Assembly: GCA_030841285.1 (NCBI GenBank) | Contig: JAVECW010000113.1 | Location: 1-64,000 of the forward strand | Origin: Microbacteriaceae bacterium | Lineage (GTDB): Bacteria > Actinomycetota > Actinomycetes > Actinomycetales > Microbacteriaceae | DNA length: 64,000 bases | Direction of reading: 5' to 3' | In this document: in pieces, positions 1 through 64,000 of the stretch | Numbering within the stretch: position 1 is the first letter of the stretch | How the letters are laid out: the number at the start of each line of letters is the position of its first letter | Notes under the pieces: model-generated | What the model was told of the DNA's origin: nothing | The model's database searches: none | Seen by the model: the letters and a program-made list of their open reading frames with translations, nothing else | Program-made: the position numbers and the translations under genes

Positions 1-700
1 TTCCCGCCGCACAGTCGGCCAGGAATTCTGAATAGTGATGTAACGTACTCAGGTATTTCGTGCCCCACAGCGCCGTGAACGGGATGTCGCTGAAGTAGTA
101 CTTGCCCTCCACCTCCGCGGCCGCGAGACGATCCCAAATGGTGGGGAGAGTACTGGTCACGCTCGAGTTGTGCAGGCGGTCCGTCGCTGCGGCGTGCTGG
201 TACAGCCGATTCGGGTAGGTCTCGGCCATTGTCGCGGCGAAATAGCGATCACACACGGTCCAGTCGGGGCCGGCTTGCCCCCAGAAATCCAGATCGGAAG
301 AGTCGTAGTAGCCGACCGCGAAGCTGTCGTTGTCCCCGGCGCGCAGCCATCCATCGTTCTTGCCGTTGTTGAACTCGATTCGGCCGCCCTCGTACGAGTG
401 GTCCGGATCCGGGTGCCCACATCCCTGGAAATCGGTCAGGCGGTATGTCGAGTGCCGTGCACCGTAGCGGTCGACATAGGTCAGACCGGATTGCTTGCCG
501 TCGGCATTCGGCATCCAGCCGACGAAATGATCGAAGGAACGGTTCTCCATCATCACCACAATGATGTGGTCGATTCCGGAGCTGGTGGGCGACGGCAGCA
601 TGCCGGCCGCCGTATGAACTGTGCCCGCAGTGTTGACGGCGGTCAGTGTGGAGGCAGCGGCACCGACGGCCGCCAGAAAATTCCGCCTGGTGACTTCCAT
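1..700 (-). CDS. Exported phosphoesterase (phospholipase C / acid phosphatase family), partial at left edge
   Basis: The reading frame opens at an ATG whose codon lies at 698-700 and runs off the left end; 233 residues are visible. The N-terminus has a twin-arginine signal (TRRNFLAA, residues 4-11) followed by a hydrophobic Ala-rich stretch, so the protein should be exported folded by Tat. The sequence DHIIVVMMENRSFDHF (residues 44-59) is the family signature of bacterial phospholipase C and related phosphoesterases; the Glu-Asn pair at 52-53 corresponds to metal-binding residues of the family. Such enzymes hydrolyse phosphomonoesters or phospholipid head groups outside the cell. The substrate cannot be assigned because the C-terminal half is missing. 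It lies 88 nt downstream of the GH87-like gene on the same strand, so both may serve degradation of external biomass. Confidence 0.85.
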   Translation of the reverse strand, partial: MEVTRRNFLAAVGAAASTLTAVNTAGTVHTAAGMLPSPTSSGIDHIIVVMMENRSFDHFVGWMPNADGKQSGLTYVDRYGARHSTYRLTDFQGCGHPDPDHSYEGGRIEFNNGKNDGWLRAGDNDSFAVGYYDSSDLDFWGQAGPDWTVCDRYFAATMAETYPNRLYQHAAATDRLHNSSVTSTLPTIWDRLAAAEVEGKYYFSDIPFTALWGTKYLSTLHHYSEFLADCAAG

Positions 701-788
701 CTGTGAAAGTAAACCACCGCAATTCGGCTGACCCTCGAACGAGTGGCACTGTTCACGATTCGTTTACCTTGCGGAAACGCTTCGGGGG

Positions 789-2849
789 TCACCACGTGGA
801 GGGCGCTGGCGGCACCACGACGGTCGGACGGTCGTTGCAGGTGATGGTGTTCGGCAGCTGCCAGGCACCGAACCATGGGCCGGTCGTTCCTCCCCCGTCG
901 TTGCCGCCGAGGTCGATCAGTGAGAACTCCGACCCGGCTGGCGTGAAGTGGAACGATCCGCAGTTGTTGATGCCGACCGCACCGACATTGCGGGCATCCA
1001 CATTCTGGAAGGACGCGGACCCCGCCACGCGAGCGCTGACCACTGATGTGCCCGTGCCATCGACCTTCACGTCCGCGAAGTGGACGTTGGTGATCGAATA
1101 CAGGTCCTTCACCGGGAAATCGCTCACCAGCATGATCGCGTTGTATGTGTTGTCGAGGAAGTTGTCTCCGACGACCTGGATGTCTGCATCAATGTTCTTG
1201 TCGAGCGCGTAGAACCAGATCGCGCCGAGACCGATGTTCCAGTTCAACTCGTATGTACCGGCTCGCACAGTGGTGTTGTTCGTGATCCACAGGTGTCCCG
1301 TGAAGGGCTCTGCGCCGAAGCGGGCCCCGACATGGATGCCGCTTCCCTCGCGAACCGGGTCGGCGACGAGGTTGCTCGACACCGTGTTGTCAGTTCCGCC
1401 GTAAATCGCAATGCCGTTGGCGAGCACAGGGCTTTGCACGGTGTTGTGGTCGAAGGTGTTGCCGACGTTCTGGGTCTTCTCCGCCCACATCGCGAGGCCG
1501 TCGTCGCCCGAGTTGCGGATGAAGTTGTTGGAGACGACCGAGTTGGTCACCCCCGTGTGGAAGTTGAGGCCATCGGCGATCTGGTCGACGATCACGTTGT
1601 TTGTGATCGTCACGTTCGTCATCGGCCCGTCGAACCACAGGCCCACCTTGGTGTGCTGAATGTACAGCCCGTCGATGGTCGAGTTGCTCATAGCTCCGCC
1701 GATGCCGTTCACCTGGTCGGTGTCGATGCGGTCACGCACGTCGCCCTCGATCGCGAAGCCGGAGAGATGAACGTTGGTGCTCCCGCCGAGCGACGCATCC
1801 TTCCCGTAGAACCCCACACCGGTGTGCACCGAGCCATCTGGCGTCGGCGTGCTCAGCGCAACCTCGTGGCCCGTGATGATCGTGTACCAATTGCCTGCGC
1901 CCTCAATCGTCACATTGTCGACGATGATGTGGCGGTTCACCTGGTAGGTCCCCTGCGGAATGTAGACCGTGAGGTTCTTCTTCTTCGCGTACGCGATCGC
2001 CTTGTCGAACGCGTTGGCGGAATCCCGCTTACCGGACGGATCGGCGCCGAACTCAAGCACGTTCGCGGCCTTCTTGACGATGTGTGGCGCGGCGACGAGC
2101 TCCGAGTCGAGCAGGTCGATCGTCGTCGTGGCTGCGCCCTTGGTGGGAACGGTGAGACGCACCGTGTCGCCGGCCTGATACGTCTTGCCAAGCAACAGCC
2201 TCTGCTCGTCGTAGAAGTGGTTCGGACGGAACGGTGTCGTGATCGTCGGGGTCGGGGTTGTTGCCGCCGGGACGCAGCCGCATTCGGTGATCCACCAGTC
2301 GGGATGCAGCAGGCCCGCGTTCGGGTCGTTCGAGAACGGGTACTGGTTGTACAGCCACGAATACTGCGAGGTGAGGGTCATCGTCCTTTTCGCGCCGCCG
2401 CTGACCGAGACCGCGAGCGGCGAGGTAATGCCTCCGCCGGTGGGCGCGTCCGGGATGCTGTAGCGCACGGTGATCGCGTTGGCCGCGCTCGGAAGGGTGA
2501 ACTCGACGTACTGCCCCGGCGTAAGTGTGACGGCCGAACGGCCAGAGGCCTCAGCCGGCAGCGTATATGCCGTGCGGCTGGGGCCGATGATCGTGCCATT
2601 CGTGGTCGCCTTCTCCGCCTCCTGCTCGCTGAATGCCACGGTGGCACCGCGACCGGCGACCAATGCCGGATCGAGCGCCGCACGGGTGAGAACGGGACTC
2701 GGGCCGGTCGGTGATCCGGGCCGGGCATTGGCAGGCCCGGCACCGGTGACGAGGACGCCAATGGTGACGGCGAACGCTACCGATACGACTCCGAGTCGGG
2801 CACGGCGCGAGCGCCACGTCGTTGCAGTCAGGGGGATATTCCGTGTCAT
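789..2849 (-). CDS. Secreted right-handed beta-helix glycoside hydrolase, GH87 alpha-1,3-glucanase-like
   Basis: A 686-residue protein if started at ATG 2849; an ATG at 2906 is possible but would place 19 extra residues before the signal peptide. The N-terminus has several Arg, a hydrophobic segment and an Ala-Asn-Ala cleavage-like site, so it is exported. Residues about 60-255 form a beta-rich, carbohydrate-binding-like module. From about 265 there is a beta-helix opening with NVLEFGADPSG and many Asn-rich turns (NVTITNNVIV). Two motifs, IADGLNFH (Asp426) and NSGDDGLAMW (Asp449, Asp450), are spaced 23 residues apart as I recall for the catalytic aspartates of GH87 alpha-1,3-glucanases (mycodextranases). 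The likely role is attack on alpha-1,3-glucan from fungal walls or bacterial matrices. A pectate-lyase-superfamily enzyme of another specificity remains possible. Confidence 0.72.
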   Translation of the reverse strand: MTRNIPLTATTWRSRRARLGVVSVAFAVTIGVLVTGAGPANARPGSPTGPSPVLTRAALDPALVAGRGATVAFSEQEAEKATTNGTIIGPSRTAYTLPAEASGRSAVTLTPGQYVEFTLPSAANAITVRYSIPDAPTGGGITSPLAVSVSGGAKRTMTLTSQYSWLYNQYPFSNDPNAGLLHPDWWITECGCVPAATTPTPTITTPFRPNHFYDEQRLLLGKTYQAGDTVRLTVPTKGAATTTIDLLDSELVAAPHIVKKAANVLEFGADPSGKRDSANAFDKAIAYAKKKNLTVYIPQGTYQVNRHIIVDNVTIEGAGNWYTIITGHEVALSTPTPDGSVHTGVGFYGKDASLGGSTNVHLSGFAIEGDVRDRIDTDQVNGIGGAMSNSTIDGLYIQHTKVGLWFDGPMTNVTITNNVIVDQIADGLNFHTGVTNSVVSNNFIRNSGDDGLAMWAEKTQNVGNTFDHNTVQSPVLANGIAIYGGTDNTVSSNLVADPVREGSGIHVGARFGAEPFTGHLWITNNTTVRAGTYELNWNIGLGAIWFYALDKNIDADIQVVGDNFLDNTYNAIMLVSDFPVKDLYSITNVHFADVKVDGTGTSVVSARVAGSASFQNVDARNVGAVGINNCGSFHFTPAGSEFSLIDLGGNDGGGTTGPWFGAWQLPNTITCNDRPTVVVPPAPSTW

Positions 2850-2983
2850 CGTTGACTCGATTTCTCTCAGAAACGTATCGCCGGTTTGTCCAGGCAGCGC
2901 GGACATCTGCGTGACGCGACCCTATGACCTTGCCGAGCCCGTCCACAAGACCCTGAGAAGAAATATCACGTTAATGTAAGGTT

Positions 2984-3003
2984 CTTGCGTAGATTCACGC
3001 AAG
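2984..3003. promoter_or_regulatory. Inverted repeat in the divergent promoter region, possible operator
   Basis: The arms CTTGCGT (2984-2990) and ACGCAAG (2997-3003) are a perfect 7-bp inverted repeat with a 6-bp spacer. An imperfect related element, CTTGCGCGAAAG, follows at 3014. They lie between the GH87-like gene (minus) and the FAD dehydrogenase (plus, start 3068), about 65 bp before the latter, next to a possible -10 (TATCTT). No regulator gene is adjacent, so the binding protein is unknown. Confidence 0.4.
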
Positions 3004-3067
3004 ACATGGCGTAGCTTGCGCGAAAGCCAGTATCTTGAACAGACCATCCGTGACAAGGAAGCCACAC

Positions 3068-4729
<1,662 letters not shown>

Positions 4730-4814
4730 TTCAGCTACGCCTTGTGTAGGCAGAATGGATTTTGCGGGCCTCGTCTCGAGGCGGGCCCGAATTGCTCGTC
4801 AATGAGGAGTGCAC

Positions 4815-5783
4815 ATGAAGGTCGTCGTCATCGGAGCCACCGGGCACATCGGTGGATATCTGATTCCCCGGCTGGTCAGCGCCGGACACAACGTGGTGGC
4901 GATCAGTCGAGGGCTGCAGGCACCGTACCGTGCGCATCCGGCCTGGGACAGTGTCGAACGAATCACGGCGGATCGCGCTGCCGAGGATTCCGCTGGAACC
5001 TTTGCGGGGCGGATCGCCGATCTCGGCGCCGACGTCGTCATCGACCTGGTCTGCTTCACGCGCTCATCTGCCGTGCAGCTCGTCAATGCGCTCCGCGGGC
5101 GAGTCGAGCTGTTGGTCAGCTGCGGAACGATCTGGGTGCATGGCAGCGCGACCGAGGTGCCGGTCACCGAGGACGCAATCCGGCGGCCATGGGGTGAGTA
5201 TGGAATCGGCAAGGCCGAGATCGAGGAGTTCCTGCTGCATGAGTCCCGCCGAGCCGGCGGAGTGCGATCCGTCGTTCTCCACCCGGGGCACATCAGCGGG
5301 CCGGGGTGGAAGGTGATCAACCCGGCTGGCAATCTCGACCTCGACGTCTGGGAGAAGCTGGCCACCGGACGCGAACTCGTCCTGCCGAACTTCGGGCTCG
5401 AGACCGTGCATCACGTGCACGCCGACGATGTGGCGCAGGCGTTCCAGCGCGCTATCGAGCGGCAGAGCGAAGCTGTCGGCAACAGCTTCCACGTCGTCTC
5501 GGAGCGCGCGCTGACCCTGCGTGGTTTCGCCGAGGCTGTTGCAGGCTGGTTTGGTCGGGAAGCCGTGCTGAGGTTCGAGCCGTTCGATGAGTTCCGCGCC
5601 CAGACATCGCCGGAATCCGCGGCTGCCACCCTCGATCACATCGCCCGAAGCCCGTCCGCAAGCATCGACAAGGCCAAGCGGCTGCTGGGTTACACACCGC
5701 GCTACACCTCCCTCGAAGCTGTCGCCGAGGCCGTCGATTGGCTGCAGCGGGACGGCCAGCTCACTCTCGCTCCGCGCCAGTAG
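4815..5783 (+). CDS. NAD-dependent epimerase/dehydratase family protein (extended SDR)
   Basis: A 322-residue protein. Start ATG 4815 follows GAGGAG with a 5-nt gap; an in-frame GTG at 4809 lies within that ribosome-binding site. The N-terminus is KVVVIGATGHIGGYL, the GxxGxxG Rossmann motif for NAD(P). A Tyr-x3-Lys-like active site is suggested by YGIGKAEIEE at about residue 133. The C-terminal part resembles sugar-nucleotide epimerases and isoflavone-reductase-like proteins. It probably oxidises or reduces a small substrate together with the preceding FAD dehydrogenase, but nothing in the sequence fixes the substrate. It converges on the SorC-type regulator gene with a 37-nt gap. Confidence 0.8.
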   Translation: MKVVVIGATGHIGGYLIPRLVSAGHNVVAISRGLQAPYRAHPAWDSVERITADRAAEDSAGTFAGRIADLGADVVIDLVCFTRSSAVQLVNALRGRVELLVSCGTIWVHGSATEVPVTEDAIRRPWGEYGIGKAEIEEFLLHESRRAGGVRSVVLHPGHISGPGWKVINPAGNLDLDVWEKLATGRELVLPNFGLETVHHVHADDVAQAFQRAIERQSEAVGNSFHVVSERALTLRGFAEAVAGWFGREAVLRFEPFDEFRAQTSPESAAATLDHIARSPSASIDKAKRLLGYTPRYTSLEAVAEAVDWLQRDGQLTLAPRQ

Positions 5784-5820
5784 CGGCGGCACAGGCAGGC
5801 GTCGGGAAACGCGCGAGTTG

Positions 5821-6834
5821 CTATGCCTCTTCTGCTTCGGGCTTGAGTCTTTCAAGCAATGCCAGGGCGAGCGGGCTATCCAGGACGAGGACGGTCACGA
5901 GATTGGCTTTGATCGCTGCGAGTACCGCATCCAGTCGCCCTGCTCCCCGAGCGACGGCGATAACGTCGGTCGCACTGGCGAGCTGATCGAGCGTGGCTCC
6001 GATCGTTCTGTCATCCAGATCGGTGTGCACCGCGGTCCCGTCAGAACCGACGAGTCGTCCGGAGATTTCGGCCACGGCGCCTGCCGCGGTACCGGTGTCC
6101 CGATCGCGTTGGGAGACTTTGTCCCAGACGGTCGACTCGCCCTCCTTCCACGCACCGATCGCCACGACCGCCAAATCGAGTCGATCCGCCATCGATAGCG
6201 CATCGGCGATCTCAGGCTGGCGCATCAAATCGCGTGCGGTGGCCGGCTCGTCGACCACGAGCGGAGCAGAAATCGGATACGTGTAAATGTCCGGATGCTC
6301 ACCAAGATGCGCCATCATCCGTGGAATCAGGCCAGGCCCATAGCCCCCTAAAGCACCGGCCAGTTGCACGATGTTACAGGCAGGCAGATCCGGGATGAAA
6401 CGGGCTGCGGCGTCCAAAGCCCGAGACCATGCGATCCCGATCGTCATCCGGGGCTTCACCAACCCCTTGATGACGTCCATGACCGCAATCCCGACGCGCT
6501 CGGAATTATCGCGACCGACACCGTCCGTCCCCTCGACGACGCGAACTTGCAGACCGAGGAGTGAACCTAGTTCGTCGTCGAGTCCGGATAAGCGATTGCG
6601 TGGGTCCCGGATCTGGATGGAGACCACACCGAGACGCCGCGCCTCGTCCAACATCTTTGCAACCTGAAATCGGCTGAGCGACAAATCAGCGGCAATCTCC
6701 ACCTTGGAACGCCCGTCAATGTAGTACGCGCGCGCAACGTCGGCGAGCCGAACCTGATTCGCTCGATCGACTGCGCGATGGCCCGGCCGGGGTGCCGGTT
6801 GTTTTTCGACGGACATGGTTCCTATCTTGCTCAT
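5821..6834 (-). CDS. SorC/DeoR-type sugar-binding transcriptional regulator of the polyol operon
   Basis: A 337-residue regulator. The N-terminal part (DVARAYYIDGRSKVEIAADL, then LSRFQVAKMLDEARRLGVVSI) is the winged helix-turn-helix typical of SorC family regulators. The rest is the sugar-phosphate-binding domain (GIAWSRAL, NIVQLAGALGG, VVAIGAWKEGESTVWD, DVIAVARGAGR). Family members switch in response to a phosphorylated or free sugar or polyol. The gene is divergent from the polyol ABC importer and mannitol dehydrogenase genes, so it most likely controls them. ATG 6834 and ATG 6816 are both possible starts; both have short ribosome-binding-site spacing (AAGGA and TAGGA). The 6834 codon overlaps one arm of an inverted repeat. 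Confidence 0.87.
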   Translation of the reverse strand: MSKIGTMSVEKQPAPRPGHRAVDRANQVRLADVARAYYIDGRSKVEIAADLSLSRFQVAKMLDEARRLGVVSIQIRDPRNRLSGLDDELGSLLGLQVRVVEGTDGVGRDNSERVGIAVMDVIKGLVKPRMTIGIAWSRALDAAARFIPDLPACNIVQLAGALGGYGPGLIPRMMAHLGEHPDIYTYPISAPLVVDEPATARDLMRQPEIADALSMADRLDLAVVAIGAWKEGESTVWDKVSQRDRDTGTAAGAVAEISGRLVGSDGTAVHTDLDDRTIGATLDQLASATDVIAVARGAGRLDAVLAAIKANLVTVLVLDSPLALALLERLKPEAEEA

Positions 6835-7145
6835 TTTCCTTCATATTCTCAAATGAGCGGACTTGAACATATGAGCTGACTGTGCTTATTCTCTTCACAT
6901 CTGATGTCTAACTCTCATCTGAGCAAGGATTGCAATGACGCATGTCGGCAAGATCACGCTTCTTGTTTCGGTTCCACACCTGTTCGGTGTCGAGCCTTCG
7001 ACCGCCAGTTGCCATGAGACCGGACCTAATCGCGGACACCTTCCAATCATTTCCGTGCTCTCCGGGCGCCTAGCGGCCCGGCGGAGAGACTTGCCCTCAT
7101 CACCCCGGCATCAGAGCCCAAGAAAGATCCGAGTTGGAGGAACAC
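6835..7145. promoter_or_regulatory. Divergent control region between the SorC-type regulator and polyol operon, with repeated TGAGC elements
   Basis: This 311-bp gap has no convincing gene; the 72-codon frame at 6935-7153 has no homology I recognise and overlaps the next start. It holds two dyads of form CTCA-NN-TGAGC, at 6848-6858 (CTCAAATGAGC) and 6914-6924 (CTCATCTGAGC). A direct repeat ATGAGC(G/T)GAC lies at 6853-6862 and 6871-6880. GCTCATTT (6829-6836) pairs with AAATGAGC (6851-6858) as a longer inverted repeat. SorC-type regulators usually bind such repeats in the shared promoter. The importer mRNA leader would be long, about 200 nt. Confidence 0.55.
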
Positions 7146-8501
7146 ATGTTTAAACACAGCAGAGCGCGGAGGCTCTTGACTGGCGCCTCGATGGTGGCAG
7201 TCGCCGCGGTCGCGTTGAGCGGATGCGCGGCCGGAGGAAGTTCCTCAAGCGCAAATAAGGTCGTCAACGTCCTGATGGTGAACAACCCGCAGATGGTCGA
7301 CCTTCAGAAGTTGACTGCCGCGAATTTCACCAAGCAGACCGGCATCAAGGTCAATTACACCCTGCTTCCCGAGAACGATCTGCGCGCGAAAGCGAGCCAG
7401 GAGTTTTCGAGCCAGGCGGGCCAGTACGACGTGGCGACCCTCAGCAACTACGAGGTCCCCTCGTACGCGAAGAACGGATGGCTCACCTCGCTCAGCGGCA
7501 CTGTTGCCGCGGACAAGACTTTCGACCAGGCAGACATTCTTCCCGCTATGGCCAAGTCCTTGACGTCAAACGGGCAAATCTACGCCGAGCCGTTCTACGG
7601 TGAGTCATCCTTCCTGATGTACCGCAAGGATGTGTTTGCGCAGGCCGGCGTGACGATGCCGTCGAACCCTACCTGGCAACAGGTTGCTGATCTCGCCGCA
7701 AAGGTCGACGGAGTGGTTCCCGGCATGAAGGGTATCTGCCTTCGTGGACAGCCAGGATGGGGCCAGATATTCGCGCCACTGACCACCGTGGTCAATACCT
7801 TTGGTGGCACCTGGTTCAACAAGGACTGGAGCGCCGGCGTCAATTCACCAGCGTTTGAGGAGGCAACGAACTTCTACGTAAACCTCGTCAAGGCGCACGG
7901 CGAGGCCGGCGCGGCGCAATCCGGATACACGGAGTGCCTGAACAACCTGCAGCAGGGCAAGGTCGCAATGTGGTACGACTCCACGGCTGCGGAAGGCACT
8001 CTGGAGGCTCAGGGATCCCCGGTTGCAGGCAAGATCGGCTACGTGGCCGCTCCCGTGGTCAAGACGGCGAACTCCGGCTGGTTGTACACCTGGGCGTTTG
8101 CCGTCCAGAAGGCCGGCAAGAACCAGACCGCCGCTGCGAAGTTCATCGAGTGGGCGTCAAGCAAAGAGTACGAGAACCTCGTAGGCAAGACCTTGGGCTG
8201 GTCGCGCGTTCCTGCCGACAAGCGGACGTCGACCTTCAACAACCCTGACTACCAGAAGTCAGCGGCCGCGTTCTACAAGCAGACGCAAACCGCCATCGAG
8301 AGCGTCGACCCGGCGAACCCCGGGGTTCAGCCTCGACCCGCTCCCGGTATCCAGTTTGTTGCGATCCCGGAGTTCGCCGACATGGCGACCCAGGTTTCGC
8401 AGGACGTGAGCAGCGCCATCGCAGGTAAGGAAACCGTGGCCCAGGCGCTGGCGAAGGGTCAGGCTCTGGCTCAGAAGGTCGGCGATAAATACAAGAAGTA
8501 A
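7146..8501 (+). CDS. ABC transporter substrate-binding lipoprotein, family 1 (sorbitol/mannitol type)
   Basis: A 451-residue protein. ATG 7146 follows GGAGG by 5 nt. A lipobox, LSGC with Cys27, marks it as a lipoprotein held on the outer face of the membrane. The mature part resembles family 1 sugar-binding proteins: NKVVNVLMVNNPQM opening, ATLSNYEVPSYAKNGWL, EPFYGESSFLMYRKD and GWLYTWAFAVQKAGKNQ in the hinge and ligand region. The neighbours are two permeases, a mannitol 2-dehydrogenase and a SorC-type regulator, so the ligand is most likely mannitol, sorbitol, arabitol or a similar polyol. It is the first gene of the operon. Confidence 0.9.
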   Translation: MFKHSRARRLLTGASMVAVAAVALSGCAAGGSSSSANKVVNVLMVNNPQMVDLQKLTAANFTKQTGIKVNYTLLPENDLRAKASQEFSSQAGQYDVATLSNYEVPSYAKNGWLTSLSGTVAADKTFDQADILPAMAKSLTSNGQIYAEPFYGESSFLMYRKDVFAQAGVTMPSNPTWQQVADLAAKVDGVVPGMKGICLRGQPGWGQIFAPLTTVVNTFGGTWFNKDWSAGVNSPAFEEATNFYVNLVKAHGEAGAAQSGYTECLNNLQQGKVAMWYDSTAAEGTLEAQGSPVAGKIGYVAAPVVKTANSGWLYTWAFAVQKAGKNQTAAAKFIEWASSKEYENLVGKTLGWSRVPADKRTSTFNNPDYQKSAAAFYKQTQTAIESVDPANPGVQPRPAPGIQFVAIPEFADMATQVSQDVSSAIAGKETVAQALAKGQALAQKVGDKYKK

Positions 8502-8512
8502 CTCTTCCGATC

Positions 8513-8542
8513 GGTGGCAGCGGGCACCGACCCGCTGCCACC
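8513..8542 (+). terminator. Intercistronic hairpin after the substrate-binding protein gene
   Basis: GGTGGCAGCGGG (8513-8524) and CCCGCTGCCACC (8531-8542) form a perfect 12-bp stem with a 6-nt loop. It starts 12 nt after the stop of the binding-protein gene and no T-run follows. Such hairpins between a binding-protein gene and permease genes commonly protect the upstream mRNA from 3' decay or terminate part of transcription, giving more binding protein than permease. Confidence 0.65.
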
Positions 8543-8582
8543 ACCCCACTTCCACAATCGATTTACCGAGCAGGGACCGAAC

Positions 8583-9542
8583 ATGAGCACAGTAGCCCAG
8601 CCACAACAACGCATCGCAAGTATTGGCGGTGCACCACGGAAGAACTCCAAAGCGCTCCAGAGGGCGTCAGGCTGGGTGCGAAGAGCGCCGCTCCTGCCAG
8701 CTTTGGTCTTCATTATTCTCGTGACTCAACTACCGTTCGTCATTACGGTCATCATCTCGTTCATCGACTGGAATTCGCTCTACCCCAATAACGTCAAGTT
8801 CGGCGGCTTCGACAACTATGTGAACGTCTTCACCGACCAGACCATGCGCGCCTCGGTCGTCACGACAATCATCCTGACCGTCACCGTCGTTGTGGTCAGC
8901 GCCATCCTCGGACTCATCGCCGCGCTTCTGCTCGACCGGAAATTCTTCGGCAGGGGCGTTGTCCGGACGATCATGATCGCGCCGTTCCTCATCGTTCCGG
9001 TAGCCGCGGCGCTTCTGTGGAAGCACGCATTGTTCAACCCCGAATATGGACTCTTCAATGGCGTTTTGAACTGGGCATTCGGCCTCTTTCATCTCCCCGC
9101 GCCGCAGCCGGACTGGATCAGCAATCAGCCGCTCATTTCGGTCGAGGCGGCACTCATCTGGCAATGGACCCCGTTCATGATGTTGATTCTGCTGGCGGGT
9201 CTCCAAAGCCGGCCGCTTGACGTGATCGAGGCTGCCCAGATGGACGGGGCGAGTTCGTGGCAGACGTTCCGTTACATGACGCTCCCCCATTTGCGCCGCT
9301 ACATCGAACTCGCTGCACTGCTTGGTTCGATCTACGTCGTGCAAAACTTCGACGCTGTATTCACCATCACGTCCGGCGGTCTGGGAACCGCGAATCTGCC
9401 GTACACGATTTACCAGCAATTCTTCCAAGCACATGACTACGGAGCGGCCAGTGCCGCCGGTGTCCTCGTGGTGATCGGCTCGATTCTCATCGCCACCTTC
9501 GCGCTTCGAACCGTCTCCACGCTCCTGAAGGAGGAAAACTGA
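8583..9542 (+). CDS. ABC transporter permease, polyol importer (MalF-like)
   Basis: A 319-residue membrane protein started at ATG 8583 (AGGGA upstream); longer in-frame starts would include the intercistronic hairpin. It has about six membrane segments, beginning with PALVFIILVTQLPFVITVII. The permease EAA loop that docks on the ATPase is present as EAAQMDGASSWQTFRYMTLPHL. It resembles the first permease (SmoF/MalF type) of CUT1 sugar importers. Its stop shares one base with the start of the second permease, so the two should be translated in equal amounts. Confidence 0.92.
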   Translation: MSTVAQPQQRIASIGGAPRKNSKALQRASGWVRRAPLLPALVFIILVTQLPFVITVIISFIDWNSLYPNNVKFGGFDNYVNVFTDQTMRASVVTTIILTVTVVVVSAILGLIAALLLDRKFFGRGVVRTIMIAPFLIVPVAAALLWKHALFNPEYGLFNGVLNWAFGLFHLPAPQPDWISNQPLISVEAALIWQWTPFMMLILLAGLQSRPLDVIEAAQMDGASSWQTFRYMTLPHLRRYIELAALLGSIYVVQNFDAVFTITSGGLGTANLPYTIYQQFFQAHDYGAASAAGVLVVIGSILIATFALRTVSTLLKEEN

Positions 9543-10435
9543 TGACCTCCGTGGTAACCAGAGCCACCAGCGTAAGCAAGGCTCGCGCGGTCGGCAGTGT
9601 GCGCCGTCCGCGAAGGACGAAGCGCGGGGCGCTTCTCGGGCTCGTGGCCTGGATTTTCGGCCTGATCTTCGTGACTCCTGTGCTCTGGATGATTCTCACC
9701 TCCTTCCATAGCGAGACCTCGGCGGCCACGAACCCTCCCTCGCTATTCGCCCCCCTGACCCTTGACGGATACGCCAACTTCTTCGGGGCAAACACCGGCG
9801 CAAGCCCCTGGCCCGCTCTGATCAACTCCGCTCAAGCCAGCATCATCTCGACTTTGTTGGTTCTGGCGTTGTCTATCCCGGCTGCGTACGCGCTGTCGAT
9901 CCGACCTGTTCGCAAGTGGTCAGACGTGATGTTCTTCTTCCTCACCACGAAGATGCTTCCCATGGTCGCCGGACTCCTGCCGATCTATCTGATCGCGAAG
10001 GCGACCGGGCTTCTTGACAGCATCATCCTGCTCGTGATCCTGTACACGTCCATGAATCTGCCTATCGCCGTGTGGATGATGCGCTCCTTCCTCAGCGAGA
10101 TCCCGGTCGAGATCCTCGAAGCGGCGTCCATCGACGGCGCGAATCTGTTGACGATTTTCCGGCGCATCATCATCCCGATCTCCGGCCCCGGCATAGCAGC
10201 CACCTCGCTGATCTGTTTCATCTTCAGCTGGAACGAGCTGTTGTTCGCCAGCGTGCTCACGAGCACCCAGGCGATCACTGCCCCGGTGTTCCTCACGAGT
10301 TTCGTTACGAGTCAAGGGCTCTTCCTCGCGAAGGTGTGCGCGGCCGCGGTGGCGGTCTCATTCCCCGTACTCGTCGCCGGATTCGCCGCACAGGACAAGT
10401 TGGTTCAGGGTCTCTCGCTCGGTGCGGTCAAATAG
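9542..10435 (+). CDS. ABC transporter permease, polyol importer (MalG-like)
   Basis: A 297-residue membrane protein; its ATG shares a base with the preceding TGA, with AAGGAGG upstream. About six membrane segments are visible. The EAA loop is EAASIDGANLLTIFRRIIIPISGPG. It pairs with the preceding permease to form the channel for the polyol. No ATP-binding subunit gene occurs anywhere in this operon. In actinobacteria a shared MsiK-like ATPase encoded elsewhere often energises such importers, and that is the likely arrangement here. Confidence 0.92.
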   Translation: MTSVVTRATSVSKARAVGSVRRPRRTKRGALLGLVAWIFGLIFVTPVLWMILTSFHSETSAATNPPSLFAPLTLDGYANFFGANTGASPWPALINSAQASIISTLLVLALSIPAAYALSIRPVRKWSDVMFFFLTTKMLPMVAGLLPIYLIAKATGLLDSIILLVILYTSMNLPIAVWMMRSFLSEIPVEILEAASIDGANLLTIFRRIIIPISGPGIAATSLICFIFSWNELLFASVLTSTQAITAPVFLTSFVTSQGLFLAKVCAAAVAVSFPVLVAGFAAQDKLVQGLSLGAVK

Positions 10436-10471
10436 GCCAATTCGTTAGCAAAGCTCAAGGAGGGCATCACA

Positions 10472-12010
10472 ATGAGTAATGCGGAGACCACCGCAAACGG
10501 CACCCCCGCCCTTAGCAACACCACCCTTGCGGCGATCGGTGCCGCAGGTCGGGTCAGCGTCCCATCGTACGATCGCGGCGCAGTGACGGCCGGAATCGTG
10601 CACTTCGGTGTCGGAGGCTTCCATCGAGCGCACCAGGCCATGGTCATCGACGATCTGCTCGCCTCAGGCGAAGCGACGAACTGGGGGATCTGCGGTGTCG
10701 GCGTTCTGGAGCAGGACCGCCATATGAAAGAGGTCATGGACGACCAGGACGGTCTCTATACCCTCGTGCTCAAGCACCCCGACGGTCACCGCGAGGCTCG
10801 AGTGATTGGCAGCATCGTCGAGTACCTGCTCGCCGTCGATGACCCGGAAGCCGTAATAGAGAAGATGGCCTCACCCGAGATACGAATTGTGTCGCTCACC
10901 ATCACAGAGGGCGGATACAACTTCGACCAGGTCTCCGGAGCGTTCGACGAAAGCAACCAGGCGGTGCAGCACGACGTTGTGCCGGGCGCCACGCCGACGA
11001 CAGTATTCGGCTTTGTTGCCGAAGCCCTCTCGCGACGCAGGAAACGCGGCATCGACCCGTTCACCATCATGTCCTGCGACAACATCCAGGGCAACGGACA
11101 CATCGCGCGCACCATGTTCACTGCCTTTGCCAGACTGGTCGATCCAGAGCTCGCCGAATGGATGGACGCAAACGTCCACTTCCCCAATTCGATGGTCGAC
11201 AGAATCACCCCGGTGACTTCGGACGACGACCGGACAGAGGTCCGCGACCGATTCGGTATCGACGATCAGTGGCCCGTTGTAGCCGAGCCCTTCTTTCAAT
11301 GGGTGCTCGAGGAAGACTTCCCGCTCGGACGCCCCTCGTACGAGAACGCACACGTTCAGATAGTCGAGGACGTCGAACCGTACGAACTCATGAAGCTGCG
11401 CCTGCTCAATGCGAGTCATCAGGGCCTCTGCTATTTCGGCTACCTCAGCGGTTACCGATATGCACACGAGGCGAGTAGCGACCCCGATATCGCGGCGTTC
11501 CTCCTGGGGTACATGAACGATGAAGCCACGCCAACTCTCTCCCCCGTACCAGGCATCGACCTGGATGACTACAAGCGGACACTGATTGAGCGTTTCTCGA
11601 ACCCTGAGGTCCGGGACACGCTTGCGCGTCTCTGCGCAGAATCAAGCGACCGCATTCCCAAGTGGCTCGTTCCTGTTATTCGATCACAGCTCGAGACCGG
11701 CGGCTCCATCGCGCGTTCAGCTGCCATCGTCGCGAGTTGGGCTCGTTACGACGAGGCGGAGGACGAATCTGGCCAGCCGATCACAATCGTCGACAGGTTG
11801 AAGGATGAGCTCGTGCCTCTCGCCAAGAGCCAGAGGCAGCATCCGACCGCCTTCATCGAAAACACCAAACTCTTCGGAGATCTGGCTCAGAACGAGCGAT
11901 TCGTCTCGGCATACGTCGAAGCACTGACCATGCTTTTCGAAAAGGGAGCGCACTACACCGTCGCTCATTATGCGCATCCGACGTCCGCCGTCGCCAGCCC
12001 GGTCCATTAG
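10472..12010 (+). CDS. Mannitol 2-dehydrogenase family polyol dehydrogenase
   Basis: A 512-residue polyol dehydrogenase of the long-chain mannitol dehydrogenase family (NAD-dependent; mannitol to fructose, or a related polyol to ketose). Visible motifs are the N-terminal GIVHFGVGGFHRAHQA, the ITEGGYN stretch, SCDNIQGNG, and the catalytic region KLRLLNASHQG, which carries the Lys-x5-Asn-x2-His pattern typical of the family. AAGGAGG precedes ATG 10472. It is the last gene of the importer operon, so the imported polyol is oxidised directly in the cytoplasm. Arabitol or sorbitol specificity cannot be excluded from sequence alone. No fructokinase gene is adjacent. Confidence 0.92.
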   Translation: MSNAETTANGTPALSNTTLAAIGAAGRVSVPSYDRGAVTAGIVHFGVGGFHRAHQAMVIDDLLASGEATNWGICGVGVLEQDRHMKEVMDDQDGLYTLVLKHPDGHREARVIGSIVEYLLAVDDPEAVIEKMASPEIRIVSLTITEGGYNFDQVSGAFDESNQAVQHDVVPGATPTTVFGFVAEALSRRRKRGIDPFTIMSCDNIQGNGHIARTMFTAFARLVDPELAEWMDANVHFPNSMVDRITPVTSDDDRTEVRDRFGIDDQWPVVAEPFFQWVLEEDFPLGRPSYENAHVQIVEDVEPYELMKLRLLNASHQGLCYFGYLSGYRYAHEASSDPDIAAFLLGYMNDEATPTLSPVPGIDLDDYKRTLIERFSNPEVRDTLARLCAESSDRIPKWLVPVIRSQLETGGSIARSAAIVASWARYDEAEDESGQPITIVDRLKDELVPLAKSQRQHPTAFIENTKLFGDLAQNERFVSAYVEALTMLFEKGAHYTVAHYAHPTSAVASPVH

Positions 12011-12019
12011 ATGCTGATC

Positions 12020-12062
12020 GAGAACCGCTGGCAAGCTAAAGCAGCATCGCCAGCGGGTTCTC
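12020..12062. terminator. Bidirectional terminator-like hairpin between converging genes
   Basis: GAGAACC-GCTGGC (12020-12032) pairs with GCCAGCGGGTTCTC (12049-12062) with a single bulged base. It lies between the stop of the polyol dehydrogenase (12010) and the E2 gene stop (12036), with its right arm inside the last E2 codons. There is no T-run, as is common in high-GC actinobacteria. Confidence 0.6.
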
Positions 12063-13361
12063 AATCAACCTGACAAAGGCAGCGAGCCAGGTGGCTGCCA
12101 AGGCTCCATCGACCACCCGGTGGTCGGCGGAGAGCGTCACCGTCATCACAGTGCCGACGATGACACCGTCGTTCTCGACGACCGGCCTCTGCTTGGCAGC
12201 GGCAACTGCGAGGATCCCCGACTGGGGAGGATTGAGAATCGCCGAGAATTCGTCAACCCCGAACATGCCGAGGTTGGAGATGGCGAAGCTGCCGCCCTCG
12301 AGTTCGTGCTGCTTGAGCCGGCCGGACCGCGCGCGATCGGCAAGTTCGGAGACCTGTTCGCTGATCGCAGCCAATCCGAGGCGCTCCACACCCCGGAGCA
12401 CCGGCGTCAGGAGCCCACCTTCGGTCGACACGGCCACTGCGAGGTCCACCGTGTCGAATCGGCGCGACGCATCGTCGGTCCAGATCACATTCGCCTCTGG
12501 CACCTCGACGAGGGCTTTGGCGACGGCCTTGATCACAAAGTCGTTGACCGAAATCTTCCTGACCGCGGTCTCGTTGACCTTTTTCCTCAACTCCAACAAG
12601 TCATCCACGCGGCAATCCGCGACCACATAGAAATGAGGAACGGATGACTTGCTCTCGGTCAGCCGTCGAGCGATCGCGCGACGCATGCCGGTGTGCGACA
12701 CGTCGGTGTAACCGAGCGTCGGCGCTGCCGGCGCCGGAGCCGGGGCTGCGGCTGCCGTCGGCGGTGCCGATATTGCGACCGCCTTCTGGACTCCCTCAAG
12801 GTCCCGGCGCACGATACGTCCACCCGGGCCACTACCGACGATCGTAGCGAGATCAAGGTTTCGCTCTCGGGCGAGCCTGCGCACGAGCGGGCTCGCGAAC
12901 ATCCGCTCACCGGGCTCGGTCGGCGCGGCAACGATCGCTGCCTGTGGCAGGCCGAAGGCGCCCCCGGTCGGGGCAGCCGGGCTCGGAGCAGCCGAGCCCG
13001 GGACGGCCGCAGCCGAAGTCGGAGCAACCGACGCTGGAGCCGCGTCCTCGGAGGCCTCCGTCTGCGAGGGCGGGTCGCCGACGGCCCCCGCCAGCAGCCG
13101 CTCGACGTCGACGTCGGGCTCCCCCGGCACCGCGATCACGATGATCGGTTCGCCCACAGCAGCTGAATCGCCTTCGCTGACGAGAAGCCGCAGGACAGTT
13201 CCCTCGACCTCAGACTGGTATTCGACGTTCGCCTTTTCGGTCTCGATCTCTGCGAGCGGCTGGCCGACAGCGACCGTGTCGCCCACCTTCACCAGCCAGG
13301 TCTGCATGGCGGCCTCGCTCGCGTTTGCCAGCACCTCCGGCATCCGCACGATGATTGCCAT
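12036..13361 (-). CDS. Dihydrolipoamide acyltransferase (E2) of a 2-oxoacid/acetoin dehydrogenase complex
   Basis: A 441-residue E2 subunit. Residues 1-80 are one lipoyl domain with the lipoylated Lys43 in the ETEKANVE motif. A Pro/Ala-rich linker follows, then a peripheral-subunit-binding domain at about 150-190 (FASPLVRRLARERNLDL, GRIVRRDLE), a second linker and the catalytic acyltransferase domain ending with DHRVVDG, the active-site His-x3-Asp-Gly. It transfers the acyl group made by E1 to CoA. Its ATG shares a base with the E1 stop. No dihydrolipoamide dehydrogenase (E3) gene is nearby, so E3 must come from elsewhere in the genome. Confidence 0.93.
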   Translation of the reverse strand: MAIIVRMPEVLANASEAAMQTWLVKVGDTVAVGQPLAEIETEKANVEYQSEVEGTVLRLLVSEGDSAAVGEPIIVIAVPGEPDVDVERLLAGAVGDPPSQTEASEDAAPASVAPTSAAAVPGSAAPSPAAPTGGAFGLPQAAIVAAPTEPGERMFASPLVRRLARERNLDLATIVGSGPGGRIVRRDLEGVQKAVAISAPPTAAAAPAPAPAAPTLGYTDVSHTGMRRAIARRLTESKSSVPHFYVVADCRVDDLLELRKKVNETAVRKISVNDFVIKAVAKALVEVPEANVIWTDDASRRFDTVDLAVAVSTEGGLLTPVLRGVERLGLAAISEQVSELADRARSGRLKQHELEGGSFAISNLGMFGVDEFSAILNPPQSGILAVAAAKQRPVVENDGVIVGTVMTVTLSADHRVVDGALAATWLAAFVRLIENPLAMLL

Positions 13362-15547
13362 CAGCGACCGCCCATTCCCCGCCGAACAAGCTCGAGGCCC
13401 GCAACGATTTCGTCTGTACCCGCGATCGCGGCACGTTCGAGCACCCTCGAGATGCTCGGACTCGCCTCGCCTCCCGTGACCCGCTCGATCGGCTGGTCGA
13501 GGTAGTCGAAGAACCTGCGCTGGATCTCGTCGGACAGCCAGCCGCCATACGACGTTCCCCTGGCCCCCTGCTCCACGATCAGCACGGCGTTGGTCTTACG
13601 GATGCTTTCACCGATGGTGTGCCAGTCGATGGATGCGCGGTCAAGCCACCGCAGGTCGATGACCTCCGCGTCAATTCCGGTCTGCTCGACGGCCTGGAGC
13701 GTTGGCTTCACCATCGACAGATAGCTGATCACCGTGACATCGCTGCCGATGCGTCGCACAGCAGCCTTGCCGACCGGGATGAAGTAGTCGAGGTCGCCCG
13801 CGGGCACGTCGCCCACTTCGCCATAGAGATCGACGTGCTCGATCACGAGAACAGGGTCCTGCAGCGTGAGCGCCGTATTCATGAGGCCGATGTAGTCCGC
13901 AGCCGACGACGGTGCGACAACCCGCCATCCCGGGCTCGTGGCAAAGATACCGGCGGGATCCATGAGGTGCTGGGAGCCGTAGCCCGATCCCATCGCCACC
14001 TTGGTGCGGAGCACCAGAGGAACGGGATTCTCACCGCCGAACATGTGACGCGCCTTGCCGATCTGGTTGAAGACCTGGTCAGCAGCCACCCACATGAAGT
14101 CCGGATACATGAACTCGACGACCGGGCGGAACCGACCGTCGAGCGCCATGCCGCCACCCAGACCGACGAATGCGTTCTCGCTGATCGGGGTGCCGAGAAT
14201 CCGTCCCTCGAACTTTTTGGCCAGGCCCTTGGTTGCCCCATTGGTGCCGCCGTTGAGACGATGCACGTCTTCGCCGAGCACGACGATGCGCTCGTCCTGG
14301 TCCATCCGCCGGTCCATCACGGCGGCGACAGCCTCGACGAACTTCTTCGTCTCGACCTCGCCGTCGTAGGTGGTCGGCTCGAGGGTGCGCACGTCGGCCA
14401 GCTCGCTGCCATCGCCGCGGACCCCGACGTTCACGAATCCGGTATCTGGCCAGAGCGCGGGGATGATCCTGCGCTTGCCCGGTTGGTCGGGGTTGACCTC
14501 CAGCAACTCCGCGACAGCGGCGAGCATGGCCCTCTGGGCCTGGTCGCGCACTCTGGCGACGCCACTCTCGTCGATCTGACCCAGCGCGATCATTTCTTTC
14601 GCGACCCGGTCGAGCGGGTCGCGCGCGCGCCACGACGCTTCCTCTTCTTTGGTGCGATACCCGAAGGCGCTGCCGGGGTACGGGCCGTTCTGGTGGAAGA
14701 AGCGATACGTTTCCACCTCGATGAAAGTAGGTCCGCCACCCTCGCGCATGACGGCCTCAGCCTCCTTCATCGCCAGGTGTACAGCGAGAGGGTCCATGCC
14801 GTCCACCTGCCAGGACGGGATGCCGAACCCCAGCGCTCGGGCGGAGAGCCTGGGCTCGCCGGTCGCCTCCGCGACCGTGGTGGACACCGCATAGAGGTTG
14901 TTCTCGACGAAGAAGGTGATCGGCAGCTTCCACGCGGAGGCGAGATTCATCGTCTCGAGGACCGAGCCGATGTTCATCGCGCCGTCGCCGAAGTACGAGA
15001 TCGTGACATCCTTCGTACCGCCGTGCTTCTGGGCCCACGCATTGCCGGCCGCGAGCGGAACGCCTCCGCCGACGATGGCGTTGGTGCCAAGGGCACCGGC
15101 CTCGAACCACTGGAGGTGCATGGAACCTCCCCTACCTCGGCAGTAGCCCTGCGCCAGCCCGAGGATCTCGGCGAGAGTCCGCTGCAAGACGACCTGCACG
15201 TCATCGGTCACGAGGGCTGCAGGGTCGAGCTCGCCGTTCGAAACATGGCTGAGTGCCTTGGCGAGAAACTGGTGGTGCCCGCGATGAGAGCCTGTCACGG
15301 CATCCTGCGTCGTCAGCCCGACGATCGACCCGACCGCGCCGCCCTCCTGGCCGATGCTCGAATGAGCCGGGCCGTGCACAAGGCCTTCGCCGGCGAGTTC
15401 GAGAACGGTCTCTTCGAAAGCGCGGATCAGGTGCAGCTGGCCGAGCATCGTCGCCAGCAGCGCCGGGCTCGCCGCCTTCCAGTCGGCCGGCGTTGTGCTC
15501 AGGTTGACCCACGGCGCCATTGGGTCCAGTTGGCGTCGTTTTGGCAT
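13361..15547 (-). CDS. Fused alpha-beta E1 component of a thiamine-dependent 2-oxoacid/acetoin dehydrogenase
   Basis: A 728-residue E1 with alpha and beta chains in one polypeptide. ATG 15547 is chosen because GAGGAA lies just upstream; a further in-frame ATG at 15625 has no ribosome-binding site and lies inside a putative operator. The alpha half (to about residue 350) has the thiamine-diphosphate motif from FGDGAMN to FFVENN. The beta half begins near TKKFVEAVAAVMDRRM and contains ERIVVLGEDV, SENAFVGLGGGMAL and the C-terminal strand pattern of transketolase-like domains. It decarboxylates a 2-oxoacid, or cleaves acetoin, onto the E2 lipoyl group. Acetoin, pyruvate or branched-chain substrate cannot be told apart here. 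Confidence 0.9.
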   Translation of the reverse strand: MPKRRQLDPMAPWVNLSTTPADWKAASPALLATMLGQLHLIRAFEETVLELAGEGLVHGPAHSSIGQEGGAVGSIVGLTTQDAVTGSHRGHHQFLAKALSHVSNGELDPAALVTDDVQVVLQRTLAEILGLAQGYCRGRGGSMHLQWFEAGALGTNAIVGGGVPLAAGNAWAQKHGGTKDVTISYFGDGAMNIGSVLETMNLASAWKLPITFFVENNLYAVSTTVAEATGEPRLSARALGFGIPSWQVDGMDPLAVHLAMKEAEAVMREGGGPTFIEVETYRFFHQNGPYPGSAFGYRTKEEEASWRARDPLDRVAKEMIALGQIDESGVARVRDQAQRAMLAAVAELLEVNPDQPGKRRIIPALWPDTGFVNVGVRGDGSELADVRTLEPTTYDGEVETKKFVEAVAAVMDRRMDQDERIVVLGEDVHRLNGGTNGATKGLAKKFEGRILGTPISENAFVGLGGGMALDGRFRPVVEFMYPDFMWVAADQVFNQIGKARHMFGGENPVPLVLRTKVAMGSGYGSQHLMDPAGIFATSPGWRVVAPSSAADYIGLMNTALTLQDPVLVIEHVDLYGEVGDVPAGDLDYFIPVGKAAVRRIGSDVTVISYLSMVKPTLQAVEQTGIDAEVIDLRWLDRASIDWHTIGESIRKTNAVLIVEQGARGTSYGGWLSDEIQRRFFDYLDQPIERVTGGEASPSISRVLERAAIAGTDEIVAGLELVRRGMGGR

Positions 15548-15618
15548 GGCTTCCTCATCTTCTTTGACGGCGGCATCCGTTGCCGCAGGCGGCGACCGAT
15601 CCTTCACGATAACCGGTA

Positions 15619-15692
15619 ATTGCATCCAATATCAACACATCACACGGATATATTGCCAATACTCGGCCAATCGTGGTCATAATGGATGCAAT
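15619..15692. promoter_or_regulatory. Paired ATTG-NNNN-CAAT sites in the divergent E1 / VOC-gntR promoter
   Basis: ATTGCATCCA (15619-15628) and TGGATGCAAT (15683-15692) are perfect inverted copies of each other. Each sits in a near-palindrome of the form ATTGNATNCAAT, which resembles binding sites of FadR-type GntR regulators. A third, shorter element ATTGCCAAT lies between them at 15652-15660. One outer site is near the E1 start and the other just before the ribosome-binding site of the VOC gene. The GntR regulator in the second operon is the natural candidate binder, through looping or occlusion of both promoters. Confidence 0.6.
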
Positions 15693-15704
15693 CAAGGAGG
15701 ATTC

Positions 15705-16229
15705 ATGTCACTTCCCGGTCTGCGTGGAACCGAACACATCGGCTTCACTGTGCCGAACCTCGATGAGGCTGACGACTTCTTCGTCAACGTCATCGGATGC
15801 GATCGCATCTACGACCTCGGCCCGATGATCCACGATGACGACTGGATGCTCGAGCATCTCAACGTTGATCCCCGAACCGTGATGCGTCGCTTGCGTTTCT
15901 ACCGCTGTGGCACCGGCCCCAATTTCGAGATCTTCGAATACGAAGCCGCCGACGGTCAGCGCGAGCAGCCTCGGAACAGCGACATCGGTGGCCACCACCT
16001 CGCGTTCTATGTCGACGATTTCGATTCGGCTCTCGAGTACCTGCGAGCGGCGGGTGTGCGTATCCTCGGCGAGCCGACGGCCAGCAAACGGGCAAGCGAG
16101 GGCCAGCGCTGGGTCTATTTCCTGAGCCCATGGGGCATGCAGTTCGAACTCGTCAGCTTTCCCGACGGTAAGGCCTACGAGAAGGACGCACCGGTTAAAC
16201 TGTGGCATCCCGCACGACCGGCCGAGTGA
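15705..16229 (+). CDS. VOC (glyoxalase/bleomycin resistance/dioxygenase) superfamily protein
   Basis: A 174-residue protein with two VOC half-modules: EHIGFTVPNLDEADDFF near the N-terminus and HHLAFYVDDFDSALEYL in the second half. His and Glu residues in both halves could bind a divalent metal. ATG 15705 follows AAGGAGG by 6 nt. VOC proteins include glyoxalases, extradiol dioxygenases, epimerases and resistance proteins; nothing here decides between these. It is co-transcribed with the GntR regulator and divergent from the E1-E2 operon. It may therefore process a reactive by-product or a precursor of the 2-oxo compound the complex uses. Confidence 0.82.
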   Translation: MSLPGLRGTEHIGFTVPNLDEADDFFVNVIGCDRIYDLGPMIHDDDWMLEHLNVDPRTVMRRLRFYRCGTGPNFEIFEYEAADGQREQPRNSDIGGHHLAFYVDDFDSALEYLRAAGVRILGEPTASKRASEGQRWVYFLSPWGMQFELVSFPDGKAYEKDAPVKLWHPARPAE

Positions 16230-16906
16230 ACAAATGGGGCAAGCCAGTGACCGATAAGGAGACCCCGTCCGCCGTGGCGAGCCAGCGGATAGCGTCGCTC
16301 ATCCGCGACCAGATCCTCGACGGTTCTCTTGCTCCCGGCGAGCGGATCCGACAAGAGGAATTCGCGGAGAGGTTCGGTGCGAGCCGGATTCCCGTGAAAG
16401 AGGCGCTGCGTCTGCTCGAATCGGACGGCCTCGTCACTCTTGTCGCGAACACCGGAGCCTGGGTTTCACGCATGAGCGAAGACGAATGCGCCGAGGCCTA
16501 CCAGATCCGCGAGCGGCTCGAACCTCTGCTGCTGCACGAGAGCATGAAGAACCTCGACGACGCGACCATCGACGCCCTCGACGCGTTGGCGTACGAGATG
16601 GAGTCATGCGCAGACGTCGAGATGTTCCTGCGTCTCGACCGGCAGTTCCACCTGCTGTCCTACAGCGCGGCGCGCACCGCGACCCTCACCGAGATCATCC
16701 AACGACTCTGGAACACCACCCAGCACTATCGTCGAGCCTTCACGCTGCTCATGGGCATCGAGCACAACCAGATCACCCACAGTCACCACCATCTCATCGT
16801 CGACGCGCTGCGGCGACGTGACCCGGATGACGCGGAGAGTGCCCTCGCCAGCCACATCCGGCGCACGCGCAGCGAACTCGCCCGACACCCCGAGGTCTTC
16901 GGGTAA
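16226..16906 (+). CDS. GntR family regulator, FadR/FCD subfamily
   Basis: A 226-residue regulator from GTG 16226, which overlaps the preceding stop in a GTGA junction; GTG 16247 is an alternative, and a start at 16202 would overlap the VOC gene further. The winged helix domain is visible at residues about 15-75 (LIRDQILDGSLAPGERI, FAERFGASRIPVKEALRLL). The C-terminal all-helical FCD domain follows, with the His/Asp positions DRQFHLLSY and HHHLIVDAL that often bind a metal and a small carboxylate effector. It likely represses its own operon and the divergent 2-oxoacid dehydrogenase operon in response to a carboxylate. Confidence 0.88.
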   Translation: MNKWGKPVTDKETPSAVASQRIASLIRDQILDGSLAPGERIRQEEFAERFGASRIPVKEALRLLESDGLVTLVANTGAWVSRMSEDECAEAYQIRERLEPLLLHESMKNLDDATIDALDALAYEMESCADVEMFLRLDRQFHLLSYSAARTATLTEIIQRLWNTTQHYRRAFTLLMGIEHNQITHSHHHLIVDALRRRDPDDAESALASHIRRTRSELARHPEVFG

Positions 16907-16915
16907 CCCGCTCTA

Positions 16916-16956
16916 TTCTGACGGGCCGACGTGGTGGACACGCCGGCCCGTCAGAA
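16916..16956. terminator. Strong bidirectional terminator between gntR and the LacI regulon
   Basis: TTCTGACGGGCCG (16916-16928) and CGGCCCGTCAGAA (16944-16956) pair perfectly over 13 bp, with a further short CGTG/CACG stem in the loop. It fills the gap between the gntR stop (16906) and the stop of the aldehyde dehydrogenase gene (16966), so it can serve both converging transcripts. Confidence 0.82.
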
Positions 16957-16965
16957 TGGACTCCG

Positions 16966-18447
16966 TTACCACGCCACGGCGATGTACTGCGACTCGGTGA
17001 ATTCGAGCATCCCCTCGTGTCCGCCTTCCCGCCCCAGACCGCTCTGCTTGAAACCGCCGAACGGCGCAGCCGGGTCGGAGACGATGCCGCGGTTGAGCCC
17101 CACCATTCCCGTCTCGATCCGCTCGCTCACGGCGAGGCCACGGGCGAGGTCAGACGTGTAGACATAGGCGACCAGGCCGTACTCGGTGTTGTTCGCCATC
17201 GCGATCGCCTCATCGTCGGTCTCGAAGGTGACGATGGGCGCAACCGGGCCGAAGATCTCCTCTCGCAGGATCGGCGAATCCGGCGCGACATCCACCAGCA
17301 CGGTCGGCGGGTAGTAGTAGCCGATTCCGTCGTCCGGAGCCCCGCCGGTCATGGCTGTCGCGCCGGCGTCACGCGCGGCGGACACCAGTGCATCCACCTT
17401 GGCGCGGGCTTCGTCATTGATCAGCGGACCCAGTTCGACCTCTGCCTCGAGCCCGTCGCCCACGCGCAGTTCGCCCATACGAGCGGAAAGCCGCGCCGAG
17501 AACTCGGCAGCGATCGACGAATGAACGTAGAAGCGATTCGCCGCAGTACACGCCTCCCCGCCGTTGCGCATCTTGGCGAGCATGGCGCCGTCGATCGCTT
17601 TGTCGATGTCTGCGTCACCGAACACGAGGAAGGGAGCGTTGCCGCCCAACTCCATGCTGCAGTTGACCACGGTTTTCGACGCGTTGGCCAGCAGGACCCT
17701 TCCCACCTCGGTCGAGCCGGTGAACGACAGCTTCCTGACCGCGGGATCGTCGAGCATCGCGGAGACGACCGCCCCCGATTTGCGCGACGGAATCACGTTG
17801 ACGACTCCGTCGGGAACCCCAGCATCGCGGAGCAGTTGACCGATCGCGAGCGCGGTCAGTGGGGTGTCACTCGCGGGCTTCAGGATGACGGCGCATCCGG
17901 CCGCGAGTGCCGGACCGATCTTGCGCGTCGCCATCGCCGCGGGGAAATTCCACGGTGTGACGAGGACGCTGACTCCGATCGGCTGGTGGGTGACCAGGAT
18001 GCGGTTCTGCCCGCTCGGCGCGTGCTGCACGCTGCCGATCAGACGCACGGCCTCCTCCGAATACCAGCGGAAGAATTCGGTCGCGTACGCGATCTCGCCG
18101 CGGGCATCCGCCAAAGACTTTCCGTTCTCGAGCACGATGAGGCGCGCGAGATCTTCCGAACGCTCGCGCATCAGCTCGAACGTGCGACGAAGCACCTCGG
18201 CACGCTCGCGCGGCGATTTCGCACTCCAGATCGGCAAGGCGCGCTCGGCCGCCCTGACGGCGGCCAGGCCATCGGCGACGCTCGCACTCGCGACACTCGC
18301 GATCACCTCTCCGGTTGCGGGGTTGAGCACCTCGAAGCGCTCCCGCGTCGACGATTCCTGCGTGCGCCCGTCGATCATCAGGTCATGGGGAAACCATCCC
18401 GTGAGTTCGTCGGTTCCCGCTGAGGTGTGGTCGTGCCTGATCAGCAT
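16966..18447 (-). CDS. NAD(P)-dependent aldehyde dehydrogenase, succinate-semialdehyde dehydrogenase (GabD)-like
   Basis: A 493-residue aldehyde dehydrogenase. ATG 18447 has GAAGGA 6 nt upstream and leaves a 16-nt gap to the preceding gene; an ATG at 18474 has no such site. Motifs: TPWNFPAAMATRKIGPAL, the FTGSTEVG nucleotide-binding turn, the general base Glu in MELGGNAPF, and the catalytic Cys in NGGEACTAANRF. Overall it looks like the succinate/glutarate-semialdehyde group. It is the last gene of the operon that starts at 20643. It should oxidise an aldehyde produced by the pathway to the acid. Its exact substrate is not evident. Confidence 0.88.
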   Translation of the reverse strand: MLIRHDHTSAGTDELTGWFPHDLMIDGRTQESSTRERFEVLNPATGEVIASVASASVADGLAAVRAAERALPIWSAKSPRERAEVLRRTFELMRERSEDLARLIVLENGKSLADARGEIAYATEFFRWYSEEAVRLIGSVQHAPSGQNRILVTHQPIGVSVLVTPWNFPAAMATRKIGPALAAGCAVILKPASDTPLTALAIGQLLRDAGVPDGVVNVIPSRKSGAVVSAMLDDPAVRKLSFTGSTEVGRVLLANASKTVVNCSMELGGNAPFLVFGDADIDKAIDGAMLAKMRNGGEACTAANRFYVHSSIAAEFSARLSARMGELRVGDGLEAEVELGPLINDEARAKVDALVSAARDAGATAMTGGAPDDGIGYYYPPTVLVDVAPDSPILREEIFGPVAPIVTFETDDEAIAMANNTEYGLVAYVYTSDLARGLAVSERIETGMVGLNRGIVSDPAAPFGGFKQSGLGREGGHEGMLEFTESQYIAVAW

Positions 18448-18463
18448 GCGTGTTCCTTCGCTT

Positions 18464-19708
18464 CTAGTACTCATTGGCGATGAAGAGCTCCTGCGCCGGG
18501 AATTTGGTGAGCACGACGGGACCGTCTTCTGTCACGACGATCTCCTCTTCAATGCGGGCAGCCGAGACGCCGTCGGAGGCCGGGCAATACGTCTCGAGCG
18601 CGAACACCATGCCGACCTCAAGTTCGATCGGGCTCTCCATACTGTTGAGCCGGGAGATGATCGGCCGCTCGTGCAGGCCGAGGCCAAGCCCGTGGGCGAA
18701 CTGGAGGCCGAACGCCGACATCTCGTTCTCGAAACCAAACTCGGTTGCCTTCGGAAGCACCGCCGCGACCTGGTCGGTTCCCACACCGGCCTTGATCGCG
18801 TCGATCCCCCGGTCCATCCATTCGCGCGCCTGCTTGTAGGCATCACGCTGCGGCGCGGTTGCCGAGCCCACGGCGAAAGTGCGGTAGTAGCAGGTGCGGT
18901 ACCCGTTGAACGAGTGGATGATGTCGAAGAACGCCTGGTCGCCCGGTCGGATGATGCGGTCCGTGAAGTTGTGCGGATGCGGGTTACACCTCTCTCCGGA
19001 GATCGCGTTGACGGCTTCGACCTGGTCGGAGCCCAGCTCGTAGAGTCGCTTGTTGGCCAGGGCGACGATCTCGTTCTCACGGATGCCCGGCTTCAGGACA
19101 TCCACGATGTCCTGATACACGCCATCCACCATCGCAGCCGCCTGGTTGAGCAGGATGATCTCGTCCTGCGACTTGATCACCCGAGCGTCGAGCATCAGCT
19201 GCTGGGCGTCCACGACCGACAATCCTTGCCGCTGCATCTCGAACAGGAACGGCGGCTCGACAATATCGACTCCCACCGGCGCATCCGCGACGCCCGCCTC
19301 CACCAGCAACCCCTTGATCTCGGCCACGGCATCCCGCATCAGGCCGGCCTCAGGAGAGACAGCCCCGCGGAACCCGAGGAAGCCAGCTCGCCAGTTCTCT
19401 TCGGGAAACCACTTCGAGTTCAGCCTGTGGTGTTTCACGGCAGAACCGAAGTCCCACAGGATCGGATCCTTGTCCCGCGTGATCAGCGCGTAGCGGATCA
19501 TCTTGTCGCCAAGGGCACCGCCGATCCACGTGGAGGTGGTGTACCGAATGTTATAGAAGTCGAAGAGCAGGAACGCGCCACACTCACTGGACTCCAAAGC
19601 CGCCTGCGCCCGCGCGATGCGGTAGTTCCGCAGGCGGTCAAAATCGACACGCCCCTCGTAATCCACGCCCATGTGACCCGGAGAGGGAATCGGGCGACCA
19701 CCGAACAT
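18464..19708 (-). CDS. M24 (aminopeptidase P / creatinase fold) family protein with an altered metal site
   Basis: A 414-residue protein of the pita-bread M24 fold. The N-terminal domain (residues about 25-170) is of creatinase/prolidase type (LLFDFYNIRYTTST). In the catalytic domain the usual five metal ligands would be Asp-x10-Asp, His, Glu, Glu. Here Asp262 is kept but the second Asp is Cys273 (FFDIIHSFNGYRTCYYRTF); His339 (FAHGLGLGLHE), Glu372 and Glu387/388 are present. M24-fold proteins that have departed from dimetal peptidase chemistry include creatinase, ectoine hydrolase and the DMSP lyase DddP. It is therefore likely to act on a small C-N or C-S bonded metabolite rather than on peptides. 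Its ATG shares a base with the stop of the upstream dehydrogenase. Confidence 0.8.
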   Translation of the reverse strand: MFGGRPIPSPGHMGVDYEGRVDFDRLRNYRIARAQAALESSECGAFLLFDFYNIRYTTSTWIGGALGDKMIRYALITRDKDPILWDFGSAVKHHRLNSKWFPEENWRAGFLGFRGAVSPEAGLMRDAVAEIKGLLVEAGVADAPVGVDIVEPPFLFEMQRQGLSVVDAQQLMLDARVIKSQDEIILLNQAAAMVDGVYQDIVDVLKPGIRENEIVALANKRLYELGSDQVEAVNAISGERCNPHPHNFTDRIIRPGDQAFFDIIHSFNGYRTCYYRTFAVGSATAPQRDAYKQAREWMDRGIDAIKAGVGTDQVAAVLPKATEFGFENEMSAFGLQFAHGLGLGLHERPIISRLNSMESPIELEVGMVFALETYCPASDGVSAARIEEEIVVTEDGPVVLTKFPAQELFIANEY

Positions 19709-20643
19709 CAGCGGGTCTCCAGCCCGTCGCTGACCTTCACATTTTCGGGTTCCAGGGTGAGCCCAGCGCCGCGGGCAACCTCGAGAAGCAAGGTCGCGAA
19801 GTCGTCACTCGTGTTCCCTGCGCTCACTTCCCGGGCCACAATCTGCCTGGCCGCCGACGCAAGGGGCATCGGCGCACCGAGCCTGGTGGCCGCATCCAGC
19901 CCGAGATCGAAGTCTTTCTGCAGCAGCGGCATGGTGAAGGTGGGCGTGAAGTCGAGGTTCACAAACGCAGGCGTCTTGTAACGAGTGAACACCGAACCCA
20001 TGACGGAATCGTTCAGGAAGCCGAGGAACGCTTCACGGCTCACTCCGCCCTTCTCAGCGAGCACAGTAATTTCGGCGAGCGACTGGGTGACGACGCCCAA
20101 GAATACGTTATGGGCGATCTTGACCAGGCGCGCAACCTCGCCATCGCCGACATACGTCACCCCCCTGCCCAGTTCGTTGAGGATCGGCTCGACCTCGTCG
20201 AAGACGGCTCTGGGGCCGGATGCTGCGAGGGTGAGCTTGCCCGCCGCGATCACCTTCGGATTGCCGCTCACCGGGGTGGCAAGAAACTCGGTTCCGCGCT
20301 CATTGGCGAGCGCGCGAATCCTTTCGGATGCCTCGGAAGAGACGGTCGACGAGTCAAGCACAATCCGGGGAGCGACTCCGTCAGCGGTGAGAAGTCCATC
20401 GACACCGACGGTCACTTCTTCGAGGTCCTTCGGGGCCGACACCATGATGAACACGACGTCGCGGTCGGCCAGGTCGACGGGGCGATCCACGATCTTCGCG
20501 CCCTTCTCAGCGAGCGGCTCTGCCTTTGAACGCGTGCGGTTGAACGCGGATAGGTCGTAGCCGGCATCCAGAAGACGGGTCGCGAGCGCGAATCCCATAC
20601 GCCCAGTACCGATCCAGCCAATGGTGGGTTTGGATGTCGACAT
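19708..20643 (-). CDS. NAD-dependent beta-hydroxyacid dehydrogenase (3-hydroxyisobutyrate dehydrogenase family)
   Basis: A 311-residue protein. ATG 20643 is preceded by GAGGAAGG; an in-frame GTG lies 6 nt further up. The N-terminus has IGWIGTGRMGFALATRLL, the NAD-binding motif of the family, followed by FNRTRSKAEPL. The conserved catalytic Lys is in VKIAHNVFLG, and the substrate-binding stretch is seen as ATPVSGNPKVIAAGKL. Family members oxidise 3-hydroxyisobutyrate, tartronate semialdehyde (in reverse), or related beta-hydroxyacids. It is the first gene of an operon with the M24-like protein and an aldehyde dehydrogenase, under a LacI-type operator at 20673. Confidence 0.87.
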   Translation of the reverse strand: MSTSKPTIGWIGTGRMGFALATRLLDAGYDLSAFNRTRSKAEPLAEKGAKIVDRPVDLADRDVVFIMVSAPKDLEEVTVGVDGLLTADGVAPRIVLDSSTVSSEASERIRALANERGTEFLATPVSGNPKVIAAGKLTLAASGPRAVFDEVEPILNELGRGVTYVGDGEVARLVKIAHNVFLGVVTQSLAEITVLAEKGGVSREAFLGFLNDSVMGSVFTRYKTPAFVNLDFTPTFTMPLLQKDFDLGLDAATRLGAPMPLASAARQIVAREVSAGNTSDDFATLLLEVARGAGLTLEPENVKVSDGLETR

Positions 20644-20672
20644 GGACACCTTCCTCTCACATAGTTGTGTAC

Positions 20673-20686
20673 TGCAATCGATTGCA
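20673..20686. promoter_or_regulatory. LacI-type operator 1 (before the hydroxyacid dehydrogenase operon)
   Basis: TGCAATCGATTGCA is a perfect 14-bp palindrome, 30 bp before the ATG at 20643. Read on the minus strand, TTGCAA at its upstream edge is 18 bp from TATGTG, so the operator would overlap the -35 element. It is one of six copies of the same element in this array. Confidence 0.82.
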
Positions 20687-20760
20687 ATTGTGGTCGAAAC
20701 CGTTCGTCATGTCAACCCACCGCACTCCGCTGGGGTTGCGGGAACGGCCCCGAATGTGGC

Positions 20761-22455
20761 CTAGTCGACAGCGGGCCGAAGAGCGGAAAACTCAGCGGAT
20801 GCGTGAGTCACCGCGCCGCCCACGATCGTGAGATCGCTCCTAATCTCCCGAAGCGCGTCGGTGTCACACTCGAAAGGATCGAACGTCGGTACGCAGAGGT
20901 CAGCTTCGTAACCCGGCACGAGCCTGCCGCGCTCGTGCTCTTCACCCGTGAACCACGCCGCGTCCCTGGTGTACGACGCAAGCGCTTGTTCCACGCTCAA
21001 TAGATGTTCCGCATCGCGCGGTGGTGCACCGTCGATGGATTTCCCGGTAACGAGCCACCAGATCGACGCCCACGGCGAGAACCAGTTGGCGCGGGTTGCA
21101 TCCGTTCCTCCGCCGATCGTGACCCCGTGCGCCCGCATGAGCCCGATCGGCGGCGCGGTGCGAACCGCGTCTGCACCCCAGCCCTCGCGATAGTCGGTCG
21201 ATTTGAGCATGAGGCGGTTCTGCACGAGCACTCCAGCACCCAACGCCGCGATCCGATTGATGCTCTCCTCGCTCGCCTGGTCGGCGTGCACGATGGAGAA
21301 GCGCCTGCCGGCGACACCGCCGGTCTCACTCTCCACCTGTTCCCACGCATCCAGGACGCGACTAAGTGAATCCTCGAGGACGGCGTGCACGGACATCGGC
21401 CAGCTCGCCTGCGCGCACATTCTGACGATCTCGACCAGTTCGTCATAGGCAATCTGCTCAAGGACGAACGGATCCAGCCCCTCCATGTCGTGACACGACA
21501 GATGCGGAATCTCGCCGAGGCCCACGACGCGCAGCCGGCGGTCGCCGAACCCAGGATGCAGGAATTCCGTCAGGGCCGCGACGTCGCCGACCTCGCCGCC
21601 CCTCGTCCAGGCCGAGATGAACAACCGCACCCTCACGGCGAGTGCATCATCGCTCCAGAGCTTGAAGAGCTGGTGGTAGTCGTGCGGCGTCATCTTGAGA
21701 CCACCCCCGTCGGCAACGCCAGTGAGCCCGTGAGCGGCGAACTCGCGGAACATCGCGCGGGTGCCCGAGTACGACTGCTCCGGAGTCGCAGCGAGCGCAA
21801 GGGCGAGCGGCACCGCAAACGCTCCCATGCCGATGATCTGGCCGGTGACCTGGCCGACAGCATCCCGCAGCAGCTTTCCACCGGCCGGATCTGCCGACGA
21901 GTCATCCCATCCACACGCCGCAAGCCCTGCCGAGTTGACCACACCGTGGTCGTATAACTCCTGGATGAAGACGGGGTTATCCGGCGCGACCGCGTCCAGT
22001 TCCGCGCGCGTCGGCAACCGGCGCTCCTCGAGCTGGCGGGAGTGCCAGCCACCGACAACGGAGATCCACTGCCCAGGTTCGAGGGCCGAGGCGCGTGCTC
22101 CGATCTGCCGCAGGCCCTCTGCCAGCGACCGCACGTCCTCCCAGTGCAGCGACAGGTCCCAGCTCGCGCCCGCCCGTACCGCGTGAATGTGCGAGTCGAT
22201 GAGACCGGGCAGCACCCGCCGGCCAGCAAGGTCAATTACCCGTCTCGCCTGTGCTGCGAGCGGTGCGAGCTCATCGTCTGTACCGGCCGCGACCACTCTC
22301 CCGTCACGAATGGCGATCGCGGAAACCTGGTTCGGCGTCGATGCGTCGTCCTCGGTGCCGGTCCAGATCTTTCCGCCGACGAGCACGAGATCCACGAGGT
22401 GCAGGGTCACAGGTGCGACGGTCGCCGCGCGAAAATCCGTCATCGCCGCCGTCAT
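20761..22455 (-). CDS. Amidohydrolase family protein, YtcJ-like
   Basis: A 564-residue metal-dependent hydrolase. A beta-sandwich leads into the His-x-His motif LPGLIDSHIHAV (His89, His91). Later ligands are suggested by MSVHAVLEDS, SIVHADQ and GGGTDATRAN. The sequence resembles YtcJ/NfdA-type amidohydrolases, which cleave C-N bonds such as formamides; the natural substrates of most members are unknown. The ATG overlaps the stop of the upstream amidohydrolase in a TAATG junction, so the two are translationally coupled and probably act in sequence on one compound. It is the last gene of this operon. Confidence 0.86.
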   Translation of the reverse strand: MTAAMTDFRAATVAPVTLHLVDLVLVGGKIWTGTEDDASTPNQVSAIAIRDGRVVAAGTDDELAPLAAQARRVIDLAGRRVLPGLIDSHIHAVRAGASWDLSLHWEDVRSLAEGLRQIGARASALEPGQWISVVGGWHSRQLEERRLPTRAELDAVAPDNPVFIQELYDHGVVNSAGLAACGWDDSSADPAGGKLLRDAVGQVTGQIIGMGAFAVPLALALAATPEQSYSGTRAMFREFAAHGLTGVADGGGLKMTPHDYHQLFKLWSDDALAVRVRLFISAWTRGGEVGDVAALTEFLHPGFGDRRLRVVGLGEIPHLSCHDMEGLDPFVLEQIAYDELVEIVRMCAQASWPMSVHAVLEDSLSRVLDAWEQVESETGGVAGRRFSIVHADQASEESINRIAALGAGVLVQNRLMLKSTDYREGWGADAVRTAPPIGLMRAHGVTIGGGTDATRANWFSPWASIWWLVTGKSIDGAPPRDAEHLLSVEQALASYTRDAAWFTGEEHERGRLVPGYEADLCVPTFDPFECDTDALREIRSDLTIVGGAVTHASAEFSALRPAVD

Positions 22456-23789
22456 TACGCTGCCCCCGGCCCGATGCGGATGAGATCGGGTAACAGGTAA
22501 TCGCGGGAGATTCGCGCTTCGTCCTGCACCGCGCGGGCGTCATGTCCGACCAGCTCGCCTGCCGATTTCACCAGGGTTCCAGCCACGAATACGTTCTCCA
22601 CGTTCTCACTGTCGCTGAGCGTGATCGCAGCGGGGAGGTTGTTCACGAGCGACAGGTTGGGTGTGTCGATTCTCAGCATGATGATGTCGGCCTGCTTGCC
22701 CGGCGTGAGCGATCCGATCTCCTTCTCCAGGCCAAGCGCCCGCGCTCCCCCGATGGTTGCCATCTCAACGACATCACGTGTGGTCAGCTGGAGTTCGCTC
22801 GTCCACTCCCCGCGGCTCAGGGCCTCGTGATTCTGCCAGCCGCGCTCCGCCTCGAGGGTGCCGCGCATCTCGGCGAAGATGCTGCCGCCGACCCCACTGA
22901 CCACATCGACGCTCAGGCTCGGCTGAATGCCCGCCGCGATGAGGCGGCCGGTGGCCGGATAGCCGTGACCCATCTGCATCTCGACGCGCGGTGAGATGGA
23001 AACGTGGCCGCCGGATTCACGAATGAGTTGCAGCTCCTCGTCAGTGCAGGTGTTGCAATGCACGAAGATGAGGTCGGGTCCGAGCAGGCCGAGCCTGTTC
23101 ATCTCGGTGATCGATCGCTTCTGGCCGAGCAGGCCGACCCCCAGGTGGATCGAGGTGCGGATGTCGAGCTCGCGCGCCAGCTGCACGTCTGTGATGGTCT
23201 CCTCAAAGCTCGAGAACTCCGGGCCCAGGCTCGCCATCGCGAGCGTCAGCAACCGGTCACCGCTCGAGAAATATTGCGATGCAACGCGTCGGACGTCCTC
23301 GACGTACCACTCTGCGGATGGAGAGGCCGGCACTCCATACCCGAACACGGCACGGATGCCGGACGCTCGCAATCCTGCGATCGCTGAATCGGCGTGATCC
23401 GGTGAGTTCATGATGTGCGACCAGTCCATGATCGTCGTAATGCCGCCGTTGAGCGCCTCGAGCGAACCGAGCAGGTCGGCGATGTAGACATCCTCAGGCC
23501 TGAATGCGGGCCCGTACTTGCCGAGCATGTTCTCCACGTACTGTCCGAGCGTCCAGTCGGCGGCGATCTGGCGGATCGATGACTGCCACATGTGCCGGTG
23601 AGTATCGATCAGGCCCGGCATCACGATCCGATTGGTGGCGTCGATCAGTTGCGCGTCTGGAGCATGGATGTCGGCCGCCACAGCGACGATGCGCGAGCCC
23701 TCGATCAGGACGTCACCCGTGGGTAGATCGCCTATCGCCGGGTCGGCGCTGAAAATGATTCCGCCTTTGATCAGCGTCTTTTGAGACAT
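22455..23789 (-). CDS. Amidohydrolase family protein, TRZ/ATZ (cytosine deaminase-like) type
   Basis: A 444-residue enzyme of the triazine hydrolase/adenosine deaminase-like group. Metal ligands seen: His64 and His66 in PGLIDTHRHMW, the His in TSIHLGVG, the His in FVHCNTC, and the Asp in SLSVDVVSG. Residues 1-58 and the C-terminal strand region form the usual beta-sandwich. These enzymes deaminate or dechlorinate N-heterocycles or hydrolyse related amidines. The start at 23789 has GAGGAG at good spacing. It is the promoter-proximal gene of a two-gene operon under a LacI-type operator at 23831. The substrate is not assignable from sequence. Confidence 0.87.
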   Translation of the reverse strand: MSQKTLIKGGIIFSADPAIGDLPTGDVLIEGSRIVAVAADIHAPDAQLIDATNRIVMPGLIDTHRHMWQSSIRQIAADWTLGQYVENMLGKYGPAFRPEDVYIADLLGSLEALNGGITTIMDWSHIMNSPDHADSAIAGLRASGIRAVFGYGVPASPSAEWYVEDVRRVASQYFSSGDRLLTLAMASLGPEFSSFEETITDVQLARELDIRTSIHLGVGLLGQKRSITEMNRLGLLGPDLIFVHCNTCTDEELQLIRESGGHVSISPRVEMQMGHGYPATGRLIAAGIQPSLSVDVVSGVGGSIFAEMRGTLEAERGWQNHEALSRGEWTSELQLTTRDVVEMATIGGARALGLEKEIGSLTPGKQADIIMLRIDTPNLSLVNNLPAAITLSDSENVENVFVAGTLVKSAGELVGHDARAVQDEARISRDYLLPDLIRIGPGAA

Positions 23790-23949
23790 GTCTTCTACTC
23801 CTCATTGAGCCCAAGAACGGAACGTTGTTACACAATCGATTGCACTGACTATGAAGCAATGGGCCCCGTGCCGTCAAGTGGCCCTCGCGATTATGCAGCT
23901 AATCCATAGTCGTAGCCGCACAGAAACAAGAGCGAGAGCATCGTGTGAT
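23790..23949. promoter_or_regulatory. Promoter gap with LacI-type operator 2 (23831-23844)
   Basis: CACAATCGATTGCA (23831-23844) carries the invariant core CAATCGATTG, 42 bp before the amidohydrolase start at 23789. A further inverted pair GACTATG (23847-23853) / CATAGTC (23905-23911) lies upstream. The rest of the gap, back to the stop of the FAD oxidoreductase at 23950, shows no gene. Confidence 0.8.
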
Positions 23950-25494
23950 TCAGGGCATCGACATGACAGTCGCCGAGCCGATGCCGAGATCGTCAAGAAT
24001 TGTTCGCGCGGAATTACGCCCGGGCCGACCGGTAACCGACCCTCCTGGGTGGGAGGTAGAGCCGGTCAGGTATAAGCCCGGTACATCGGTGCGGTATTCA
24101 CGCCACCCACGGACCACGGTGCCGTCGTCGAGCTCAAACTCCCCGCCATGGCACGATCCTCCAACATTGGACAGATTGTGCGCTGCAAGCGATGTCGGCG
24201 ACTCCACTCTCATTGCGAGAATGTCTTCGGGATCCAAACCATCCACGTGCTCACGTGCGATTTCAAGCAACCGGTTCGCATAGTTCTCACCGTCGATTTG
24301 GCTCCACTGGGCACCGTCCAGGAATTCGGGCACGACGGTGAGAAACTTGAAGACGCCACCGGGAGCCCTATCGGGATCGACCACTGTTGACGAAACCATC
24401 AGAAGCCACGGCGAGGCCGTTTCAAGGTCGCCTGATTGCGCCGCCACCACCTGCCGATGAAGCCCATCTGGAGTTCCTAGCCCTCCAGCAACAGCGCGTA
24501 AGGGACCAGACGGTGTCCGGTATCGGACGTCGGCGCGGAGCGCGAAGTGGACCGCAAACGCCGACAAGCCCGGGCGCCAGCGAGAGGCTGCGTCATCGAC
24601 CATGGGAGACGAGAATCCCAGTAATTTGGGTAATTCGGTCAAGTGGCTCGCTGCGGCAATTGCACGCCGCGCTCGAAAGGTACGGCCGTCTTTCGTTCGT
24701 GCGCCCACACACCTTCCGTCTTCAACGATCAGAGAATCGACCCACGCGTTGGTGAAGATCCGTCCGCCGTGGTCCTCGATATGAGCCGCTAATGCCGCGG
24801 GGAGAGCACCCGAACCGCCGACCGGAGTCGTCCACCCGAACGCAATTCGCCCAGCCATCATCGCTGCGGGCAATGCACCCGTGCCAGCTTGCAATGGCGA
24901 TTGCAAAGTCGCGAAGGCCATCCATATCATCGCCTGGCGCACGACGGGGTGTTCGAAGGTCTCCATAATGAAGTCCCACGCCGTCCCCCGTCTCATGCGC
25001 TCGTACCGAAGAGACACCGGATCGTCTGGAAGGTCGAGGCCCGCGGAGAAGTATGCATGCGCGCCCCGCAGCCCGGAGTCCCAATCCTGCAACATGGAAC
25101 GCAAAGCATCGGCATCGTGCACCGACCAGCGGGCGAACTCGCGAACAGTGGCTTCAAGGTCGGAGTGGATGACGATGGCCTCTCCTCCATCGAGCGGAAT
25201 TACCGTTGCCGGGTCCGTCACGATGTACGTGAGCCCATAGCGCGAAATCAATCCGAGCTCGTCATTGCGGATCAGCGGGTTCGATTGAATGACCACGTGG
25301 GCGCTGGAGCACGAATCATGCAGCCAGCCTGGAAGCGTGAGTTCTTCAGTTACCGTATTCCCGCCGAGGATTTCGCGCCCCTCAAGCACAGTGACGCTGA
25401 GGCCGGCTTCCGCCAGATATGCGGCACATACCAGGGCGTTGTGCCCCCCGCCGATAACGACAATGTCGCTTTCCGCGCCATCATTATCGGACAT
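23950..25494 (-). CDS. CrtI-like NAD(P)/FAD-dependent oxidoreductase
   Basis: A 514-residue flavoprotein. The N-terminus has SDIVVIGGGHNALVCAAYLA, the FAD-binding Rossmann motif, ending with VLEGREILGGNT. The C-terminus has the second FAD signature (GLYLTGSTSHPGGSVTGRPG). This layout is that of phytoene-desaturase-like and related amine/alcohol oxidoreductases. ATG 25494 lies inside the last codons of the preceding ATPase gene (11-nt overlap) with GAGGAAAG upstream, so it is co-translated with the importer. That coupling suggests it performs an early oxidation or desaturation of the imported compound. It has no carotenoid genes around it. Confidence 0.83.
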   Translation of the reverse strand: MSDNDGAESDIVVIGGGHNALVCAAYLAEAGLSVTVLEGREILGGNTVTEELTLPGWLHDSCSSAHVVIQSNPLIRNDELGLISRYGLTYIVTDPATVIPLDGGEAIVIHSDLEATVREFARWSVHDADALRSMLQDWDSGLRGAHAYFSAGLDLPDDPVSLRYERMRRGTAWDFIMETFEHPVVRQAMIWMAFATLQSPLQAGTGALPAAMMAGRIAFGWTTPVGGSGALPAALAAHIEDHGGRIFTNAWVDSLIVEDGRCVGARTKDGRTFRARRAIAAASHLTELPKLLGFSSPMVDDAASRWRPGLSAFAVHFALRADVRYRTPSGPLRAVAGGLGTPDGLHRQVVAAQSGDLETASPWLLMVSSTVVDPDRAPGGVFKFLTVVPEFLDGAQWSQIDGENYANRLLEIAREHVDGLDPEDILAMRVESPTSLAAHNLSNVGGSCHGGEFELDDGTVVRGWREYRTDVPGLYLTGSTSHPGGSVTGRPGRNSARTILDDLGIGSATVMSMP

Positions 25495-26254
25495 GGTTCT
25501 CGCTTTCCTCGTGCGCCGAGGCGCCCGCACCGAGGTACAGCCGTGCAACCTCAGGATCGTTCAACAACGATTCGCCCGAACCGGTGAGGGCGACGACACC
25601 GGCTTCAAGCACGGCAGCGCGATGCGCGACCGCGAGCCCAGACCGAGCGTTCTGCTCGACAAGAAGCACCGACCGACCGGTCTTGGCCAGACCAGAGATG
25701 CTCGCAAACACCGAGGTGCGCGATTTCGGGTCGAGACCGATCGATGGCTCGTCGAGGAGGATGAGCGCGGGGTCGAGCATGAGCGAGCGGGCAAGTTCGA
25801 CCTGCTTCTGCTCGCCGCCCGACAAGGATCCCGCGGCGGAGGACCGGCGCTTTGCAACAATCGGGAACGCCTCAGCCACTTCCTCCATCCGGCTTTTGAC
25901 CACGTTCTGGTCCGTGAGGATGAACCCACCCATCATGACGTTCTCCCACACGGTCATCCCGGGGAAGAGGCTGCGCTCCTGCGGCACATGGACGATGCCG
26001 CGCCCGAGGCGCTGGCGCGACGCCATCGCGCTAATGTCGGTGCCTGCAAACATGACGGTGCCCGACTTGGGGCGAAGCAAGCCGCTGATCGACTTGAGCA
26101 CAGTCGACTTTCCCGCACCGTTCGGACCGATGAGGCACACGATCTCGCCACGGTTGACGGAGAGGTTGACCCCCTTGAGGATGAGCCCCGCGCCGTAGCC
26201 GGCTGTGACATCCGTGAGTGTGAGCAGGATCTCTGCGTCGGCGCTAGCTGCCAA
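25484..26254 (-). CDS. livF: ABC transporter ATP-binding protein, LivF-like
   Basis: A 256-residue ATPase of the branched-chain amino acid (HAAT) importer family. The start is taken as TTG 26254 because GGAGG sits 6 nt upstream, in the end of livG, and conserved sequence begins right after; ATG 26329 would overlap livG by 86 nt. Motifs: Walker A GPNGAGKST, signature LSGGEQKQ, Walker B LILLDEPSIGL. It works with the LivG-like ATPase to drive uptake. Its 3' end overlaps the FAD oxidoreductase start by 11 nt and its 5' end overlaps livG by 11 nt. Confidence 0.9.
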   Translation of the reverse strand: MAASADAEILLTLTDVTAGYGAGLILKGVNLSVNRGEIVCLIGPNGAGKSTVLKSISGLLRPKSGTVMFAGTDISAMASRQRLGRGIVHVPQERSLFPGMTVWENVMMGGFILTDQNVVKSRMEEVAEAFPIVAKRRSSAAGSLSGGEQKQVELARSLMLDPALILLDEPSIGLDPKSRTSVFASISGLAKTGRSVLLVEQNARSGLAVAHRAAVLEAGVVALTGSGESLLNDPEVARLYLGAGASAHEESENHVR

Positions 26255-26978
26255 GGTATGCCTCCAGGACGAGGGGATCGGTTTGGATGGTTGCGGGGGC
26301 GCCGAATGCAATGGGCGCTCCTTGATCAAGCACGACGACCGGGTTGCAGAGTCTCATGACGAGCTGCATGTCGTGCTCGACGATCAGGAATGTCACTCCC
26401 GCGGCATTGCGCTCGCGAATGTGCCGCTCCATCGTGTCGATCATGACCGGGTTGACACCGGCCGTCGGTTCGTCGAGAAGAACGAGGGACGGCTCGCTCA
26501 TGAGCACCGCCGCGAACTCGAGCAGCTTGCGCTGGCCGTAGGAGAGCTCGCCGGACGGCAGGTGCGCGAGGGACTCGAGCCTGAATTCATGCAGCATCTT
26601 CTGTGCACGGATCTCGTCGTCGAGTGACACTCGCCGTCCAAACAGGCCCTTCCACGTGTACCCCGCGGCGACGACGAGGTTCTCGATGACAGTGAGTTCC
26701 GGGAAAATGCGCGCCTGTTGGAATGTACGGGACAGCCCCTTGCGGTACAGGTCAGCCGGGCGCGGTCGGGTGATGGTTTCACCGTTGAAGGTGATCGACC
26801 CTGAGTCTGCCGCCAGGTAACCCGTGATCATGTTGAACAGCGTCGTCTTGCCTGACCCGTTCGGGCCAATGAGGGCTGTTATCGACCCCTTCTCGACGGA
26901 GAAGGAACAATCGTTGACGGCGGTCACCCCGCCGAATCGCTTGGTGAAGTGGTCGACGCTGAGCAGCATGTCGCTCAT
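26244..26978 (-). CDS. livG: ABC transporter ATP-binding protein, LivG-like
   Basis: A 244-residue ATPase. Walker A GPNGSGKTT, the Q-loop region, signature LSYGQRKLLEF and Walker B LVLLDEPTAGVNP are all present. The LivG-type length and C-terminal extension fit the HAAT family. Its ATG overlaps the livM stop (ATGA). It forms the nucleotide-binding pair with the LivF-like protein. The importer serves the LacI-controlled cluster, so its substrate is probably the pathway compound rather than leucine. Confidence 0.91.
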   Translation of the reverse strand: MSDMLLSVDHFTKRFGGVTAVNDCSFSVEKGSITALIGPNGSGKTTLFNMITGYLAADSGSITFNGETITRPRPADLYRKGLSRTFQQARIFPELTVIENLVVAAGYTWKGLFGRRVSLDDEIRAQKMLHEFRLESLAHLPSGELSYGQRKLLEFAAVLMSEPSLVLLDEPTAGVNPVMIDTMERHIRERNAAGVTFLIVEHDMQLVMRLCNPVVVLDQGAPIAFGAPATIQTDPLVLEAYLGS

Positions 26979-28027
26979 CGGGTGACTCCCGTCTGGTGTG
27001 CTGCTGGTTGGGCGGAAACTGCGGATGCCGCGTCGCTGGCGTCACGGAGAATCCCATTCGCCGCGGCTCGCTTTTTTCTCAGCCGATCCGAGATGGACGG
27101 AAGGATGCCGCGCGGGAGGAAGAGCATGATGACCAGGAACACGGCGGCGTATGCAAACAGGTACAGCTCGCTCGCCCCGAAGGTGAAGGCAAAGAATTCC
27201 TGCGCCGGCACGAGGATGAACGCCCCGAGCACCGGACCCCACAGCGTTCCGCGACCGCCCAGGAACGTCATGAGCACCATCCCGATCGTGATCAGTGGGT
27301 CGACTGCGAACTGCGGGTACACGAATCCGACGTAGTAGGCCCAGACTCCGCCGACCATGGCGACGAGGCCACAGCTGACGGCGAAGGCGATGAGCTTGAC
27401 GGCAGTGACGCGTACGCCGACACCGTGCGCCTTCTCCTCATCGGCGCGGACCGTCGCGAGCGACAGCCCGATCTTCGTCTTCCTGAAATAGAGCGAGATG
27501 CCCATCGCGACGGCGAGCAGCGCGAGCATTACGTAGTAGAACGGCCAGTTGTACGTCGAGACGTCGAAAGGCGCGGGCGCGACACTCTTGCCCTGGGCTC
27601 CCCCGGTCACGGTGTTGAAGTTGAATGCAAGGGTCTGAGCGATGAACAGCACGGTGATCGTGACGATGGCGAAGACATCCGCCCTCGTCCGCATCGCAAC
27701 CCATCCGATCGGGAGGCTGATGAGGGCCGCACCGATTGCGACGAGAGGAAGCACCACGAAGGGAAGGTACCCACCGTAAACGCTTCCGTTGAAGATGATC
27801 GCTATCGAGTACGCACCCAGGCCGAAGAACGCCGCGTGGCCCAGCGACGGGTAGCCCGCATACCCGCCGACGAGGTTCCACGAACTGGCAAGTGCCGCGT
27901 ACATGATCGTGAAGATCAGGGTGTTGGTGACCCAGCCGATCTGTCCGGTAACGAGCGGAATGACAATCAGCACACCGAAGAAGACAACGGCGCGAACTAC
28001 GCCGATGCGAGCGAGCAGGGCTTTCAC
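26975..28027 (-). CDS. livM: ABC transporter permease, LivM-like
   Basis: A 350-residue permease with about nine to ten hydrophobic segments. The family hallmark is visible at SWNLVGGYAGYPSLGHAAFFGLGAYS (shown here as segments SWNLVGGYAG and SLGHAAFFGLGAYS), and GGRGTLWGPVLGAF occurs near the C-terminus. It pairs with the LivH-like permease to form the channel. It overlaps livH upstream and livG downstream by 4 nt each, showing a tightly coupled operon. Confidence 0.91.
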   Translation of the reverse strand: MKALLARIGVVRAVVFFGVLIVIPLVTGQIGWVTNTLIFTIMYAALASSWNLVGGYAGYPSLGHAAFFGLGAYSIAIIFNGSVYGGYLPFVVLPLVAIGAALISLPIGWVAMRTRADVFAIVTITVLFIAQTLAFNFNTVTGGAQGKSVAPAPFDVSTYNWPFYYVMLALLAVAMGISLYFRKTKIGLSLATVRADEEKAHGVGVRVTAVKLIAFAVSCGLVAMVGGVWAYYVGFVYPQFAVDPLITIGMVLMTFLGGRGTLWGPVLGAFILVPAQEFFAFTFGASELYLFAYAAVFLVIMLFLPRGILPSISDRLRKKRAAANGILRDASDAASAVSAQPAAHQTGVTR

Positions 28028-28902
28028 AGGGCACCTCGAGTCCGTGCTCCGAAGAGACCGCGAGGCCTCAGCAGCAGCACCAGTAGCAGAACGATGAAGA
28101 ACGTGAAGTCCGACCAGATGGGGGACGCCTCGGCCGAGACGACGGAGGAGGCGACTCCCATCACGAGCGCGGCGACGACGGATCCCCCGATGCTCCCGAG
28201 TCCTCCCAGGACGACGACTGTGAGCAGTCGACTGATCAGGTCGTAGTGGCTTCCGGGGTTGAAGGCGTTGAGCATGCCGAAGACGGAGCCGGCGGATGCC
28301 GCGGTCGCGGCCCCGAGGCCGAAGCCGAGGGCGGATACCCGCTGGGCGTTCACCCCCAACAACTGCGCAGACATCGGGTTCTGTACGGTCGCACGGACCG
28401 CGCGACCGAACTTGGTCCGCTTGAGCACCAGGTACAGCACTGCGAGCACGACAAGGGAAAGAACGAAGGCGAAGAACCGCACGAGGCTGACCTGGAAGCC
28501 AAAGACCGTCCAGCTGAAGTTCGCGTACGACGGCTGGATGTTGGTGAGTGTTGTGCTGTATGTAAAGGACAGTATGCCCTCCACCCCCAGCTCCAACGCG
28601 AATGTCACCAACAGTGACAGCTGGGCCACATCGTCACTGTGAAGCGGCCGGAGGAGAGCCCATTGGAGGCCCATCCCGACCAGGAACATCAGTGGCGTCG
28701 TGATCAACACCGAGGCGAACGGGTCCACACCAAACTGCACGAAGAGGGTGTAGGTCAGGTAGGCGGCGAGTACGACGAACGCTCCTTGCGCGAGGTTGAC
28801 GACCTTCATGATTCCGAAGATCAGCGTTTGACCGCTGGCCATCAGCGCGTATACACCCCCCGTGAGGATGCCGAGGATGATTGCTTGGATTAGTGCATGC
28901 AT
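28024..28902 (-). CDS. livH: ABC transporter permease, LivH-like
   Basis: A 292-residue permease with about eight membrane segments. The N-terminal ILGILTGGVYALMASG, LIFGIMKVVNLAQGAF and the GGLGSIGGSVVAALVMG loop are characteristic of LivH proteins. It lies 48 nt after the binding-protein gene and overlaps livM by 4 nt. With LivM it forms the transmembrane part of the HAAT-type importer. Confidence 0.92.
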   Translation of the reverse strand: MHALIQAIILGILTGGVYALMASGQTLIFGIMKVVNLAQGAFVVLAAYLTYTLFVQFGVDPFASVLITTPLMFLVGMGLQWALLRPLHSDDVAQLSLLVTFALELGVEGILSFTYSTTLTNIQPSYANFSWTVFGFQVSLVRFFAFVLSLVVLAVLYLVLKRTKFGRAVRATVQNPMSAQLLGVNAQRVSALGFGLGAATAASAGSVFGMLNAFNPGSHYDLISRLLTVVVLGGLGSIGGSVVAALVMGVASSVVSAEASPIWSDFTFFIVLLLVLLLRPRGLFGARTRGAL

Positions 28903-28950
28903 TGTGTGCGATTCTCCGTCTGCTGTTCTCAGTGACCGTCGGGCCGGGTG

Positions 28951-30201
28951 CTATCCAGCCCAGTTGGGCTTGGGAGCGACCGGTGAGGTTTGCGCCGTCT
29001 TGGCGGGGTACACCGTCTGGAGCTTGCCGTTGACCCACTGCACGAGCAGGTACTCGCCCTTGGGCTTTCCTGTCGCGTCCCAGCTCAGGGTGCCAACGAG
29101 GGTGGGCCAGCTACCAGAGTGCAGCGTCTTGATGATGGTGGCGTTGTCGACCTTGCCGGTCTTGGTAGCGACTTCCTGCAGAAGCATGCCCGCGGAGTAC
29201 GCCTCGGCCGAGGTGGGGTCGATCTGGTTGGCATCTCCGCCGAACTTCGCAATGTAGTCGGAGATGAACTTCGCGCTACCGGAGACGGTCGAGTCTGCAT
29301 ACCAGTCGATGCTTCCGAAGACGCCCTCCGTGTTGGCAGACGAGACGGCGGCAGGGAAGTCGCCCGGCGAGTTTGAACCGTTGGCCTCATAGAGCCACTT
29401 CGGGTTGAACTTGAGCTGGATCATCGCCTTGATCTGCGCGAAGGCGTCGCCTTCCTGGGTTCCGCCAACGACGACATCCGGCTTCGCAGCGGCGATTCCC
29501 GCGACGATTGGGGTCATGTCGGCGGTCTCAGACGGGTAGGTCTGGTTGTAGACAGTCTTGATTCCTGCTGCCTCGAAGCGCTTCTGGATGCTGTCTGCGA
29601 TGGGTGCGGAGAACGGGTCGTCGAGCTTCGCGTACGCCGCGGTCTTCGGGCGCTGATCCGCGGGCAGGGACAGGATGTAGTTGGCGAAGACATCGCCGCC
29701 CCGCGTTGACTCGGCCGGCTGTACAAAGAAGAGATTGTTCAACTTCTGGTCGAAGACCGAGGGACCGCCACCGGCTGGCTCGATGAATGAGTATCCGTAG
29801 CGCGATGCGACTCGGGATGCCGGCACGGTCAGCAGGCTCGAGAACGGCCCGAAGACGATGTCGACCTTGGTCTGCGTGATGAGGTTGGTGTAGTTGGTCA
29901 CGACCTGGTCGGGGCTCGACGCGTCATCGACGATATCGAGCTCGACCTTGCGACCCAGAACACCGCCTGACTTATTGGCGACGTCTGCCCAAAGCTGATA
30001 GCCCCGCTGGGCTGCCTTCCCAGACGACGAAAAGTCACCGGTCAGCGACAGTGAGATTCCGATCTTGAGTGGCGCCGAGTTGGATGCGCTCGGCGTGCCG
30101 CTAGCGGCTGCACATCCGGACAGCGCGAGAGCGGAGGCGGCGAGAACGCCCACTCCCCAGAGTCGGGCACGCGATAAACCGCGGCGTTGGTGTAGATGCA
30201 T
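28951..30201 (-). CDS. ABC transporter substrate-binding lipoprotein, LivK/HAAT family
   Basis: A 416-residue lipoprotein with lipobox ALSGC (Cys30). ATG 30201 is preferred to the adjacent ATG 30204 for its spacing from AGGAG. The mature protein has the periplasmic-binding type I fold: LKIGISLSLTGDFSSSGKAA, GGVLGRKVELDIVDDAS, VDIVFGPFSSLLTVPAS. Ligands of this family include branched-chain amino acids, amides, urea, and aromatic or heterocyclic acids. It starts the importer operon and is preceded by a LacI-type operator at 30278. The ligand is probably the inducer-related compound degraded by the surrounding enzymes. Confidence 0.91.
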   Translation of the reverse strand: MHLHQRRGLSRARLWGVGVLAASALALSGCAAASGTPSASNSAPLKIGISLSLTGDFSSSGKAAQRGYQLWADVANKSGGVLGRKVELDIVDDASSPDQVVTNYTNLITQTKVDIVFGPFSSLLTVPASRVASRYGYSFIEPAGGGPSVFDQKLNNLFFVQPAESTRGGDVFANYILSLPADQRPKTAAYAKLDDPFSAPIADSIQKRFEAAGIKTVYNQTYPSETADMTPIVAGIAAAKPDVVVGGTQEGDAFAQIKAMIQLKFNPKWLYEANGSNSPGDFPAAVSSANTEGVFGSIDWYADSTVSGSAKFISDYIAKFGGDANQIDPTSAEAYSAGMLLQEVATKTGKVDNATIIKTLHSGSWPTLVGTLSWDATGKPKGEYLLVQWVNGKLQTVYPAKTAQTSPVAPKPNWAG

Positions 30202-30204
30202 CAT

Positions 30205-30356
30205 TGCTCCTAACGGGGTAAGAACGTCTAGCGCATTCGTTCGACGTCAAACCCACCGGGATTCATCATCGAATTACCGCAATCGTTTGCGCTACTTTGT
30301 CACCTCTTTTGATCCCTGTCAAGAGTTGACAATGCCAGCGAAACCGGCGGACGTCC
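30205..30356. promoter_or_regulatory. Importer promoter with LacI-type operator 3 and a second palindrome
   Basis: The operator CGCAATCGTTTGCG is at 30278-30291, 77 bp before the start at 30201. A perfect 6-bp dyad TGTCAA-GAG-TTGACA lies at 30317-30331; read on the minus strand, its TTGACA (30317-30322) is a good -35 hexamer. The operator would then lie downstream of this promoter, a position suited to blocking transcription. Confidence 0.7.
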
Positions 30357-31376
30357 TCACGCCTGGTGAACGCGAGCGGTGGAGGCTCGAACGATGAGTT
30401 CGACGGGGAGCACGACCCGCACCGCGCTGCGGTCGGCGTCTTCGATCTGACGCAGGAGAAGCCGCGCAGATTCCGTGCCCAGCTCGGCCTGAGGCACGCG
30501 GACCGTGGTCATCGGTGGCTGGAAATCTCCGGAAAATGGCATGTCATTGAAGCCGACGACTGACATGTCCTCTGGGCAGCGAAGTCCGTGAGTCCGCAGC
30601 GAATGGTAGACGCCCAGAGCGAGCAAGTCGTTCCCAGCGACGACCGCAGTCGGCTGGGAAGAGCGCTCCGCCAGCACCGCATCCATCACGCGCTGCCCCT
30701 CGTCGACGGAATACGAGCCACACAGCGCAACCGTGCCAGAGAGACCGAATTCTGCGCACGACGAGAGGAAGGATGCGGCTCGAACGCGGCTGGTGGAGAA
30801 GCTCGCTGGCCCCTCGAGGTGTACGAGGCGACGGTGCCCAAGTTGGGCCAAGTGCTCGACGGAAGCACGGATTCCCTGGCTGTCGTCCCCAACGACTGCG
30901 GGGTATGGCACGCCTCCTGAGTCACGGTTGACCATGACCCCTCGAATTCCGCGCTCATACGCTTCGTGCACGATGGATTGTCCGGTGTGGCCCGTCGCGA
31001 AGATGAAACCGTCGACCTGGCGCTGCACAAGTGACTCGAACAACTGGCGCTCGTTTGCGTCGCTTCCATCGGTGTTGACGACGACCGTGGAGTACCCGCG
31101 TGGTAGCAGATAGTTGTCGATGCCGCGCACGATGGGCGGAAAAATCGGGTTGGTGAGGTCAGGGATGATCACCCCGACGGTCATCGACGAGCTGGTTCGC
31201 AGCCCGCGAGCGATCGAGTTGGGCGAGTAGCCAAGCCGCTTGGCGGCGTCACGAACGCGCCGAACCGTGTCGACGTTGACCTGGTTCTCGGTCTTCTTGT
31301 TAAGTGCGCGCGAGACCGTTCCGGGGTGAACCCCCGCAAGTTTCGCCACCTCCGAAATAGTGACCCGCGTCGACAT
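30357..31376 (-). CDS. LacI family regulator, probable repressor of the catabolic regulon
   Basis: A 339-residue LacI family protein. ATG 31376 is used; upstream in-frame codons would run through the operator and promoter. The DNA-binding domain is TISEVAKLAGVHPGTVSRALN (hinge region follows at SPNSIARGLRTSSS), and the effector domain includes VGVIIPDLTNPIFPPIVRG, VNRDSGG and GFNDMPFSGDFQPPMTTV. LacI repressors release DNA when a sugar or small metabolite binds. The promoter carries operator 4, so it is probably autoregulated. The -10 (TATCGT) is so close to the ATG that the mRNA is likely leaderless. All other operator copies lie in front of neighbouring catabolic genes. Confidence 0.92.
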   Translation of the reverse strand: MSTRVTISEVAKLAGVHPGTVSRALNKKTENQVNVDTVRRVRDAAKRLGYSPNSIARGLRTSSSMTVGVIIPDLTNPIFPPIVRGIDNYLLPRGYSTVVVNTDGSDANERQLFESLVQRQVDGFIFATGHTGQSIVHEAYERGIRGVMVNRDSGGVPYPAVVGDDSQGIRASVEHLAQLGHRRLVHLEGPASFSTSRVRAASFLSSCAEFGLSGTVALCGSYSVDEGQRVMDAVLAERSSQPTAVVAGNDLLALGVYHSLRTHGLRCPEDMSVVGFNDMPFSGDFQPPMTTVRVPQAELGTESARLLLRQIEDADRSAVRVVLPVELIVRASTARVHQA

Positions 31377-31405
31377 GGCACAACGATAGCAGTGGGCCCT
31401 CAATT

Positions 31406-31419
31406 TGCAATCGATTGCC
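31406..31419. promoter_or_regulatory. LacI-type operator 4 (in front of lacI itself)
   Basis: TGCAATCGATTGCC, 30 bp before the lacI start. Read on the minus strand, TTGCAA at its edge is 16 bp from TATCGT, so the operator overlaps the -35 box. This supports autoregulation. Confidence 0.82.
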
Positions 31420-31471
31420 CAGGATCGGCACCGTGCGGAGACCACAGCCTCTCAATGCTCGCCGGTCCGAT

Positions 31472-33004
31472 CTAGCTGGCAGGTGGCCAACTGGGAATCG
31501 ATCCGCGGCCCGACGGAAATCGCACGTTCTTTGCCCGCACGAACTCATGGAGGGTGTCGGCCCCATACTCGCGCCCATAGCCGCTTCCCTTCACGCCTCC
31601 AAACGGAGATCCTATGAACGTGCGCCGGGTGTAATTGTTCACAAACACCATGCCAACCTCGAGTCGCTGAGCCAGCCGGCTCGCTCGAACCTCATCGCTG
31701 GTGCAGATCGCTGCCGTAAGCCCATACTCGGTGCTGTTCGCCACGACAACTGCTTCATCATCCGTCTCAAACCGCATGAGGCACGCGACAGGTCCGAATA
31801 TTTCTTCTCGCGCGACCGACATTTCCGCCGTGACGTCACCCAGAACACACGGTGCTACATAGAATCCCTCGGAGAACTCCGGCGCCAAAGAAATAGTTCC
31901 TTGATAAAGGAGTTTGGCGCCTTCCTCCACCCCGAGTTTCGCATAGCCCTGCACGCGCTCCTGTTGTCGCGCATCCACCATCGGCCCGATATCCGTCTTT
32001 GGATCCAACGGATCACCAACGACCAGTGCCCGCGTTCGCTCGACGAACCGTGTCGCGAACTCATCGTAGATCGAAGAGTGCACCAAGATCCTCGATGTCG
32101 ATGTACAAGCCTCGCCCTGGTTGTAGAACATGCCCTCGATCGCGATCGCGACCGCGTCGTCCAGGTTTGCGTCATCAAGGACGATAAGCGCGTTCTTCCC
32201 CCCAAGTTCGAGCGTGGCAAACGTGAGGTTCTTCGCTGCGCTCTCCATGACCTTGCGTCCGGTCGCTGTGGAACCTGTGAACGAAATACGTTCGACGCGG
32301 GGGTGAGATGCCAATGCAGCCCCCGCCGAAATCCCGGATACCGCGTTGATCACACCCGGGGGCAGCACCTCATTGGCGATTTCCACCAGCCGCAGCACGG
32401 TGAGTGGGGCCTGCTCACCAGGCTTGATAACGACCGTGTTGCCAACCGCGATCGCTGGCGCACATTTCTTCGAAAAATGGATCGGCGGCCAGTTGAATGG
32501 CAGTATCGCGGCGACCACACCGTAGGGCTCGTAGGCAATCCGGGCTTCAATCGGACCCTGATCCAGGATTTCGCCGTGCACGGTATCTGCAATGCCCGCA
32601 TAGTAGTCAAAGCTCGAATGGCTGGACACGACGTCCACTCTGAGGGCGTCTCGCCTCGGCTTACCGACCTCCCGGGAGACCAGCTCGGCCAGCTCTTCCG
32701 CGTGGTCACGAATACGTTGCGCAACTTCGCGCATCAGAACACCACGTTCCTTCGGCGACAGATACCGCCAGACGTCCTCGTAAGCCCGCCTCGAATCAGA
32801 CACCGCACGATGGACGATTTCCTCCGTCGCAACGGCTACTCGAGCCATCGGTCGCCCGGTAGCGGCCTCAAGAACTTCGAAGCTGGGGGCCCCCTCAACC
32901 TCTAGGAACTCACCTCCGATGAACGACCCCCACACGGTCCGCCTTCGCAGCAGTAGATCCGTGGCCGACTCCATCGGCGTCACGGTCTTCTGATTCGCTG
33001 TCAT
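31472..33004 (-). CDS. NAD(P)-dependent aldehyde dehydrogenase
   Basis: A 510-residue aldehyde dehydrogenase. ATG 33004 follows GAGAGG; an ATG at 33046 has no good site. Motifs: ILPFNWPPIHFSKKCAPA, FTGSTATGRKV, the general base Glu in LELGGKNA, and the nucleophile Cys in NQGEACTSTSR. It differs clearly from the GabD-like enzyme at 16966, so the pathway has two aldehyde oxidation steps, or two substrates. It stands as a single gene with its own LacI-type operator at 33072. Confidence 0.88.
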   Translation of the reverse strand: MTANQKTVTPMESATDLLLRRRTVWGSFIGGEFLEVEGAPSFEVLEAATGRPMARVAVATEEIVHRAVSDSRRAYEDVWRYLSPKERGVLMREVAQRIRDHAEELAELVSREVGKPRRDALRVDVVSSHSSFDYYAGIADTVHGEILDQGPIEARIAYEPYGVVAAILPFNWPPIHFSKKCAPAIAVGNTVVIKPGEQAPLTVLRLVEIANEVLPPGVINAVSGISAGAALASHPRVERISFTGSTATGRKVMESAAKNLTFATLELGGKNALIVLDDANLDDAVAIAIEGMFYNQGEACTSTSRILVHSSIYDEFATRFVERTRALVVGDPLDPKTDIGPMVDARQQERVQGYAKLGVEEGAKLLYQGTISLAPEFSEGFYVAPCVLGDVTAEMSVAREEIFGPVACLMRFETDDEAVVVANSTEYGLTAAICTSDEVRASRLAQRLEVGMVFVNNYTRRTFIGSPFGGVKGSGYGREYGADTLHEFVRAKNVRFPSGRGSIPSWPPAS

Positions 33005-33071
33005 GTAAACCCTCTCGATTTTGAGCGTGCCACGCGCACTCGTCATTGAGTAGCCGCCATCTGTAGGCTAA

Positions 33072-33085
33072 CGCAATCGTTTGCA
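33072..33085. promoter_or_regulatory. LacI-type operator 5 (before the second aldehyde dehydrogenase)
   Basis: CGCAATCGTTTGCA, 68 bp before the start at 33004. On the minus strand its edge TTGCGT lies 18 bp from TACTCA, again placing the operator over the -35 box. Confidence 0.8.
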
Positions 33086-33165
33086 TATCCCAAGACTCTC
33101 GGTTGCGGTCGTTGCAGTCCGACCCCCGAACTTAGATGCGGAAAGAGCCTGGTCTGCTAAAGCAC

Positions 33166-34074
33166 CTACCAGGAGAATATTGATGAATACTCGTCCTCGA
33201 GTCGGTCAAGTTGGGGTGTGGGCAGGTAGCGGCGGCGCAGTTCCAGCAACACAGCGATGGACTCACGATCCGCCACTCCGTCAGGGATCAGGCCGGTCGA
33301 CGGCGCTAGAACACGTCGATAGTGAGCTTGCGCTTCAGACTCGGTTAGGTTCAAGATCGCCATGGCAGATTCGACTACCTCGGCCTCCCTGCCACCCTCC
33401 ATAATCTCCTGCGCAGTTTCGAGGAGGACTCCCGCGAACCGTCGGCGTCCATCACGAATCGTATGGTCGCTGCTCTCGCTGGCTGCAAGTACGCTTCCGA
33501 TGTATGGGCCCAGGTCGGTAACCGGTGCAACAATGCTGCAGCCCTTGGCCTGGGCGCGAAGCTCATTCCCGGCGCCGAGCACGGTGGCGGCACAGCGCGA
33601 CTCGCTCAACGCGGAGGCCCGGAGAGGCGTCGAACCGAGAGCTTCAACGCTGTATTCGCCCGGGTGCAGACCCGCCCGCTCGAGAAGCGCGTAAGCAACA
33701 AATGCGAAGCCGGAATCGGGCACATCCACACCGACCGATTTGCCGCGCACATCATCGATGGATGTGATCTCTGGCGAAAGACAGATCGACAAACCCAAAC
33801 CACGGTCGAGTGCGGCGAGGATCGCGACCGAGAGCTTCCGCCCGAGTGGATTACTCGAGAGAAAACGATAGGCAAGAACATTATCGGGGCTAGTGATGGC
33901 GACATCAATCTCGCCGCGTTCCAGAGATCGAAATTGCGCCGGTGACGATGCCACAGACGTTTCTTGCAGGTCAATCCCGGCCCGACAGAGCCGGCCCGAA
34001 TGTCGCGCAACGTCCACAACTACCGATGGGGTGAATGCACCGACTCGCAGCTGAATTTCGACCATAAGGCACAT
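33166..34074 (-). CDS. Substrate-binding-protein-like protein without export signal (SsuA/THI5/NMT1-like)
   Basis: A 302-residue protein. The fold pattern is that of periplasmic binding proteins of the SsuA/THI5 type: GEIDVAITSPDNVLAY, DDVRGKSVGVDVPDSGFAFVAY, LGSTPLRASAL. It begins directly with a beta strand (VEIQLRVGAF) and has no signal peptide or lipobox, so it should stay in the cytoplasm. No permease gene of its own is present. It could sense, carry or convert a pathway intermediate. ATG 34074 lies only 13 bp from operator 6; ATG 34065 is an alternative start. It is expressed from its own LacI-controlled promoter. Confidence 0.72.
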   Translation of the reverse strand: MCLMVEIQLRVGAFTPSVVVDVARHSGRLCRAGIDLQETSVASSPAQFRSLERGEIDVAITSPDNVLAYRFLSSNPLGRKLSVAILAALDRGLGLSICLSPEITSIDDVRGKSVGVDVPDSGFAFVAYALLERAGLHPGEYSVEALGSTPLRASALSESRCAATVLGAGNELRAQAKGCSIVAPVTDLGPYIGSVLAASESSDHTIRDGRRRFAGVLLETAQEIMEGGREAEVVESAMAILNLTESEAQAHYRRVLAPSTGLIPDGVADRESIAVLLELRRRYLPTPQLDRLEDEYSSIFSW

Positions 34075-34086
34075 GATGGCACAGCT

Positions 34087-34100
34087 TGCAATCGTTTGTG
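34087..34100. promoter_or_regulatory. LacI-type operator 6 (before the binding-protein-like gene)
   Basis: TGCAATCGTTTGTG, the least symmetrical copy, with the invariant core CAATCGTTTG. It lies in the 53-bp gap before the gene at 33166-34074. Confidence 0.72.
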
Positions 34101-34127
34101 CCCAGAGATTACCCGTTGGACGAGAGC

Positions 34128-35600
34128 TTAGGTGAGCGCCGCTAATGCGATTGGTTGATCGGAGCCCAGCCGCGTCCAGCCGACTGCGTCGCCACTCATG
34201 GGTTGACTTCCGCCGCGCAACACGTGAAGGAGAATGTCCTGAATGCGTTGCGCGTAGTCATCCAAAACTCCAGCAGCCGTGGGGGTAACGGGGTGTCGGA
34301 TGCTGATGTGCACGCCGTCATGCTGACGCGAAATCCACACGTGGCTGTCGTCAGCTTCGGTTACCCGACCCATGGTGCTCGCATTCCATTCGGAATGACG
34401 GTCGCCTCCCGGCATGGTTCGGTAGTCGGTGAATGACACCATCGAAAAGAAGTCCCGGCGGCTGATATGGAAGTCGTCCCCAAGAAGTTCGACCATCCGC
34501 AGGGCGGGAAAGCTTGCCAGCCGAAGTGCTCGCTGGGTGCTCAGTTGGGCCTCCCGCAGTACGTCCGTGAAGCTCTTGGCACCTTCGAGCGAGAACTCCA
34601 CTGGGGTGCAGGTGACGAACCAGCCCATCGCATGCCGCCACGCTGGACGGCGTCGCGTTTGCGCGGGCGTGATTGTGCGGAAGACTTCTTCCCCCGTCAT
34701 GGAATGAATTGAAATTGCCATCGCAGCGAGGATCCCGGCGAAGATTCCGCCGTTCCTCTCCTCGCAGACCGCTTCGAATCCCTCGGCTTCCCGCGGGGTG
34801 AGGAATCGCTGGTTGTAGACGCTCTGGGGCCACGTCTGGCCAGCGACGATGCCGAGATCCAACGGAAAGGCAGGGGCAGTTCCCCCGCATGCGCGGACGA
34901 ATTCTCGCCATTGGCCGACCGCCTGATCCTCCGCAGTGATCGTTGCGCCACGGCTCCGCTCTGCAGCGCAGAGTTCAAGAAAACTTCCCGTCTCGGGAAG
35001 TTCCGGGGTGCCGCCGCCCAGGAATGCCTCGTAGGTGGTCTCCAGCTCCCACACGGCCAGTGCCAGCGAGTAACCGTCGCCTGCGGTGTGGTCCAAAGCG
35101 ACGAACACTGTGGAGCCACTGTTCCGGATGACCACGCCCAGCACCAACGGGGGCCACGCGAATGGGTCGGTCCCTGCGGCGAAGCGCCCGTCGAGATAAT
35201 CGTGCAGCGTATCCGCGGAGTCGAAGAAGGACTCCGGCTCCTGCACGAGCTCAATCGAGTCCGCCGTGAGTGTGAACCGCTCGATTTCGTCGCCAGAGTC
35301 GCTGGGCCGGAATCCGCTGCGGAGGGCCTCGTGCCGTTCCATCCAGGAGCTGAATGCATGGCCGAGCGCATCGAGGTCGGCAGCGCCTTCAAGGTCGAAT
35401 GAGGTACCGATCCAGGGGTTGCCTGGCAGACCCATTCGATGGGCAGCCAGCGACGACTTCAGGTGCAGTTCCTGGTTATACGACAACGGAATGGGATCGA
35501 TGGGCGCGTACGGCACGGTCGCCGCAGTATCACGGCTCACGGTCCACTCGACTACGGTCCCAGGGTCGGGACGAAAATCCAGGAAAGAAATCGGCTTCAT
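34128..35600 (-). CDS. Stand-alone condensation-domain (NRPS C-domain / PapA-like) acyltransferase
   Basis: A 490-residue protein of the CoA-dependent acyltransferase/condensation superfamily. PIPLSYNQELHL near the N-terminus matches the usual opening of C domains. The active-site His-x3-Asp-Gly is HTAGDG at 171-176. A latch-like region with DFFSMVSFTDYRTMPGG is seen in the second half. There is no adenylation or carrier domain here or next to it. Such free-standing proteins acylate or esterify lipids and small metabolites. ATG 35600 is used; a TTG at 35618 is possible. No LacI operator precedes it, so it is probably separate from the regulon. Confidence 0.8.
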   Translation of the reverse strand: MKPISFLDFRPDPGTVVEWTVSRDTAATVPYAPIDPIPLSYNQELHLKSSLAAHRMGLPGNPWIGTSFDLEGAADLDALGHAFSSWMERHEALRSGFRPSDSGDEIERFTLTADSIELVQEPESFFDSADTLHDYLDGRFAAGTDPFAWPPLVLGVVIRNSGSTVFVALDHTAGDGYSLALAVWELETTYEAFLGGGTPELPETGSFLELCAAERSRGATITAEDQAVGQWREFVRACGGTAPAFPLDLGIVAGQTWPQSVYNQRFLTPREAEGFEAVCEERNGGIFAGILAAMAISIHSMTGEEVFRTITPAQTRRRPAWRHAMGWFVTCTPVEFSLEGAKSFTDVLREAQLSTQRALRLASFPALRMVELLGDDFHISRRDFFSMVSFTDYRTMPGGDRHSEWNASTMGRVTEADDSHVWISRQHDGVHISIRHPVTPTAAGVLDDYAQRIQDILLHVLRGGSQPMSGDAVGWTRLGSDQPIALAALT

Positions 35601-35730
35601 GCGAGAAACAACCCCCAAGGTAGGTAGGACGTCTTGTCTACATAGAGGCTATGCTCGCGGTGTTAACGGCCGGTTACTATCGGCTGTCAATCGCGCAGCT
35701 TCCGTCGACCAGCTCGCAGGTTGCAGCGGC

Positions 35731-36054
35731 TCAGCCGATGCCGGGGATGACGATCCAGCGCATCGAAAGGACGACCCAGGCGGCGATGAGGATGAGCGCG
35801 ACCACGGTCATCGCAGCTCCCCGTCGTCCGAGGACCAGCTGAACGATCAGCACGACGAGCGTGACGATCGCCAGCGTCAGCGCACCGAACGGGATCGCCG
35901 GGATGAAAAGCGAAAGCACGAAGAGCGCCGCGACCACGATTTCGATGACGCCGAGGACGGCCACTCCACGCCCTCGCGTACGGGTTGCGCCGTCGACCAG
36001 GGCGAGCGCGCCGCCGATGATGCCGATGAGGAGGAGCCACGAGAGCGATATCAC
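35731..36054 (-). CDS. Small integral membrane protein of unknown function
   Basis: A 107-residue protein with four hydrophobic segments (WLLLIGIIGGALALVDG, VLGVIEIVVAALFVLSLFI, FGALTLAIVTLVVLIVQLVL and MTVVALILIAAWVVLSM). GTG 36054 is preceded by GAAGGAAC at good spacing; an ATG at 36087 adds 11 polar residues without a better site. It has no recognised catalytic motif. The neighbours give no functional hint. Confidence 0.68.
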   Translation of the reverse strand: MISLSWLLLIGIIGGALALVDGATRTRGRGVAVLGVIEIVVAALFVLSLFIPAIPFGALTLAIVTLVVLIVQLVLGRRGAAMTVVALILIAAWVVLSMRWIVIPGIG

Positions 36055-36312
36055 TTCAGTTCCTTCCGTTGCGTGATGGTCTCCCATCGTTGCAGAGACC
36101 CGCCGCGTTCGTAACCCCGCACGGGATCTCGGATACCCGTCAACGAAGCTCGCGTGGCCCCCGGAATTCCGGCGCCGTGTCGCGTGAAATCAAGACACCG
36201 AGTCGCGCAACTGGACGGATGACGGGCGATCATGTGGGCCAGGCAGCGGGCTGATAGTCGGCCGCACCGCCGAAGCTCTTCGCACCTGACAGGAAGAAGC
36301 GAGGAGGGACGG
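36055..36312. other. Intergenic stretch without recognised features
   Basis: This 258-bp gap lies between the small membrane protein start and the TetR gene stop, both on the minus strand. I see no gene, RNA or clear hairpin. It must hold the promoter for the membrane protein and any terminator of the tetR transcript. Confidence 0.5.
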
Positions 36313-36882
36313 CTAGCCGAGCTGCGCCAGGGTGGCGCGGAGACGGTTAAGTGCCGCCGCAGTCATCGGCACGAGGTTGTCGCCCTCGCCGGTCGACCAA
36401 GCGGCGAATGCCTCCTTGAACGCGAGCACGCCGAGCTCGGCGGCGGTGTTGGCGACAGGGTCGGCGACACCGCGGGCCCGCAATGCGTCGGCCATCGCTG
36501 CGGCCATGCCGACCCTCTTCAGCATGGCGCGCTCCTGCAGCTCCGAGCTGGTCGCGATGACCGCCTCGAGTCGCGCCCCGAGCTCGCGGTTGAATGGGGT
36601 CATCGCGGCCGAGGCGTTGGCGAGGCCGGCAGCGACCGCCTCGAGAGGCGTCGCGCTCGACGGTGCCGCGGCGATGCCCTCGGTGAAGAGGGCCGACAAG
36701 GTCTCCTGACCCGCGGCGAGCACCTCCCGCTTATCGCTGAAATGACGGAAGAAGGTACTCCGGGTCAGCCCGGCGCGGTCGGCGATCTGCGCGACCGTGG
36801 TCTCGTCGTAACCCTGCTCGGAGAACAATTGCAGGGCCGCGGAGACGAACCGCTCCCGCGCATCGGGCTCCCAGCGTGGCAT
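36313..36882 (-). CDS. TetR family regulator of the divergent reductase
   Basis: A 189-residue TetR protein. The N-terminal helix-turn-helix is DETTVAQIADRAGLTRSTFF followed by RHFSDKREVL. The ligand domain is Ala-rich and helical, without a recognisable specificity. It diverges from an SDR-type gene, and two matching 20-bp palindromes lie in the shared promoter. TetR repressors normally release such sites on binding a small hydrophobic ligand, often a substrate of the neighbouring enzyme. Confidence 0.9.
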   Translation of the reverse strand: MPRWEPDARERFVSAALQLFSEQGYDETTVAQIADRAGLTRSTFFRHFSDKREVLAAGQETLSALFTEGIAAAPSSATPLEAVAAGLANASAAMTPFNRELGARLEAVIATSSELQERAMLKRVGMAAAMADALRARGVADPVANTAAELGVLAFKEAFAAWSTGEGDNLVPMTAAALNRLRATLAQLG

Positions 36883-36897
36883 AACGCAATCCTAGGT

Positions 36898-36950
36898 GAT
36901 GTGACACCTGTCGCATCGTGCTGCTATGGTGATGGGACATCAGTCGCATC
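36898..36950. promoter_or_regulatory. Two tandem TetR operators
   Basis: GATGTGACACCTGTCGCATC (36898-36917) and GATGGGACATCAGTCGCATC (36931-36950) share the form GATGNGAC-N4-GTCGCATC. The two are 33 bp apart, about three helical turns, so dimers would bind on the same DNA face. They lie between the tetR start (36882) and the reductase start (37004). Confidence 0.82.
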
Positions 36951-37003
36951 ACCGTCGCCGATCCCACGTGATCGTCGCCGGTCCATTGCACGAGGAGTTA
37001 TCC

Positions 37004-37894
37004 ATGCGCGTATTCGTCACTGGAGCATCAGGCGGAATCGGCCAGGTCGTTACCGAAGAGCTCGTCGCCCACGGCCACGAGGTGCTCGGCCTCGCACGAT
37101 CCGAGGCCTCCGCTCAGAAGGTCGCCGCCGCTGGCGGGACACCGTTACGGGGTGGCCTTGGCGAGCTCGACGTACTGACCGCGGCAGCCCGCGAGGCCGA
37201 CGGCGTGATCCACCTCGCGTTCAGCAACGATTTCTCCGACCTCGAGCGGAGCATCGCCGAGGAGGGACTCGCTATGGACACCATCGGCGCTGCCCTCGTG
37301 GGCACCGGGAAGCCGTTCTCGATCGTGTCGGGCACCACGTTCTCGAAGGGTCGGGCGGCCACCGAGCGGGATCCGCAGTCGACGAGCGGGCCCGTCGGCG
37401 GCCGCGGCATCAACGCCGGAAGGATCCTGGGTCTCGCGTCGCAGGGAGTCCGCACGACGGCGGTCCGCCTGCCGCGCTCGGTACACGAGCGGTACGTCGC
37501 CTACGGCTTCGCCGGGATCCTGATCCAGGCCGCGCAGCGCTCGGGCGTCTCGTCATACGTCGGCGACGGCAGCCAGCGTTGGCCGGCAGTGCACCGTCGC
37601 GACGCGGCATCGCTGTTTCGACTCATGCTCGAGAAGGGCGAGGCGGGTACCGCCGTCAACGCCGTGGGTGACGAGGGCGACTCGATGCTCGCGATCGCCA
37701 CCGTGATCGGCGAGAAGCTCGGGCTGCCGGTGCAGCAGGTGCCTGCCGAGACGTTCGGCCCGCTCGGCCAGATCTTCGCTATGGACCAGCCGGCATCCAG
37801 CGCGTGGACACGTGACGCCTACGACTGGCGGCCAACCCACCCGGGCCTGATTGCCGACCTCGAGGCGGGCGACTACCCCGAGATCGAGAGGTAG
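37004..37894 (+). CDS. NAD(P)-dependent epimerase/reductase (atypical extended SDR)
   Basis: A 296-residue protein. ATG 37004 follows GAGGAG; an upstream ATG at 36926 would start inside the operator region. The N-terminus has RVFVTGASGGIGQVV, the nucleotide-binding motif, then ADGVIHLAFSNDFSD. The region SGTTFSKGRAA carries the position of the usual active-site Ser but lacks a clear Tyr-x3-Lys motif, as in atypical SDRs. It resembles reductases controlled by neighbouring TetR proteins that act on aldehydes or ketones. The substrate is unknown. Confidence 0.85.
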   Translation: MRVFVTGASGGIGQVVTEELVAHGHEVLGLARSEASAQKVAAAGGTPLRGGLGELDVLTAAAREADGVIHLAFSNDFSDLERSIAEEGLAMDTIGAALVGTGKPFSIVSGTTFSKGRAATERDPQSTSGPVGGRGINAGRILGLASQGVRTTAVRLPRSVHERYVAYGFAGILIQAAQRSGVSSYVGDGSQRWPAVHRRDAASLFRLMLEKGEAGTAVNAVGDEGDSMLAIATVIGEKLGLPVQQVPAETFGPLGQIFAMDQPASSAWTRDAYDWRPTHPGLIADLEAGDYPEIER

Positions 37895-37925
37895 CGGACC
37901 GGCAATCACCGAGTCAGTCGACTGT

Positions 37926-38001
37926 TGGTGGATCTGAGGGGACTCGAACCCCTGACCCCCTGCATGCCATGCAGGTGCGCTACCAGCTGCGCCACAGACC
38001 C
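37926..38001 (-). tRNA. tRNA-Ala (anticodon GGC)
   Basis: The 76-nt gene, including an encoded CCA at 37926-37928, folds as a cloverleaf. The acceptor arms are GGGTCTG and CAGATCC (one G-T pair), the anticodon loop is ATGGCAT with anticodon GGC on a CCTGC/GCAGG stem, and the T arm is AGGGG-TTCGAGT-CCCCT. A 7-bp hairpin (CTTCCGA/TCGGAAG, 38006-38024) lies just 5' of it, between rsfS and the tRNA, and may end the rsfS transcript. Confidence 0.97.
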
Positions 38002-38093
38002 GCTTCTTCCGATTCGCTCGGAAGCAACTTCACTAGATTACTACATCCGGACAACGCCTCTAAATCGCCGGTCGGCAATCGGGGGTCGGATGA

Positions 38094-38471
38094 TTACTCC
38101 GCGCCCTCGTGAACAGGAAGCGTAATCGGTACGACCGGGCAGTCCTTCCACAATCGCTCAAGTGAGTAGTACATGCGATCTTCTTCGTGGAAGACGTGCA
38201 CGACGAGGTCGCCGAAGTCGAGCAGGATCCAGCGTCCCTCCGTACGGCCCTCACGCCGCAGAGTCTTGACGCCGGCCTCGTTGAGCTTGTCCTCGACTTC
38301 GCCGGCGATTGCCACCACGTTTCGTTCCGAGCGACCGGTGGCCAGCAGGAAGATGTCAGCGAGCGGGAGCGGACCGGAGACATCGAGCGCGACGAGGTCG
38401 TCGCCGCCCTTCGAGTCGGCGGCCGCCGCAGCGAGCTGGAGGATTTCGCGGGAGCGATCCGATGCGGTCAT
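38094..38471 (-). CDS. rsfS: Ribosome silencing factor RsfS
   Basis: A 125-residue protein of the RsfS/Iojap family, which binds ribosomal protein L14 and blocks subunit joining during starvation. Motifs: ADIFLLATGRSERNVVAIAGEVEDKL and RWILLDFGDLVVHVFHEEDRMYYSLERLW are diagnostic (given in segments ADIFLLATGRSERNV and WILLDFGDLVVHVFHEEDR). ATG 38471 gives the normal family length; longer in-frame starts overlap the upstream gene. It lies downstream of nadD in the same orientation, a common bacterial pairing. Confidence 0.95.
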   Translation of the reverse strand: MTASDRSREILQLAAAAADSKGGDDLVALDVSGPLPLADIFLLATGRSERNVVAIAGEVEDKLNEAGVKTLRREGRTEGRWILLDFGDLVVHVFHEEDRMYYSLERLWKDCPVVPITLPVHEGAE

Positions 38472-38511
38472 GATCCGACCGCCGAAAAGAGTGAAACGTT
38501 GAAAGAGTTGA

Positions 38512-39792
38512 TTAGAAGACCTTAAAGACGTAGCCGACGATGAGCAGCGCAACCACGCCGAGTGCCAGCACCGCGGCTGTAATGGACAAAACAACGGGGA
38601 GACGCCCGCCGCGACGCTTGGGCGGCGTGATGACCCCACGCGTAGAGGTGTGCGTGCTTACGGCTCGGCTGGCACGGATCGGTGCGACATCCGAGGAGTT
38701 GAGCTCGCTTTCGGCCTGGTCGAACATGCGATCCATGTCCGGCGAGTCGTAGCGGTCGGGATGCTGCCCCGTCGCACCAAGACTGCGCGGCAAGTCAATC
38801 GAGCCGGTGATGAGGATCTCGCCCGTGCTCGTGAGCGGGCCCATCGCATCCGGCGCGCTCGGGATCGAGGGCAGGATGAGGGCGTTCGAGGTTGTGGCGG
38901 AGCCGGAAGAGCCGACACTCCGCGAAAGCACCTGGTCGTATGTCTGGTTCTCGTCGTCGAGTTCGCCCGCTGTGGACCAGTGCCCCACGGGTGGCTGGTA
39001 TGGCTGCCTGGCCACGTCGGCCTCGTCCGCGAGGTCAACAGGTGCGATCTCGACAGGCGCGACGTCAATGGGCGCGGCGGGAGTAATCGGAGCGATCACC
39101 GGCACCGGCTCAACCGTCGGCGCGACAGCAAGCGGGAAGACAAGCTCGGGAGCCGCCTCGAACACGGGCTCACGGGTCGGCTCCGCCTCGACGGCGGGCG
39201 CCTGGCCGGCGGCCTCCGCGTTGGCCTCCTGTGCCTGTTGCATGGCACGGAGTTCACGCCGAGAAAGAGTGCGTTCCGGCACGATCATGCGTTCTGCGGG
39301 AACCTGGACCGCTTCACCCAGGACGGGTGCGGCAGTGGGCACCTCGACCGGTACCGGTGTAGGCGCCCGGACAAGAGTCACAGGCATCGTGACCGGCTCC
39401 GCGACCTCGGCAGGCTGCTCGCGACGGAAAAGACCGAACACGTCCGGTGCCTCGGCGTCGGTGTCGGTGTCGACCGTGTCGGACTCCACAGCAAGAATCG
39501 TGTCGAAGGATGCCTGGTACCTCGGCAAATGCGGGCGCGACGGCTTCGCACCGGCGTCGCCGGGAGACGTCGTCCCGGGGACTGCTGACGTCTCGCCCAG
39601 CGCGCTGTCGGCATCCCTGCGTCCGACGGCGACTCCAAAAGGCGTGGTGACCGCGGGGACTTCTCCGGCTGGAGTCGCCTCGACGGTTGCCGCGCGGCGC
39701 GAGCGCTGGCCGGTCTCCTTGAGCGCTTCAGAGCGCTCGCTCTCTCGTGCCTGTCGCCGCGTCTTTGGCGGCTGGTCCTGCCACAAAGTCAT
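38512..39792 (-). CDS. Pro/Ala/Val-rich protein with a single C-terminal membrane anchor
   Basis: A 426-residue protein of low complexity. The first 370 residues are rich in Pro, Ala, Val and Glu and are probably disordered (repeated short PV and EP motifs around residues 150-260). A basic patch [15 protein letters not shown] precedes a single hydrophobic segment near the C-terminus ([24 protein letters not shown]), leaving only a few residues beyond. It should be a tail-anchored cytoplasmic-facing protein. The gene overlaps nadD by 4 nt (ATGA) and lies before rsfS, so it is translated with both. I do not recognise a family function; it may be lineage-specific. Confidence 0.75.
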
Positions 39793-40391
39793 GCCACACT
39801 CCGATACAGATGGTGTTTGGAGATGTACTGAACAACACCGTCTGGTACCAAGTACCAGACGGGATACCCCCTGCTCACCCGGCTCCTGCAGTCAGTTGAC
39901 GAGATCGCCAAGGCCGGAACCTCCAACAAGGATACGTCTTGCTGCGGTAATTCAGAAATACTCAAGTCATGTCCCGGACGACTCACAGCAACGAAGTGAG
40001 CGAGCTTCCAAAGCTCGTCTACGTCACGCCAGCTGATGATCTGCGCGATCGCGTCCGCACCGGTGATGAAGAAGAGCTCCGCTTCCGGCCTCGAGGCATG
40101 GATTTCGCGGAGCGTGTCGATCGTGTACGTGGGGCCGTCGCGGTCGATGTCGACCCTGCTCACGGTGAATTGCGGGTTGGATGCCGTCGCGATGACGGTC
40201 ATCAGGTAGCGGTGCTCGCCCGGGGTCACTCCGCCCTTTTGCCACGGGTGTCCGGTCGGAACGAAGATGACCTCGTCCAGCTCGAAGGACTGTGCGACCT
40301 CACTCGCGGCCACGAGGTGACCATGGTGAATCGGGTCGAACGTTCCACCCATCACGCCAATGCGTGGGCGGCGTCTCTCCGGCTGACCCAT
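39789..40391 (-). CDS. nadD: Nicotinate-nucleotide adenylyltransferase
   Basis: A 200-residue NadD, joining nicotinate mononucleotide and ATP to deamido-NAD in NAD synthesis. The nucleotidyltransferase motif [11 protein letters not shown] is at residues 15-25, and the C-terminal ISSTDCR motif replaces the common ISSTxIR form with little change. [10 protein letters not shown] and FFITGADA are further family motifs. AGAGG precedes the ATG at 40391. It lies 11 nt after a small membrane protein gene and overlaps the following membrane-anchored protein gene. Confidence 0.96.
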
Positions 40392-40402
40392 GTGACCTCT
40401 GG

Positions 40403-40636
40403 CTAGTGCTCGGTCGGGTGGCCGCTGCCGTGGTGGGTCGCACCGGGCGCGCCCGCGTGCTCGCCGGGAAACGGGTGGGCCTTGGGTGCATGGCGGTTTG
40501 CGACATCACGGAACGACCAGATCACGAACGCGAGGGCAGCAAAGACGACGAGGATGGTGACTCCGAAGGCCCACGTCGGCATGATGAGCGGTGCCAGGGC
40601 TTCTGTCTGAGCCAATACTGTCGTCACGAATGACAT
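40403..40636 (-). CDS. Small single-pass membrane protein
   Basis: A 77-residue protein with one membrane helix ([19 protein letters not shown]), a short N-terminal hydrophobic stretch and a His/Gly/Pro-rich cytoplasmic tail. GGGAG lies at good spacing before ATG 40636. It sits between proA and nadD in the same orientation. The tail could bind metal, but no function is known to me. Confidence 0.78.
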
Positions 40637-40765
40637 CTGTTCTCCCTTTCGTCGGCGCGCAAACGCCCGCCCAACAGTCTAGTGCGAGCCACCTGCACGC
40701 CCCGTGAGGCGCATGTCCCACAAGCGGGGGTCGACCAAAAGTCATGGCGACCCGACCTCACACGG

Positions 40766-42034
40766 TTACGCGCGCACCTGGCCGGACCCGCGCACGATCC
40801 ATTTCGTACTGGTCAACTCCGGCAGCCCCATCGGCCCACGTGCGTGGAGCTTCTGCGTCGAAATTCCAACTTCAGCCCCGAAGCCGAATTCACCGCCATC
40901 CGTGAACCGCGTCGACGCATTGACCATGACGACCGCCGAATCCACCTCGGCGAGAAAGCGCTCCGCATTGCCAAGGTCGTTCGTGATGATCGACTCGGTG
41001 TGCCTGGTCGAGTACCTGCGGATATGCGCGATCGCGTCATCCAGCGAGTCAACGACGGCAACGGAGATGTCGAGGCTCATGTGCTCGGTCGACCAGTCGT
41101 CGTCCGTCGCCGGGACGGCGTTCGGGTAGATGGCCAGCGCGCGCGCGTCGGCATGGATGGTGACGCCGGATTCCGCGAGCTGGCGGAGCACGGTCGGCAG
41201 GAGTCGCTCCGCAGCATCCGCGTGGACGAGTACTGTCTCGACCGCGTTGCAGACGCTGGGTCGCTGCACCTTGGCGTTATGCACGATGTCGGTTGCCCAG
41301 TCCTCCCTGGCGCTCTCGTCGAGCACGATGTGCACGACGCCGGCACCCGTCTCGATGACGGGAACGAGGGATTCGGCCACGACGGCCGCGATGAGTTCGG
41401 CACTCCCGCGCGGGATGAGCACATCGATGTACTCGCGCGCCTTCATCAGCTCGGCGGCGCCTTCGCGACCGAACTCGTCGATCGTCTGTACGGCCTCGGC
41501 GGAGAGGCCGACGGAAGCAATGGCGTCCCTGATGATCCCGACGAGAGCGCGATTGCTGTTCAGGGCCGCGCTGCCGCCGCGCAAAACGACGGCGTTTCCG
41601 CTCTTGAGGGCGAGAGCGGCGATGTCGACTGTGACGTTTGGACGAGCCTCGTAGATCGTGCCCACGACTCCGAACGGCACGCGGACCTGGCTGATCTGCA
41701 GACCGTTGGGAAGCGAGCTTCCACGCACGAACTGGCCGACCGGGTCGGTCAGGCCGACGATCTCGAGCACGGACTCGGCGAGGCCGTCGAGGCGCTGTTC
41801 GGTGAGGGTGAGTCGGTCGAGGAGGCCTGCGGAGAGCCCGTTCTCGCGCCCATTGGCCAGGTCGAGGCCGTTGGCATCGATGATTTCGGCGGCATGCGCA
41901 CGAATGGCCGCCGCGACCGCCTCGAGCGCCCGGTTCTTCTGCTCGGTCCTGGCCGTGGCCAACGCGATGGACGCGGTCTTTGCCGCCGCGAGCTTTTCGG
42001 TCAGCCCGACATGATCAAGAACGGTGGATGGCAT
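40766..42034 (-). CDS. proA: Glutamate-5-semialdehyde dehydrogenase (gamma-glutamyl phosphate reductase)
   Basis: A 422-residue ProA, second enzyme of proline synthesis. Typical stretches are VPFGVVGTIYEARPNVTVD, ALKSGNAVVLRGGSAA and the catalytic Cys in KVQRPSVCNAVETVLVH. Length matches the family. It follows proB in the same orientation with a 54-nt gap, so the two form the proline operon with obg. Confidence 0.97.
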   Translation of the reverse strand: MPSTVLDHVGLTEKLAAAKTASIALATARTEQKNRALEAVAAAIRAHAAEIIDANGLDLANGRENGLSAGLLDRLTLTEQRLDGLAESVLEIVGLTDPVGQFVRGSSLPNGLQISQVRVPFGVVGTIYEARPNVTVDIAALALKSGNAVVLRGGSAALNSNRALVGIIRDAIASVGLSAEAVQTIDEFGREGAAELMKAREYIDVLIPRGSAELIAAVVAESLVPVIETGAGVVHIVLDESAREDWATDIVHNAKVQRPSVCNAVETVLVHADAAERLLPTVLRQLAESGVTIHADARALAIYPNAVPATDDDWSTEHMSLDISVAVVDSLDDAIAHIRRYSTRHTESIITNDLGNAERFLAEVDSAVVMVNASTRFTDGGEFGFGAEVGISTQKLHARGPMGLPELTSTKWIVRGSGQVRA

Positions 42035-42088
42035 GCAGCCAAGTTTAGCCGCGGTACCAGGCCTTCGGCTGTGCCGGTGCGCTGCTTG

Positions 42089-44463
<2,375 letters not shown>

Positions 44464-44488
44464 TCACCATCGAACACGGCTGAAACAC

Positions 44489-44516
44489 GGATGGGCGAGC
44501 CGAAGCTCGCCCATCC
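44489..44516 (-). terminator. Hairpin between rpmA and obg
   Basis: GGATGGGCGAGC (44489-44500) and GCTCGCCCATCC (44505-44516) pair perfectly over 12 bp with a CGAA tetraloop. An outer CGGCT/AGCCG pair (44477-44481 / 44520-44524) extends it. It lies after the rpmA stop on the minus strand and no T-run follows. It may end most rplU-rpmA transcripts, letting obg be expressed at a lower level. Confidence 0.7.
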
Positions 44517-44541
44517 GAAAGCCGTTGTGTGCTGCGTAGGG

Positions 44542-44796
44542 TTACGCCTGCGCCACGATGTTGACGACCTTGCGGCCGCCCTTCTTGCCGAACTCCACCG
44601 CGCCAGCCTCGAGGGCGAACAGGGTGTCGTCGCCGCCACGGCCGACGTTGACGCCCGGGTGGAAGTGGGTGCCGCGCTGGCGGACGATGATCTCGCCAGC
44701 GCCGACGACCTGGCCGCCGAAACGCTTCACGCCGAGACGCTGTGCGTTCGAGTCACGACCGTTGCGGGTTGAGCTCGCGCCCTTTTTGTGTGCCAT
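44542..44796 (-). CDS. rpmA: 50S ribosomal protein L27
   Basis: An 84-residue L27 beginning [15 protein letters not shown] after the initiator Met, with the family stretch [17 protein letters not shown] and [18 protein letters not shown]27 reaches the peptidyl-transferase centre. There is no Firmicutes-type cleavable N-terminal extension. It is 34 nt downstream of rplU. Confidence 0.98.
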
Positions 44797-44830
44797 CTGC
44801 TTATTCTCCTACGCCTGAATACTTGTCGAA

Positions 44831-45139
44831 CTACGCGATGCCGGTGATCTTGACGCGCGTGAGCTCCTGACGGTGACCCTGGCGCTTCTTATAACCGGTC
44901 TTGTTCTTGAACTTCTGGATGATGATCTTGGGGCCACGGAGGTCGCCGAGGACCTCGGCGGTGACCTTCACCTTGGCGAGCGACTTCGCGTCGGAGGTGA
45001 TCTTCTCACCGTCAACAAGCAGCACCGCAGCGAGCTCGACGTTTCCGCCCTTTTCAGCCTTGATGCGATCCATCGTCACGATGGTGCCGACCTCGACCTT
45101 TTCTTGCCGACCACCGGCGCGCACAACTGCGTAGACCAC
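44831..45139 (-). CDS. rplU: 50S ribosomal protein L21
   Basis: A 102-residue L21, started at GTG 45139 with AAAAGG upstream. The body shows [19 protein letters not shown] and the C-terminal [14 protein letters not shown], both diagnostic. A GC-rich hairpin (around 45156-45178, CCGGGG/CCCCGG) lies in the leader. It is the first gene of the L21-L27 operon. Confidence 0.98.
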
Positions 45140-45399
45140 TTTACGTACCTTTTCTCTGGGGGCCCGGGGACCCCGGATCCTTCTATTTCTTCAGGAAGTT
45201 ACTGGTGAGCTGGAGGACGCGTGTGCGGCACTCTGTTTCTCTCAGAAAACCTTGGCAACCGTGCGGGCAAAGCCCAACACACACCAACGGTCAACTTTAG
45301 CCGATGCCCATGCCCCGGTCAATTCGCGACCGCAGCGGCGGGACGAGCAGGCGAGACATCGACACGGGCGCTCTTCGAGATCCTTCCTACAATCGAGCT
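45140..45399. promoter_or_regulatory. Divergent region between rplU and the DUF4031 gene
   Basis: This 260-bp gap contains the rplU leader with its GC-rich hairpin and, on the other strand, the promoter for the gene at 45400. I see no further gene or repeat in it. Confidence 0.5.
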
Positions 45400-45669
45400 A
45401 TGACGGTGTTGATCGACCAGCCGGCGTGGCCGGCGCACGGCACGTTCTGGTCGCACCTGGTGAGCGACGCCTCGCTCGAAGAGTTGCACGCCTTCGCCGA
45501 AGCCAACGAAGTCCCCCGCCGGAGCTTCGACCTCGACCACTACGACGTGCCAGCACGCCGATACGACGAGCTGGTCGCCGCGGGGGCGACCGCGGTGGGA
45601 GGCCGCGAACTCGTCATCCGGCTGCGCGACAGCGGACTGCGCGTTCGTGGAAGGGACCGCAAGCGGTAA
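45400..45669 (+). CDS. DUF4031 family small protein
   Basis: An 89-residue protein. ATG 45400 gives the conserved opening MTVLIDQPAWPAHGTFWSHL; upstream in-frame codons are outside the family and run through the promoter. WSHLVSDASLEELHAFA and DLDHYDVPARRYDELVAAGA are family features, with several conserved His/Asp. DUF4031 proteins are common in actinobacteria and unassigned. No ribosome-binding site is visible, so it may be leaderless. It converges on rne. Confidence 0.82.
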   Translation: MTVLIDQPAWPAHGTFWSHLVSDASLEELHAFAEANEVPRRSFDLDHYDVPARRYDELVAAGATAVGGRELVIRLRDSGLRVRGRDRKR

Positions 45670-45705
45670 TACAGCCGGCTGCGGCCCTCCAACGAAAGTG
45701 CGCGC

Positions 45706-48333
45706 CTATTCCGACTGATCCCTCGGCGTAGCCTCGGGAGTTACGGCAATGCCCGTGAGCCCTGCCGTCGTCACACGACGATTTCGGCTGCGGCCCTGAC
45801 CGGGTTGCTTCGGCTGGGGCAGAGCCTCGAGGACGGAATCGAGCAGCTGATCCGCATCCTTGCTCTTGACCCGCTGCCGTGACTTGGGCGCCGTCACCGG
45901 GATATCAAGGATCTCAACGGACTCGATCGGCGCAGCGAGCTCGATCGGCGCAATCGGCTCGATCGGCTCGGATGTCGCACCCCTCCCGGCCCGCCTCTGC
46001 CCTGTGCGCCCTTGCCTGGGCTGTCCTGCACCCTCCTGCTTCGCGCCGGCGGCTTCCGCCTCGGCAGTGTGCCTGGCGCGACCGCCCGCGGCGTCAGCCG
46101 ACGAATCGTGACCCGTTCCGATGTGTGCGGTTTCCGGATGTGCCGCGTGCGCAGCGATGGTGCTCGCAGCGATCTGGGCGAGAGCGTTCTTCGCGTCGTC
46201 GGTGATGGCGTGGGTCGTGGCGCTCACAGGTGGTTGCTGTGCGCCTCCCCCGTTGCCGTTGGACTGGCCACCCTTGCCACGGCGGCGCTCGATGGGAGGT
46301 TGCGCGGACTGGCGGTGCTTATTGACGGGATCGTGGTGCACGATGATGCCACGACCGGCACACACCTCACAGGGCTCACTGAACGTCTCGAGCAGACCGA
46401 GCCCGACCTTCTTGCGTGTCATCTGCACGAGACCGAGCGAGGTGACCTCGGCGACCTGGTGCTTGGTCCTGTCGCGGCTCAGGCACTCGATGAGTCGCCG
46501 GAGCACGAGGTCGCGGTTCGTCTCGAGCACCATGTCGATGAAGTCGACGACGATGATTCCGCCGATGTCACGCAAGCGCAACTGGCGCACGATCTCTTCG
46601 GCGGCCTCCAGGTTGTTCTTGGTGACGGTCTCCTCGAGGTTGCCGCCCGAGCCGACGAACTTACCCGTGTTGACGTCGACGACAGTCATGGCCTCGGTGC
46701 GGTCGATCACGAGCGAGCCACCCGAGGGCAGCCAAACCTTGCGGTCGAGCGCCTTCTCGATCTGCTCGGTGATGCGGAACTCGTCGAAGGCGTCACGGTT
46801 TCCTGTGTACTCCTCGACGCGCTCGAGCAGGTCGGGCGCCACTTGCCTCAGGTAGTTCTCGATCGTGCTCTGAGCTTCGCCACCGGCGATGACCATCTTC
46901 TGGAAGTCCTCATTGAAGACATCGCGCACGATCTTGATGAGCAGGTCGGGCTCGCTGTGCAGCAGGGCGGGAGCCTGGACGGTCTCGACCTGCTTGCTGA
47001 TCTCCGCCCACTGTGCGGTCAGGCGGTTGACATCGAGCGTCAGCTGCTCTTCGGTCGCGCCCTCGGCAGCCGTGCGCACGATGACGCCGACGTTCTCCGG
47101 CAGAACCTCCTTGAGGATCTTCTTAAGGCGGGCGCGCTCGGTGTCTGGCAGCTTGCGGCTGATGCCGTTCATCGAACCATTGGGGACGTAGACGAGGTAA
47201 CGGCCGGGGAGGGACACCTGGCTCGTGAGCCTTGCGCCCTTGTGGCCGATCGGATCCTTCGTCACCTGCACGAGGACCTTGTCACCGGCCTTGAGCGCGA
47301 GCTCGATCCGGCGGGGCTGGTTGCCGCTCGTGGAGTTCTCCGCCGCGGCTTCCCAGTCCACTTCGCCCGAATAGAGCACGGCGTTGCGACCACGGCCGAT
47401 GTCGACGAACGCGGCCTCCATGCTTGGCAGGACATTCTGCACGCGGCCCAGATAGACATTCCCGATCAGGGATGCTTCCTGCGACTTGGCGACATAGTGC
47501 TCGACGAGAACACTGTCCTCGAGAACACCGATCTGGATGCGCCCGTCCTTCGAGCGGACGACCATCTGGCGGTCGACGGACTCGCGGCGCGCGAGGAACT
47601 CGGCCTCGGTTACGACCGGTCGCCTGCGCCCAGCGTCGCGTCCGTCCCGACGGCGCTGCTTCTTCGCCTCGAGGCGGGTCGAGCCCTTGACGCGCTGCGG
47701 CTCGGTGATCAGCTCCGGCTCGCGCGGCGTGCGCACTTTGACAACCGTGTTGGCCGGATCATCCGTGCCGGTGCGGGCCTCTTCACCCGGGCGACGGCGT
47801 GCGCGCCTGCGCACAGTCGTGCTTTCATCGCCCTGGTCGTCACGCAAGCTCGGCGGGAGCGGGGGCAGCGGCTTGATGTCCGGAGCCTGGAACAGGATCG
47901 ATGGCGCAGGGCGTCCCCCGGCAACCGCCGGAGCCTTCCCGGCCTTCTCCCCCTGGGCGTCAGCCTGTGCTCCCGCGGTCTCCTCTGGGATGGTCGTCGT
48001 TGTTGTGCCAGCACCGGAGGACTGGTCACGCGCAGCGCGCGCGCGGGTCGAACGGGTCCGAGCCTCGGCCCGCTGGGCACCGACCTGCTCGGCCTCTGCC
48101 GAAGGCCCGTCAACGTGTTGCGTGTCGACGGTCGGCGCAGCGCCAGAGCGCGCGTCGGGCGACGAGACCTCGGGAGACGGCGCGATGACCTGCTCCGCGG
48201 GGGCCTCGGTCACCTGGCTCTTCTTGGCGCTCCTGCGAGCCCCGAAAAGCCTGGTGCGCCTTTTCGCTCCCGTCTCTGCAGACTTCTCCGCGTCGTTTCC
48301 CTGAATGTTCGTGTTGTCTTGTTTTTCCACCAT
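45706..48333 (-). CDS. rne: Ribonuclease E/G
   Basis: An 875-residue RNase E/G family endoribonuclease. ATG 48333 (with AAGGAG upstream, long spacing) is chosen; a start at 48432 would add 33 residues of unlike composition. The N-terminal 260 residues are charged and low in order, as in mycobacterial RNase E. The catalytic core runs to about residue 700: S1 domain around LIGNVYLGRVQNVLPSMEAAFVDIG, the DNase I-like part with MTVVDVNTGKFVG and IIVVDFIDM (two catalytic Asp), and the zinc-link Cys pair EPCEVCAGRG. The C-terminus is Arg/Ala-rich and probably a degradosome/RNA-binding scaffold. The enzyme processes rRNA and mRNA. Confidence 0.95.
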   Translation of the reverse strand: MVEKQDNTNIQGNDAEKSAETGAKRRTRLFGARRSAKKSQVTEAPAEQVIAPSPEVSSPDARSGAAPTVDTQHVDGPSAEAEQVGAQRAEARTRSTRARAARDQSSGAGTTTTTIPEETAGAQADAQGEKAGKAPAVAGGRPAPSILFQAPDIKPLPPLPPSLRDDQGDESTTVRRRARRRPGEEARTGTDDPANTVVKVRTPREPELITEPQRVKGSTRLEAKKQRRRDGRDAGRRRPVVTEAEFLARRESVDRQMVVRSKDGRIQIGVLEDSVLVEHYVAKSQEASLIGNVYLGRVQNVLPSMEAAFVDIGRGRNAVLYSGEVDWEAAAENSTSGNQPRRIELALKAGDKVLVQVTKDPIGHKGARLTSQVSLPGRYLVYVPNGSMNGISRKLPDTERARLKKILKEVLPENVGVIVRTAAEGATEEQLTLDVNRLTAQWAEISKQVETVQAPALLHSEPDLLIKIVRDVFNEDFQKMVIAGGEAQSTIENYLRQVAPDLLERVEEYTGNRDAFDEFRITEQIEKALDRKVWLPSGGSLVIDRTEAMTVVDVNTGKFVGSGGNLEETVTKNNLEAAEEIVRQLRLRDIGGIIVVDFIDMVLETNRDLVLRRLIECLSRDRTKHQVAEVTSLGLVQMTRKKVGLGLLETFSEPCEVCAGRGIIVHHDPVNKHRQSAQPPIERRRGKGGQSNGNGGGAQQPPVSATTHAITDDAKNALAQIAASTIAAHAAHPETAHIGTGHDSSADAAGGRARHTAEAEAAGAKQEGAGQPRQGRTGQRRAGRGATSEPIEPIAPIELAAPIESVEILDIPVTAPKSRQRVKSKDADQLLDSVLEALPQPKQPGQGRSRNRRVTTAGLTGIAVTPEATPRDQSE

Positions 48334-48643
48334 CTCTGGTGCACTCCTTGACCGTACGGGCAACCGCGCCACCCGCTTGGGTACTCTCTCGAGCGAAACT
48401 CGCCGTGGTGCGAGATCCCGCCAATCCTTCACATCTGTAACCGGCTCACGGCTCTGGTTACACCGTCTTGGTCATTGCGTGCCGATCGTGCTGATCGGCA
48501 ATTACAGGGCTTCGTGCCCTTAAAGCCTTTTTTGGCGTCTCTCCGAGCGCGGCCCGGGAGACTTGGGTTCAATTATCGCACGCATTGTCACGAAGACGCA
48601 CTATTGCCGGTACGACACGGAACCGCTATGTAATAATCCGAGG
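48334..48643. promoter_or_regulatory. Structured leader of rne and divergent promoter for the VKOR gene
   Basis: A 310-bp gap without a gene. On the rne side it holds three hairpins: GTAACC/GGTTAC (48437-48461), TGCCGATC/GATCGGCA with a 5-nt loop (48480-48500) and AGGGC/GCCCT (48506-48520). They would form in a leader of roughly 200 nt. On the other side, TAATAAT about 48630-48636 serves as a -10 directly before the GTG at 48644. RNase E genes often control their own mRNA through leader structures. Confidence 0.55.
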
Positions 48644-49249
48644 GTGTCACTGACCGCACCCGCAAAACGCCCCACTGTCCTTGCCGTATTCCTGATCGTG
48701 GCCGGCATCATCGGCTTCCTCGCGGCGTTCGCGCTCACGCTCGACAAGCTCGCCCTCCTCGCCGACCCGAAGGCTTCACTCTCGTGCAACATCAGCGTTC
48801 TCGTCGGGTGCAGCAAGAACCTGAACTCGTGGCAGGGCGAACTCTTCGGCTTTCCCAACCCGCTGCTCGGGATCGCCGGCTGGACGGCTGCGATCGCGGT
48901 GGGCGTCGGCATCCTGGCCGGCGGACGCTTCGCACGCTGGTACTGGGCCCTCTTCAATCTCGGTGTGGCCGGTGCCCTCGCGCTCGTGATCTTCCTCATC
49001 ACGCAGAGCATCTACGCACTCGACGTGCTGTGCCCGTGGTGCATGCTCACGTGGTTCGTCACCATCCCGACCTTCTGGATCGTCACGCTCTACAACCTCA
49101 AAGAGGGAAACATTCCCGTTCCAGCATCCGTTCGCCGGATTGCTTCGGCCGCGTACAGCTGGGTCCCGCTGATCACGCTGGCGTGCTACGCAATCGTCGC
49201 CGTGCTCGCCCAGATCCAGATGGACTGGCTGCACCGCCTTTACGTCTAA
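48644..49249 (+). CDS. Vitamin K epoxide reductase (VKOR) family membrane protein
   Basis: A 201-residue membrane protein from GTG 48644, about 8 nt after a -10-like TAATAAT, so it is probably translated from a leaderless mRNA. Four to five membrane helices are visible. The redox centre CPWC is at 130-133 and the loop Cys pair at 48 and 56 (SCNISVLVGC), as in VKOR proteins that reoxidise extracytoplasmic thiol oxidases using quinone. The membrane partner DsbA-like protein is not in this window. It diverges from rne. Confidence 0.92.
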   Translation: MSLTAPAKRPTVLAVFLIVAGIIGFLAAFALTLDKLALLADPKASLSCNISVLVGCSKNLNSWQGELFGFPNPLLGIAGWTAAIAVGVGILAGGRFARWYWALFNLGVAGALALVIFLITQSIYALDVLCPWCMLTWFVTIPTFWIVTLYNLKEGNIPVPASVRRIASAAYSWVPLITLACYAIVAVLAQIQMDWLHRLYV

Positions 49250-49272
49250 GCGCGGCGCGAACGCGCCGCGCT
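49249..49272. terminator. Bidirectional hairpin between the VKOR gene and ndk
   Basis: AGCGCGGCGCG (49249-49259) and CGCGCCGCGCT (49262-49272) pair over 11 bp with only AA between the arms. It begins at the last base of the VKOR stop codon and ends 11 bp before the ndk stop, so it can serve both converging transcripts. Confidence 0.72.
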
Positions 49273-49283
49273 GGCGCCCCGGC

Positions 49284-49703
49284 CTAGAACCAGAGGGCGA
49301 GTTCGCGTGCTGCGGACTCTGGCGAATCGCTGCCGTGCACGAGATTCTGCTGCACCTTGAGTCCCCAGTCGCGCGCCAGGTCGCCACGGATCGTTCCTGG
49401 CGCGGCCGAGGTGGGGTCTGTCGTGCCGGCGAGCGAGCGGAAGCCCTCGATCACGCGATTGCCTGCGACGCGGATGGCGACGATCGGTCCGCTCTCCATG
49501 AACTCGACGAGCGGCTCGTAGAAGGGCTTGCCCTCGTGCTCCTCGTAGTGCTTGGCCAGCAGACTCCGGTCTGCCTGCAGAAGCTTGATGTCGACGAGGG
49601 CGTACCCCTTCGCCTCGATCCTGCGCAGAATCTCGCCGGTCAGGTTGCGGGCGACGCCATCCGGCTTGACGAGAACGAGGGTTTCTTCGACGGGGGTGCT
49701 CAT
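49284..49703 (-). CDS. ndk: Nucleoside diphosphate kinase
   Basis: A 139-residue Ndk that phosphorylates (d)NDPs from ATP through a phosphohistidine. The active-site His lies in NLVHGSDSPESAARE, preceded by GTIRGD-type sequence (PGTIRGDLARDWG). The N-terminal ETLVLVKPDGVARNL is typical. Its ATG overlaps the preceding DUF4233 gene by 4 nt. Confidence 0.97.
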   Translation of the reverse strand: MSTPVEETLVLVKPDGVARNLTGEILRRIEAKGYALVDIKLLQADRSLLAKHYEEHEGKPFYEPLVEFMESGPIVAIRVAGNRVIEGFRSLAGTTDPTSAAPGTIRGDLARDWGLKVQQNLVHGSDSPESAARELALWF

Positions 49704-50128
49704 TCTGGGTTCTCCGTTTCGAGGTTTTCTTGCGTGTGGGTGTTGTTGTTTCGGTCAAGTCGGGCGCCGACGACCATGCAGTACGCCCACATCGCCGTGA
49801 AGATGGCCCCGACGATGAAGAAGGCCGGTACGAGGACTCCGGCGGCGATCACGATGGCCTGCAGGATCCAACCGAGGATGAACGCCCAGCGGTAGCGCAA
49901 CAGCCCGATCGTCGCGCCCATGGCCAGGACCAACGCGGCGCCCCCGCCGAGAGCAAGGGGCGCAGGGAGCGCCCCGAGGCCGAAGATCACGAGCGCCCCG
50001 AGGAACACGATGATCAGCTCGAACCCGAGCACGATCGAGCCGAGGCTGTGACGCGCCGATCGCGTCCGGGCCGGCCGGCCCACCGCCTGGGCGGGGGTCG
50101 GTTCCTCTGGAGGCAGATCGCTAGGCAT
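49700..50128 (-). CDS. DUF4233 family membrane protein
   Basis: A 142-residue protein with four hydrophobic segments (LGSIVLGFELIIVFLGALVIF, ALGGGAALVLAMGATIGLL, AFILGWILQAIVIAAGVLV and FFIVGAIFTAMWAYCMVVG, first given approximately). ATG 50128 shares a base with the folC stop. Its conserved place between folC and ndk and its composition fit the actinobacterial DUF4233 family. Function unknown. Confidence 0.86.
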   Translation of the reverse strand: MPSDLPPEEPTPAQAVGRPARTRSARHSLGSIVLGFELIIVFLGALVIFGLGALPAPLALGGGAALVLAMGATIGLLRYRWAFILGWILQAIVIAAGVLVPAFFIVGAIFTAMWAYCMVVGARLDRNNNTHTQENLETENPE

Positions 50129-51486
50129 CAGTTCGTCTTCCAACCGCGCTTCTCAGCAATGGCCATGGCATCCCCGACGAGCGTGATTGACCCGGCCACG
50201 ACGACGGCGCGCCTCGGCGCCTCGCTTGCCCAGTCTCGTGCACGCTCGACCGCATCCTCGAGGTTTTCGAACACGTACGTCGAATCTTCGTGGGTCGCGG
50301 CGAGGACGAGGTCGCCCAGCTGCTCGTAACCGATCGCACGGTCGGAGCCGGACTGCGTCGCATGGAAGCGGGCGGCGAGCGGCTCCAGGGCCTGGATGAT
50401 CCCCACGGCATCCTTGTCGGCGAGCACGCCGAGCACGAAGACGATCTCGTCGAAATCGAAGTATTCCCGGAGCGCCGCCGCGAGCGAGGCTGCTCCACTC
50501 GGATTATGCGCGGCATCCACCAGTACGGTCGGATCGATACCGACCAGCTGGAGCCGGCCGGGGGACGTGACCGTGGCGAGACCTTCCTCGATCAGATCGG
50601 TGCTGAGCGCCTGGGTCCCGCGGCCGAGGAACGTCTCGACCGCCGCGATGGCGACGGCGGCGTTCTGGGCCTGGTGGCTGCCATAAAGCGGAAGAAAGAG
50701 GTCTGCGTACGTGCCAGCGAGCCCACGCACGGTGATGAGCTGGCCACCGACCGCGACGGCGTTGCTCACCACGTCGAATTTGTCGCCCTGCACGGCAAAC
50801 GTCGACTCCGTCAGTTCGGCGGCACGCTCGAGCTCGAGGAGCCCGTCGGGCAGCTGCGCTGCGCTCACCACATCTACCGCGGGCTTGATGATGCCGGATT
50901 TCGTCTTGGCAATCTCCGTGATCGTCGAGCCCAGGCGATTGGTGTGGTCGAGCGAGATCGGCGTGAACACGGCGACCTGACCATCTCCAACATTGGTCGA
51001 GTCCCACTCCCCTCCCATACCGACCTCGATAACCGCGACATCGACAGGGGCGTCGGCGAAGCACGCGAACGCGAGCACCGTCATTGCCTCGAAGAAGGTG
51101 AGGGGCAACTGCCCTGCCGCCTCGAGCTCGAGGTCAACGATCTCCAGGTACGGCTCGATGTCTGCCCAGTTGCGCGCGAGGGCCTCGTCGGTGATCGGCT
51201 CGCCGTCGATCACGATGCGCTCATTGAAGCGGATCAGGTGCGGACTGGTGAAGAGGCCGGTGCGGAGGCCGTACGCGCGCAGGATGCTCTCGGCGATCCT
51301 GCTCGTGCTCGTCTTTCCGTTCGTGCCCGTCACATGGATGATCGGGTACGCGTGGTGCGGATCGCCGAGGAGTTCCACAGCCCGGCGCGTGGCGCTGAGC
51401 CTCGGTTGCGGGCTGGCTTCGCCGAGGCGCGAGAGCAGGCTCTCGTACACCGCGTCGCCCGCGGGGGTGAAGTCGTCGTCAGACAT
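50128..51486 (-). CDS. folC: Folylpolyglutamate synthase / dihydrofolate synthase
   Basis: A 452-residue FolC that adds glutamate to dihydropteroate or folates using ATP. The Mur-ligase-type P loop is [13 protein letters not shown], followed by [11 protein letters not shown] and [11 protein letters not shown], all diagnostic. [12 protein letters not shown] is the C-terminal domain signature. The ATG at 51486 lies 8 nt inside ileS with GGGAGG upstream, so it is coupled to ileS translation. Confidence 0.96.
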
Positions 51487-54400
51487 CGCGCCTCCCGTCC
51501 AGGCGGGTGACGGCGACGATGAATCGCCCGGCGTTCGCGAACTGAGCCGCCTGGAAGTCCTGGTAGAAGTCGGCGTCGTGCAGCAGCACGCTGCTCAACC
51601 ACTCCGACGGGAGCTGGTCGCTGTAGCCGGCGAGCGCCGGGTTCTCTGCCGCCCGGTATGAGCGGGACTCCGTCGCGAGGGTTTCCGCCGCAATGTCGAC
51701 GTCGGTGACGCTCGCGACCGACGTCGCATCCTCATCGGAGAAGAAGACGAGGTCGAGTCGGATGCGATCACTGACGTCGAAGCCGGCGGCTCGGCGGGTG
51801 TCCTGCGCCGCACGGATGACGTCGCGCGCGAGACCTTCGGCCTCGAGTTCGGGCGTCGTCGCGGTGTCGAGCAGGACGAAGCCGCCGCCCGGCAGCAGGG
51901 CGAGCGCGCGGGATGACCGCTCTTCGTCCGAAGCCGCAGCGCCAACGCCAGAGCGATCGCCAGAATCAGGGCCATCGGAGACCGCCGCGGACGCAACTTC
52001 GAGGGCAAGCTCGTATTCGCCCTCGACGAGCTCGATCCCGTCGACGGAGACGACGCCGTCGATCTCGCTCCACACCCCGGCACGTGCGGCCCGGATGACG
52101 CGCTGGACATCCTTGCCGAGGCGGGGCCCAGCCGCACGCGCGTTGACGGTGAGCCTCGACGTGATTCCGTAATCGTCTGCACTCGATGCGGCGAGCTCGA
52201 CGAGGTCGACGGTCTTGACGTTGAGCTCATCGCGCAGGATCGACTCGAATGGGCGCAACGCCTCGGTGTCCGTCGCGACAACTGTCAGCGTTGCGAGCGG
52301 CAGTCGCACCCGGAGCCCTGACTGCTTGCGCAAGGAGAGCACGGTCGAGCTGATCGACCTGATCTGGTCCATCGCGGTCATGAGTGCGGGGTCTGCCGGG
52401 AACAGGCGGGCGTCCGGCCAGTCGGTCAGGTGCACGCTCCGCCCGCCGGTGAGACCCTGCCAGACGCGCTCGCTGACGAGCGGGAGCAACGGTGCGGCAA
52501 CGCGCGTGAGAGTCTCGAGCACTGTGAAGAGCGTGTCGAAGGCCTCCGAATTCGTGCCGTCTGCCTTCACGCCCTCCCAGAACCGCTCCCTGGAGCGTCG
52601 CACGTACCAGTTGGTCAGCGCGTCGGCGAAGTCGCGGACCTTGGCGGCAGCAAGCGTGCTGTCGAGCGCATCGAGGTCGGTCGTGACATCCTCGATCAGG
52701 TCGCGCGTCTTGGCCAACAGGTAACGGTCGAGGATGTCGGTGGAATCCGTACGCCACATGGCCGTGTAGCCGGATGCATCATCCGAAGCATCGCCCGCGC
52801 CGCTCGCATTCGCGTACAGCGAGAAGAAGTACCAGGTGCTCCACAGTGGCAGCAGGACCTGGCGCACCCCCTCGCGGATCGCTTCCTCCGTGACCACGAG
52901 GTTGCCGCCGCGCAGCACGGAACTCGACATCAGGAACCAGCGCATGGCATCCGAACCGTCGCGATCGAACACCTCGTTGACATCCGGGTAGTTGCGCAGC
53001 GACTTCGACATCTTCTGCCCGTCGTTGCCGAGCACGATGCCGTGGCTGATCACGTTCTTGTACGCGGGGCGGTCGAACAGCGCGGTCGAGAGGACATGCA
53101 GCACGTAGAACCAGCCGCGGGTCTGCCCGATGTACTCGACGATGAAGTCGGCCGGGTTGTGGCCGTCGAACCACTCGCGGTTCTCGAACGGGTAGTGCAC
53201 CTGGGCGAACGGCATGGAACCGGAATCGAACCACACGTCGAGCACGTCGGAGATGCGGCGCATGGTCGATTGCCCAGTCGGGTCGTCCGGATTCGGGCGA
53301 GTGAGTTCGTCGATGTACGGACGGTGCAGGTCGGTCGGGCGCACCCCGAAGTCGGCCTCGAGCTCGTCGAGCGAACCGTACACGTCAATCCGCGGATACT
53401 CCGGGTTGTCGCTCTTCCAGACCGGGATGGGTGAGCCCCAATAGCGGTTTCGCGAGATCGACCAGTCGCGGGCGTTGCCGATCCACTTGCCGAACTGGCC
53501 GTCCTTGACATTCTCCGGCACCCAGGTGATGTCCTGGTTGAGCTCGACCATGCGGTCACGGATCTCGGTGACGCGCACGAACCAGCTGGAGACCGCCTTG
53601 TAGATCAGCGGATTGCGGCAGCGCCAGCAGTGCGGGTACGAATGCTCGTAGCTCGCCTGGCGGAGCAGGCGCCCCTCCTCGCGCAGCAGCTTCGTGAGCG
53701 GCTTGTTCGCCTCGAAGACCTGCAGGCCCGCGACATCCTGAACCGCGGGCAGGAACCGCGCACCATCGTCGACCGAGATGATCACGGGGATGCCCGCTGC
53801 CTCGCAGACGCGCTGGTCGTCTTCGCCGTACGCCGGCGCCTGGTGCACGATGCCCGTGCCTTCGTCGGTCGTCACGTAGTCATCGACGAGGATGCGCCAG
53901 GCGTTCTGGGTCCCGTACTCGTCGGCGTCCGCGTAGTAGTCCCAGAGCCGGTCGTACGTGACGTCTTCGAGCTCGGATCCCAGGATCGTCCGGCTGATCG
54001 CGGCAACGGCGTCAGCAGCGGATTCGTAACCGAGGTCCTTCGCGTAGCCGCCGACCAGGTCGATCGCGAGGAGGTACTCCGCACCGAAGTCCTCGTGCTC
54101 GGGGTTTCCGTGGCCGTCTGCGGCGCCGTTGGGACCGGCAGGGAGGATTGCGTAGCGGATGTCCGGGCCGACCGCGAGTGCGAAGTTCGTCGGCAGTGTC
54201 CACGGCGTCGTCGTCCAGGCGAGCGCGCGGACAGCGGTCAGGCCAAGCGACTCTGCCTTCACACCCGTGAGCGGGAACGTGACGGTGACCGTCTGGTCCT
54301 GCCGCATCTTGTAGACGTCGTCGTCCATGCGCAGCTCGTGGTTCGAGAGCGGCGTCTGGTCGCGCCAGCAATACGGGAGCACGCGGTAGCCCTCGTAGGC

Positions 54401-54961
54401 GAGACCCTTTTCGTGGAGCTGCTTGAACGCCCAGATGACCGACTCCATGAAGGTCACGTCAAGCGTCTTGTAGTCATTCTCGAAGTCGACCCAGCGCGCC
54501 TGCCGCGTGACGTACCCTTGCCATTCCTTCGTGTAGCGCAGCACGGAGTCGCGCGCGGCCTGGTTGAAGGCCGCGATGCCCATCTCCTCGATCTCGCTCT
54601 TGTCCGTGATGCCGAGCTGCCGCTCCGCCTCGAGCTCGGCTGGCAGTCCGTGTGTGTCCCAGCCGAAGCGACGCTCGACCTTGCGTCCGCGCATGGTCTG
54701 GTAGCGCGGGAAGACGTCCTTGGCGTAGCCCGTGAGGAGGTGGCCGTAGTGCGGGAGTCCATTTGCGAATGGCGGGCCGTCGTAGAAGACCCACTCTTCG
54801 GCATCCGCGCGGTTGTCGATGGATGCCCGGAAGGTGCCATCCTTCTTCCAGAATTCGAGGACCTCGGTCTCGATCTCGGGGAAGTTCGGCGATGGCGTGA
54901 CGCCGGATGCCGTGCCGTTCTTCTCCGGTGCGTCGTCCGCACTCGACTGGGGGTAGCTCAT
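51479..54961 (-). CDS. ileS: Isoleucine--tRNA ligase
   Basis: A 1160-residue class I synthetase. ATG 54961 follows AGGAG; an in-frame start at 54991 is in the riboswitch. The HIGH-type motif is [11 protein letters not shown], the editing domain is present, and KMSKS is seen in [12 protein letters not shown]. Length fits the eukaryote-like type of IleS found in many actinobacteria, which lacks the C-terminal zinc finger of the E. coli type and is often linked with mupirocin insensitivity (known of the family, not shown here). It is preceded by a T-box and followed by folC. Confidence 0.96.
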
Positions 54962-54965
54962 TCTT

Positions 54966-55190
54966 CTCCTGGGCAGGCTCTCTGTCTGCACGAGGACGGC
55001 AGGTGCACACAGGCACTTGTCGCGGTACCACCCCGCTTGCCGTGCGAGTGAGCCGCACGACCGCTTGTTCGTTGGCTGTGACGGGCCAGACCCGTTCGGT
55101 TCTACTGAGGCGACTCCCCGTGGGGCGACGCACCGTTCTTCCGAAGACTCACCGGTGATGGCCGGATCGCAGTCGTTGCGCCAATCCTAT
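54966..55190 (-). promoter_or_regulatory. T-box riboswitch of ileS, actinobacterial translational type
   Basis: Read on the minus strand, the leader has a short stem I with loop sequence GGCCATCACCGG, whose specifier ATC (55157-55159) pairs with tRNA-Ile anticodon GAU. Downstream is the T-box antiterminator-like element GGGGTGGTACCGCG (55021-55034), whose GGTG pairs with the uncharged tRNA end. No terminator precedes the ileS start; instead the 3' part can pair near the AGGAG, as in actinobacterial T-boxes that regulate translation. Stem I is much shorter than the classical form. Low charged tRNA-Ile should raise IleS synthesis. Confidence 0.92.
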
Positions 55191-55816
55191 CGTTTTGAGG
55201 CTGCCGCATCGAGCACGGCCTGGAAGCCTGCGCACACCGGAGAGATCGCCTCGGCGACGTACGGCGTGAGCGCACCACGCGTCACTCCTGCTCGTGCCCA
55301 GGCGGCGGCCGCCGCCACGGCAGCGCCGATCACCGCGGTCGCGATGGCCTGCGGCAGGAGATCATCCCTGTCGAGCCCAAGTTTCGCGGCGATGAACTCG
55401 CGCAAGACCTTCACCTGCGCGAGAAAGCGCGAGAGAGCGGATGCCTCGAGCTCGGAACTCGTGGCCATCAGGTCGCATTGGGTGAGCGCCCACGGCACCC
55501 GACCTGGGCCGAACTCCACGGCGACCGCGAGCAGCCCCCGGCGGATCGCGGCCATCACGGGTTCATCGCTCGGAACCGCCGCGAGCGCGTCCGCCAAGTG
55601 GATGACGCTCGCATCGACCTCGAGCCAGAGCACGTCGCTCTTGGCCGAAAAGTAATTGAAGAAGGTGCTCCTGCTCACGCCCGCGCGCTGCGTGATGTCT
55701 TCGATCGTGGTGCCGGCGTACGTCCGCTCGAGGAAGAGCTCGGATGCAGCATCCGCCAGAATCTGGCAAGACGACAGCCGGGGGCGGCCCGATGTCGGTC
55801 GAACGGTCTTGCCCAT
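55187..55816 (-). CDS. TetR family regulator
   Basis: A 209-residue TetR protein. Helix-turn-helix: GTTIEDITQRAGVSRSTFFNYF, preceded by ILADAASELFLERTY (first motif given at 20 residues or fewer as TTIEDITQRAGVSRSTFF). It diverges from an MHS transporter gene, which it probably controls. A palindrome TGGA-CTCAA-TCCA (55845-55857) lies in the 68-bp shared promoter gap. Its 3' end reaches the start of the ileS T-box, so the ileS promoter must lie within its last codons. Confidence 0.88.
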   Translation of the reverse strand: MGKTVRPTSGRPRLSSCQILADAASELFLERTYAGTTIEDITQRAGVSRSTFFNYFSAKSDVLWLEVDASVIHLADALAAVPSDEPVMAAIRRGLLAVAVEFGPGRVPWALTQCDLMATSSELEASALSRFLAQVKVLREFIAAKLGLDRDDLLPQAIATAVIGAAVAAAAAWARAGVTRGALTPYVAEAISPVCAGFQAVLDAAASKR

Positions 55817-55844
55817 GATCCTCCGAGGCCTACTAAGCTATTAC

Positions 55845-55857
55845 TGGACTCAATCCA
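55845..55857. promoter_or_regulatory. Putative TetR operator before the MHS transporter
   Basis: TGGACTCAATCCA has 4-bp perfect arms and lies centrally in the gap between the TetR start (55816) and the transporter GTG (55885). A single copy with short arms makes this a weaker case than the tandem sites at 36898. Confidence 0.4.
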
Positions 55858-55884
55858 AATATTACCCTGCGACAAGGACGTATC

Positions 55885-57228
55885 GTGACGACAGCACCCA
55901 GCTTCACCGAACCCGAACCCGAACTCCAGGACCCGGAGCACCTCGCGCGACGAACGGCGGCGCGGAAGGCCGTCAGGGCGTCGTTCGTCGGCACCTCGCT
56001 CGAGTCGTACGACTTCTACGTCTTCGCCTACTTCAGCGCGATCTTCAGCGCCCAGCTGTTCTTTCCGCAGCAGGACAGGGTCGCGGGGACAATCCTGTCG
56101 TTCTCGGTCCTCGCGACCTCGTACCTGGTGCGCCCACTCGGCGCGATCATCTTCGGACACCTGGGCGACCGCATCGGCCGCAAGCGCACGCTCATCCTCA
56201 CGATCTCGATCATGGGCATCGCGACGGGCGCGATCGGCCTGCTGCCGAGCTTCGCAACGATCGGCTTGTTCGCTCCGATCCTCTTGACGCTGCTGCGTAT
56301 CATCCAGGGCCTGTCGCTCGGGGGCGAGTGGGGCGGATCGATTCTCGTCGCGGTCGAGCACGCCGCCCCGCGGCGCCGTGGGCTCTATGCAGCCCTTCCC
56401 CAGCTCGGCTCCCCCGTCGGCACGATCCTCACCGGTGCTCTGTTCCTGATCCTCTCGGTGACGCTCAGCCCGGCCGAGATGCTCGCCTGGGGCTGGCGCC
56501 TGCCGTTCCTGCTGGCCTTCCCGCTCCTGGCCGTGTCGTTGTACCTCCGCCTCGCGATCGACGAGACCCCACTGTTCAAGACCCTCGTCGCGACGGATCG
56601 GCTCGACCGGGCGCCCGTGCTCGACGTCTTCCGCAAGCAGCCGGCCGCACTCCTCATCGCGGTTGGTGCCGCCCTGCTCGGCATCGGCTCATACTCGTTG
56701 ATGAACACGTACACGATCAGCTACGGCGTGCTCGTCCTTGGCTTCTCCTACCAGAACCTGTTCGTCGCGACGCTCATCGGCAGCCTGCTCCAACTCGTCA
56801 CGATCCCACTCTTCGGCCTTTGGGCGAACCGCATCGGCTCGGCGCGTGTGGTCGCGATCGGCGCCGTCGGCACGCTCCTGATCGCCTTCCCGATGTACTA
56901 CCTGCTGCAGTTCGCGACCTTCCCGATCCTGGTCGGCACCATGATCATCGGCGGCATCCTGCCCACCATGAGCTGGGCGGGGCTCGGCGGCCTGATGGCG
57001 GGGCTCTTCGGCGGCCCGATCCGCTACAGTGCGCTCTCGATCGCATACAGCATCGCTGCGGTCATCTCCGGCCTGATCCCCCTCGTCACGGCGAGCCTGG
57101 GCGCGGCCACCCACGAAGCATGGTGGCACCCCGGCATCGTTCTCGCGATCCTCTCGGCCGTGACGCTCGTGGCCGCGGTCATCGCAGCCCGGCATCGGCA
57201 CGCCCAGAGCGAAGCCGACCGCCACTAA
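55885..57228 (+). CDS. MFS transporter, metabolite:H+ symporter (MHS) family
   Basis: A 447-residue transporter with twelve membrane helices. GTG 55885 follows AAGGA. The loop 2-3 motif is GHLGDRIGRKRTLI, and the MHS features SLESYDFYVFAYFSAIF and GLSLGGEWGGS are present. MHS proteins take up carboxylates, betaines or shikimate with protons. The flanking TetR regulator and lack of enzymes give no substrate. It is not linked to valS functionally. Confidence 0.9.
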   Translation: MTTAPSFTEPEPELQDPEHLARRTAARKAVRASFVGTSLESYDFYVFAYFSAIFSAQLFFPQQDRVAGTILSFSVLATSYLVRPLGAIIFGHLGDRIGRKRTLILTISIMGIATGAIGLLPSFATIGLFAPILLTLLRIIQGLSLGGEWGGSILVAVEHAAPRRRGLYAALPQLGSPVGTILTGALFLILSVTLSPAEMLAWGWRLPFLLAFPLLAVSLYLRLAIDETPLFKTLVATDRLDRAPVLDVFRKQPAALLIAVGAALLGIGSYSLMNTYTISYGVLVLGFSYQNLFVATLIGSLLQLVTIPLFGLWANRIGSARVVAIGAVGTLLIAFPMYYLLQFATFPILVGTMIIGGILPTMSWAGLGGLMAGLFGGPIRYSALSIAYSIAAVISGLIPLVTASLGAATHEAWWHPGIVLAILSAVTLVAAVIAARHRHAQSEADRH

Positions 57229-57327
57229 CACAGGTGGCGCTCCGGGCGACTCGGGTAGATTGGAAGGCATCCCACATTCAGGCACCTTTCCATTGACGCG
57301 GTGCCGCACATATCGAACCGGAGAATC

Positions 57328-59958
57328 ATGAGCGCCGCCAACACCGTGCCAGACAAGCCCGCCCTCGAGGGCCTCGAAGGCAAGTGGGGCACCGCCTGGC
57401 GGGGCAATGGAACCTACCTGTTCGATCGTGCACGGGCACTCGAAGCGGGTGACCGGAGTTGCATCTACTCGATCGACACTCCCCCGCCCACCGCATCCGG
57501 CTCGCTACACATTGGCCACGTCTTCAGCTACACGCACACGGATGTCATCGCCCGCTTCCAGCGCATGGTCGGCAAGCACGTGTTCTATCCGATGGGCTGG
57601 GATGACAACGGCCTACCCACCGAGCGCCGCGTGCAGAACTATTACGGCGTCCGGTGCGATCCATCGCTGCCATACGACGCCGACTTCGTGCCGCCGTACG
57701 AAGGCGGGGACAACAAGAGCTCGAAGGCCGCAGACCAGCTACCGATCTCTCGCCGCAACTTCATCGAGCTGTGCGAGCGCCTCACCGCCGAGGACGAGAT
57801 TCAGTTCGAGGAGCTGTGGCGCACACTCGGCCTTTCCGTCGACTGGTCGCAGACCTACCGCACGATCGGAACCGAGGCGCTGCACACCTCGCAGCTGGCG
57901 TTCCTCAACAACATCGAACGTGGCGAGGCATACCAGTCCATGGCGCCCACCCTGTGGGACATCACGTTCCGCACGGCCGTCGCGCAGGCCGAACTCGAGG
58001 ACCGCGAGCAGCCTGGTGCATACAACCGCGTGGCCTTCCACGGCGCCGATGGCCCCATCTACATCGAGACCACGCGGCCAGAGCTGCTGCCGGCGTGCGT
58101 CGCGCTCGTCGCGCACCCCGATGACGAGCGCTACCGGCCCCTCTTCGGTACGACCGTCACCACGCCCGTGTTCGGCGTCGAGGTTCCCGTTGTCGCCCAC
58201 CACCTCGCGCAGCCAGATAAGGGCAGCGGCATTGCCATGATCTGTACCTTCGGTGACATCACCGACGTCGTCTGGTGGCGCGAGCTCGACCTGCCCAACC
58301 GTGCGATCATCGGCTTCGACGGCAGGATTCTCGCCGAGGCACCCGACGCCATTACGACCGATTCGGGAAGGGCCGCGTACGGCGAGCTTGCGGGCAAGAC
58401 TGTCTTCTCGGCCAAGCAGGCCGTGATCGAGTTGCTGCGCGCATCCGGCGACCTGGATGGCGAGCCCAAGAACGTCACGCACCCGGTCAAGTTCTTCGAG
58501 AAGGGCGACAAGCCGCTCGAGATCGTCTCGACCCGCCAGTGGTACGTCAAGAACGGCGCACGCGACGAAGCGCTGCGCAGCAGGCTGATCGAACTCGGTC
58601 GGCAGCTGGACTGGCATCCGGAGTTCATGCGCGTCCGCTACGAGAACTGGGTCGGCGGCCTGACCGGCGACTGGCTGATCTCGCGCCAGCGCTTCTTCGG
58701 CGTGCCCATTCCGGTCTGGTACCCGCTCGACGCCGAGGGCAACCCGGTGTTCGACGAGCCGATCCTCCCCTCCCGCGACGCGCTCCCCGTCGATCCGTCG
58801 TCGGATGCCGCACCCGGCTACGACGAGAGTCAGCGCAACGCACCGGGCGGCTTCGTCGGCGAACACGACGTCATGGACACCTGGATGACCTCCTCGCTCA
58901 CGCCGCAGCTCGCGGGCGGCTGGATGCGGGACGACGAGCTGTTCACGGCCGTCTTCCCGTTCGACCTGCGCCCGCAGGGCCAGGACATCATCCGCACCTG
59001 GCTCTTCTCGACCATGCTGCGCTCCGAGCTCGAACACGGTGTTGCACCGTGGCAGCACGCCGCGCTGTCCGGCTTCATCGTCGACCCCGACCGCAAGAAG
59101 ATGTCCAAGTCCAAGGGCAATGTGGTCACGCCGTCCGACATCCTCGAGCAGCACGGCTCCGACGCGGTGCGCTACTGGGCGGCATCCTCGCGGCTCGGCA
59201 CCGACGCGGCCTTCGACCCGCAGAATCCAACCCAGATCAAGATCGGTCGCCGCCTGGCGATCAAGATCCTGAACGCCGCCAAGTTCATCCTCGGATTCGA
59301 CGCCCCCGCGTCGAGCTCGGACGACGATCTCGTCGCACGGGTCACCGAAGCCCTTGACCAGAGCATGCTGCAGAACCTCGCCGCGGTCGTCGACGAGGCC
59401 ACCACGGCGCTCGAGTCCTACGATCACGCGCGCGCCCTCGAAGTCACAGAGACGTTCTTCTGGACGTTCTGCGACGACTACCTCGAACTCGTCAAGGAGC
59501 GCGCATACGCCATCGGCGGAGCCGGCCAGGAATCGGCCGTCGCCGCGCTCCGCCTGGCGCTGTCCACCCTCCTCCGGCTGTTCGCGCCTGTCGTGCCGTT
59601 CGCGACCGAGGAGGCGTGGTCCTGGTTCAATGACAATTCCGTGCACCGGTCGAGCTGGCCTGCCACCGACGAGCTGAACGCCGCCGAGAGCGAGGACCAT
59701 TCCTCGGTTCTCCCGCTCGCGAGCCAGGCGCTCACGGGCATCCGCCGTGCCAAGACGGATGCCAAGGCATCGCAGAAGACGCAGGTCGACGCGGCGACCA
59801 TCACGGCGGGTCCGGACGAGCTGGCGGCGCTGCGGCGTGCCGAGGCCGACCTCAAGGCGGTTGGTCGCATCGCGACGCTGAACTTCGAGGCAGGCGAGGA
59901 ACTGGCCGTGACCGACATCACCCTTGCCGCCCTAACCCAGACAGAGGAGACACGATGA
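57328..59958 (+). CDS. valS: Valine--tRNA ligase
   Basis: An 876-residue class I synthetase. ATG 57328 follows GGAGA; an in-frame GTG at 57301 is possible. The opening is PALEGLEGKWGTAW, the HIGH motif is SGSLHIGHVFSYTH, the editing domain follows, and KKMSKSKGNVVTP is the KMSKS motif. The C-terminal tRNA-binding helices end at about 870. Its stop overlaps the start of the next GNAT gene (ATGA), so the two are coupled. Confidence 0.95.
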   Translation: MSAANTVPDKPALEGLEGKWGTAWRGNGTYLFDRARALEAGDRSCIYSIDTPPPTASGSLHIGHVFSYTHTDVIARFQRMVGKHVFYPMGWDDNGLPTERRVQNYYGVRCDPSLPYDADFVPPYEGGDNKSSKAADQLPISRRNFIELCERLTAEDEIQFEELWRTLGLSVDWSQTYRTIGTEALHTSQLAFLNNIERGEAYQSMAPTLWDITFRTAVAQAELEDREQPGAYNRVAFHGADGPIYIETTRPELLPACVALVAHPDDERYRPLFGTTVTTPVFGVEVPVVAHHLAQPDKGSGIAMICTFGDITDVVWWRELDLPNRAIIGFDGRILAEAPDAITTDSGRAAYGELAGKTVFSAKQAVIELLRASGDLDGEPKNVTHPVKFFEKGDKPLEIVSTRQWYVKNGARDEALRSRLIELGRQLDWHPEFMRVRYENWVGGLTGDWLISRQRFFGVPIPVWYPLDAEGNPVFDEPILPSRDALPVDPSSDAAPGYDESQRNAPGGFVGEHDVMDTWMTSSLTPQLAGGWMRDDELFTAVFPFDLRPQGQDIIRTWLFSTMLRSELEHGVAPWQHAALSGFIVDPDRKKMSKSKGNVVTPSDILEQHGSDAVRYWAASSRLGTDAAFDPQNPTQIKIGRRLAIKILNAAKFILGFDAPASSSDDDLVARVTEALDQSMLQNLAAVVDEATTALESYDHARALEVTETFFWTFCDDYLELVKERAYAIGGAGQESAVAALRLALSTLLRLFAPVVPFATEEAWSWFNDNSVHRSSWPATDELNAAESEDHSSVLPLASQALTGIRRAKTDAKASQKTQVDAATITAGPDELAALRRAEADLKAVGRIATLNFEAGEELAVTDITLAALTQTEETR

Positions 59959-60401
59959 CCCTGACCGTTCGCCCCGTGGAAGACGGAGACTTCTTCACCT
60001 GGATCGATCTCTACTCCGGATATGGCGACTTCTACGAGACGCCACTGACCGACGAGAAGGCCCTTCTCGTGTGGAGCTGGCTCTCGGATGCCGGCCACGA
60101 TCTGAACGCGCTCTTCGCCATCGACGAAAACGGGACCCCGGTCGGGCTCGCGCACTACCGTGCCTTCGCCCGCCCACTCGCGGGAAGCACAGGGCTCTAC
60201 CTCGACGACCTGTTCGTCTCGCCGGACGCCCGTGGCGAGGGTGCGGCGACCGCGATCCTCGAGACCCTGCGGACGACGGCGCGTTCACAAGGATTCAGCG
60301 TGGTGCGCTGGATCACGGCGGCGGACAACGCGGCGGCGCAGCGCGTCTACGATCGCGTGGCCAAGAAGACGAGCTGGGTCACATACGACCTGGTCCCTTA
60401 G
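59955..60401 (+). CDS. GNAT family N-acetyltransferase (first of two paralogues)
   Basis: A 148-residue GNAT protein. LYLDDLFVSPDARGEGAATAIL is the acetyl-CoA-binding motif A (given as LDDLFVSPDARGEGAATAIL), and VRWITAADNAAAQRVYDRV is motif B. It begins inside the valS stop codon. It aligns without gaps with the protein at 60513, about half the residues being identical by eye. The substrate, a small amine or protein N-terminus, is not known. Confidence 0.86.
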   Translation: MTLTVRPVEDGDFFTWIDLYSGYGDFYETPLTDEKALLVWSWLSDAGHDLNALFAIDENGTPVGLAHYRAFARPLAGSTGLYLDDLFVSPDARGEGAATAILETLRTTARSQGFSVVRWITAADNAAAQRVYDRVAKKTSWVTYDLVP

Positions 60402-60512
60402 ACACCCGGACGACTCGGGCCGGCAATCATCGACCGGGCGACCCAGTCACGATAAGGTCACTTCAGGAGAAACGATCAGCCGACCTGCGGGGACGGGCGA
60501 CAGGAGGCAGCG

Positions 60513-60959
60513 ATGTCGATCACAACCCGGCCGGTGGCAGAAGGCGATTTCTTTGCCTGGCTCGGCCTCTATGAGGGGTACGCCACGTTCTACGAGACGA
60601 CCCTGACCGATGAAAAGGCCGTGCTCATCTGGAGCTGGCTCATCGACCCGAAGCACGAGGAGCACGCGCTCGTCGCTGTCGACGACGATGAGGCGCTCGT
60701 CGGGCTCGTGCATTACCGCGAATTCCCGCGGCCCCTCGAGGGTGATCGCGGGCTCTACATCGATGACCTCTTCGTGGCCGATTCTGCGCGCGACCAGGGG
60801 GCAGGTTCGGCCCTCATCGAGGCCGTGCGGAGCATCGCACAGGAGCGCAAGTTCGGGGTCGTTCAGTGGATCACCGCTGAGGACAACAAGAAGGCCAAGA
60901 AGCTCTACGAAGAGTTCGGCACCCGCACTTCGTGGGTGACCTACGAGATCGCACTGTAG
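60513..60959 (+). CDS. GNAT family N-acetyltransferase (second of two paralogues)
   Basis: A 148-residue GNAT protein with LYIDDLFVADSARDQGAGSAL as the acetyl-CoA-binding region (20-residue core IDDLFVADSARDQGAGSAL) and VQWITAEDNKKAKKLYEEF in motif B. Same length as the paralogue 111 bp upstream, with which it likely arose by tandem duplication. GACAGGAGG precedes its ATG. Confidence 0.86.
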   Translation: MSITTRPVAEGDFFAWLGLYEGYATFYETTLTDEKAVLIWSWLIDPKHEEHALVAVDDDEALVGLVHYREFPRPLEGDRGLYIDDLFVADSARDQGAGSALIEAVRSIAQERKFGVVQWITAEDNKKAKKLYEEFGTRTSWVTYEIAL

Positions 60960-60971
60960 GCGACGCGATCC

Positions 60972-61247
60972 ATGCAGCTTGGAACACGCTGGCCCGTCGG
61001 CGGCACGATCCCGAACGACTTGGCCGAAGTCGTCGTCCTCGCCATCCAGGCAGTCGAGGAAGAACTCGTCGCACTGGATGTCGACACCAAGGAGTGGCGC
61101 TGGACACTCACCTGGCTTGAGGGCAAGCCCGTCGTCGAACTCGACGATGGCACCGTGATCCGGTACAACCCGCACGAAGACTCAGCGACTATCACTCAGC
61201 CCGTCGAGCAGGTGCCCGGCGACTATGACGAGGACGACGAGGACTAA
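60972..61247 (+). CDS. Conserved small acidic protein of unknown function
   Basis: A 91-residue protein with conserved-looking segments LGTRWPVGGTIPNDL, WRWTLTWLEGKPVVELDDGT and an Asp/Glu tail (residues 82-91). ATG 60972 lies 12 nt after the GNAT stop and has no clear ribosome-binding site. Its last 4 bp overlap the convergent methyltransferase gene. I do not know its function. Confidence 0.72.
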   Translation: MQLGTRWPVGGTIPNDLAEVVVLAIQAVEEELVALDVDTKEWRWTLTWLEGKPVVELDDGTVIRYNPHEDSATITQPVEQVPGDYDEDDED

Positions 61248-62053
61248 CTCGCGCGGGCGATGATCTCGCCGTGTGGCATGGCGTACCAGCCGTCCTTGGC
61301 CTTGACCCACTCAAGCCACGCGGCCGAAATGGCCTGGAGTTCGGCAAGTGTGGCGATGCCCGACTCGACGGCGTGCGTGGCAAAGCTCGACTCGAGCACG
61401 CGAACCGACCACGACGCTCCCCACCACTCCCGCTCCTCGTCCGAGGCGAAGCACCAGATGGATGCCGAACTCTCAACGGCATTGAAGCCCGCCTCGAGCG
61501 CCCAGCGCTTGAGTGACCGTCCCGCGAAAGGCTCACCGCCATTTGCACGGTGGATCGCCTGGTTGGCCTGCATCCAGTCGCTGAGGCCTGGGAGCAAGGG
61601 CGCCCACATCGTGCCGCCCCAGTCGACGTCGCGTGCCGCCACGATCCCGCCGGGCTTCAGAACCCGGCGAAACTCGCGCAGCGCGGCAACCGGGTTTGCC
61701 ACGTGCTGGAGGATCTGGTGTGCATGCACGATGTCGAATGTGTCATCCGCGAAGTCGAGCGCATATGCGTCGCCAACCGCAAAGGTGACGTTCGTGACGC
61801 CGTTGTCGGCAGCGAGCGCTGTTGCCTGCGCGACGACCTCCGCGGAGGCATCGATGCCAACCACATTTCCGGGCGCAACGCGACGTGCGAGGTCGATGGT
61901 GATGGTTCCAGGTCCACTGCCCACATCGAGCACCTTCGCTCCGGCCGCAAGATGCGGAATGAGGTATGCGGCCGAGTTCTCGACCGTCCGCCAAGCGTGG
62001 GAGCGCAGGACGCTCTCGTGGTGTCCGTGGGTGTATCTTTCCTGAATTGCCAT
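61244..62053 (-). CDS. Class I SAM-dependent methyltransferase
   Basis: A 269-residue methyltransferase. Motif I is VLDVGSGPGTITIDLA, followed by GIDASAEVV, GDAYALDFADDTFDIVHAHQ (motifs II-IV in segments) and LKPGGIVAARDVDWGG. This arrangement is of the Ubie/type-11 methyltransferase group. The C-terminal half, ending GWYAMPHGEIIARAS, resembles members acting on small molecules. Substrate not assignable. It converges with the small acidic protein gene with a 4-bp overlap. Confidence 0.9.
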   Translation of the reverse strand: MAIQERYTHGHHESVLRSHAWRTVENSAAYLIPHLAAGAKVLDVGSGPGTITIDLARRVAPGNVVGIDASAEVVAQATALAADNGVTNVTFAVGDAYALDFADDTFDIVHAHQILQHVANPVAALREFRRVLKPGGIVAARDVDWGGTMWAPLLPGLSDWMQANQAIHRANGGEPFAGRSLKRWALEAGFNAVESSASIWCFASDEEREWWGASWSVRVLESSFATHAVESGIATLAELQAISAAWLEWVKAKDGWYAMPHGEIIARAS

Positions 62054-62164
62054 GCTTCAATTTTATGGCCGCGGGGTGCACACAAGTGACCGCGTGACGC
62101 GTCAGACAGGCTCGAGTGAGGAATGCGCGTCGGCTGTTTGCAGCTTGGGTCATAGGCTGTCGGA

Positions 62165-64000
62165 ATGGCTGATTCTTCGAATCCATTCTTCGCTCCGAGC
62201 ACCCTCCCGTACCAACTGCCCCCGTTCGCCGAGATCCGCGATGAGCACTACCGGCCGGCGTTCGATCGCGGCTTCGAGGAGCACCTCGCCGAGATCGGGG
62301 CGATCACCGCCACGGCCGACGACCCGACGTTCGAGAACACCATGATCCCGCTCGAAAAGTCAGGGCAGACTCTGCAGCGGGTCGCCGAAGTGTTCTTCAA
62401 TAAGAGCTCAGCGGACAGCACCGATTTCACGAACGATCTCGAGGAGGTGATGGCTCCCCTGCTCGCGGCGCACGAGGATGCCATCAAGCTCGACTCAGCG
62501 CTCTACTTACGCATCAGGACGCTGCACGACCAGCTGGACACCTTGGGTTTGGACGCAGAGTCCGCGTACCTCGTCGAGCGTTACTTCACGGAGTTCACGC
62601 TCGCAGGCGCCGGGCTCGGCGAGACCGACAAGTCCAGGCTCAAGGAATACAACCAGACGCTCTCCACCCTCACGACGCGGTTTGAGAAGAACCTGCTCGC
62701 CGAGACGAACGACCTCGCGGTCGTGATCGAGGAGCCTTCAGAGCTTGATGGCCTCGATGCCGGCGAAATTTCGGCAGCGGCGGAGGCGGCCAGGGAGCGC
62801 GGTCTCGACGGCGCGTATCTGATCTCGCTCGTCCTTCCCACCGGGCACCCATACCTTTCCAGCCTCGCGAACCGGAGTGTGCGCGAACGCGTGATGACCG
62901 CGGAGCGCTCCCGCGGCATCCGCGGCGGTGAGAACGACAACCGCGAGCTCGTGCTCGAGATCACCAGGCTGCGCGCCGAGCGGGCCCGCCTGCTTGGTTT
63001 CGACACGCACGCCGCATACGTCACCGCGGATGAGACGGCGAAGACCCCAGACGCGGTCGCCGGCATGCTCGGTACTCTCGCGCCCGCCGCAGCGCGCAAC
63101 GCCCGCGCCGAGCAGGCGGATCTCCAGTCGCAGGTCACGCAGCGTGAGGCGGTCGACGGCGTCGGGGCCTTCGAACTCGCGAGCTGGGATTGGGCCTACT
63201 ACACCGAGAAGGTGCGGCAGGAGAAGTACGCAGTCGACACGGCGGCCATGCGACCGTACTTCGAGGCTGAGCGTGTGCTGCGCGACGGCGTCTTCTTCGC
63301 GGCGACGCGCCTCTATGGCATCACGTTCGCCGAACGTCCCGACCTCGTGGCCTACCACCCGGAGGCGAGGGTGTTCGAGGTCAGCAACGAAGACGGCACC
63401 CCGCTCGGTCTCTACGTCCTCGACCTGTACACGCGTGATTCGAAGCGCGGCGGGGCGTGGATGAATCCACTCGTCTCGCAGTCGACCCTGCTGGGAAACC
63501 CCACTGTCGTCGTGAACAACCTCAATGTGCCGAAGCCCGCGGCGAGCGAGCCGACCCTGCTCACCTACGACGAGGCCAACACGCTGTTCCACGAGTTCGG
63601 GCACGCCCTTCACGGACTCTTCGCGCACGTCACCTATCCGAAGTTCGCCGGAACGAACGTCTTCCGCGACTTCGTGGAGTTCCCAAGCCAGGTCAATGAG
63701 ATGTGGATGCTCTGGCCGGAAATCCTCGCGAACTACGCGGTGCACCACGAGACCGGCGAGCCGATGCCGCGTGACCTCGTCGAGAGCCTGCAGGCATCCT
63801 CGGCGTTCAACGAGGGGTTCAAGACCAGCGAATACCTCGCGGCAGCAATGCTCGACCAAGCCTGGCACCGGATCACCGCAGACGACCACGTGACGGATGT
63901 CGCAGGCTTCGAGGCGGCGGCCCTCGCCGAAGCCGGCCTCGACAACCCTGCAGTGCCCACGCGCTACTCGAGCACCTACTTCGCGCACACCTTCTCTGGC
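62165..64000 (+). CDS. M3 family metallopeptidase (oligopeptidase A / peptidyl-dipeptidase Dcp type), partial at right edge
   Basis: The frame opens at ATG 62165 and runs to the right edge; 612 residues are visible and roughly 70 are missing compared with the usual 680. The zinc motif HEFGH is at 476-480, followed by the third ligand region (DFVEFPSQVNEMW). PYQLPPFAEIRDEHYRPAF and NPLVSQSTLLGNPTVVVNNL fit the Dcp/PrlC branch (second segment shown as 20 residues). It degrades cytoplasmic oligopeptides. A -10-like TAGGCT about 10 bp before the ATG and no ribosome-binding site suggest a leaderless mRNA. Confidence 0.94.
   Translation, partial: MADSSNPFFAPSTLPYQLPPFAEIRDEHYRPAFDRGFEEHLAEIGAITATADDPTFENTMIPLEKSGQTLQRVAEVFFNKSSADSTDFTNDLEEVMAPLLAAHEDAIKLDSALYLRIRTLHDQLDTLGLDAESAYLVERYFTEFTLAGAGLGETDKSRLKEYNQTLSTLTTRFEKNLLAETNDLAVVIEEPSELDGLDAGEISAAAEAARERGLDGAYLISLVLPTGHPYLSSLANRSVRERVMTAERSRGIRGGENDNRELVLEITRLRAERARLLGFDTHAAYVTADETAKTPDAVAGMLGTLAPAAARNARAEQADLQSQVTQREAVDGVGAFELASWDWAYYTEKVRQEKYAVDTAAMRPYFEAERVLRDGVFFAATRLYGITFAERPDLVAYHPEARVFEVSNEDGTPLGLYVLDLYTRDSKRGGAWMNPLVSQSTLLGNPTVVVNNLNVPKPAASEPTLLTYDEANTLFHEFGHALHGLFAHVTYPKFAGTNVFRDFVEFPSQVNEMWMLWPEILANYAVHHETGEPMPRDLVESLQASSAFNEGFKTSEYLAAAMLDQAWHRITADDHVTDVAGFEAAALAEAGLDNPAVPTRYSSTYFAHTFSG

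Follow-up and report, generated by a model that had tools for sequence, protein, structure and literature searches.

Two adjoining amidohydrolase genes of a Microbacteriaceae bacterium as candidate front-end hydrolases of a predicted LacI-type regulon

A 64,000-nucleotide stretch of DNA from a Microbacteriaceae bacterium (the window) contains two adjoining genes for amidohydrolases of different subfamilies, here called ATZ and YtcJ, and raises the question of what ties the two enzymes together. The initial annotation had described them as a pair joined by a TAATG junction and had proposed that they catalyze consecutive C-N hydrolyses. Open reading frames, family profiles and the 1-base overlap all confirm the arrangement (Table 1), with the minus-strand junction reading ...GCAGCGTAATGACG..., and translational coupling is predicted from just this TAATG overlap. 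Five other junctions in the cluster overlap too, by 4 nt at LivH/LivM and LivM/LivG, by 1 nt at HIBADH/M24, by 11 nt at M24/ALDH1 and, provided that the FAD gene starts at ATG 25494, by 11 nt at LivF/FAD gene. The TAATG junction alone is thus weak evidence. The exact junction is retained on both contigs (L005, L044) of G054, a genome of the same genus. In G114, from another genus, the genes also run together, with a different junction (overlapping by 14 nt when translation is taken to start at the first ATG). The pair can thus be found elsewhere, as the initial annotation had suggested looking for, in that G054 and G114 keep the adjacency and further genomes show co-location; strict adjacency with overlap was seen in three genomes only (G000, G054 and G114).

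Table 1. Genes, junction and predicted operator sites of the cluster and the neighbouring block
Feature	Position	Strand	Description	Basis or placement
E2	12036-13361	-		neighbouring block
E1	13361-15625	-	fused E1 alpha/beta	neighbouring block
VOC	within 15495-16229	+		neighbouring block
GntR	16202-16906	+		named from translation
ALDH1	16966..18474	-	succinate-semialdehyde-dehydrogenase-like	family profiles
M24-A	18464..19708	-	M24 (pita-bread) family, Tyr (CYYRTF) in place of the second metal Asp	profile and alignment
HIBADH	19708..20649	-	beta-hydroxyacid dehydrogenase family	family profiles
Perfect predicted operator	20673..20686	.	TGCAATCGATTGCA	24 nt before HIBADH
YtcJ	20761..22455	-	YtcJ-type (Amidohydro_3) amidohydrolase, 564 aa	ORF, Pfam profile, alignment
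ATZ/YtcJ junction	22453..22457	-	TAATG stop/start, 1-nt overlap	sequence reading
ATZ	22455..23789	-	COG0402-type amidohydrolase, PRK08204 subfamily, 444 aa	ORF, family profiles, alignment
Predicted LacI-type operator	23831..23844	.	CACAATCGATTGCA	42 nt before ATZ start
FAD gene	23950..25494	-	FAD-dependent CrtO/phytoene-desaturase-like oxidoreductase, start ATG 25494	family profiles
Liv genes	25484..28902	-	LivH, LivM, LivG, LivF-like transporter genes	translations and similarity to Liv-like genes elsewhere
SBP	28951..30204	-	branched-chain-amino-acid-type ABC binding protein	family profile
Operator-like site	30278..30291	.		74 nt before transporter binding-protein gene
LacI	30357..31445	-	LacI-family regulator, start probably 31376	family profiles
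Operator-like site	31406..31419	.		30 nt before likely LacI start 31376
ALDH2	31472..33046	-	aldehyde dehydrogenase, own operator-like site	family profile
Operator-like site	33072..33085	.		26 nt before ALDH2
g33166	33166..34074	-	small binding-protein-like gene, own operator-like site	
Operator-like site	34087..34100	.		13 nt before g33166

The stronger link between ATZ and YtcJ is the predicted regulatory one rather than the junction. A palindrome with the LacI-type operator consensus TGCAATCGNTTGCA precedes the ATZ-YtcJ pair, the HIBADH-M24-ALDH genes, the transporter, the LacI gene, ALDH2 and the small binding-protein-like gene. All 6 matches in the window at up to three mismatches lie 13-74 nt upstream of these six cluster genes; the window count by itself was rejected as a measure of significance, with 7 of 100 shuffles reaching 6 sites at three mismatches. 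In the whole genome, the 3 sites with at most one mismatch all fall in this cluster, as do 6 of the 29 places with at most two. The site before ATZ directly follows a promoter-like TTGACG...CATAGT, present also in G114 and in closely similar form in G054. In G114 the pair is detached, alone amid unrelated genes, and has kept TTGACG, CATAGT and the operator. A window scan found the operator absent from the E2/E1/VOC/GntR block (12036..16906). LacI-type repressors are known to govern catabolic operons, and this cluster resembles such systems in its promoter-adjacent palindrome with a central CG, in the site before the LacI gene itself and in its combination of a transporter with enzymes. It differs from them in its genes (M24, HIBADH and amidohydrolases). 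With a LacI-family gene in the cluster and recurrent palindromes at its promoters, we infer that LacI would control the predicted operators and be released by an effector. A literature search with the operator sequence gave no match.

We examined the operator across other loci. In 30 loci (559,565 bases), 17 sites were found at no more than one mismatch, where 200 shuffled palindromes gave 0.04 on average and 3 at most; the consensus had been derived from the same loci that were later used to test it. Duplicate loci L006, L009 and L017 were dropped from this and the per-gene counts, and L045, L105 and L109 were kept. Per gene, with 150 nt of upstream sequence required and identity limits of 55% for HIBADH, 40% for YtcJ, 40% for ATZ, 60% for SBP, 44% for LacI and 62% for M24, sites with up to two mismatches precede HIBADH in 17/24 cases (7/24 are without one), SBP in 5/5, g33166 in 3/3 and LacI in 5/11, sites between divergent genes in L157 and L168 being counted for both. 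In L104 and L168, relatives of g33166 (49% and 41% identical) likewise follow an operator-like site. Under the same rule, E1 (0/19), M24-B (0/18), GntR (0/14), ALDH1 (0/9) and HTH-cupin (0/38) have none, and VOC (1/19) and cupin18 (1/13) have one each. YtcJ has its own site in only 3/21 cases, a low count that its usual position within an operon probably explains. An earlier count for ATZ limited to 40% identity gave 7/22 (7/8 in YtcJ-carrying genomes and 0/14 elsewhere) and was repeated down to 30%, since weaker ATZ matches in YtcJ genomes had been masked by the stricter cut-off. The operator then precedes 7/15 ATZ-family genes in YtcJ-carrying genomes or loci vs 0/26 elsewhere, some genomes contributing several ATZ rows. 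The seven with the operator are all the full-length genes of YtcJ-carrying genomes with an identity of 41% or more. The other 8/15 lack it: the 34-36% group of the Microbacterium-type islands, a 39% gene in L054, and an incomplete match in L014. The co-location of these eight with YtcJ receives no backing from co-regulation. In G191, G257 and G366, ATZ and YtcJ are co-located separately, and each of these genomes has the operator upstream of its ATZ gene. Two cultivable relatives, Microcella alkalica DSM 19663 (L010) and Microbacterium ulmi CECT 5976 (L008), contain YtcJ together with HIBADH and M24.

The two families also travel together. Among 249 Microbacteriaceae genomes, M24-A is found in 9/10 YtcJ genomes vs 22/249 overall (p 5e-10) and the ATZ family in 8/10 vs 33/249. 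The ATZ family is still present in 5/7 YtcJ genomes when the pair genomes are left out (p 3.5e-4), and in a phylum sample in 3/3 YtcJ genomes, our own excluded, vs 23/395 (p 1.7e-4). These p-values are too small, as related genomes are not independent. The window ATZ forms its own clade and is not firmly sister to YtcJ-associated ATZ genes of other families, and the ATZ-YtcJ association may thus have more than one origin.

We next consider the two proteins. YtcJ matches Pfam Amidohydro_3 (PF07969) over the full domain (306.5 bits, cut-off 29.7, profile positions 1-471 of 472), and its five putative metal ligands (His-89, His-91, His-357, His-390 and Asp-452) are invariant in 17/17 aligned sequences. 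The best fold matches of its structure model, Pyrococcus 3ICJ and 3IGH (Foldseek E 8e-29 and 2e-28), are uncharacterised metal-dependent hydrolases with 21-22% identity to YtcJ. The Amidohydro_3 domain is shared with the epsilon-lysine acylases SgELA and SmELA and with metalloBSH, and excerpts of PMC10699109 and PMC13081902 describe YtcJ-like or Amidohydro_3 enzymes as amide hydrolases. The SgELA ligands reported there (His-76, His-78, His-330, His-365 and Asp-431) have a spacing close to the H-x-H, H, H, D of YtcJ. The same excerpts report for metalloBSH and its relatives a conserved, often carboxylated Lys, whereas the 17-row YtcJ alignment contains no invariant Lys as a candidate for such a metal bridge. 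Glu-315 is invariant in two alignments (17/17 and 23/23 rows) and may take the place of this Lys.

ATZ matches the NCBIfam PRK08204 profile (NF006056) above its curated cut-off and at full length (542.4 bits, cut-off 391, residues 2-433), a subfamily of the TRZ/ATZ-like COG0402. As in this subfamily, the HxH, H, H, D metal-site set is complete (His-64, His-66, His-215, His-244 and Asp-295). COG0402 aminohydrolase chemistry is defined by the Glu of an HxxE motif, three residues past the beta-5 His, which solved TRZ/ATZ-type deaminases have and ATZ lacks: its position 218 is Val (HLGV). The Glu of 7ww2 (HLAE) aligns onto Val-218; in 3hpa (HLAE) and 2paj (HLSE) it also lies three residues past the His, at an alignment gap relative to ATZ, and the HIHE motif of 4f0r is offset by two residues. 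None of 32 aligned relatives has Glu at this position, and 8/32 have Asp. The absent Glu weakens a ring-deaminase reading of ATZ. The ATZ structure model was poor (mean pLDDT 45.7) and was excluded from the evidence, and a literature search on the name PRK08204 found no paper.

The order of events proposed by the initial annotation, ring deamination or opening followed by formyl or carbamoyl removal on one nitrogen-rich substrate, agrees with the gene overlap, the common operator, the co-occurrence, the amide hydrolases described among YtcJ-like enzymes (in the excerpts cited above) and the single-strand island of G366, which holds both ATZ and YtcJ with RidA, HIBADH, M24, E1 and ALDH genes between them. 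We nevertheless regard it as unlikely, given Val-218 in place of the deaminase Glu, the lack of both enzymes, at the limits used, in 10/22 M24-A genomes, and the occurrence of the two families apart within the 249 Microbacteriaceae genomes. What stands of the original idea is one regulated pathway, argued for by the common operator, the detached copy, co-occurrence and co-location; deamination followed by deformylation finds no support. The amidohydrolase superfamily also includes enzymes acting on C-O, P-O and C-C bonds. With this range, an ATZ without the catalytic Glu and a core that occurs without both enzymes, the narrowing of the substrate to a molecule with at least two hydrolysable C-N bonds is likewise unsupported.

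A reading that we rate slightly higher, and still as doubtful, holds that ATZ does not hydrolyse C-N bonds and has been repurposed as a lactonase, C-C hydrolase, hydratase or decarboxylase, leaving YtcJ as the only amide or ester hydrolase. The missing HxxE Glu would fit, as would ATZ relatives at 45-46% identity on Cupriavidus and Rhodococcus plasmids, which adjoin flavin-monooxygenase-type and alpha/beta-hydrolase genes (the Cupriavidus copy also has a fumarylacetoacetate-hydrolase-family gene nearby). ATZ has, however, kept its full metal-site set, and the Asp found in part of the subfamily is compatible with deaminase-like chemistry there. Ordinary operon packing, with hydrolases of unrelated substrates on one promoter and a functionally meaningless junction, would explain the five other overlaps and the strict adjacency in three genomes only. 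It is quite improbable in view of the detached G114 pair, still together with its operator, and of the separate co-location in G191, G257 and G366 with an operator before each ATZ. We think it rather probable that ATZ and YtcJ form one LacI-repressed two-gene transcription unit within a catabolic regulon, and our preferred view of the two enzymes is as front-end hydrolases that can be swapped. The data are compatible with consecutive as well as parallel action, and we lean toward related substrates or branches converging on the core over an obligatory deaminase-deformylase sequence.

According to this front-end model, the Liv-type ABC transporter would import a small compound, upon which LacI would leave its operators. 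The metal-dependent ATZ and YtcJ would then act on this compound, or on two related ones, to yield an intermediate used by M24-A. YtcJ most likely hydrolyses an exocyclic amide or ester. For ATZ, the most likely target is a bond in a ring or side chain, hydrolysed without the glutamate on which deaminases usually rely. The M24 products may be oxidised by HIBADH and the aldehyde dehydrogenases, and acyl-CoA may be formed by the separately regulated 2-oxoacid dehydrogenase E1/E2. The expected LacI inducer is the pathway substrate or an early intermediate. With the boundary of the regulon drawn, a guess about two hydrolases that had nothing to constrain it becomes a pathway that can be tested, and the operator provides a search handle for further genes of the route.

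The core, which also occurs where both enzymes are missing, comprises M24, HIBADH, SSADH-type and 2-oxoacid dehydrogenases; in the stretches examined, its plasmid copies adjoin monooxygenase or amidase genes. We give about even chances to a wider proposal: an undescribed catabolic system of Actinomycetota and roseobacters, built on a non-peptidase M24 core (a lyase or small-molecule hydrolase) that has lost a metal ligand. Exchangeable front ends (the glutamate-less ATZ, YtcJ, amidase, flavin monooxygenases and several transporters) would feed a common intermediate to M24, HIBADH, SSADH-type and 2-oxoacid dehydrogenases. In actinobacteria, the system would belong to a LacI/TGCAATCGNTTGCA regulon. 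Our literature search found no published description of this regulon. Pantoate, nicotinate (enamidase), DMSP, ectoine and creatine breakdown, considered as models with comparison of M24 family scores only, offered no decisive feature. M24 metallopeptidases bind their metals through D, D, H, E, E, a pattern also visible in prolidase alignments, and in M24-A the second Asp is Tyr. This CYYRTF Tyr is present in 47/47 aligned M24 rows (a few loci appear twice) and in 3/3 plasmid homologues. M24-A shares the pita-bread domain with DddP, prolidase and DoeA. Its best NCBIfam score is with the DddP model, yet at 98.6 bits it stays far under the cut-off of 600, and the Tyr is a further difference from these enzymes. 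M24 relatives also occur on plasmids of Paenarthrobacter SD-1 and R1, strains named as sulfonamide degraders in published excerpts that do not tie M24 to this degradation, and we note this as a lead only. If M24 is a non-peptidase, the "Xaa-Pro peptidase" names of close relatives, for example on Phaeobacter and Streptomyces plasmids, would be wrong.

The PRK08204-subfamily COG0402 amidohydrolase (ATZ, 444 aa) and the Amidohydro_3 enzyme (YtcJ, 564 aa) are indeed joined by a TAATG, as initially annotated, with one base common to both reading frames. Five further junctions in the cluster overlap (by 1, 4, 4, 11, and 11 nt), and the ATZ/YtcJ overlap thus represents normal packing. In our best reading, the pair provides the front-end hydrolases of one LacI-controlled pathway. 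Gene order, overlap, operator pattern, and conservation are direct observations here, and operator function, order of steps, and chemistry are predicted from them. The source genome (2.57 Mb, 189 contigs, 91% complete) has Microbacteriaceae and Glaciihabitans metagenome-assembled genomes as its closest named matches. A published description of a LacI/M24/HIBADH/amidohydrolase system was not found in the one open-access literature collection searched. Adjoining the cluster, we noted a gene whose product has a stand-alone NRPS condensation-like domain (Pfam Condensation, 1.8e-17).

Features of the cluster and its adjoining gene
Feature	Position	Strand
Condensation-like protein	34128-35618	
g33166 (small binding-protein-like gene)	33166-34074	
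ALDH2 (aldehyde dehydrogenase)	31472-33046	
LacI	30357-31445	minus
ABC binding protein (SBP)	28951-30204	minus
LivHMGF-like genes	28902-25484	minus
FAD oxidoreductase	start 25494	minus
ATZ	22455-23789	minus
YtcJ	20761-22455	minus
HIBADH (beta-hydroxyacid dehydrogenase family)	19708-20649	minus
M24 (pita-bread protein)	18464-19708	minus
ALDH1 (SSADH-like)	16966-18474	minus
GntR, VOC (with fused E1 and E2 past them on the minus strand)		plus

A palindrome, TGCAATCGATTGCA, is located in the intergenic gap upstream of HIBADH, with a near copy upstream of ATZ, and may represent the operator. At up to 3 mismatches, six matches are present in the window, all 13-74 nt upstream of cluster genes (HIBADH, ATZ, SBP, LacI, ALDH2, and g33166), a count that by itself falls short of significance (2.69 expected on average; 6 reached in 7 of 100 shuffles). 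Genome-wide, all three sites with up to 1 mismatch fall in this cluster; up to 2 mismatches yield 29 places, 6 of them in the cluster, and 36 both-strand matches versus 14 for a reversed control pattern. Across 30 loci (559,565 bases), which were picked for carrying the cluster and from which the consensus was itself derived, 17 sites occur at up to 1 mismatch, with 200 shuffled palindromes averaging 0.04 and reaching 3 at most. Counted gene by gene at up to 2 mismatches, the site precedes HIBADH (17/24), SBP (5/5), g33166 (3/3), and LacI (5/11), rarely YtcJ (3/21), LivH-like genes (2/14 and 0/11), VOC (1/19), or cupin18 (1/13), and never E1 (0/19), M24-B (0/18), GntR (0/14), ALDH1 (0/9), HTH-cupin (0/38), M24 (0/34), or RidA (0/5). 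The g33166 gene has only weak Pfam matches; its relatives in L104 and L168 are likewise preceded by a site of this kind.

The pair recurs in two other genomes (G054 and G114) among 249 from Microbacteriaceae; ATZ orthologues (at least 87% identical) are found in these and our own, the next best match being 46%. In the tree, the window ATZ falls into a separate clade of three rows, and the branches surrounding this clade are long. YtcJ relatives (E up to 1e-80) occur in 10 of the 249 genomes, 7 of them at least 58% identical, and 8 of the 10 contain an ATZ-family gene (E up to 1e-60); outside the three pair genomes, it is located about 2 to 26 kb from YtcJ in G191, G018, G235, and G074 and on a separate contig in G202. 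No ATZ-family gene is detected at this threshold in G009 and G103; G009 has a weaker, split relative 3 kb from YtcJ (L017), read in two frames (14968-15402 and 15378-16271; also L109), possibly owing to a frameshift. In a phylum sample, YtcJ (E up to 1e-100) is present in 4/396 genomes including our own, and ATZ in 4/4 of these versus 24/396 overall. The two genes are divergent neighbors about 210 nt apart in G257, lie on two contigs in G621, and share a strand in G366, where they enclose RidA, HIBADH, M24, E1 alpha, E1 beta, and ALDH. The Fisher tests used to score co-occurrence are optimistic because the genomes are related; many are metagenome-assembled, and genes in other loci were called by similarity, without curated annotation. 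L005 and L044 (both G054) carry different YtcJ 5' ends on two contigs, perhaps reflecting a strain mixture. L014, titled Planococcus sp. APC 4015, groups with Microbacterium loci by sequence and gene order and is probably mislabelled or contaminated. Microbacteriaceae clusters in L047-L052 contain ketopantoate-reductase-like genes and Rbs-type transporters, several with 2-3 close ATZ paralogues.

Considering all ATZ-family genes down to 30% identity with sufficient upstream sequence, the operator site precedes 7 of the 15 from genomes or loci that carry YtcJ and 0 of the 26 from elsewhere. The seven (window, G054, G114, G191, G257, G366, and G621) are all at least 42% identical to the window ATZ. 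The eight site-less genes comprise a 34-36% group of Microbacterium-type islands and kin (L013, L015, L016, L019, L109, and L110), the L054 ATZ (39%), and a partial L014 match; co-regulation therefore extends to some but not all of the co-located pairs. In G114, which belongs to another genus, the pair is flanked by a family-less gene followed by DUF1775 and by ArsR/SulP genes (L006/L045), with HIBADH and M24 on a different contig (L104). This detached pair retains a promoter-like ACTTGACG...CATAGTCAATGCAATCGATTGT and gives the strongest individual evidence for the two genes acting as a functional unit within the regulon.

The initial annotation had narrowed the substrate to compounds in which at least two C-N bonds can be hydrolysed. 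This does not follow, because superfamily membership leaves the bond type unfixed, because ATZ is without the usual deaminase acid, and because the core (M24, HIBADH, SSADH-type and 2-oxoacid dehydrogenases) occurs elsewhere without the pair. ATZ retains His-64, His-66, His-215, His-244, and Asp-295; its Val-218 aligns with a glutamate of 7ww2, and in 3hpa and 2paj, where the aligner places a gap against ATZ, a glutamate lies three residues past the histidine. Glutamate is found at this position in 0 of 32 relatives and aspartate in 8. YtcJ retains His-89, His-91, His-357, His-390, and Asp-452, with Glu-315 invariant, and its structure model (pLDDT 86.9) is closest to 3ICJ and 3IGH. The YtcJ-like/Amidohydro_3 enzymes described in passages of PMC10699109 and PMC13081902 are amide hydrolases, and an amide is thus our best guess for the substrate of YtcJ alone.

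M24 proteins at least 70% identical to the window type (M24-A) are present in 22/249 Microbacteriaceae genomes, 10 of which lack both ATZ (E up to 1e-60) and YtcJ (E up to 1e-80). In G177, G219, G103, and G190 (L102, L106-L108), HIBADH and M24 are grouped with LacI and the window-type transporter: G177 has neither amidohydrolase at these thresholds, G103 has a 36% YtcJ about 45 kb away, and in G219 and G190 an ATZ relative is located on a different contig. A Streptomyces plasmid (L168) encodes LacI (45%), HIBADH (57%) with an upstream operator, M24 (72%), SSADH-type ALDH (61%), VOC (65%), and fused E1 (65%); the 25 kb read contain flavin reductase and LLM-class oxidoreductase genes and no annotated amidohydrolase. 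Roseobacter plasmids (L167 and L171) carry M24 (about 63%) and a sugar-type transporter together with E1 alpha, E1 beta, lipoyl protein, SSADH-type ALDH, and E2; none of the plasmid stretches read has an amidohydrolase annotation. A Paenarthrobacter plasmid (L172) combines M24 (56%) and a Liv-type transporter with E1, RidA, and an amidase. As the core is present without the pair in these genomes and plasmid stretches, the amidohydrolases are best regarded as one front end among several. The M24 relatives of L172 and L173 (55-56%) reside on plasmids of P. ureafaciens SD-1 and Paenarthrobacter sp. R1, sulfonamide degraders according to passages of PMC10873849.

The window M24 is, by its sequence, a highly conserved putative non-canonical M24, 62-72% identical to the Streptomyces and roseobacter plasmid copies, with which it shares the motif CYYRTF. 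Here, a tyrosine replaces the second metal aspartate, as in 47/47 M24-A and M24-B rows and three plasmid homologues, which makes the term peptidase doubtful for both. M24-B belongs to a second set (ATZ, bicupin, SDR, M24-B, E1, and HTH-cupin regulator; L165, L166, and L008-L019), complete in L165. In several loci it adjoins the YtcJ-HIBADH-M24-A set, often with RidA, and the two neighboring sets would correspond to two sub-pathways with paralogous M24 proteins.

Follow-up and report, generated by a model that had tools for sequence, protein, structure and literature searches.

What does a protein with the fold of a transport binding protein do when it has no leader, no transporter of its own type and a LacI operator in front of its gene? 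The question is raised by a gene on the minus strand (33166-34074) of a 64,000-nucleotide stretch of a Microbacteriaceae genome, called the window below. The initial annotation described the product (here, the SBP-fold protein) as a binding-protein-like protein kept in the cytoplasm, and suggested a metabolite chaperone, a sensor or an enzyme. Our best explanation, which we regard as close to evenly balanced, is that a binding protein has here been turned into a cytosolic enzyme that supplies an aldehyde to the neighbouring dehydrogenase.

The gene itself is real. The minus-strand ORF 33166-34074 has an orthologue in the same genus that is 89% identical, and the substitutions between the two pile up at third codon positions (dN/dS 0.19), as expected under purifying selection. 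In this orthologue (locus L041), the counterpart of the first ATG (34074) is shifted out of frame by an insertion of one base. It is therefore the second ATG, at 34065 (MVEIQLRVG...), that is conserved as the start, and the product is a leaderless protein of 299 amino acids (33166-34065, minus strand). The family alignment contains 29 invariant columns among 50 sequences. The first strand of the predicted fold is formed by residues 4-10, three residues past the start.

In profile searches, the SBP-fold protein matches the Phosphonate-bd, NMT1, TAXI and SsuA models only weakly. The Pfam NMT1 score is 19.7 bits for the 299-residue form and 20.7 bits with in-frame neighbours included, the cut-off being 20.5 bits; the 299-residue form scores below the curated cut-offs of the SsuA/TauA/NrtA-type families (Pfam NMT1, Phosphonate-bd). 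The nearest solved relative by sequence is 3qsl, a putative exported protein. The AF2 model, built with 50 relatives in the alignment (pLDDT 95.4, pTM 0.91), has as its best PDB neighbours NrtA, CmpA, TauA, SsuA and PqqT (Z 24-26); further neighbours are Thi5 (Z 22.8), MqnD (18.8) and DszB (17.8). In this model the protein has the type-II binding-protein fold (SsuA/THI5-type) that had been recognised in the initial annotation.

Upstream, the frame is open for 64 codons, in which the two ATGs (34065 and 34074) are the sole start codons, and neither of the other two frames provides a leader; the preceding gene ends at 34128. This rules out a missed upstream start or a frameshift yielding a leader: every possible start was checked, and none gives a signal peptide or a lipobox. 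Among actinobacterial relatives, 56 were examined in the named loci; each of them begins at roughly this position, again without a leader. A predicted location in the cytoplasm, as originally proposed, is thus well supported, the leaderless state being fixed across the clade. The gene directly upstream (34128-35618) encodes a stand-alone condensation-domain protein. It was considered as a partner and rejected, as no match to it was seen in any related locus.

The genome contains two NMT1-type matches, the SBP-fold protein and a protein on contig C119. The latter belongs to a canonical NitT/TauT-type system (9562-12590 of locus L040), in which an NMT1 lipoprotein is accompanied by a dedicated ATPase and permease. 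Of the two, only the C119 protein adjoins a permease and an ATPase of the same type, and it carries a lipoprotein leader. No cognate (NitT-type) permease or ATPase was found in the cluster of the SBP-fold gene, in agreement with the earlier remark that a matching permease is missing; the transporter of the cluster is of the LIV type and has its own lipoprotein LivK. Having neither a leader nor such a permease, the SBP-fold protein falls outside the transport families.

The genes of the cluster all lie on the minus strand. Next to the SBP-fold gene are genes for its co-inherited partner, a betaine-aldehyde-dehydrogenase-like aldehyde dehydrogenase scoring below the BADH cut-off (31472-33046), and for a LacI-family regulator (30357-31445). 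They are followed by a LIV-type ABC importer, namely the LivK-type binding protein, an exported lipoprotein with a leader and a lipobox (28951-30204), and LivH, LivM, LivG and LivF (25484-28902). Then come a PRK08204-subfamily amidohydrolase (22455-23789), an amidohydrolase 3 family protein (20761-22455) and two core genes of the cluster, encoding a 3-hydroxyisobutyrate-dehydrogenase-like (HIBDH-like) reductase (19708-20649) and a DddP/Xaa-Pro-peptidase-like enzyme of the M24 fold (18464-19708).

The best curated match of the M24-fold enzyme is the DMSP lyase DddP, with 98.6 bits against a cut-off of 600. It is probably an unassigned core enzyme of the pathway, because copies with 70-88% identity are widespread in Microbacteriaceae. 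M24 orthologues (at least 70% identity) occur in 28 Microbacteriaceae genomes, six of which also contain the SBP-fold gene. Elsewhere in the window, the E1 alpha and beta parts of a 2-oxoacid dehydrogenase are encoded as a single chain of 754 amino acids (13361-15625), adjoining an E2 gene and a VOC/GntR pair; these genes recur in related clusters. At the window edge (789-2906) there is a large exported protein that, judged by eye, looks like a right-handed beta-helix of the pectate-lyase kind.

The neighbours within reach in 57 related loci are the HIBDH-like reductase (34 loci), the M24/DddP-like enzyme (28), LacI (27), LivK (26) and the aldehyde dehydrogenase (21), all these counts being lower bounds given contig ends and the 10-kb flank. 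Some loci contain E1/E2 parts of 2-oxoacid dehydrogenases, a VOC protein, a GntR regulator or SSADH, and some also carry a relative of 2,6-dihydroxypseudooxynicotine hydrolase and a molybdenum hydroxylase. One might guess from the latter two at an N-heterocycle or beta-diketone route.

The pattern RCAAWCGWTTGY has six sites in the whole 2.57-Mb genome. All of them are in the window, and each precedes a cluster gene, whereas the reversed control pattern does not occur in the genome at all. The site of the SBP-fold gene (GCAATCGTTTGT, 34088-34099) is placed 22 bases before the start at 34065, in accordance with the initial description of a start directly after a LacI operator. The other sites found by the pattern search lie before the genes for the aldehyde dehydrogenase (GCAATCGTTTGC, 33073-33084), LivK (GCAATCGTTTGC, 30279-30290), the PRK08204-type amidohydrolase (ACAATCGATTGC, 23832-23843) and the HIBDH-like reductase (GCAATCGATTGC, 20674-20685), and at the start of the lacI gene (GCAATCGATTGC, 31407-31418). 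The LacI-family protein of the cluster is the presumed repressor of this regulon. Operators upstream of SBP-fold orthologues are kept in most loci whose cluster has LacI; they are situated near the start in mycobacteria, and there are two sites in Streptomyces. In total, the 57 named loci contain 79 operator sites and no matches to the control pattern. Control of the gene by the same LacI operator is therefore well supported, both by the six-site regulon and by phylogenetic conservation. In Acidimicrobiia, the SBP-fold gene is present with neither LacI nor an operator nearby.

In Microbacteriaceae, the SBP-fold gene is inherited together with the aldehyde dehydrogenase. Among 300 Microbacteriaceae genomes, the SBP-fold gene (at least 44% identity) was found in five (G000, G054, G022, G099, G114), and the dehydrogenase (E 1e-150) in the same five and in G044, where the SBP-fold gene is absent and the dehydrogenase gene runs into the contig end. 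Thus the dehydrogenase is present in 5/5 genomes with the SBP-fold gene and in 1/295 without it (Fisher's test, p = 3e-10; the test takes genomes as independent, and as G000 and G054 represent one genus, the real association is less significant than this value). Four genera are represented among the five genomes. Where the SBP-fold protein is less similar (34-38% identity, three relatives), the dehydrogenase is missing. In other groups, the dehydrogenase goes with the SBP-fold gene almost without exception in Acidimicrobiia and in roughly half of the mycobacteria, and is absent beside it in Streptomyces, Nonomuraea and the most divergent subclade; the pairing is therefore not universal. In Acidimicrobiia (L042-L055) the pair lies side by side in tandem, and in L034 and L072 convergently, so that their adjacency survives rearrangement.

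Three clusters (L112, L114, L118) contain LacI, LivKHMGF, HIBDH and M24, with LivK 75-83% identical to that of the window. They have neither the SBP-fold gene nor the dehydrogenase, and operators are seen only before livK and HIBDH. Therefore neither the regulator nor the importer needs the pair, and the two genes look like an accessory module added to a regulon that was already in place.

The 51 actinobacterial sequences in a 68-protein tree, all leaderless, form one clade (support 100/99) that spans Acidimicrobiia, Mycolicibacterium, Streptomyces, Nonomuraea and Microbacteriaceae. The family is rare in a sample of 396 actinobacterial genomes. It is a real, conserved leaderless family with the binding-protein fold, and a literature search, largely outside subscription journals, found no described leaderless family of this kind. 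In the same tree, the window protein and its same-genus orthologue are placed among Acidimicrobiia and not with other Microbacteriaceae, and this placement suggests that the module may have been moved by horizontal transfer. One Streptomyces orthologue (12001-13032 of locus L022) has an insertion of more than 40 residues, rich in Ala, Gly and Pro, after about residue 135, within a loop of the second domain.

The proteobacterial side of the comparison, which consists of plasmid records only, includes both exported relatives (L024, L025, L026) and relatives that are not exported (L023, L027, L028, L101). The more distant leaderless relatives are encoded in operons with MFS carriers and enzymes (arylmalonate decarboxylase, CHA aldolase and a cupin, xanthine dehydrogenase), and in none of these operons is there an adjacent NitT-type permease. 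Operons of this kind on rhizobial, bradyrhizobial and methylobacterial plasmids (L100-L104) contain leaderless genes of the binding-protein fold, which are annotated as ABC transporter binding proteins. On plasmid pMTS1 of Cupriavidus sp. P-10 (9827-13463 of L026), the exported relative directly adjoins an amidohydrolase-3 protein that starts with a Tat/lipoprotein-like leader, while both counterparts in the window are leaderless. These two cases hint that the SBP-fold protein and the amidohydrolase-3 protein share a compartment.

An enzymatic role for the SBP-fold protein is suggested firstly by these distant leaderless relatives, situated in varied enzyme operons without a permease of the same type. 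Secondly, the accessory linkage is with a dehydrogenase and not with a transporter. Finally, the fold is known from several enzymes of the cytosol. In the proposed scheme, an inducer would relieve LacI from the operator upstream of the SBP-fold gene. The protein, having given up its role in transport, would then belong to the soluble part of a catabolic pathway under LacI control, working in the same step as the neighbouring aldehyde dehydrogenase or next to it. The closed inter-domain cleft would be the active site of a lyase, decarboxylase or hydrolase, and the product released would be an aldehyde, subsequently oxidised by the dehydrogenase. A more specific version, which we offer as a conjecture, is that this is a new cytosolic enzyme family in which invariant Asp, Asn, Thr and Arg residues of the cleft perform an undescribed bond cleavage yielding the aldehyde for the dehydrogenase.

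The residues S41, Q44, T58, D61, N62, D87, R88, D114, S118, R149 and Y188 are conserved across the clade. Judging from the DSSP string of the model and the known fold, they would be mostly at strand ends and helix starts lining the cleft. The 50 sequences contain no invariant His, Cys or Lys and no near-invariant His. Most of the conserved cleft residues also occur in the exported relatives (position 118 as S/T, and D87-R88 in part). This points to ligands of one class, and it is chiefly for this reason that catalysis is not claimed here. Since these relatives bind, the same residues would equally suit a cytosolic protein that holds an intermediate, reactive or in short supply, and passes it unchanged to the dehydrogenase or another enzyme. 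Such delivery or buffering would explain the co-inheritance and regulon data just as well, and by sequence it is inseparable from catalysis. However, we know of few precedents for free-standing cytosolic carriers of small metabolites, and the very different enzyme operons of the distant leaderless relatives are more natural for a catalytic step. We consider a carrier rather unlikely, though it is the most serious competitor of the enzyme.

If the protein sensed a ligand in the cytosol and thereby modulated LacI or gated the LIV transporter, in the manner proposed for the NrtC/CmpC domain, this would fit the adjacency of the SBP-fold gene to lacI in many loci; the regulatory domains of NrtC and CmpC also rank among its closest neighbours by structure. 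On the other hand, LacI and highly similar Liv transporters exist without the SBP-fold protein, and Acidimicrobiia keep the protein without LacI. It is for these reasons that a partner of the regulator or a part of the transporter is unlikely, and we rate the sensor as improbable. Thus, among the three roles left open by the initial annotation, the sensor has lost ground, and a metabolic role as partner of the neighbouring dehydrogenase is favoured.

That the protein is exported, by some route not yet recognised, and acts as a normal binding protein for transport seems very improbable: 3qsl is a putative exported protein and some proteobacterial relatives have signal peptides, but there is no possible leader here or in the 56 relatives examined, no cognate permease is present in the cluster, and Liv is served by LivK. 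A relic that has lost both leader and function, to which the missing transport partner might point, is hardly credible, being contradicted by the purifying selection, the invariant columns and the conserved operators.

New here are the similar LacI/LivKHMGF/HIBDH/M24 clusters that have no SBP-fold gene, and the Acidimicrobiia that carry the gene without LacI. Databases label such proteins "ABC transporter substrate-binding protein", whereas neither this family nor its leaderless relatives in other catabolic operons seem to function in transport, and all of them may thus conceal a number of unassigned catabolic enzymes. The close association with the dehydrogenase, together with natural clusters with and without the pair, makes the function directly testable. 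The family is a possible case of a binding site turning into an active site.

Among known systems, the SsuA/TauA/NrtA-type binding proteins share the overall fold (Z 24-26) and give weak HMM matches, but the SBP-fold protein has no signal peptide and no permease or ATPase of the same type. The cytoplasmic regulatory domain of CmpC/NrtC is likewise a binding-protein fold acting in the cytoplasm. However, it is fused to an ABC ATPase, whereas the SBP-fold protein is free-standing and not tied to a transporter. In NrtC, this domain carries a putative site for nitrate, and the inhibition of transport depends on it (PMC6603209).

The cytosolic enzymes of this fold offer a closer functional parallel to the role proposed here. 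DszB (2'-hydroxybiphenyl-2-sulfinate desulfinase, 2de2/2de3) is leaderless and performs a catabolic step (Z 17.8 over 273 residues). Its catalytic residues, which we take to be Cys27 and His60 (the numbering agrees with the PDB chain sequence), have no counterpart in the SBP-fold family, and by sequence there is no match (hhalign probability 6.6); a DszB-like desulfinase was rejected on both grounds. Thi5/NMT1 HMP-phosphate synthase (4h67, 4esx) is cytosolic with an SsuA/THI5-like fold (Z about 22.8). It is a single-turnover biosynthetic enzyme that uses its own His66 and PLP, and the H66G mutant and PLP complexes are among the PDB entries found as structural neighbours. The lack of an invariant or near-invariant His in the 50 sequences excluded this identity. 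MqnD (2czl) and related enzymes of the menaquinone pathway are also cytosolic with the binding-protein fold (Z 18-19), but they act in biosynthesis, and no sequence-family match of MqnD to the SBP-fold protein was found. In aromatic catabolic operons, 4,5-dihydroxyphthalate decarboxylase (Pht5/OphC) is a leaderless binding-protein-like enzyme. By likeness to DszB, Thi5, MqnA/MqnD and cyclohexadienyl dehydratase, an enzyme is the most likely identity of the SBP-fold protein, and for cyclohexadienyl dehydratase the evolution of a binding protein into an enzyme is documented (PMC7683729).
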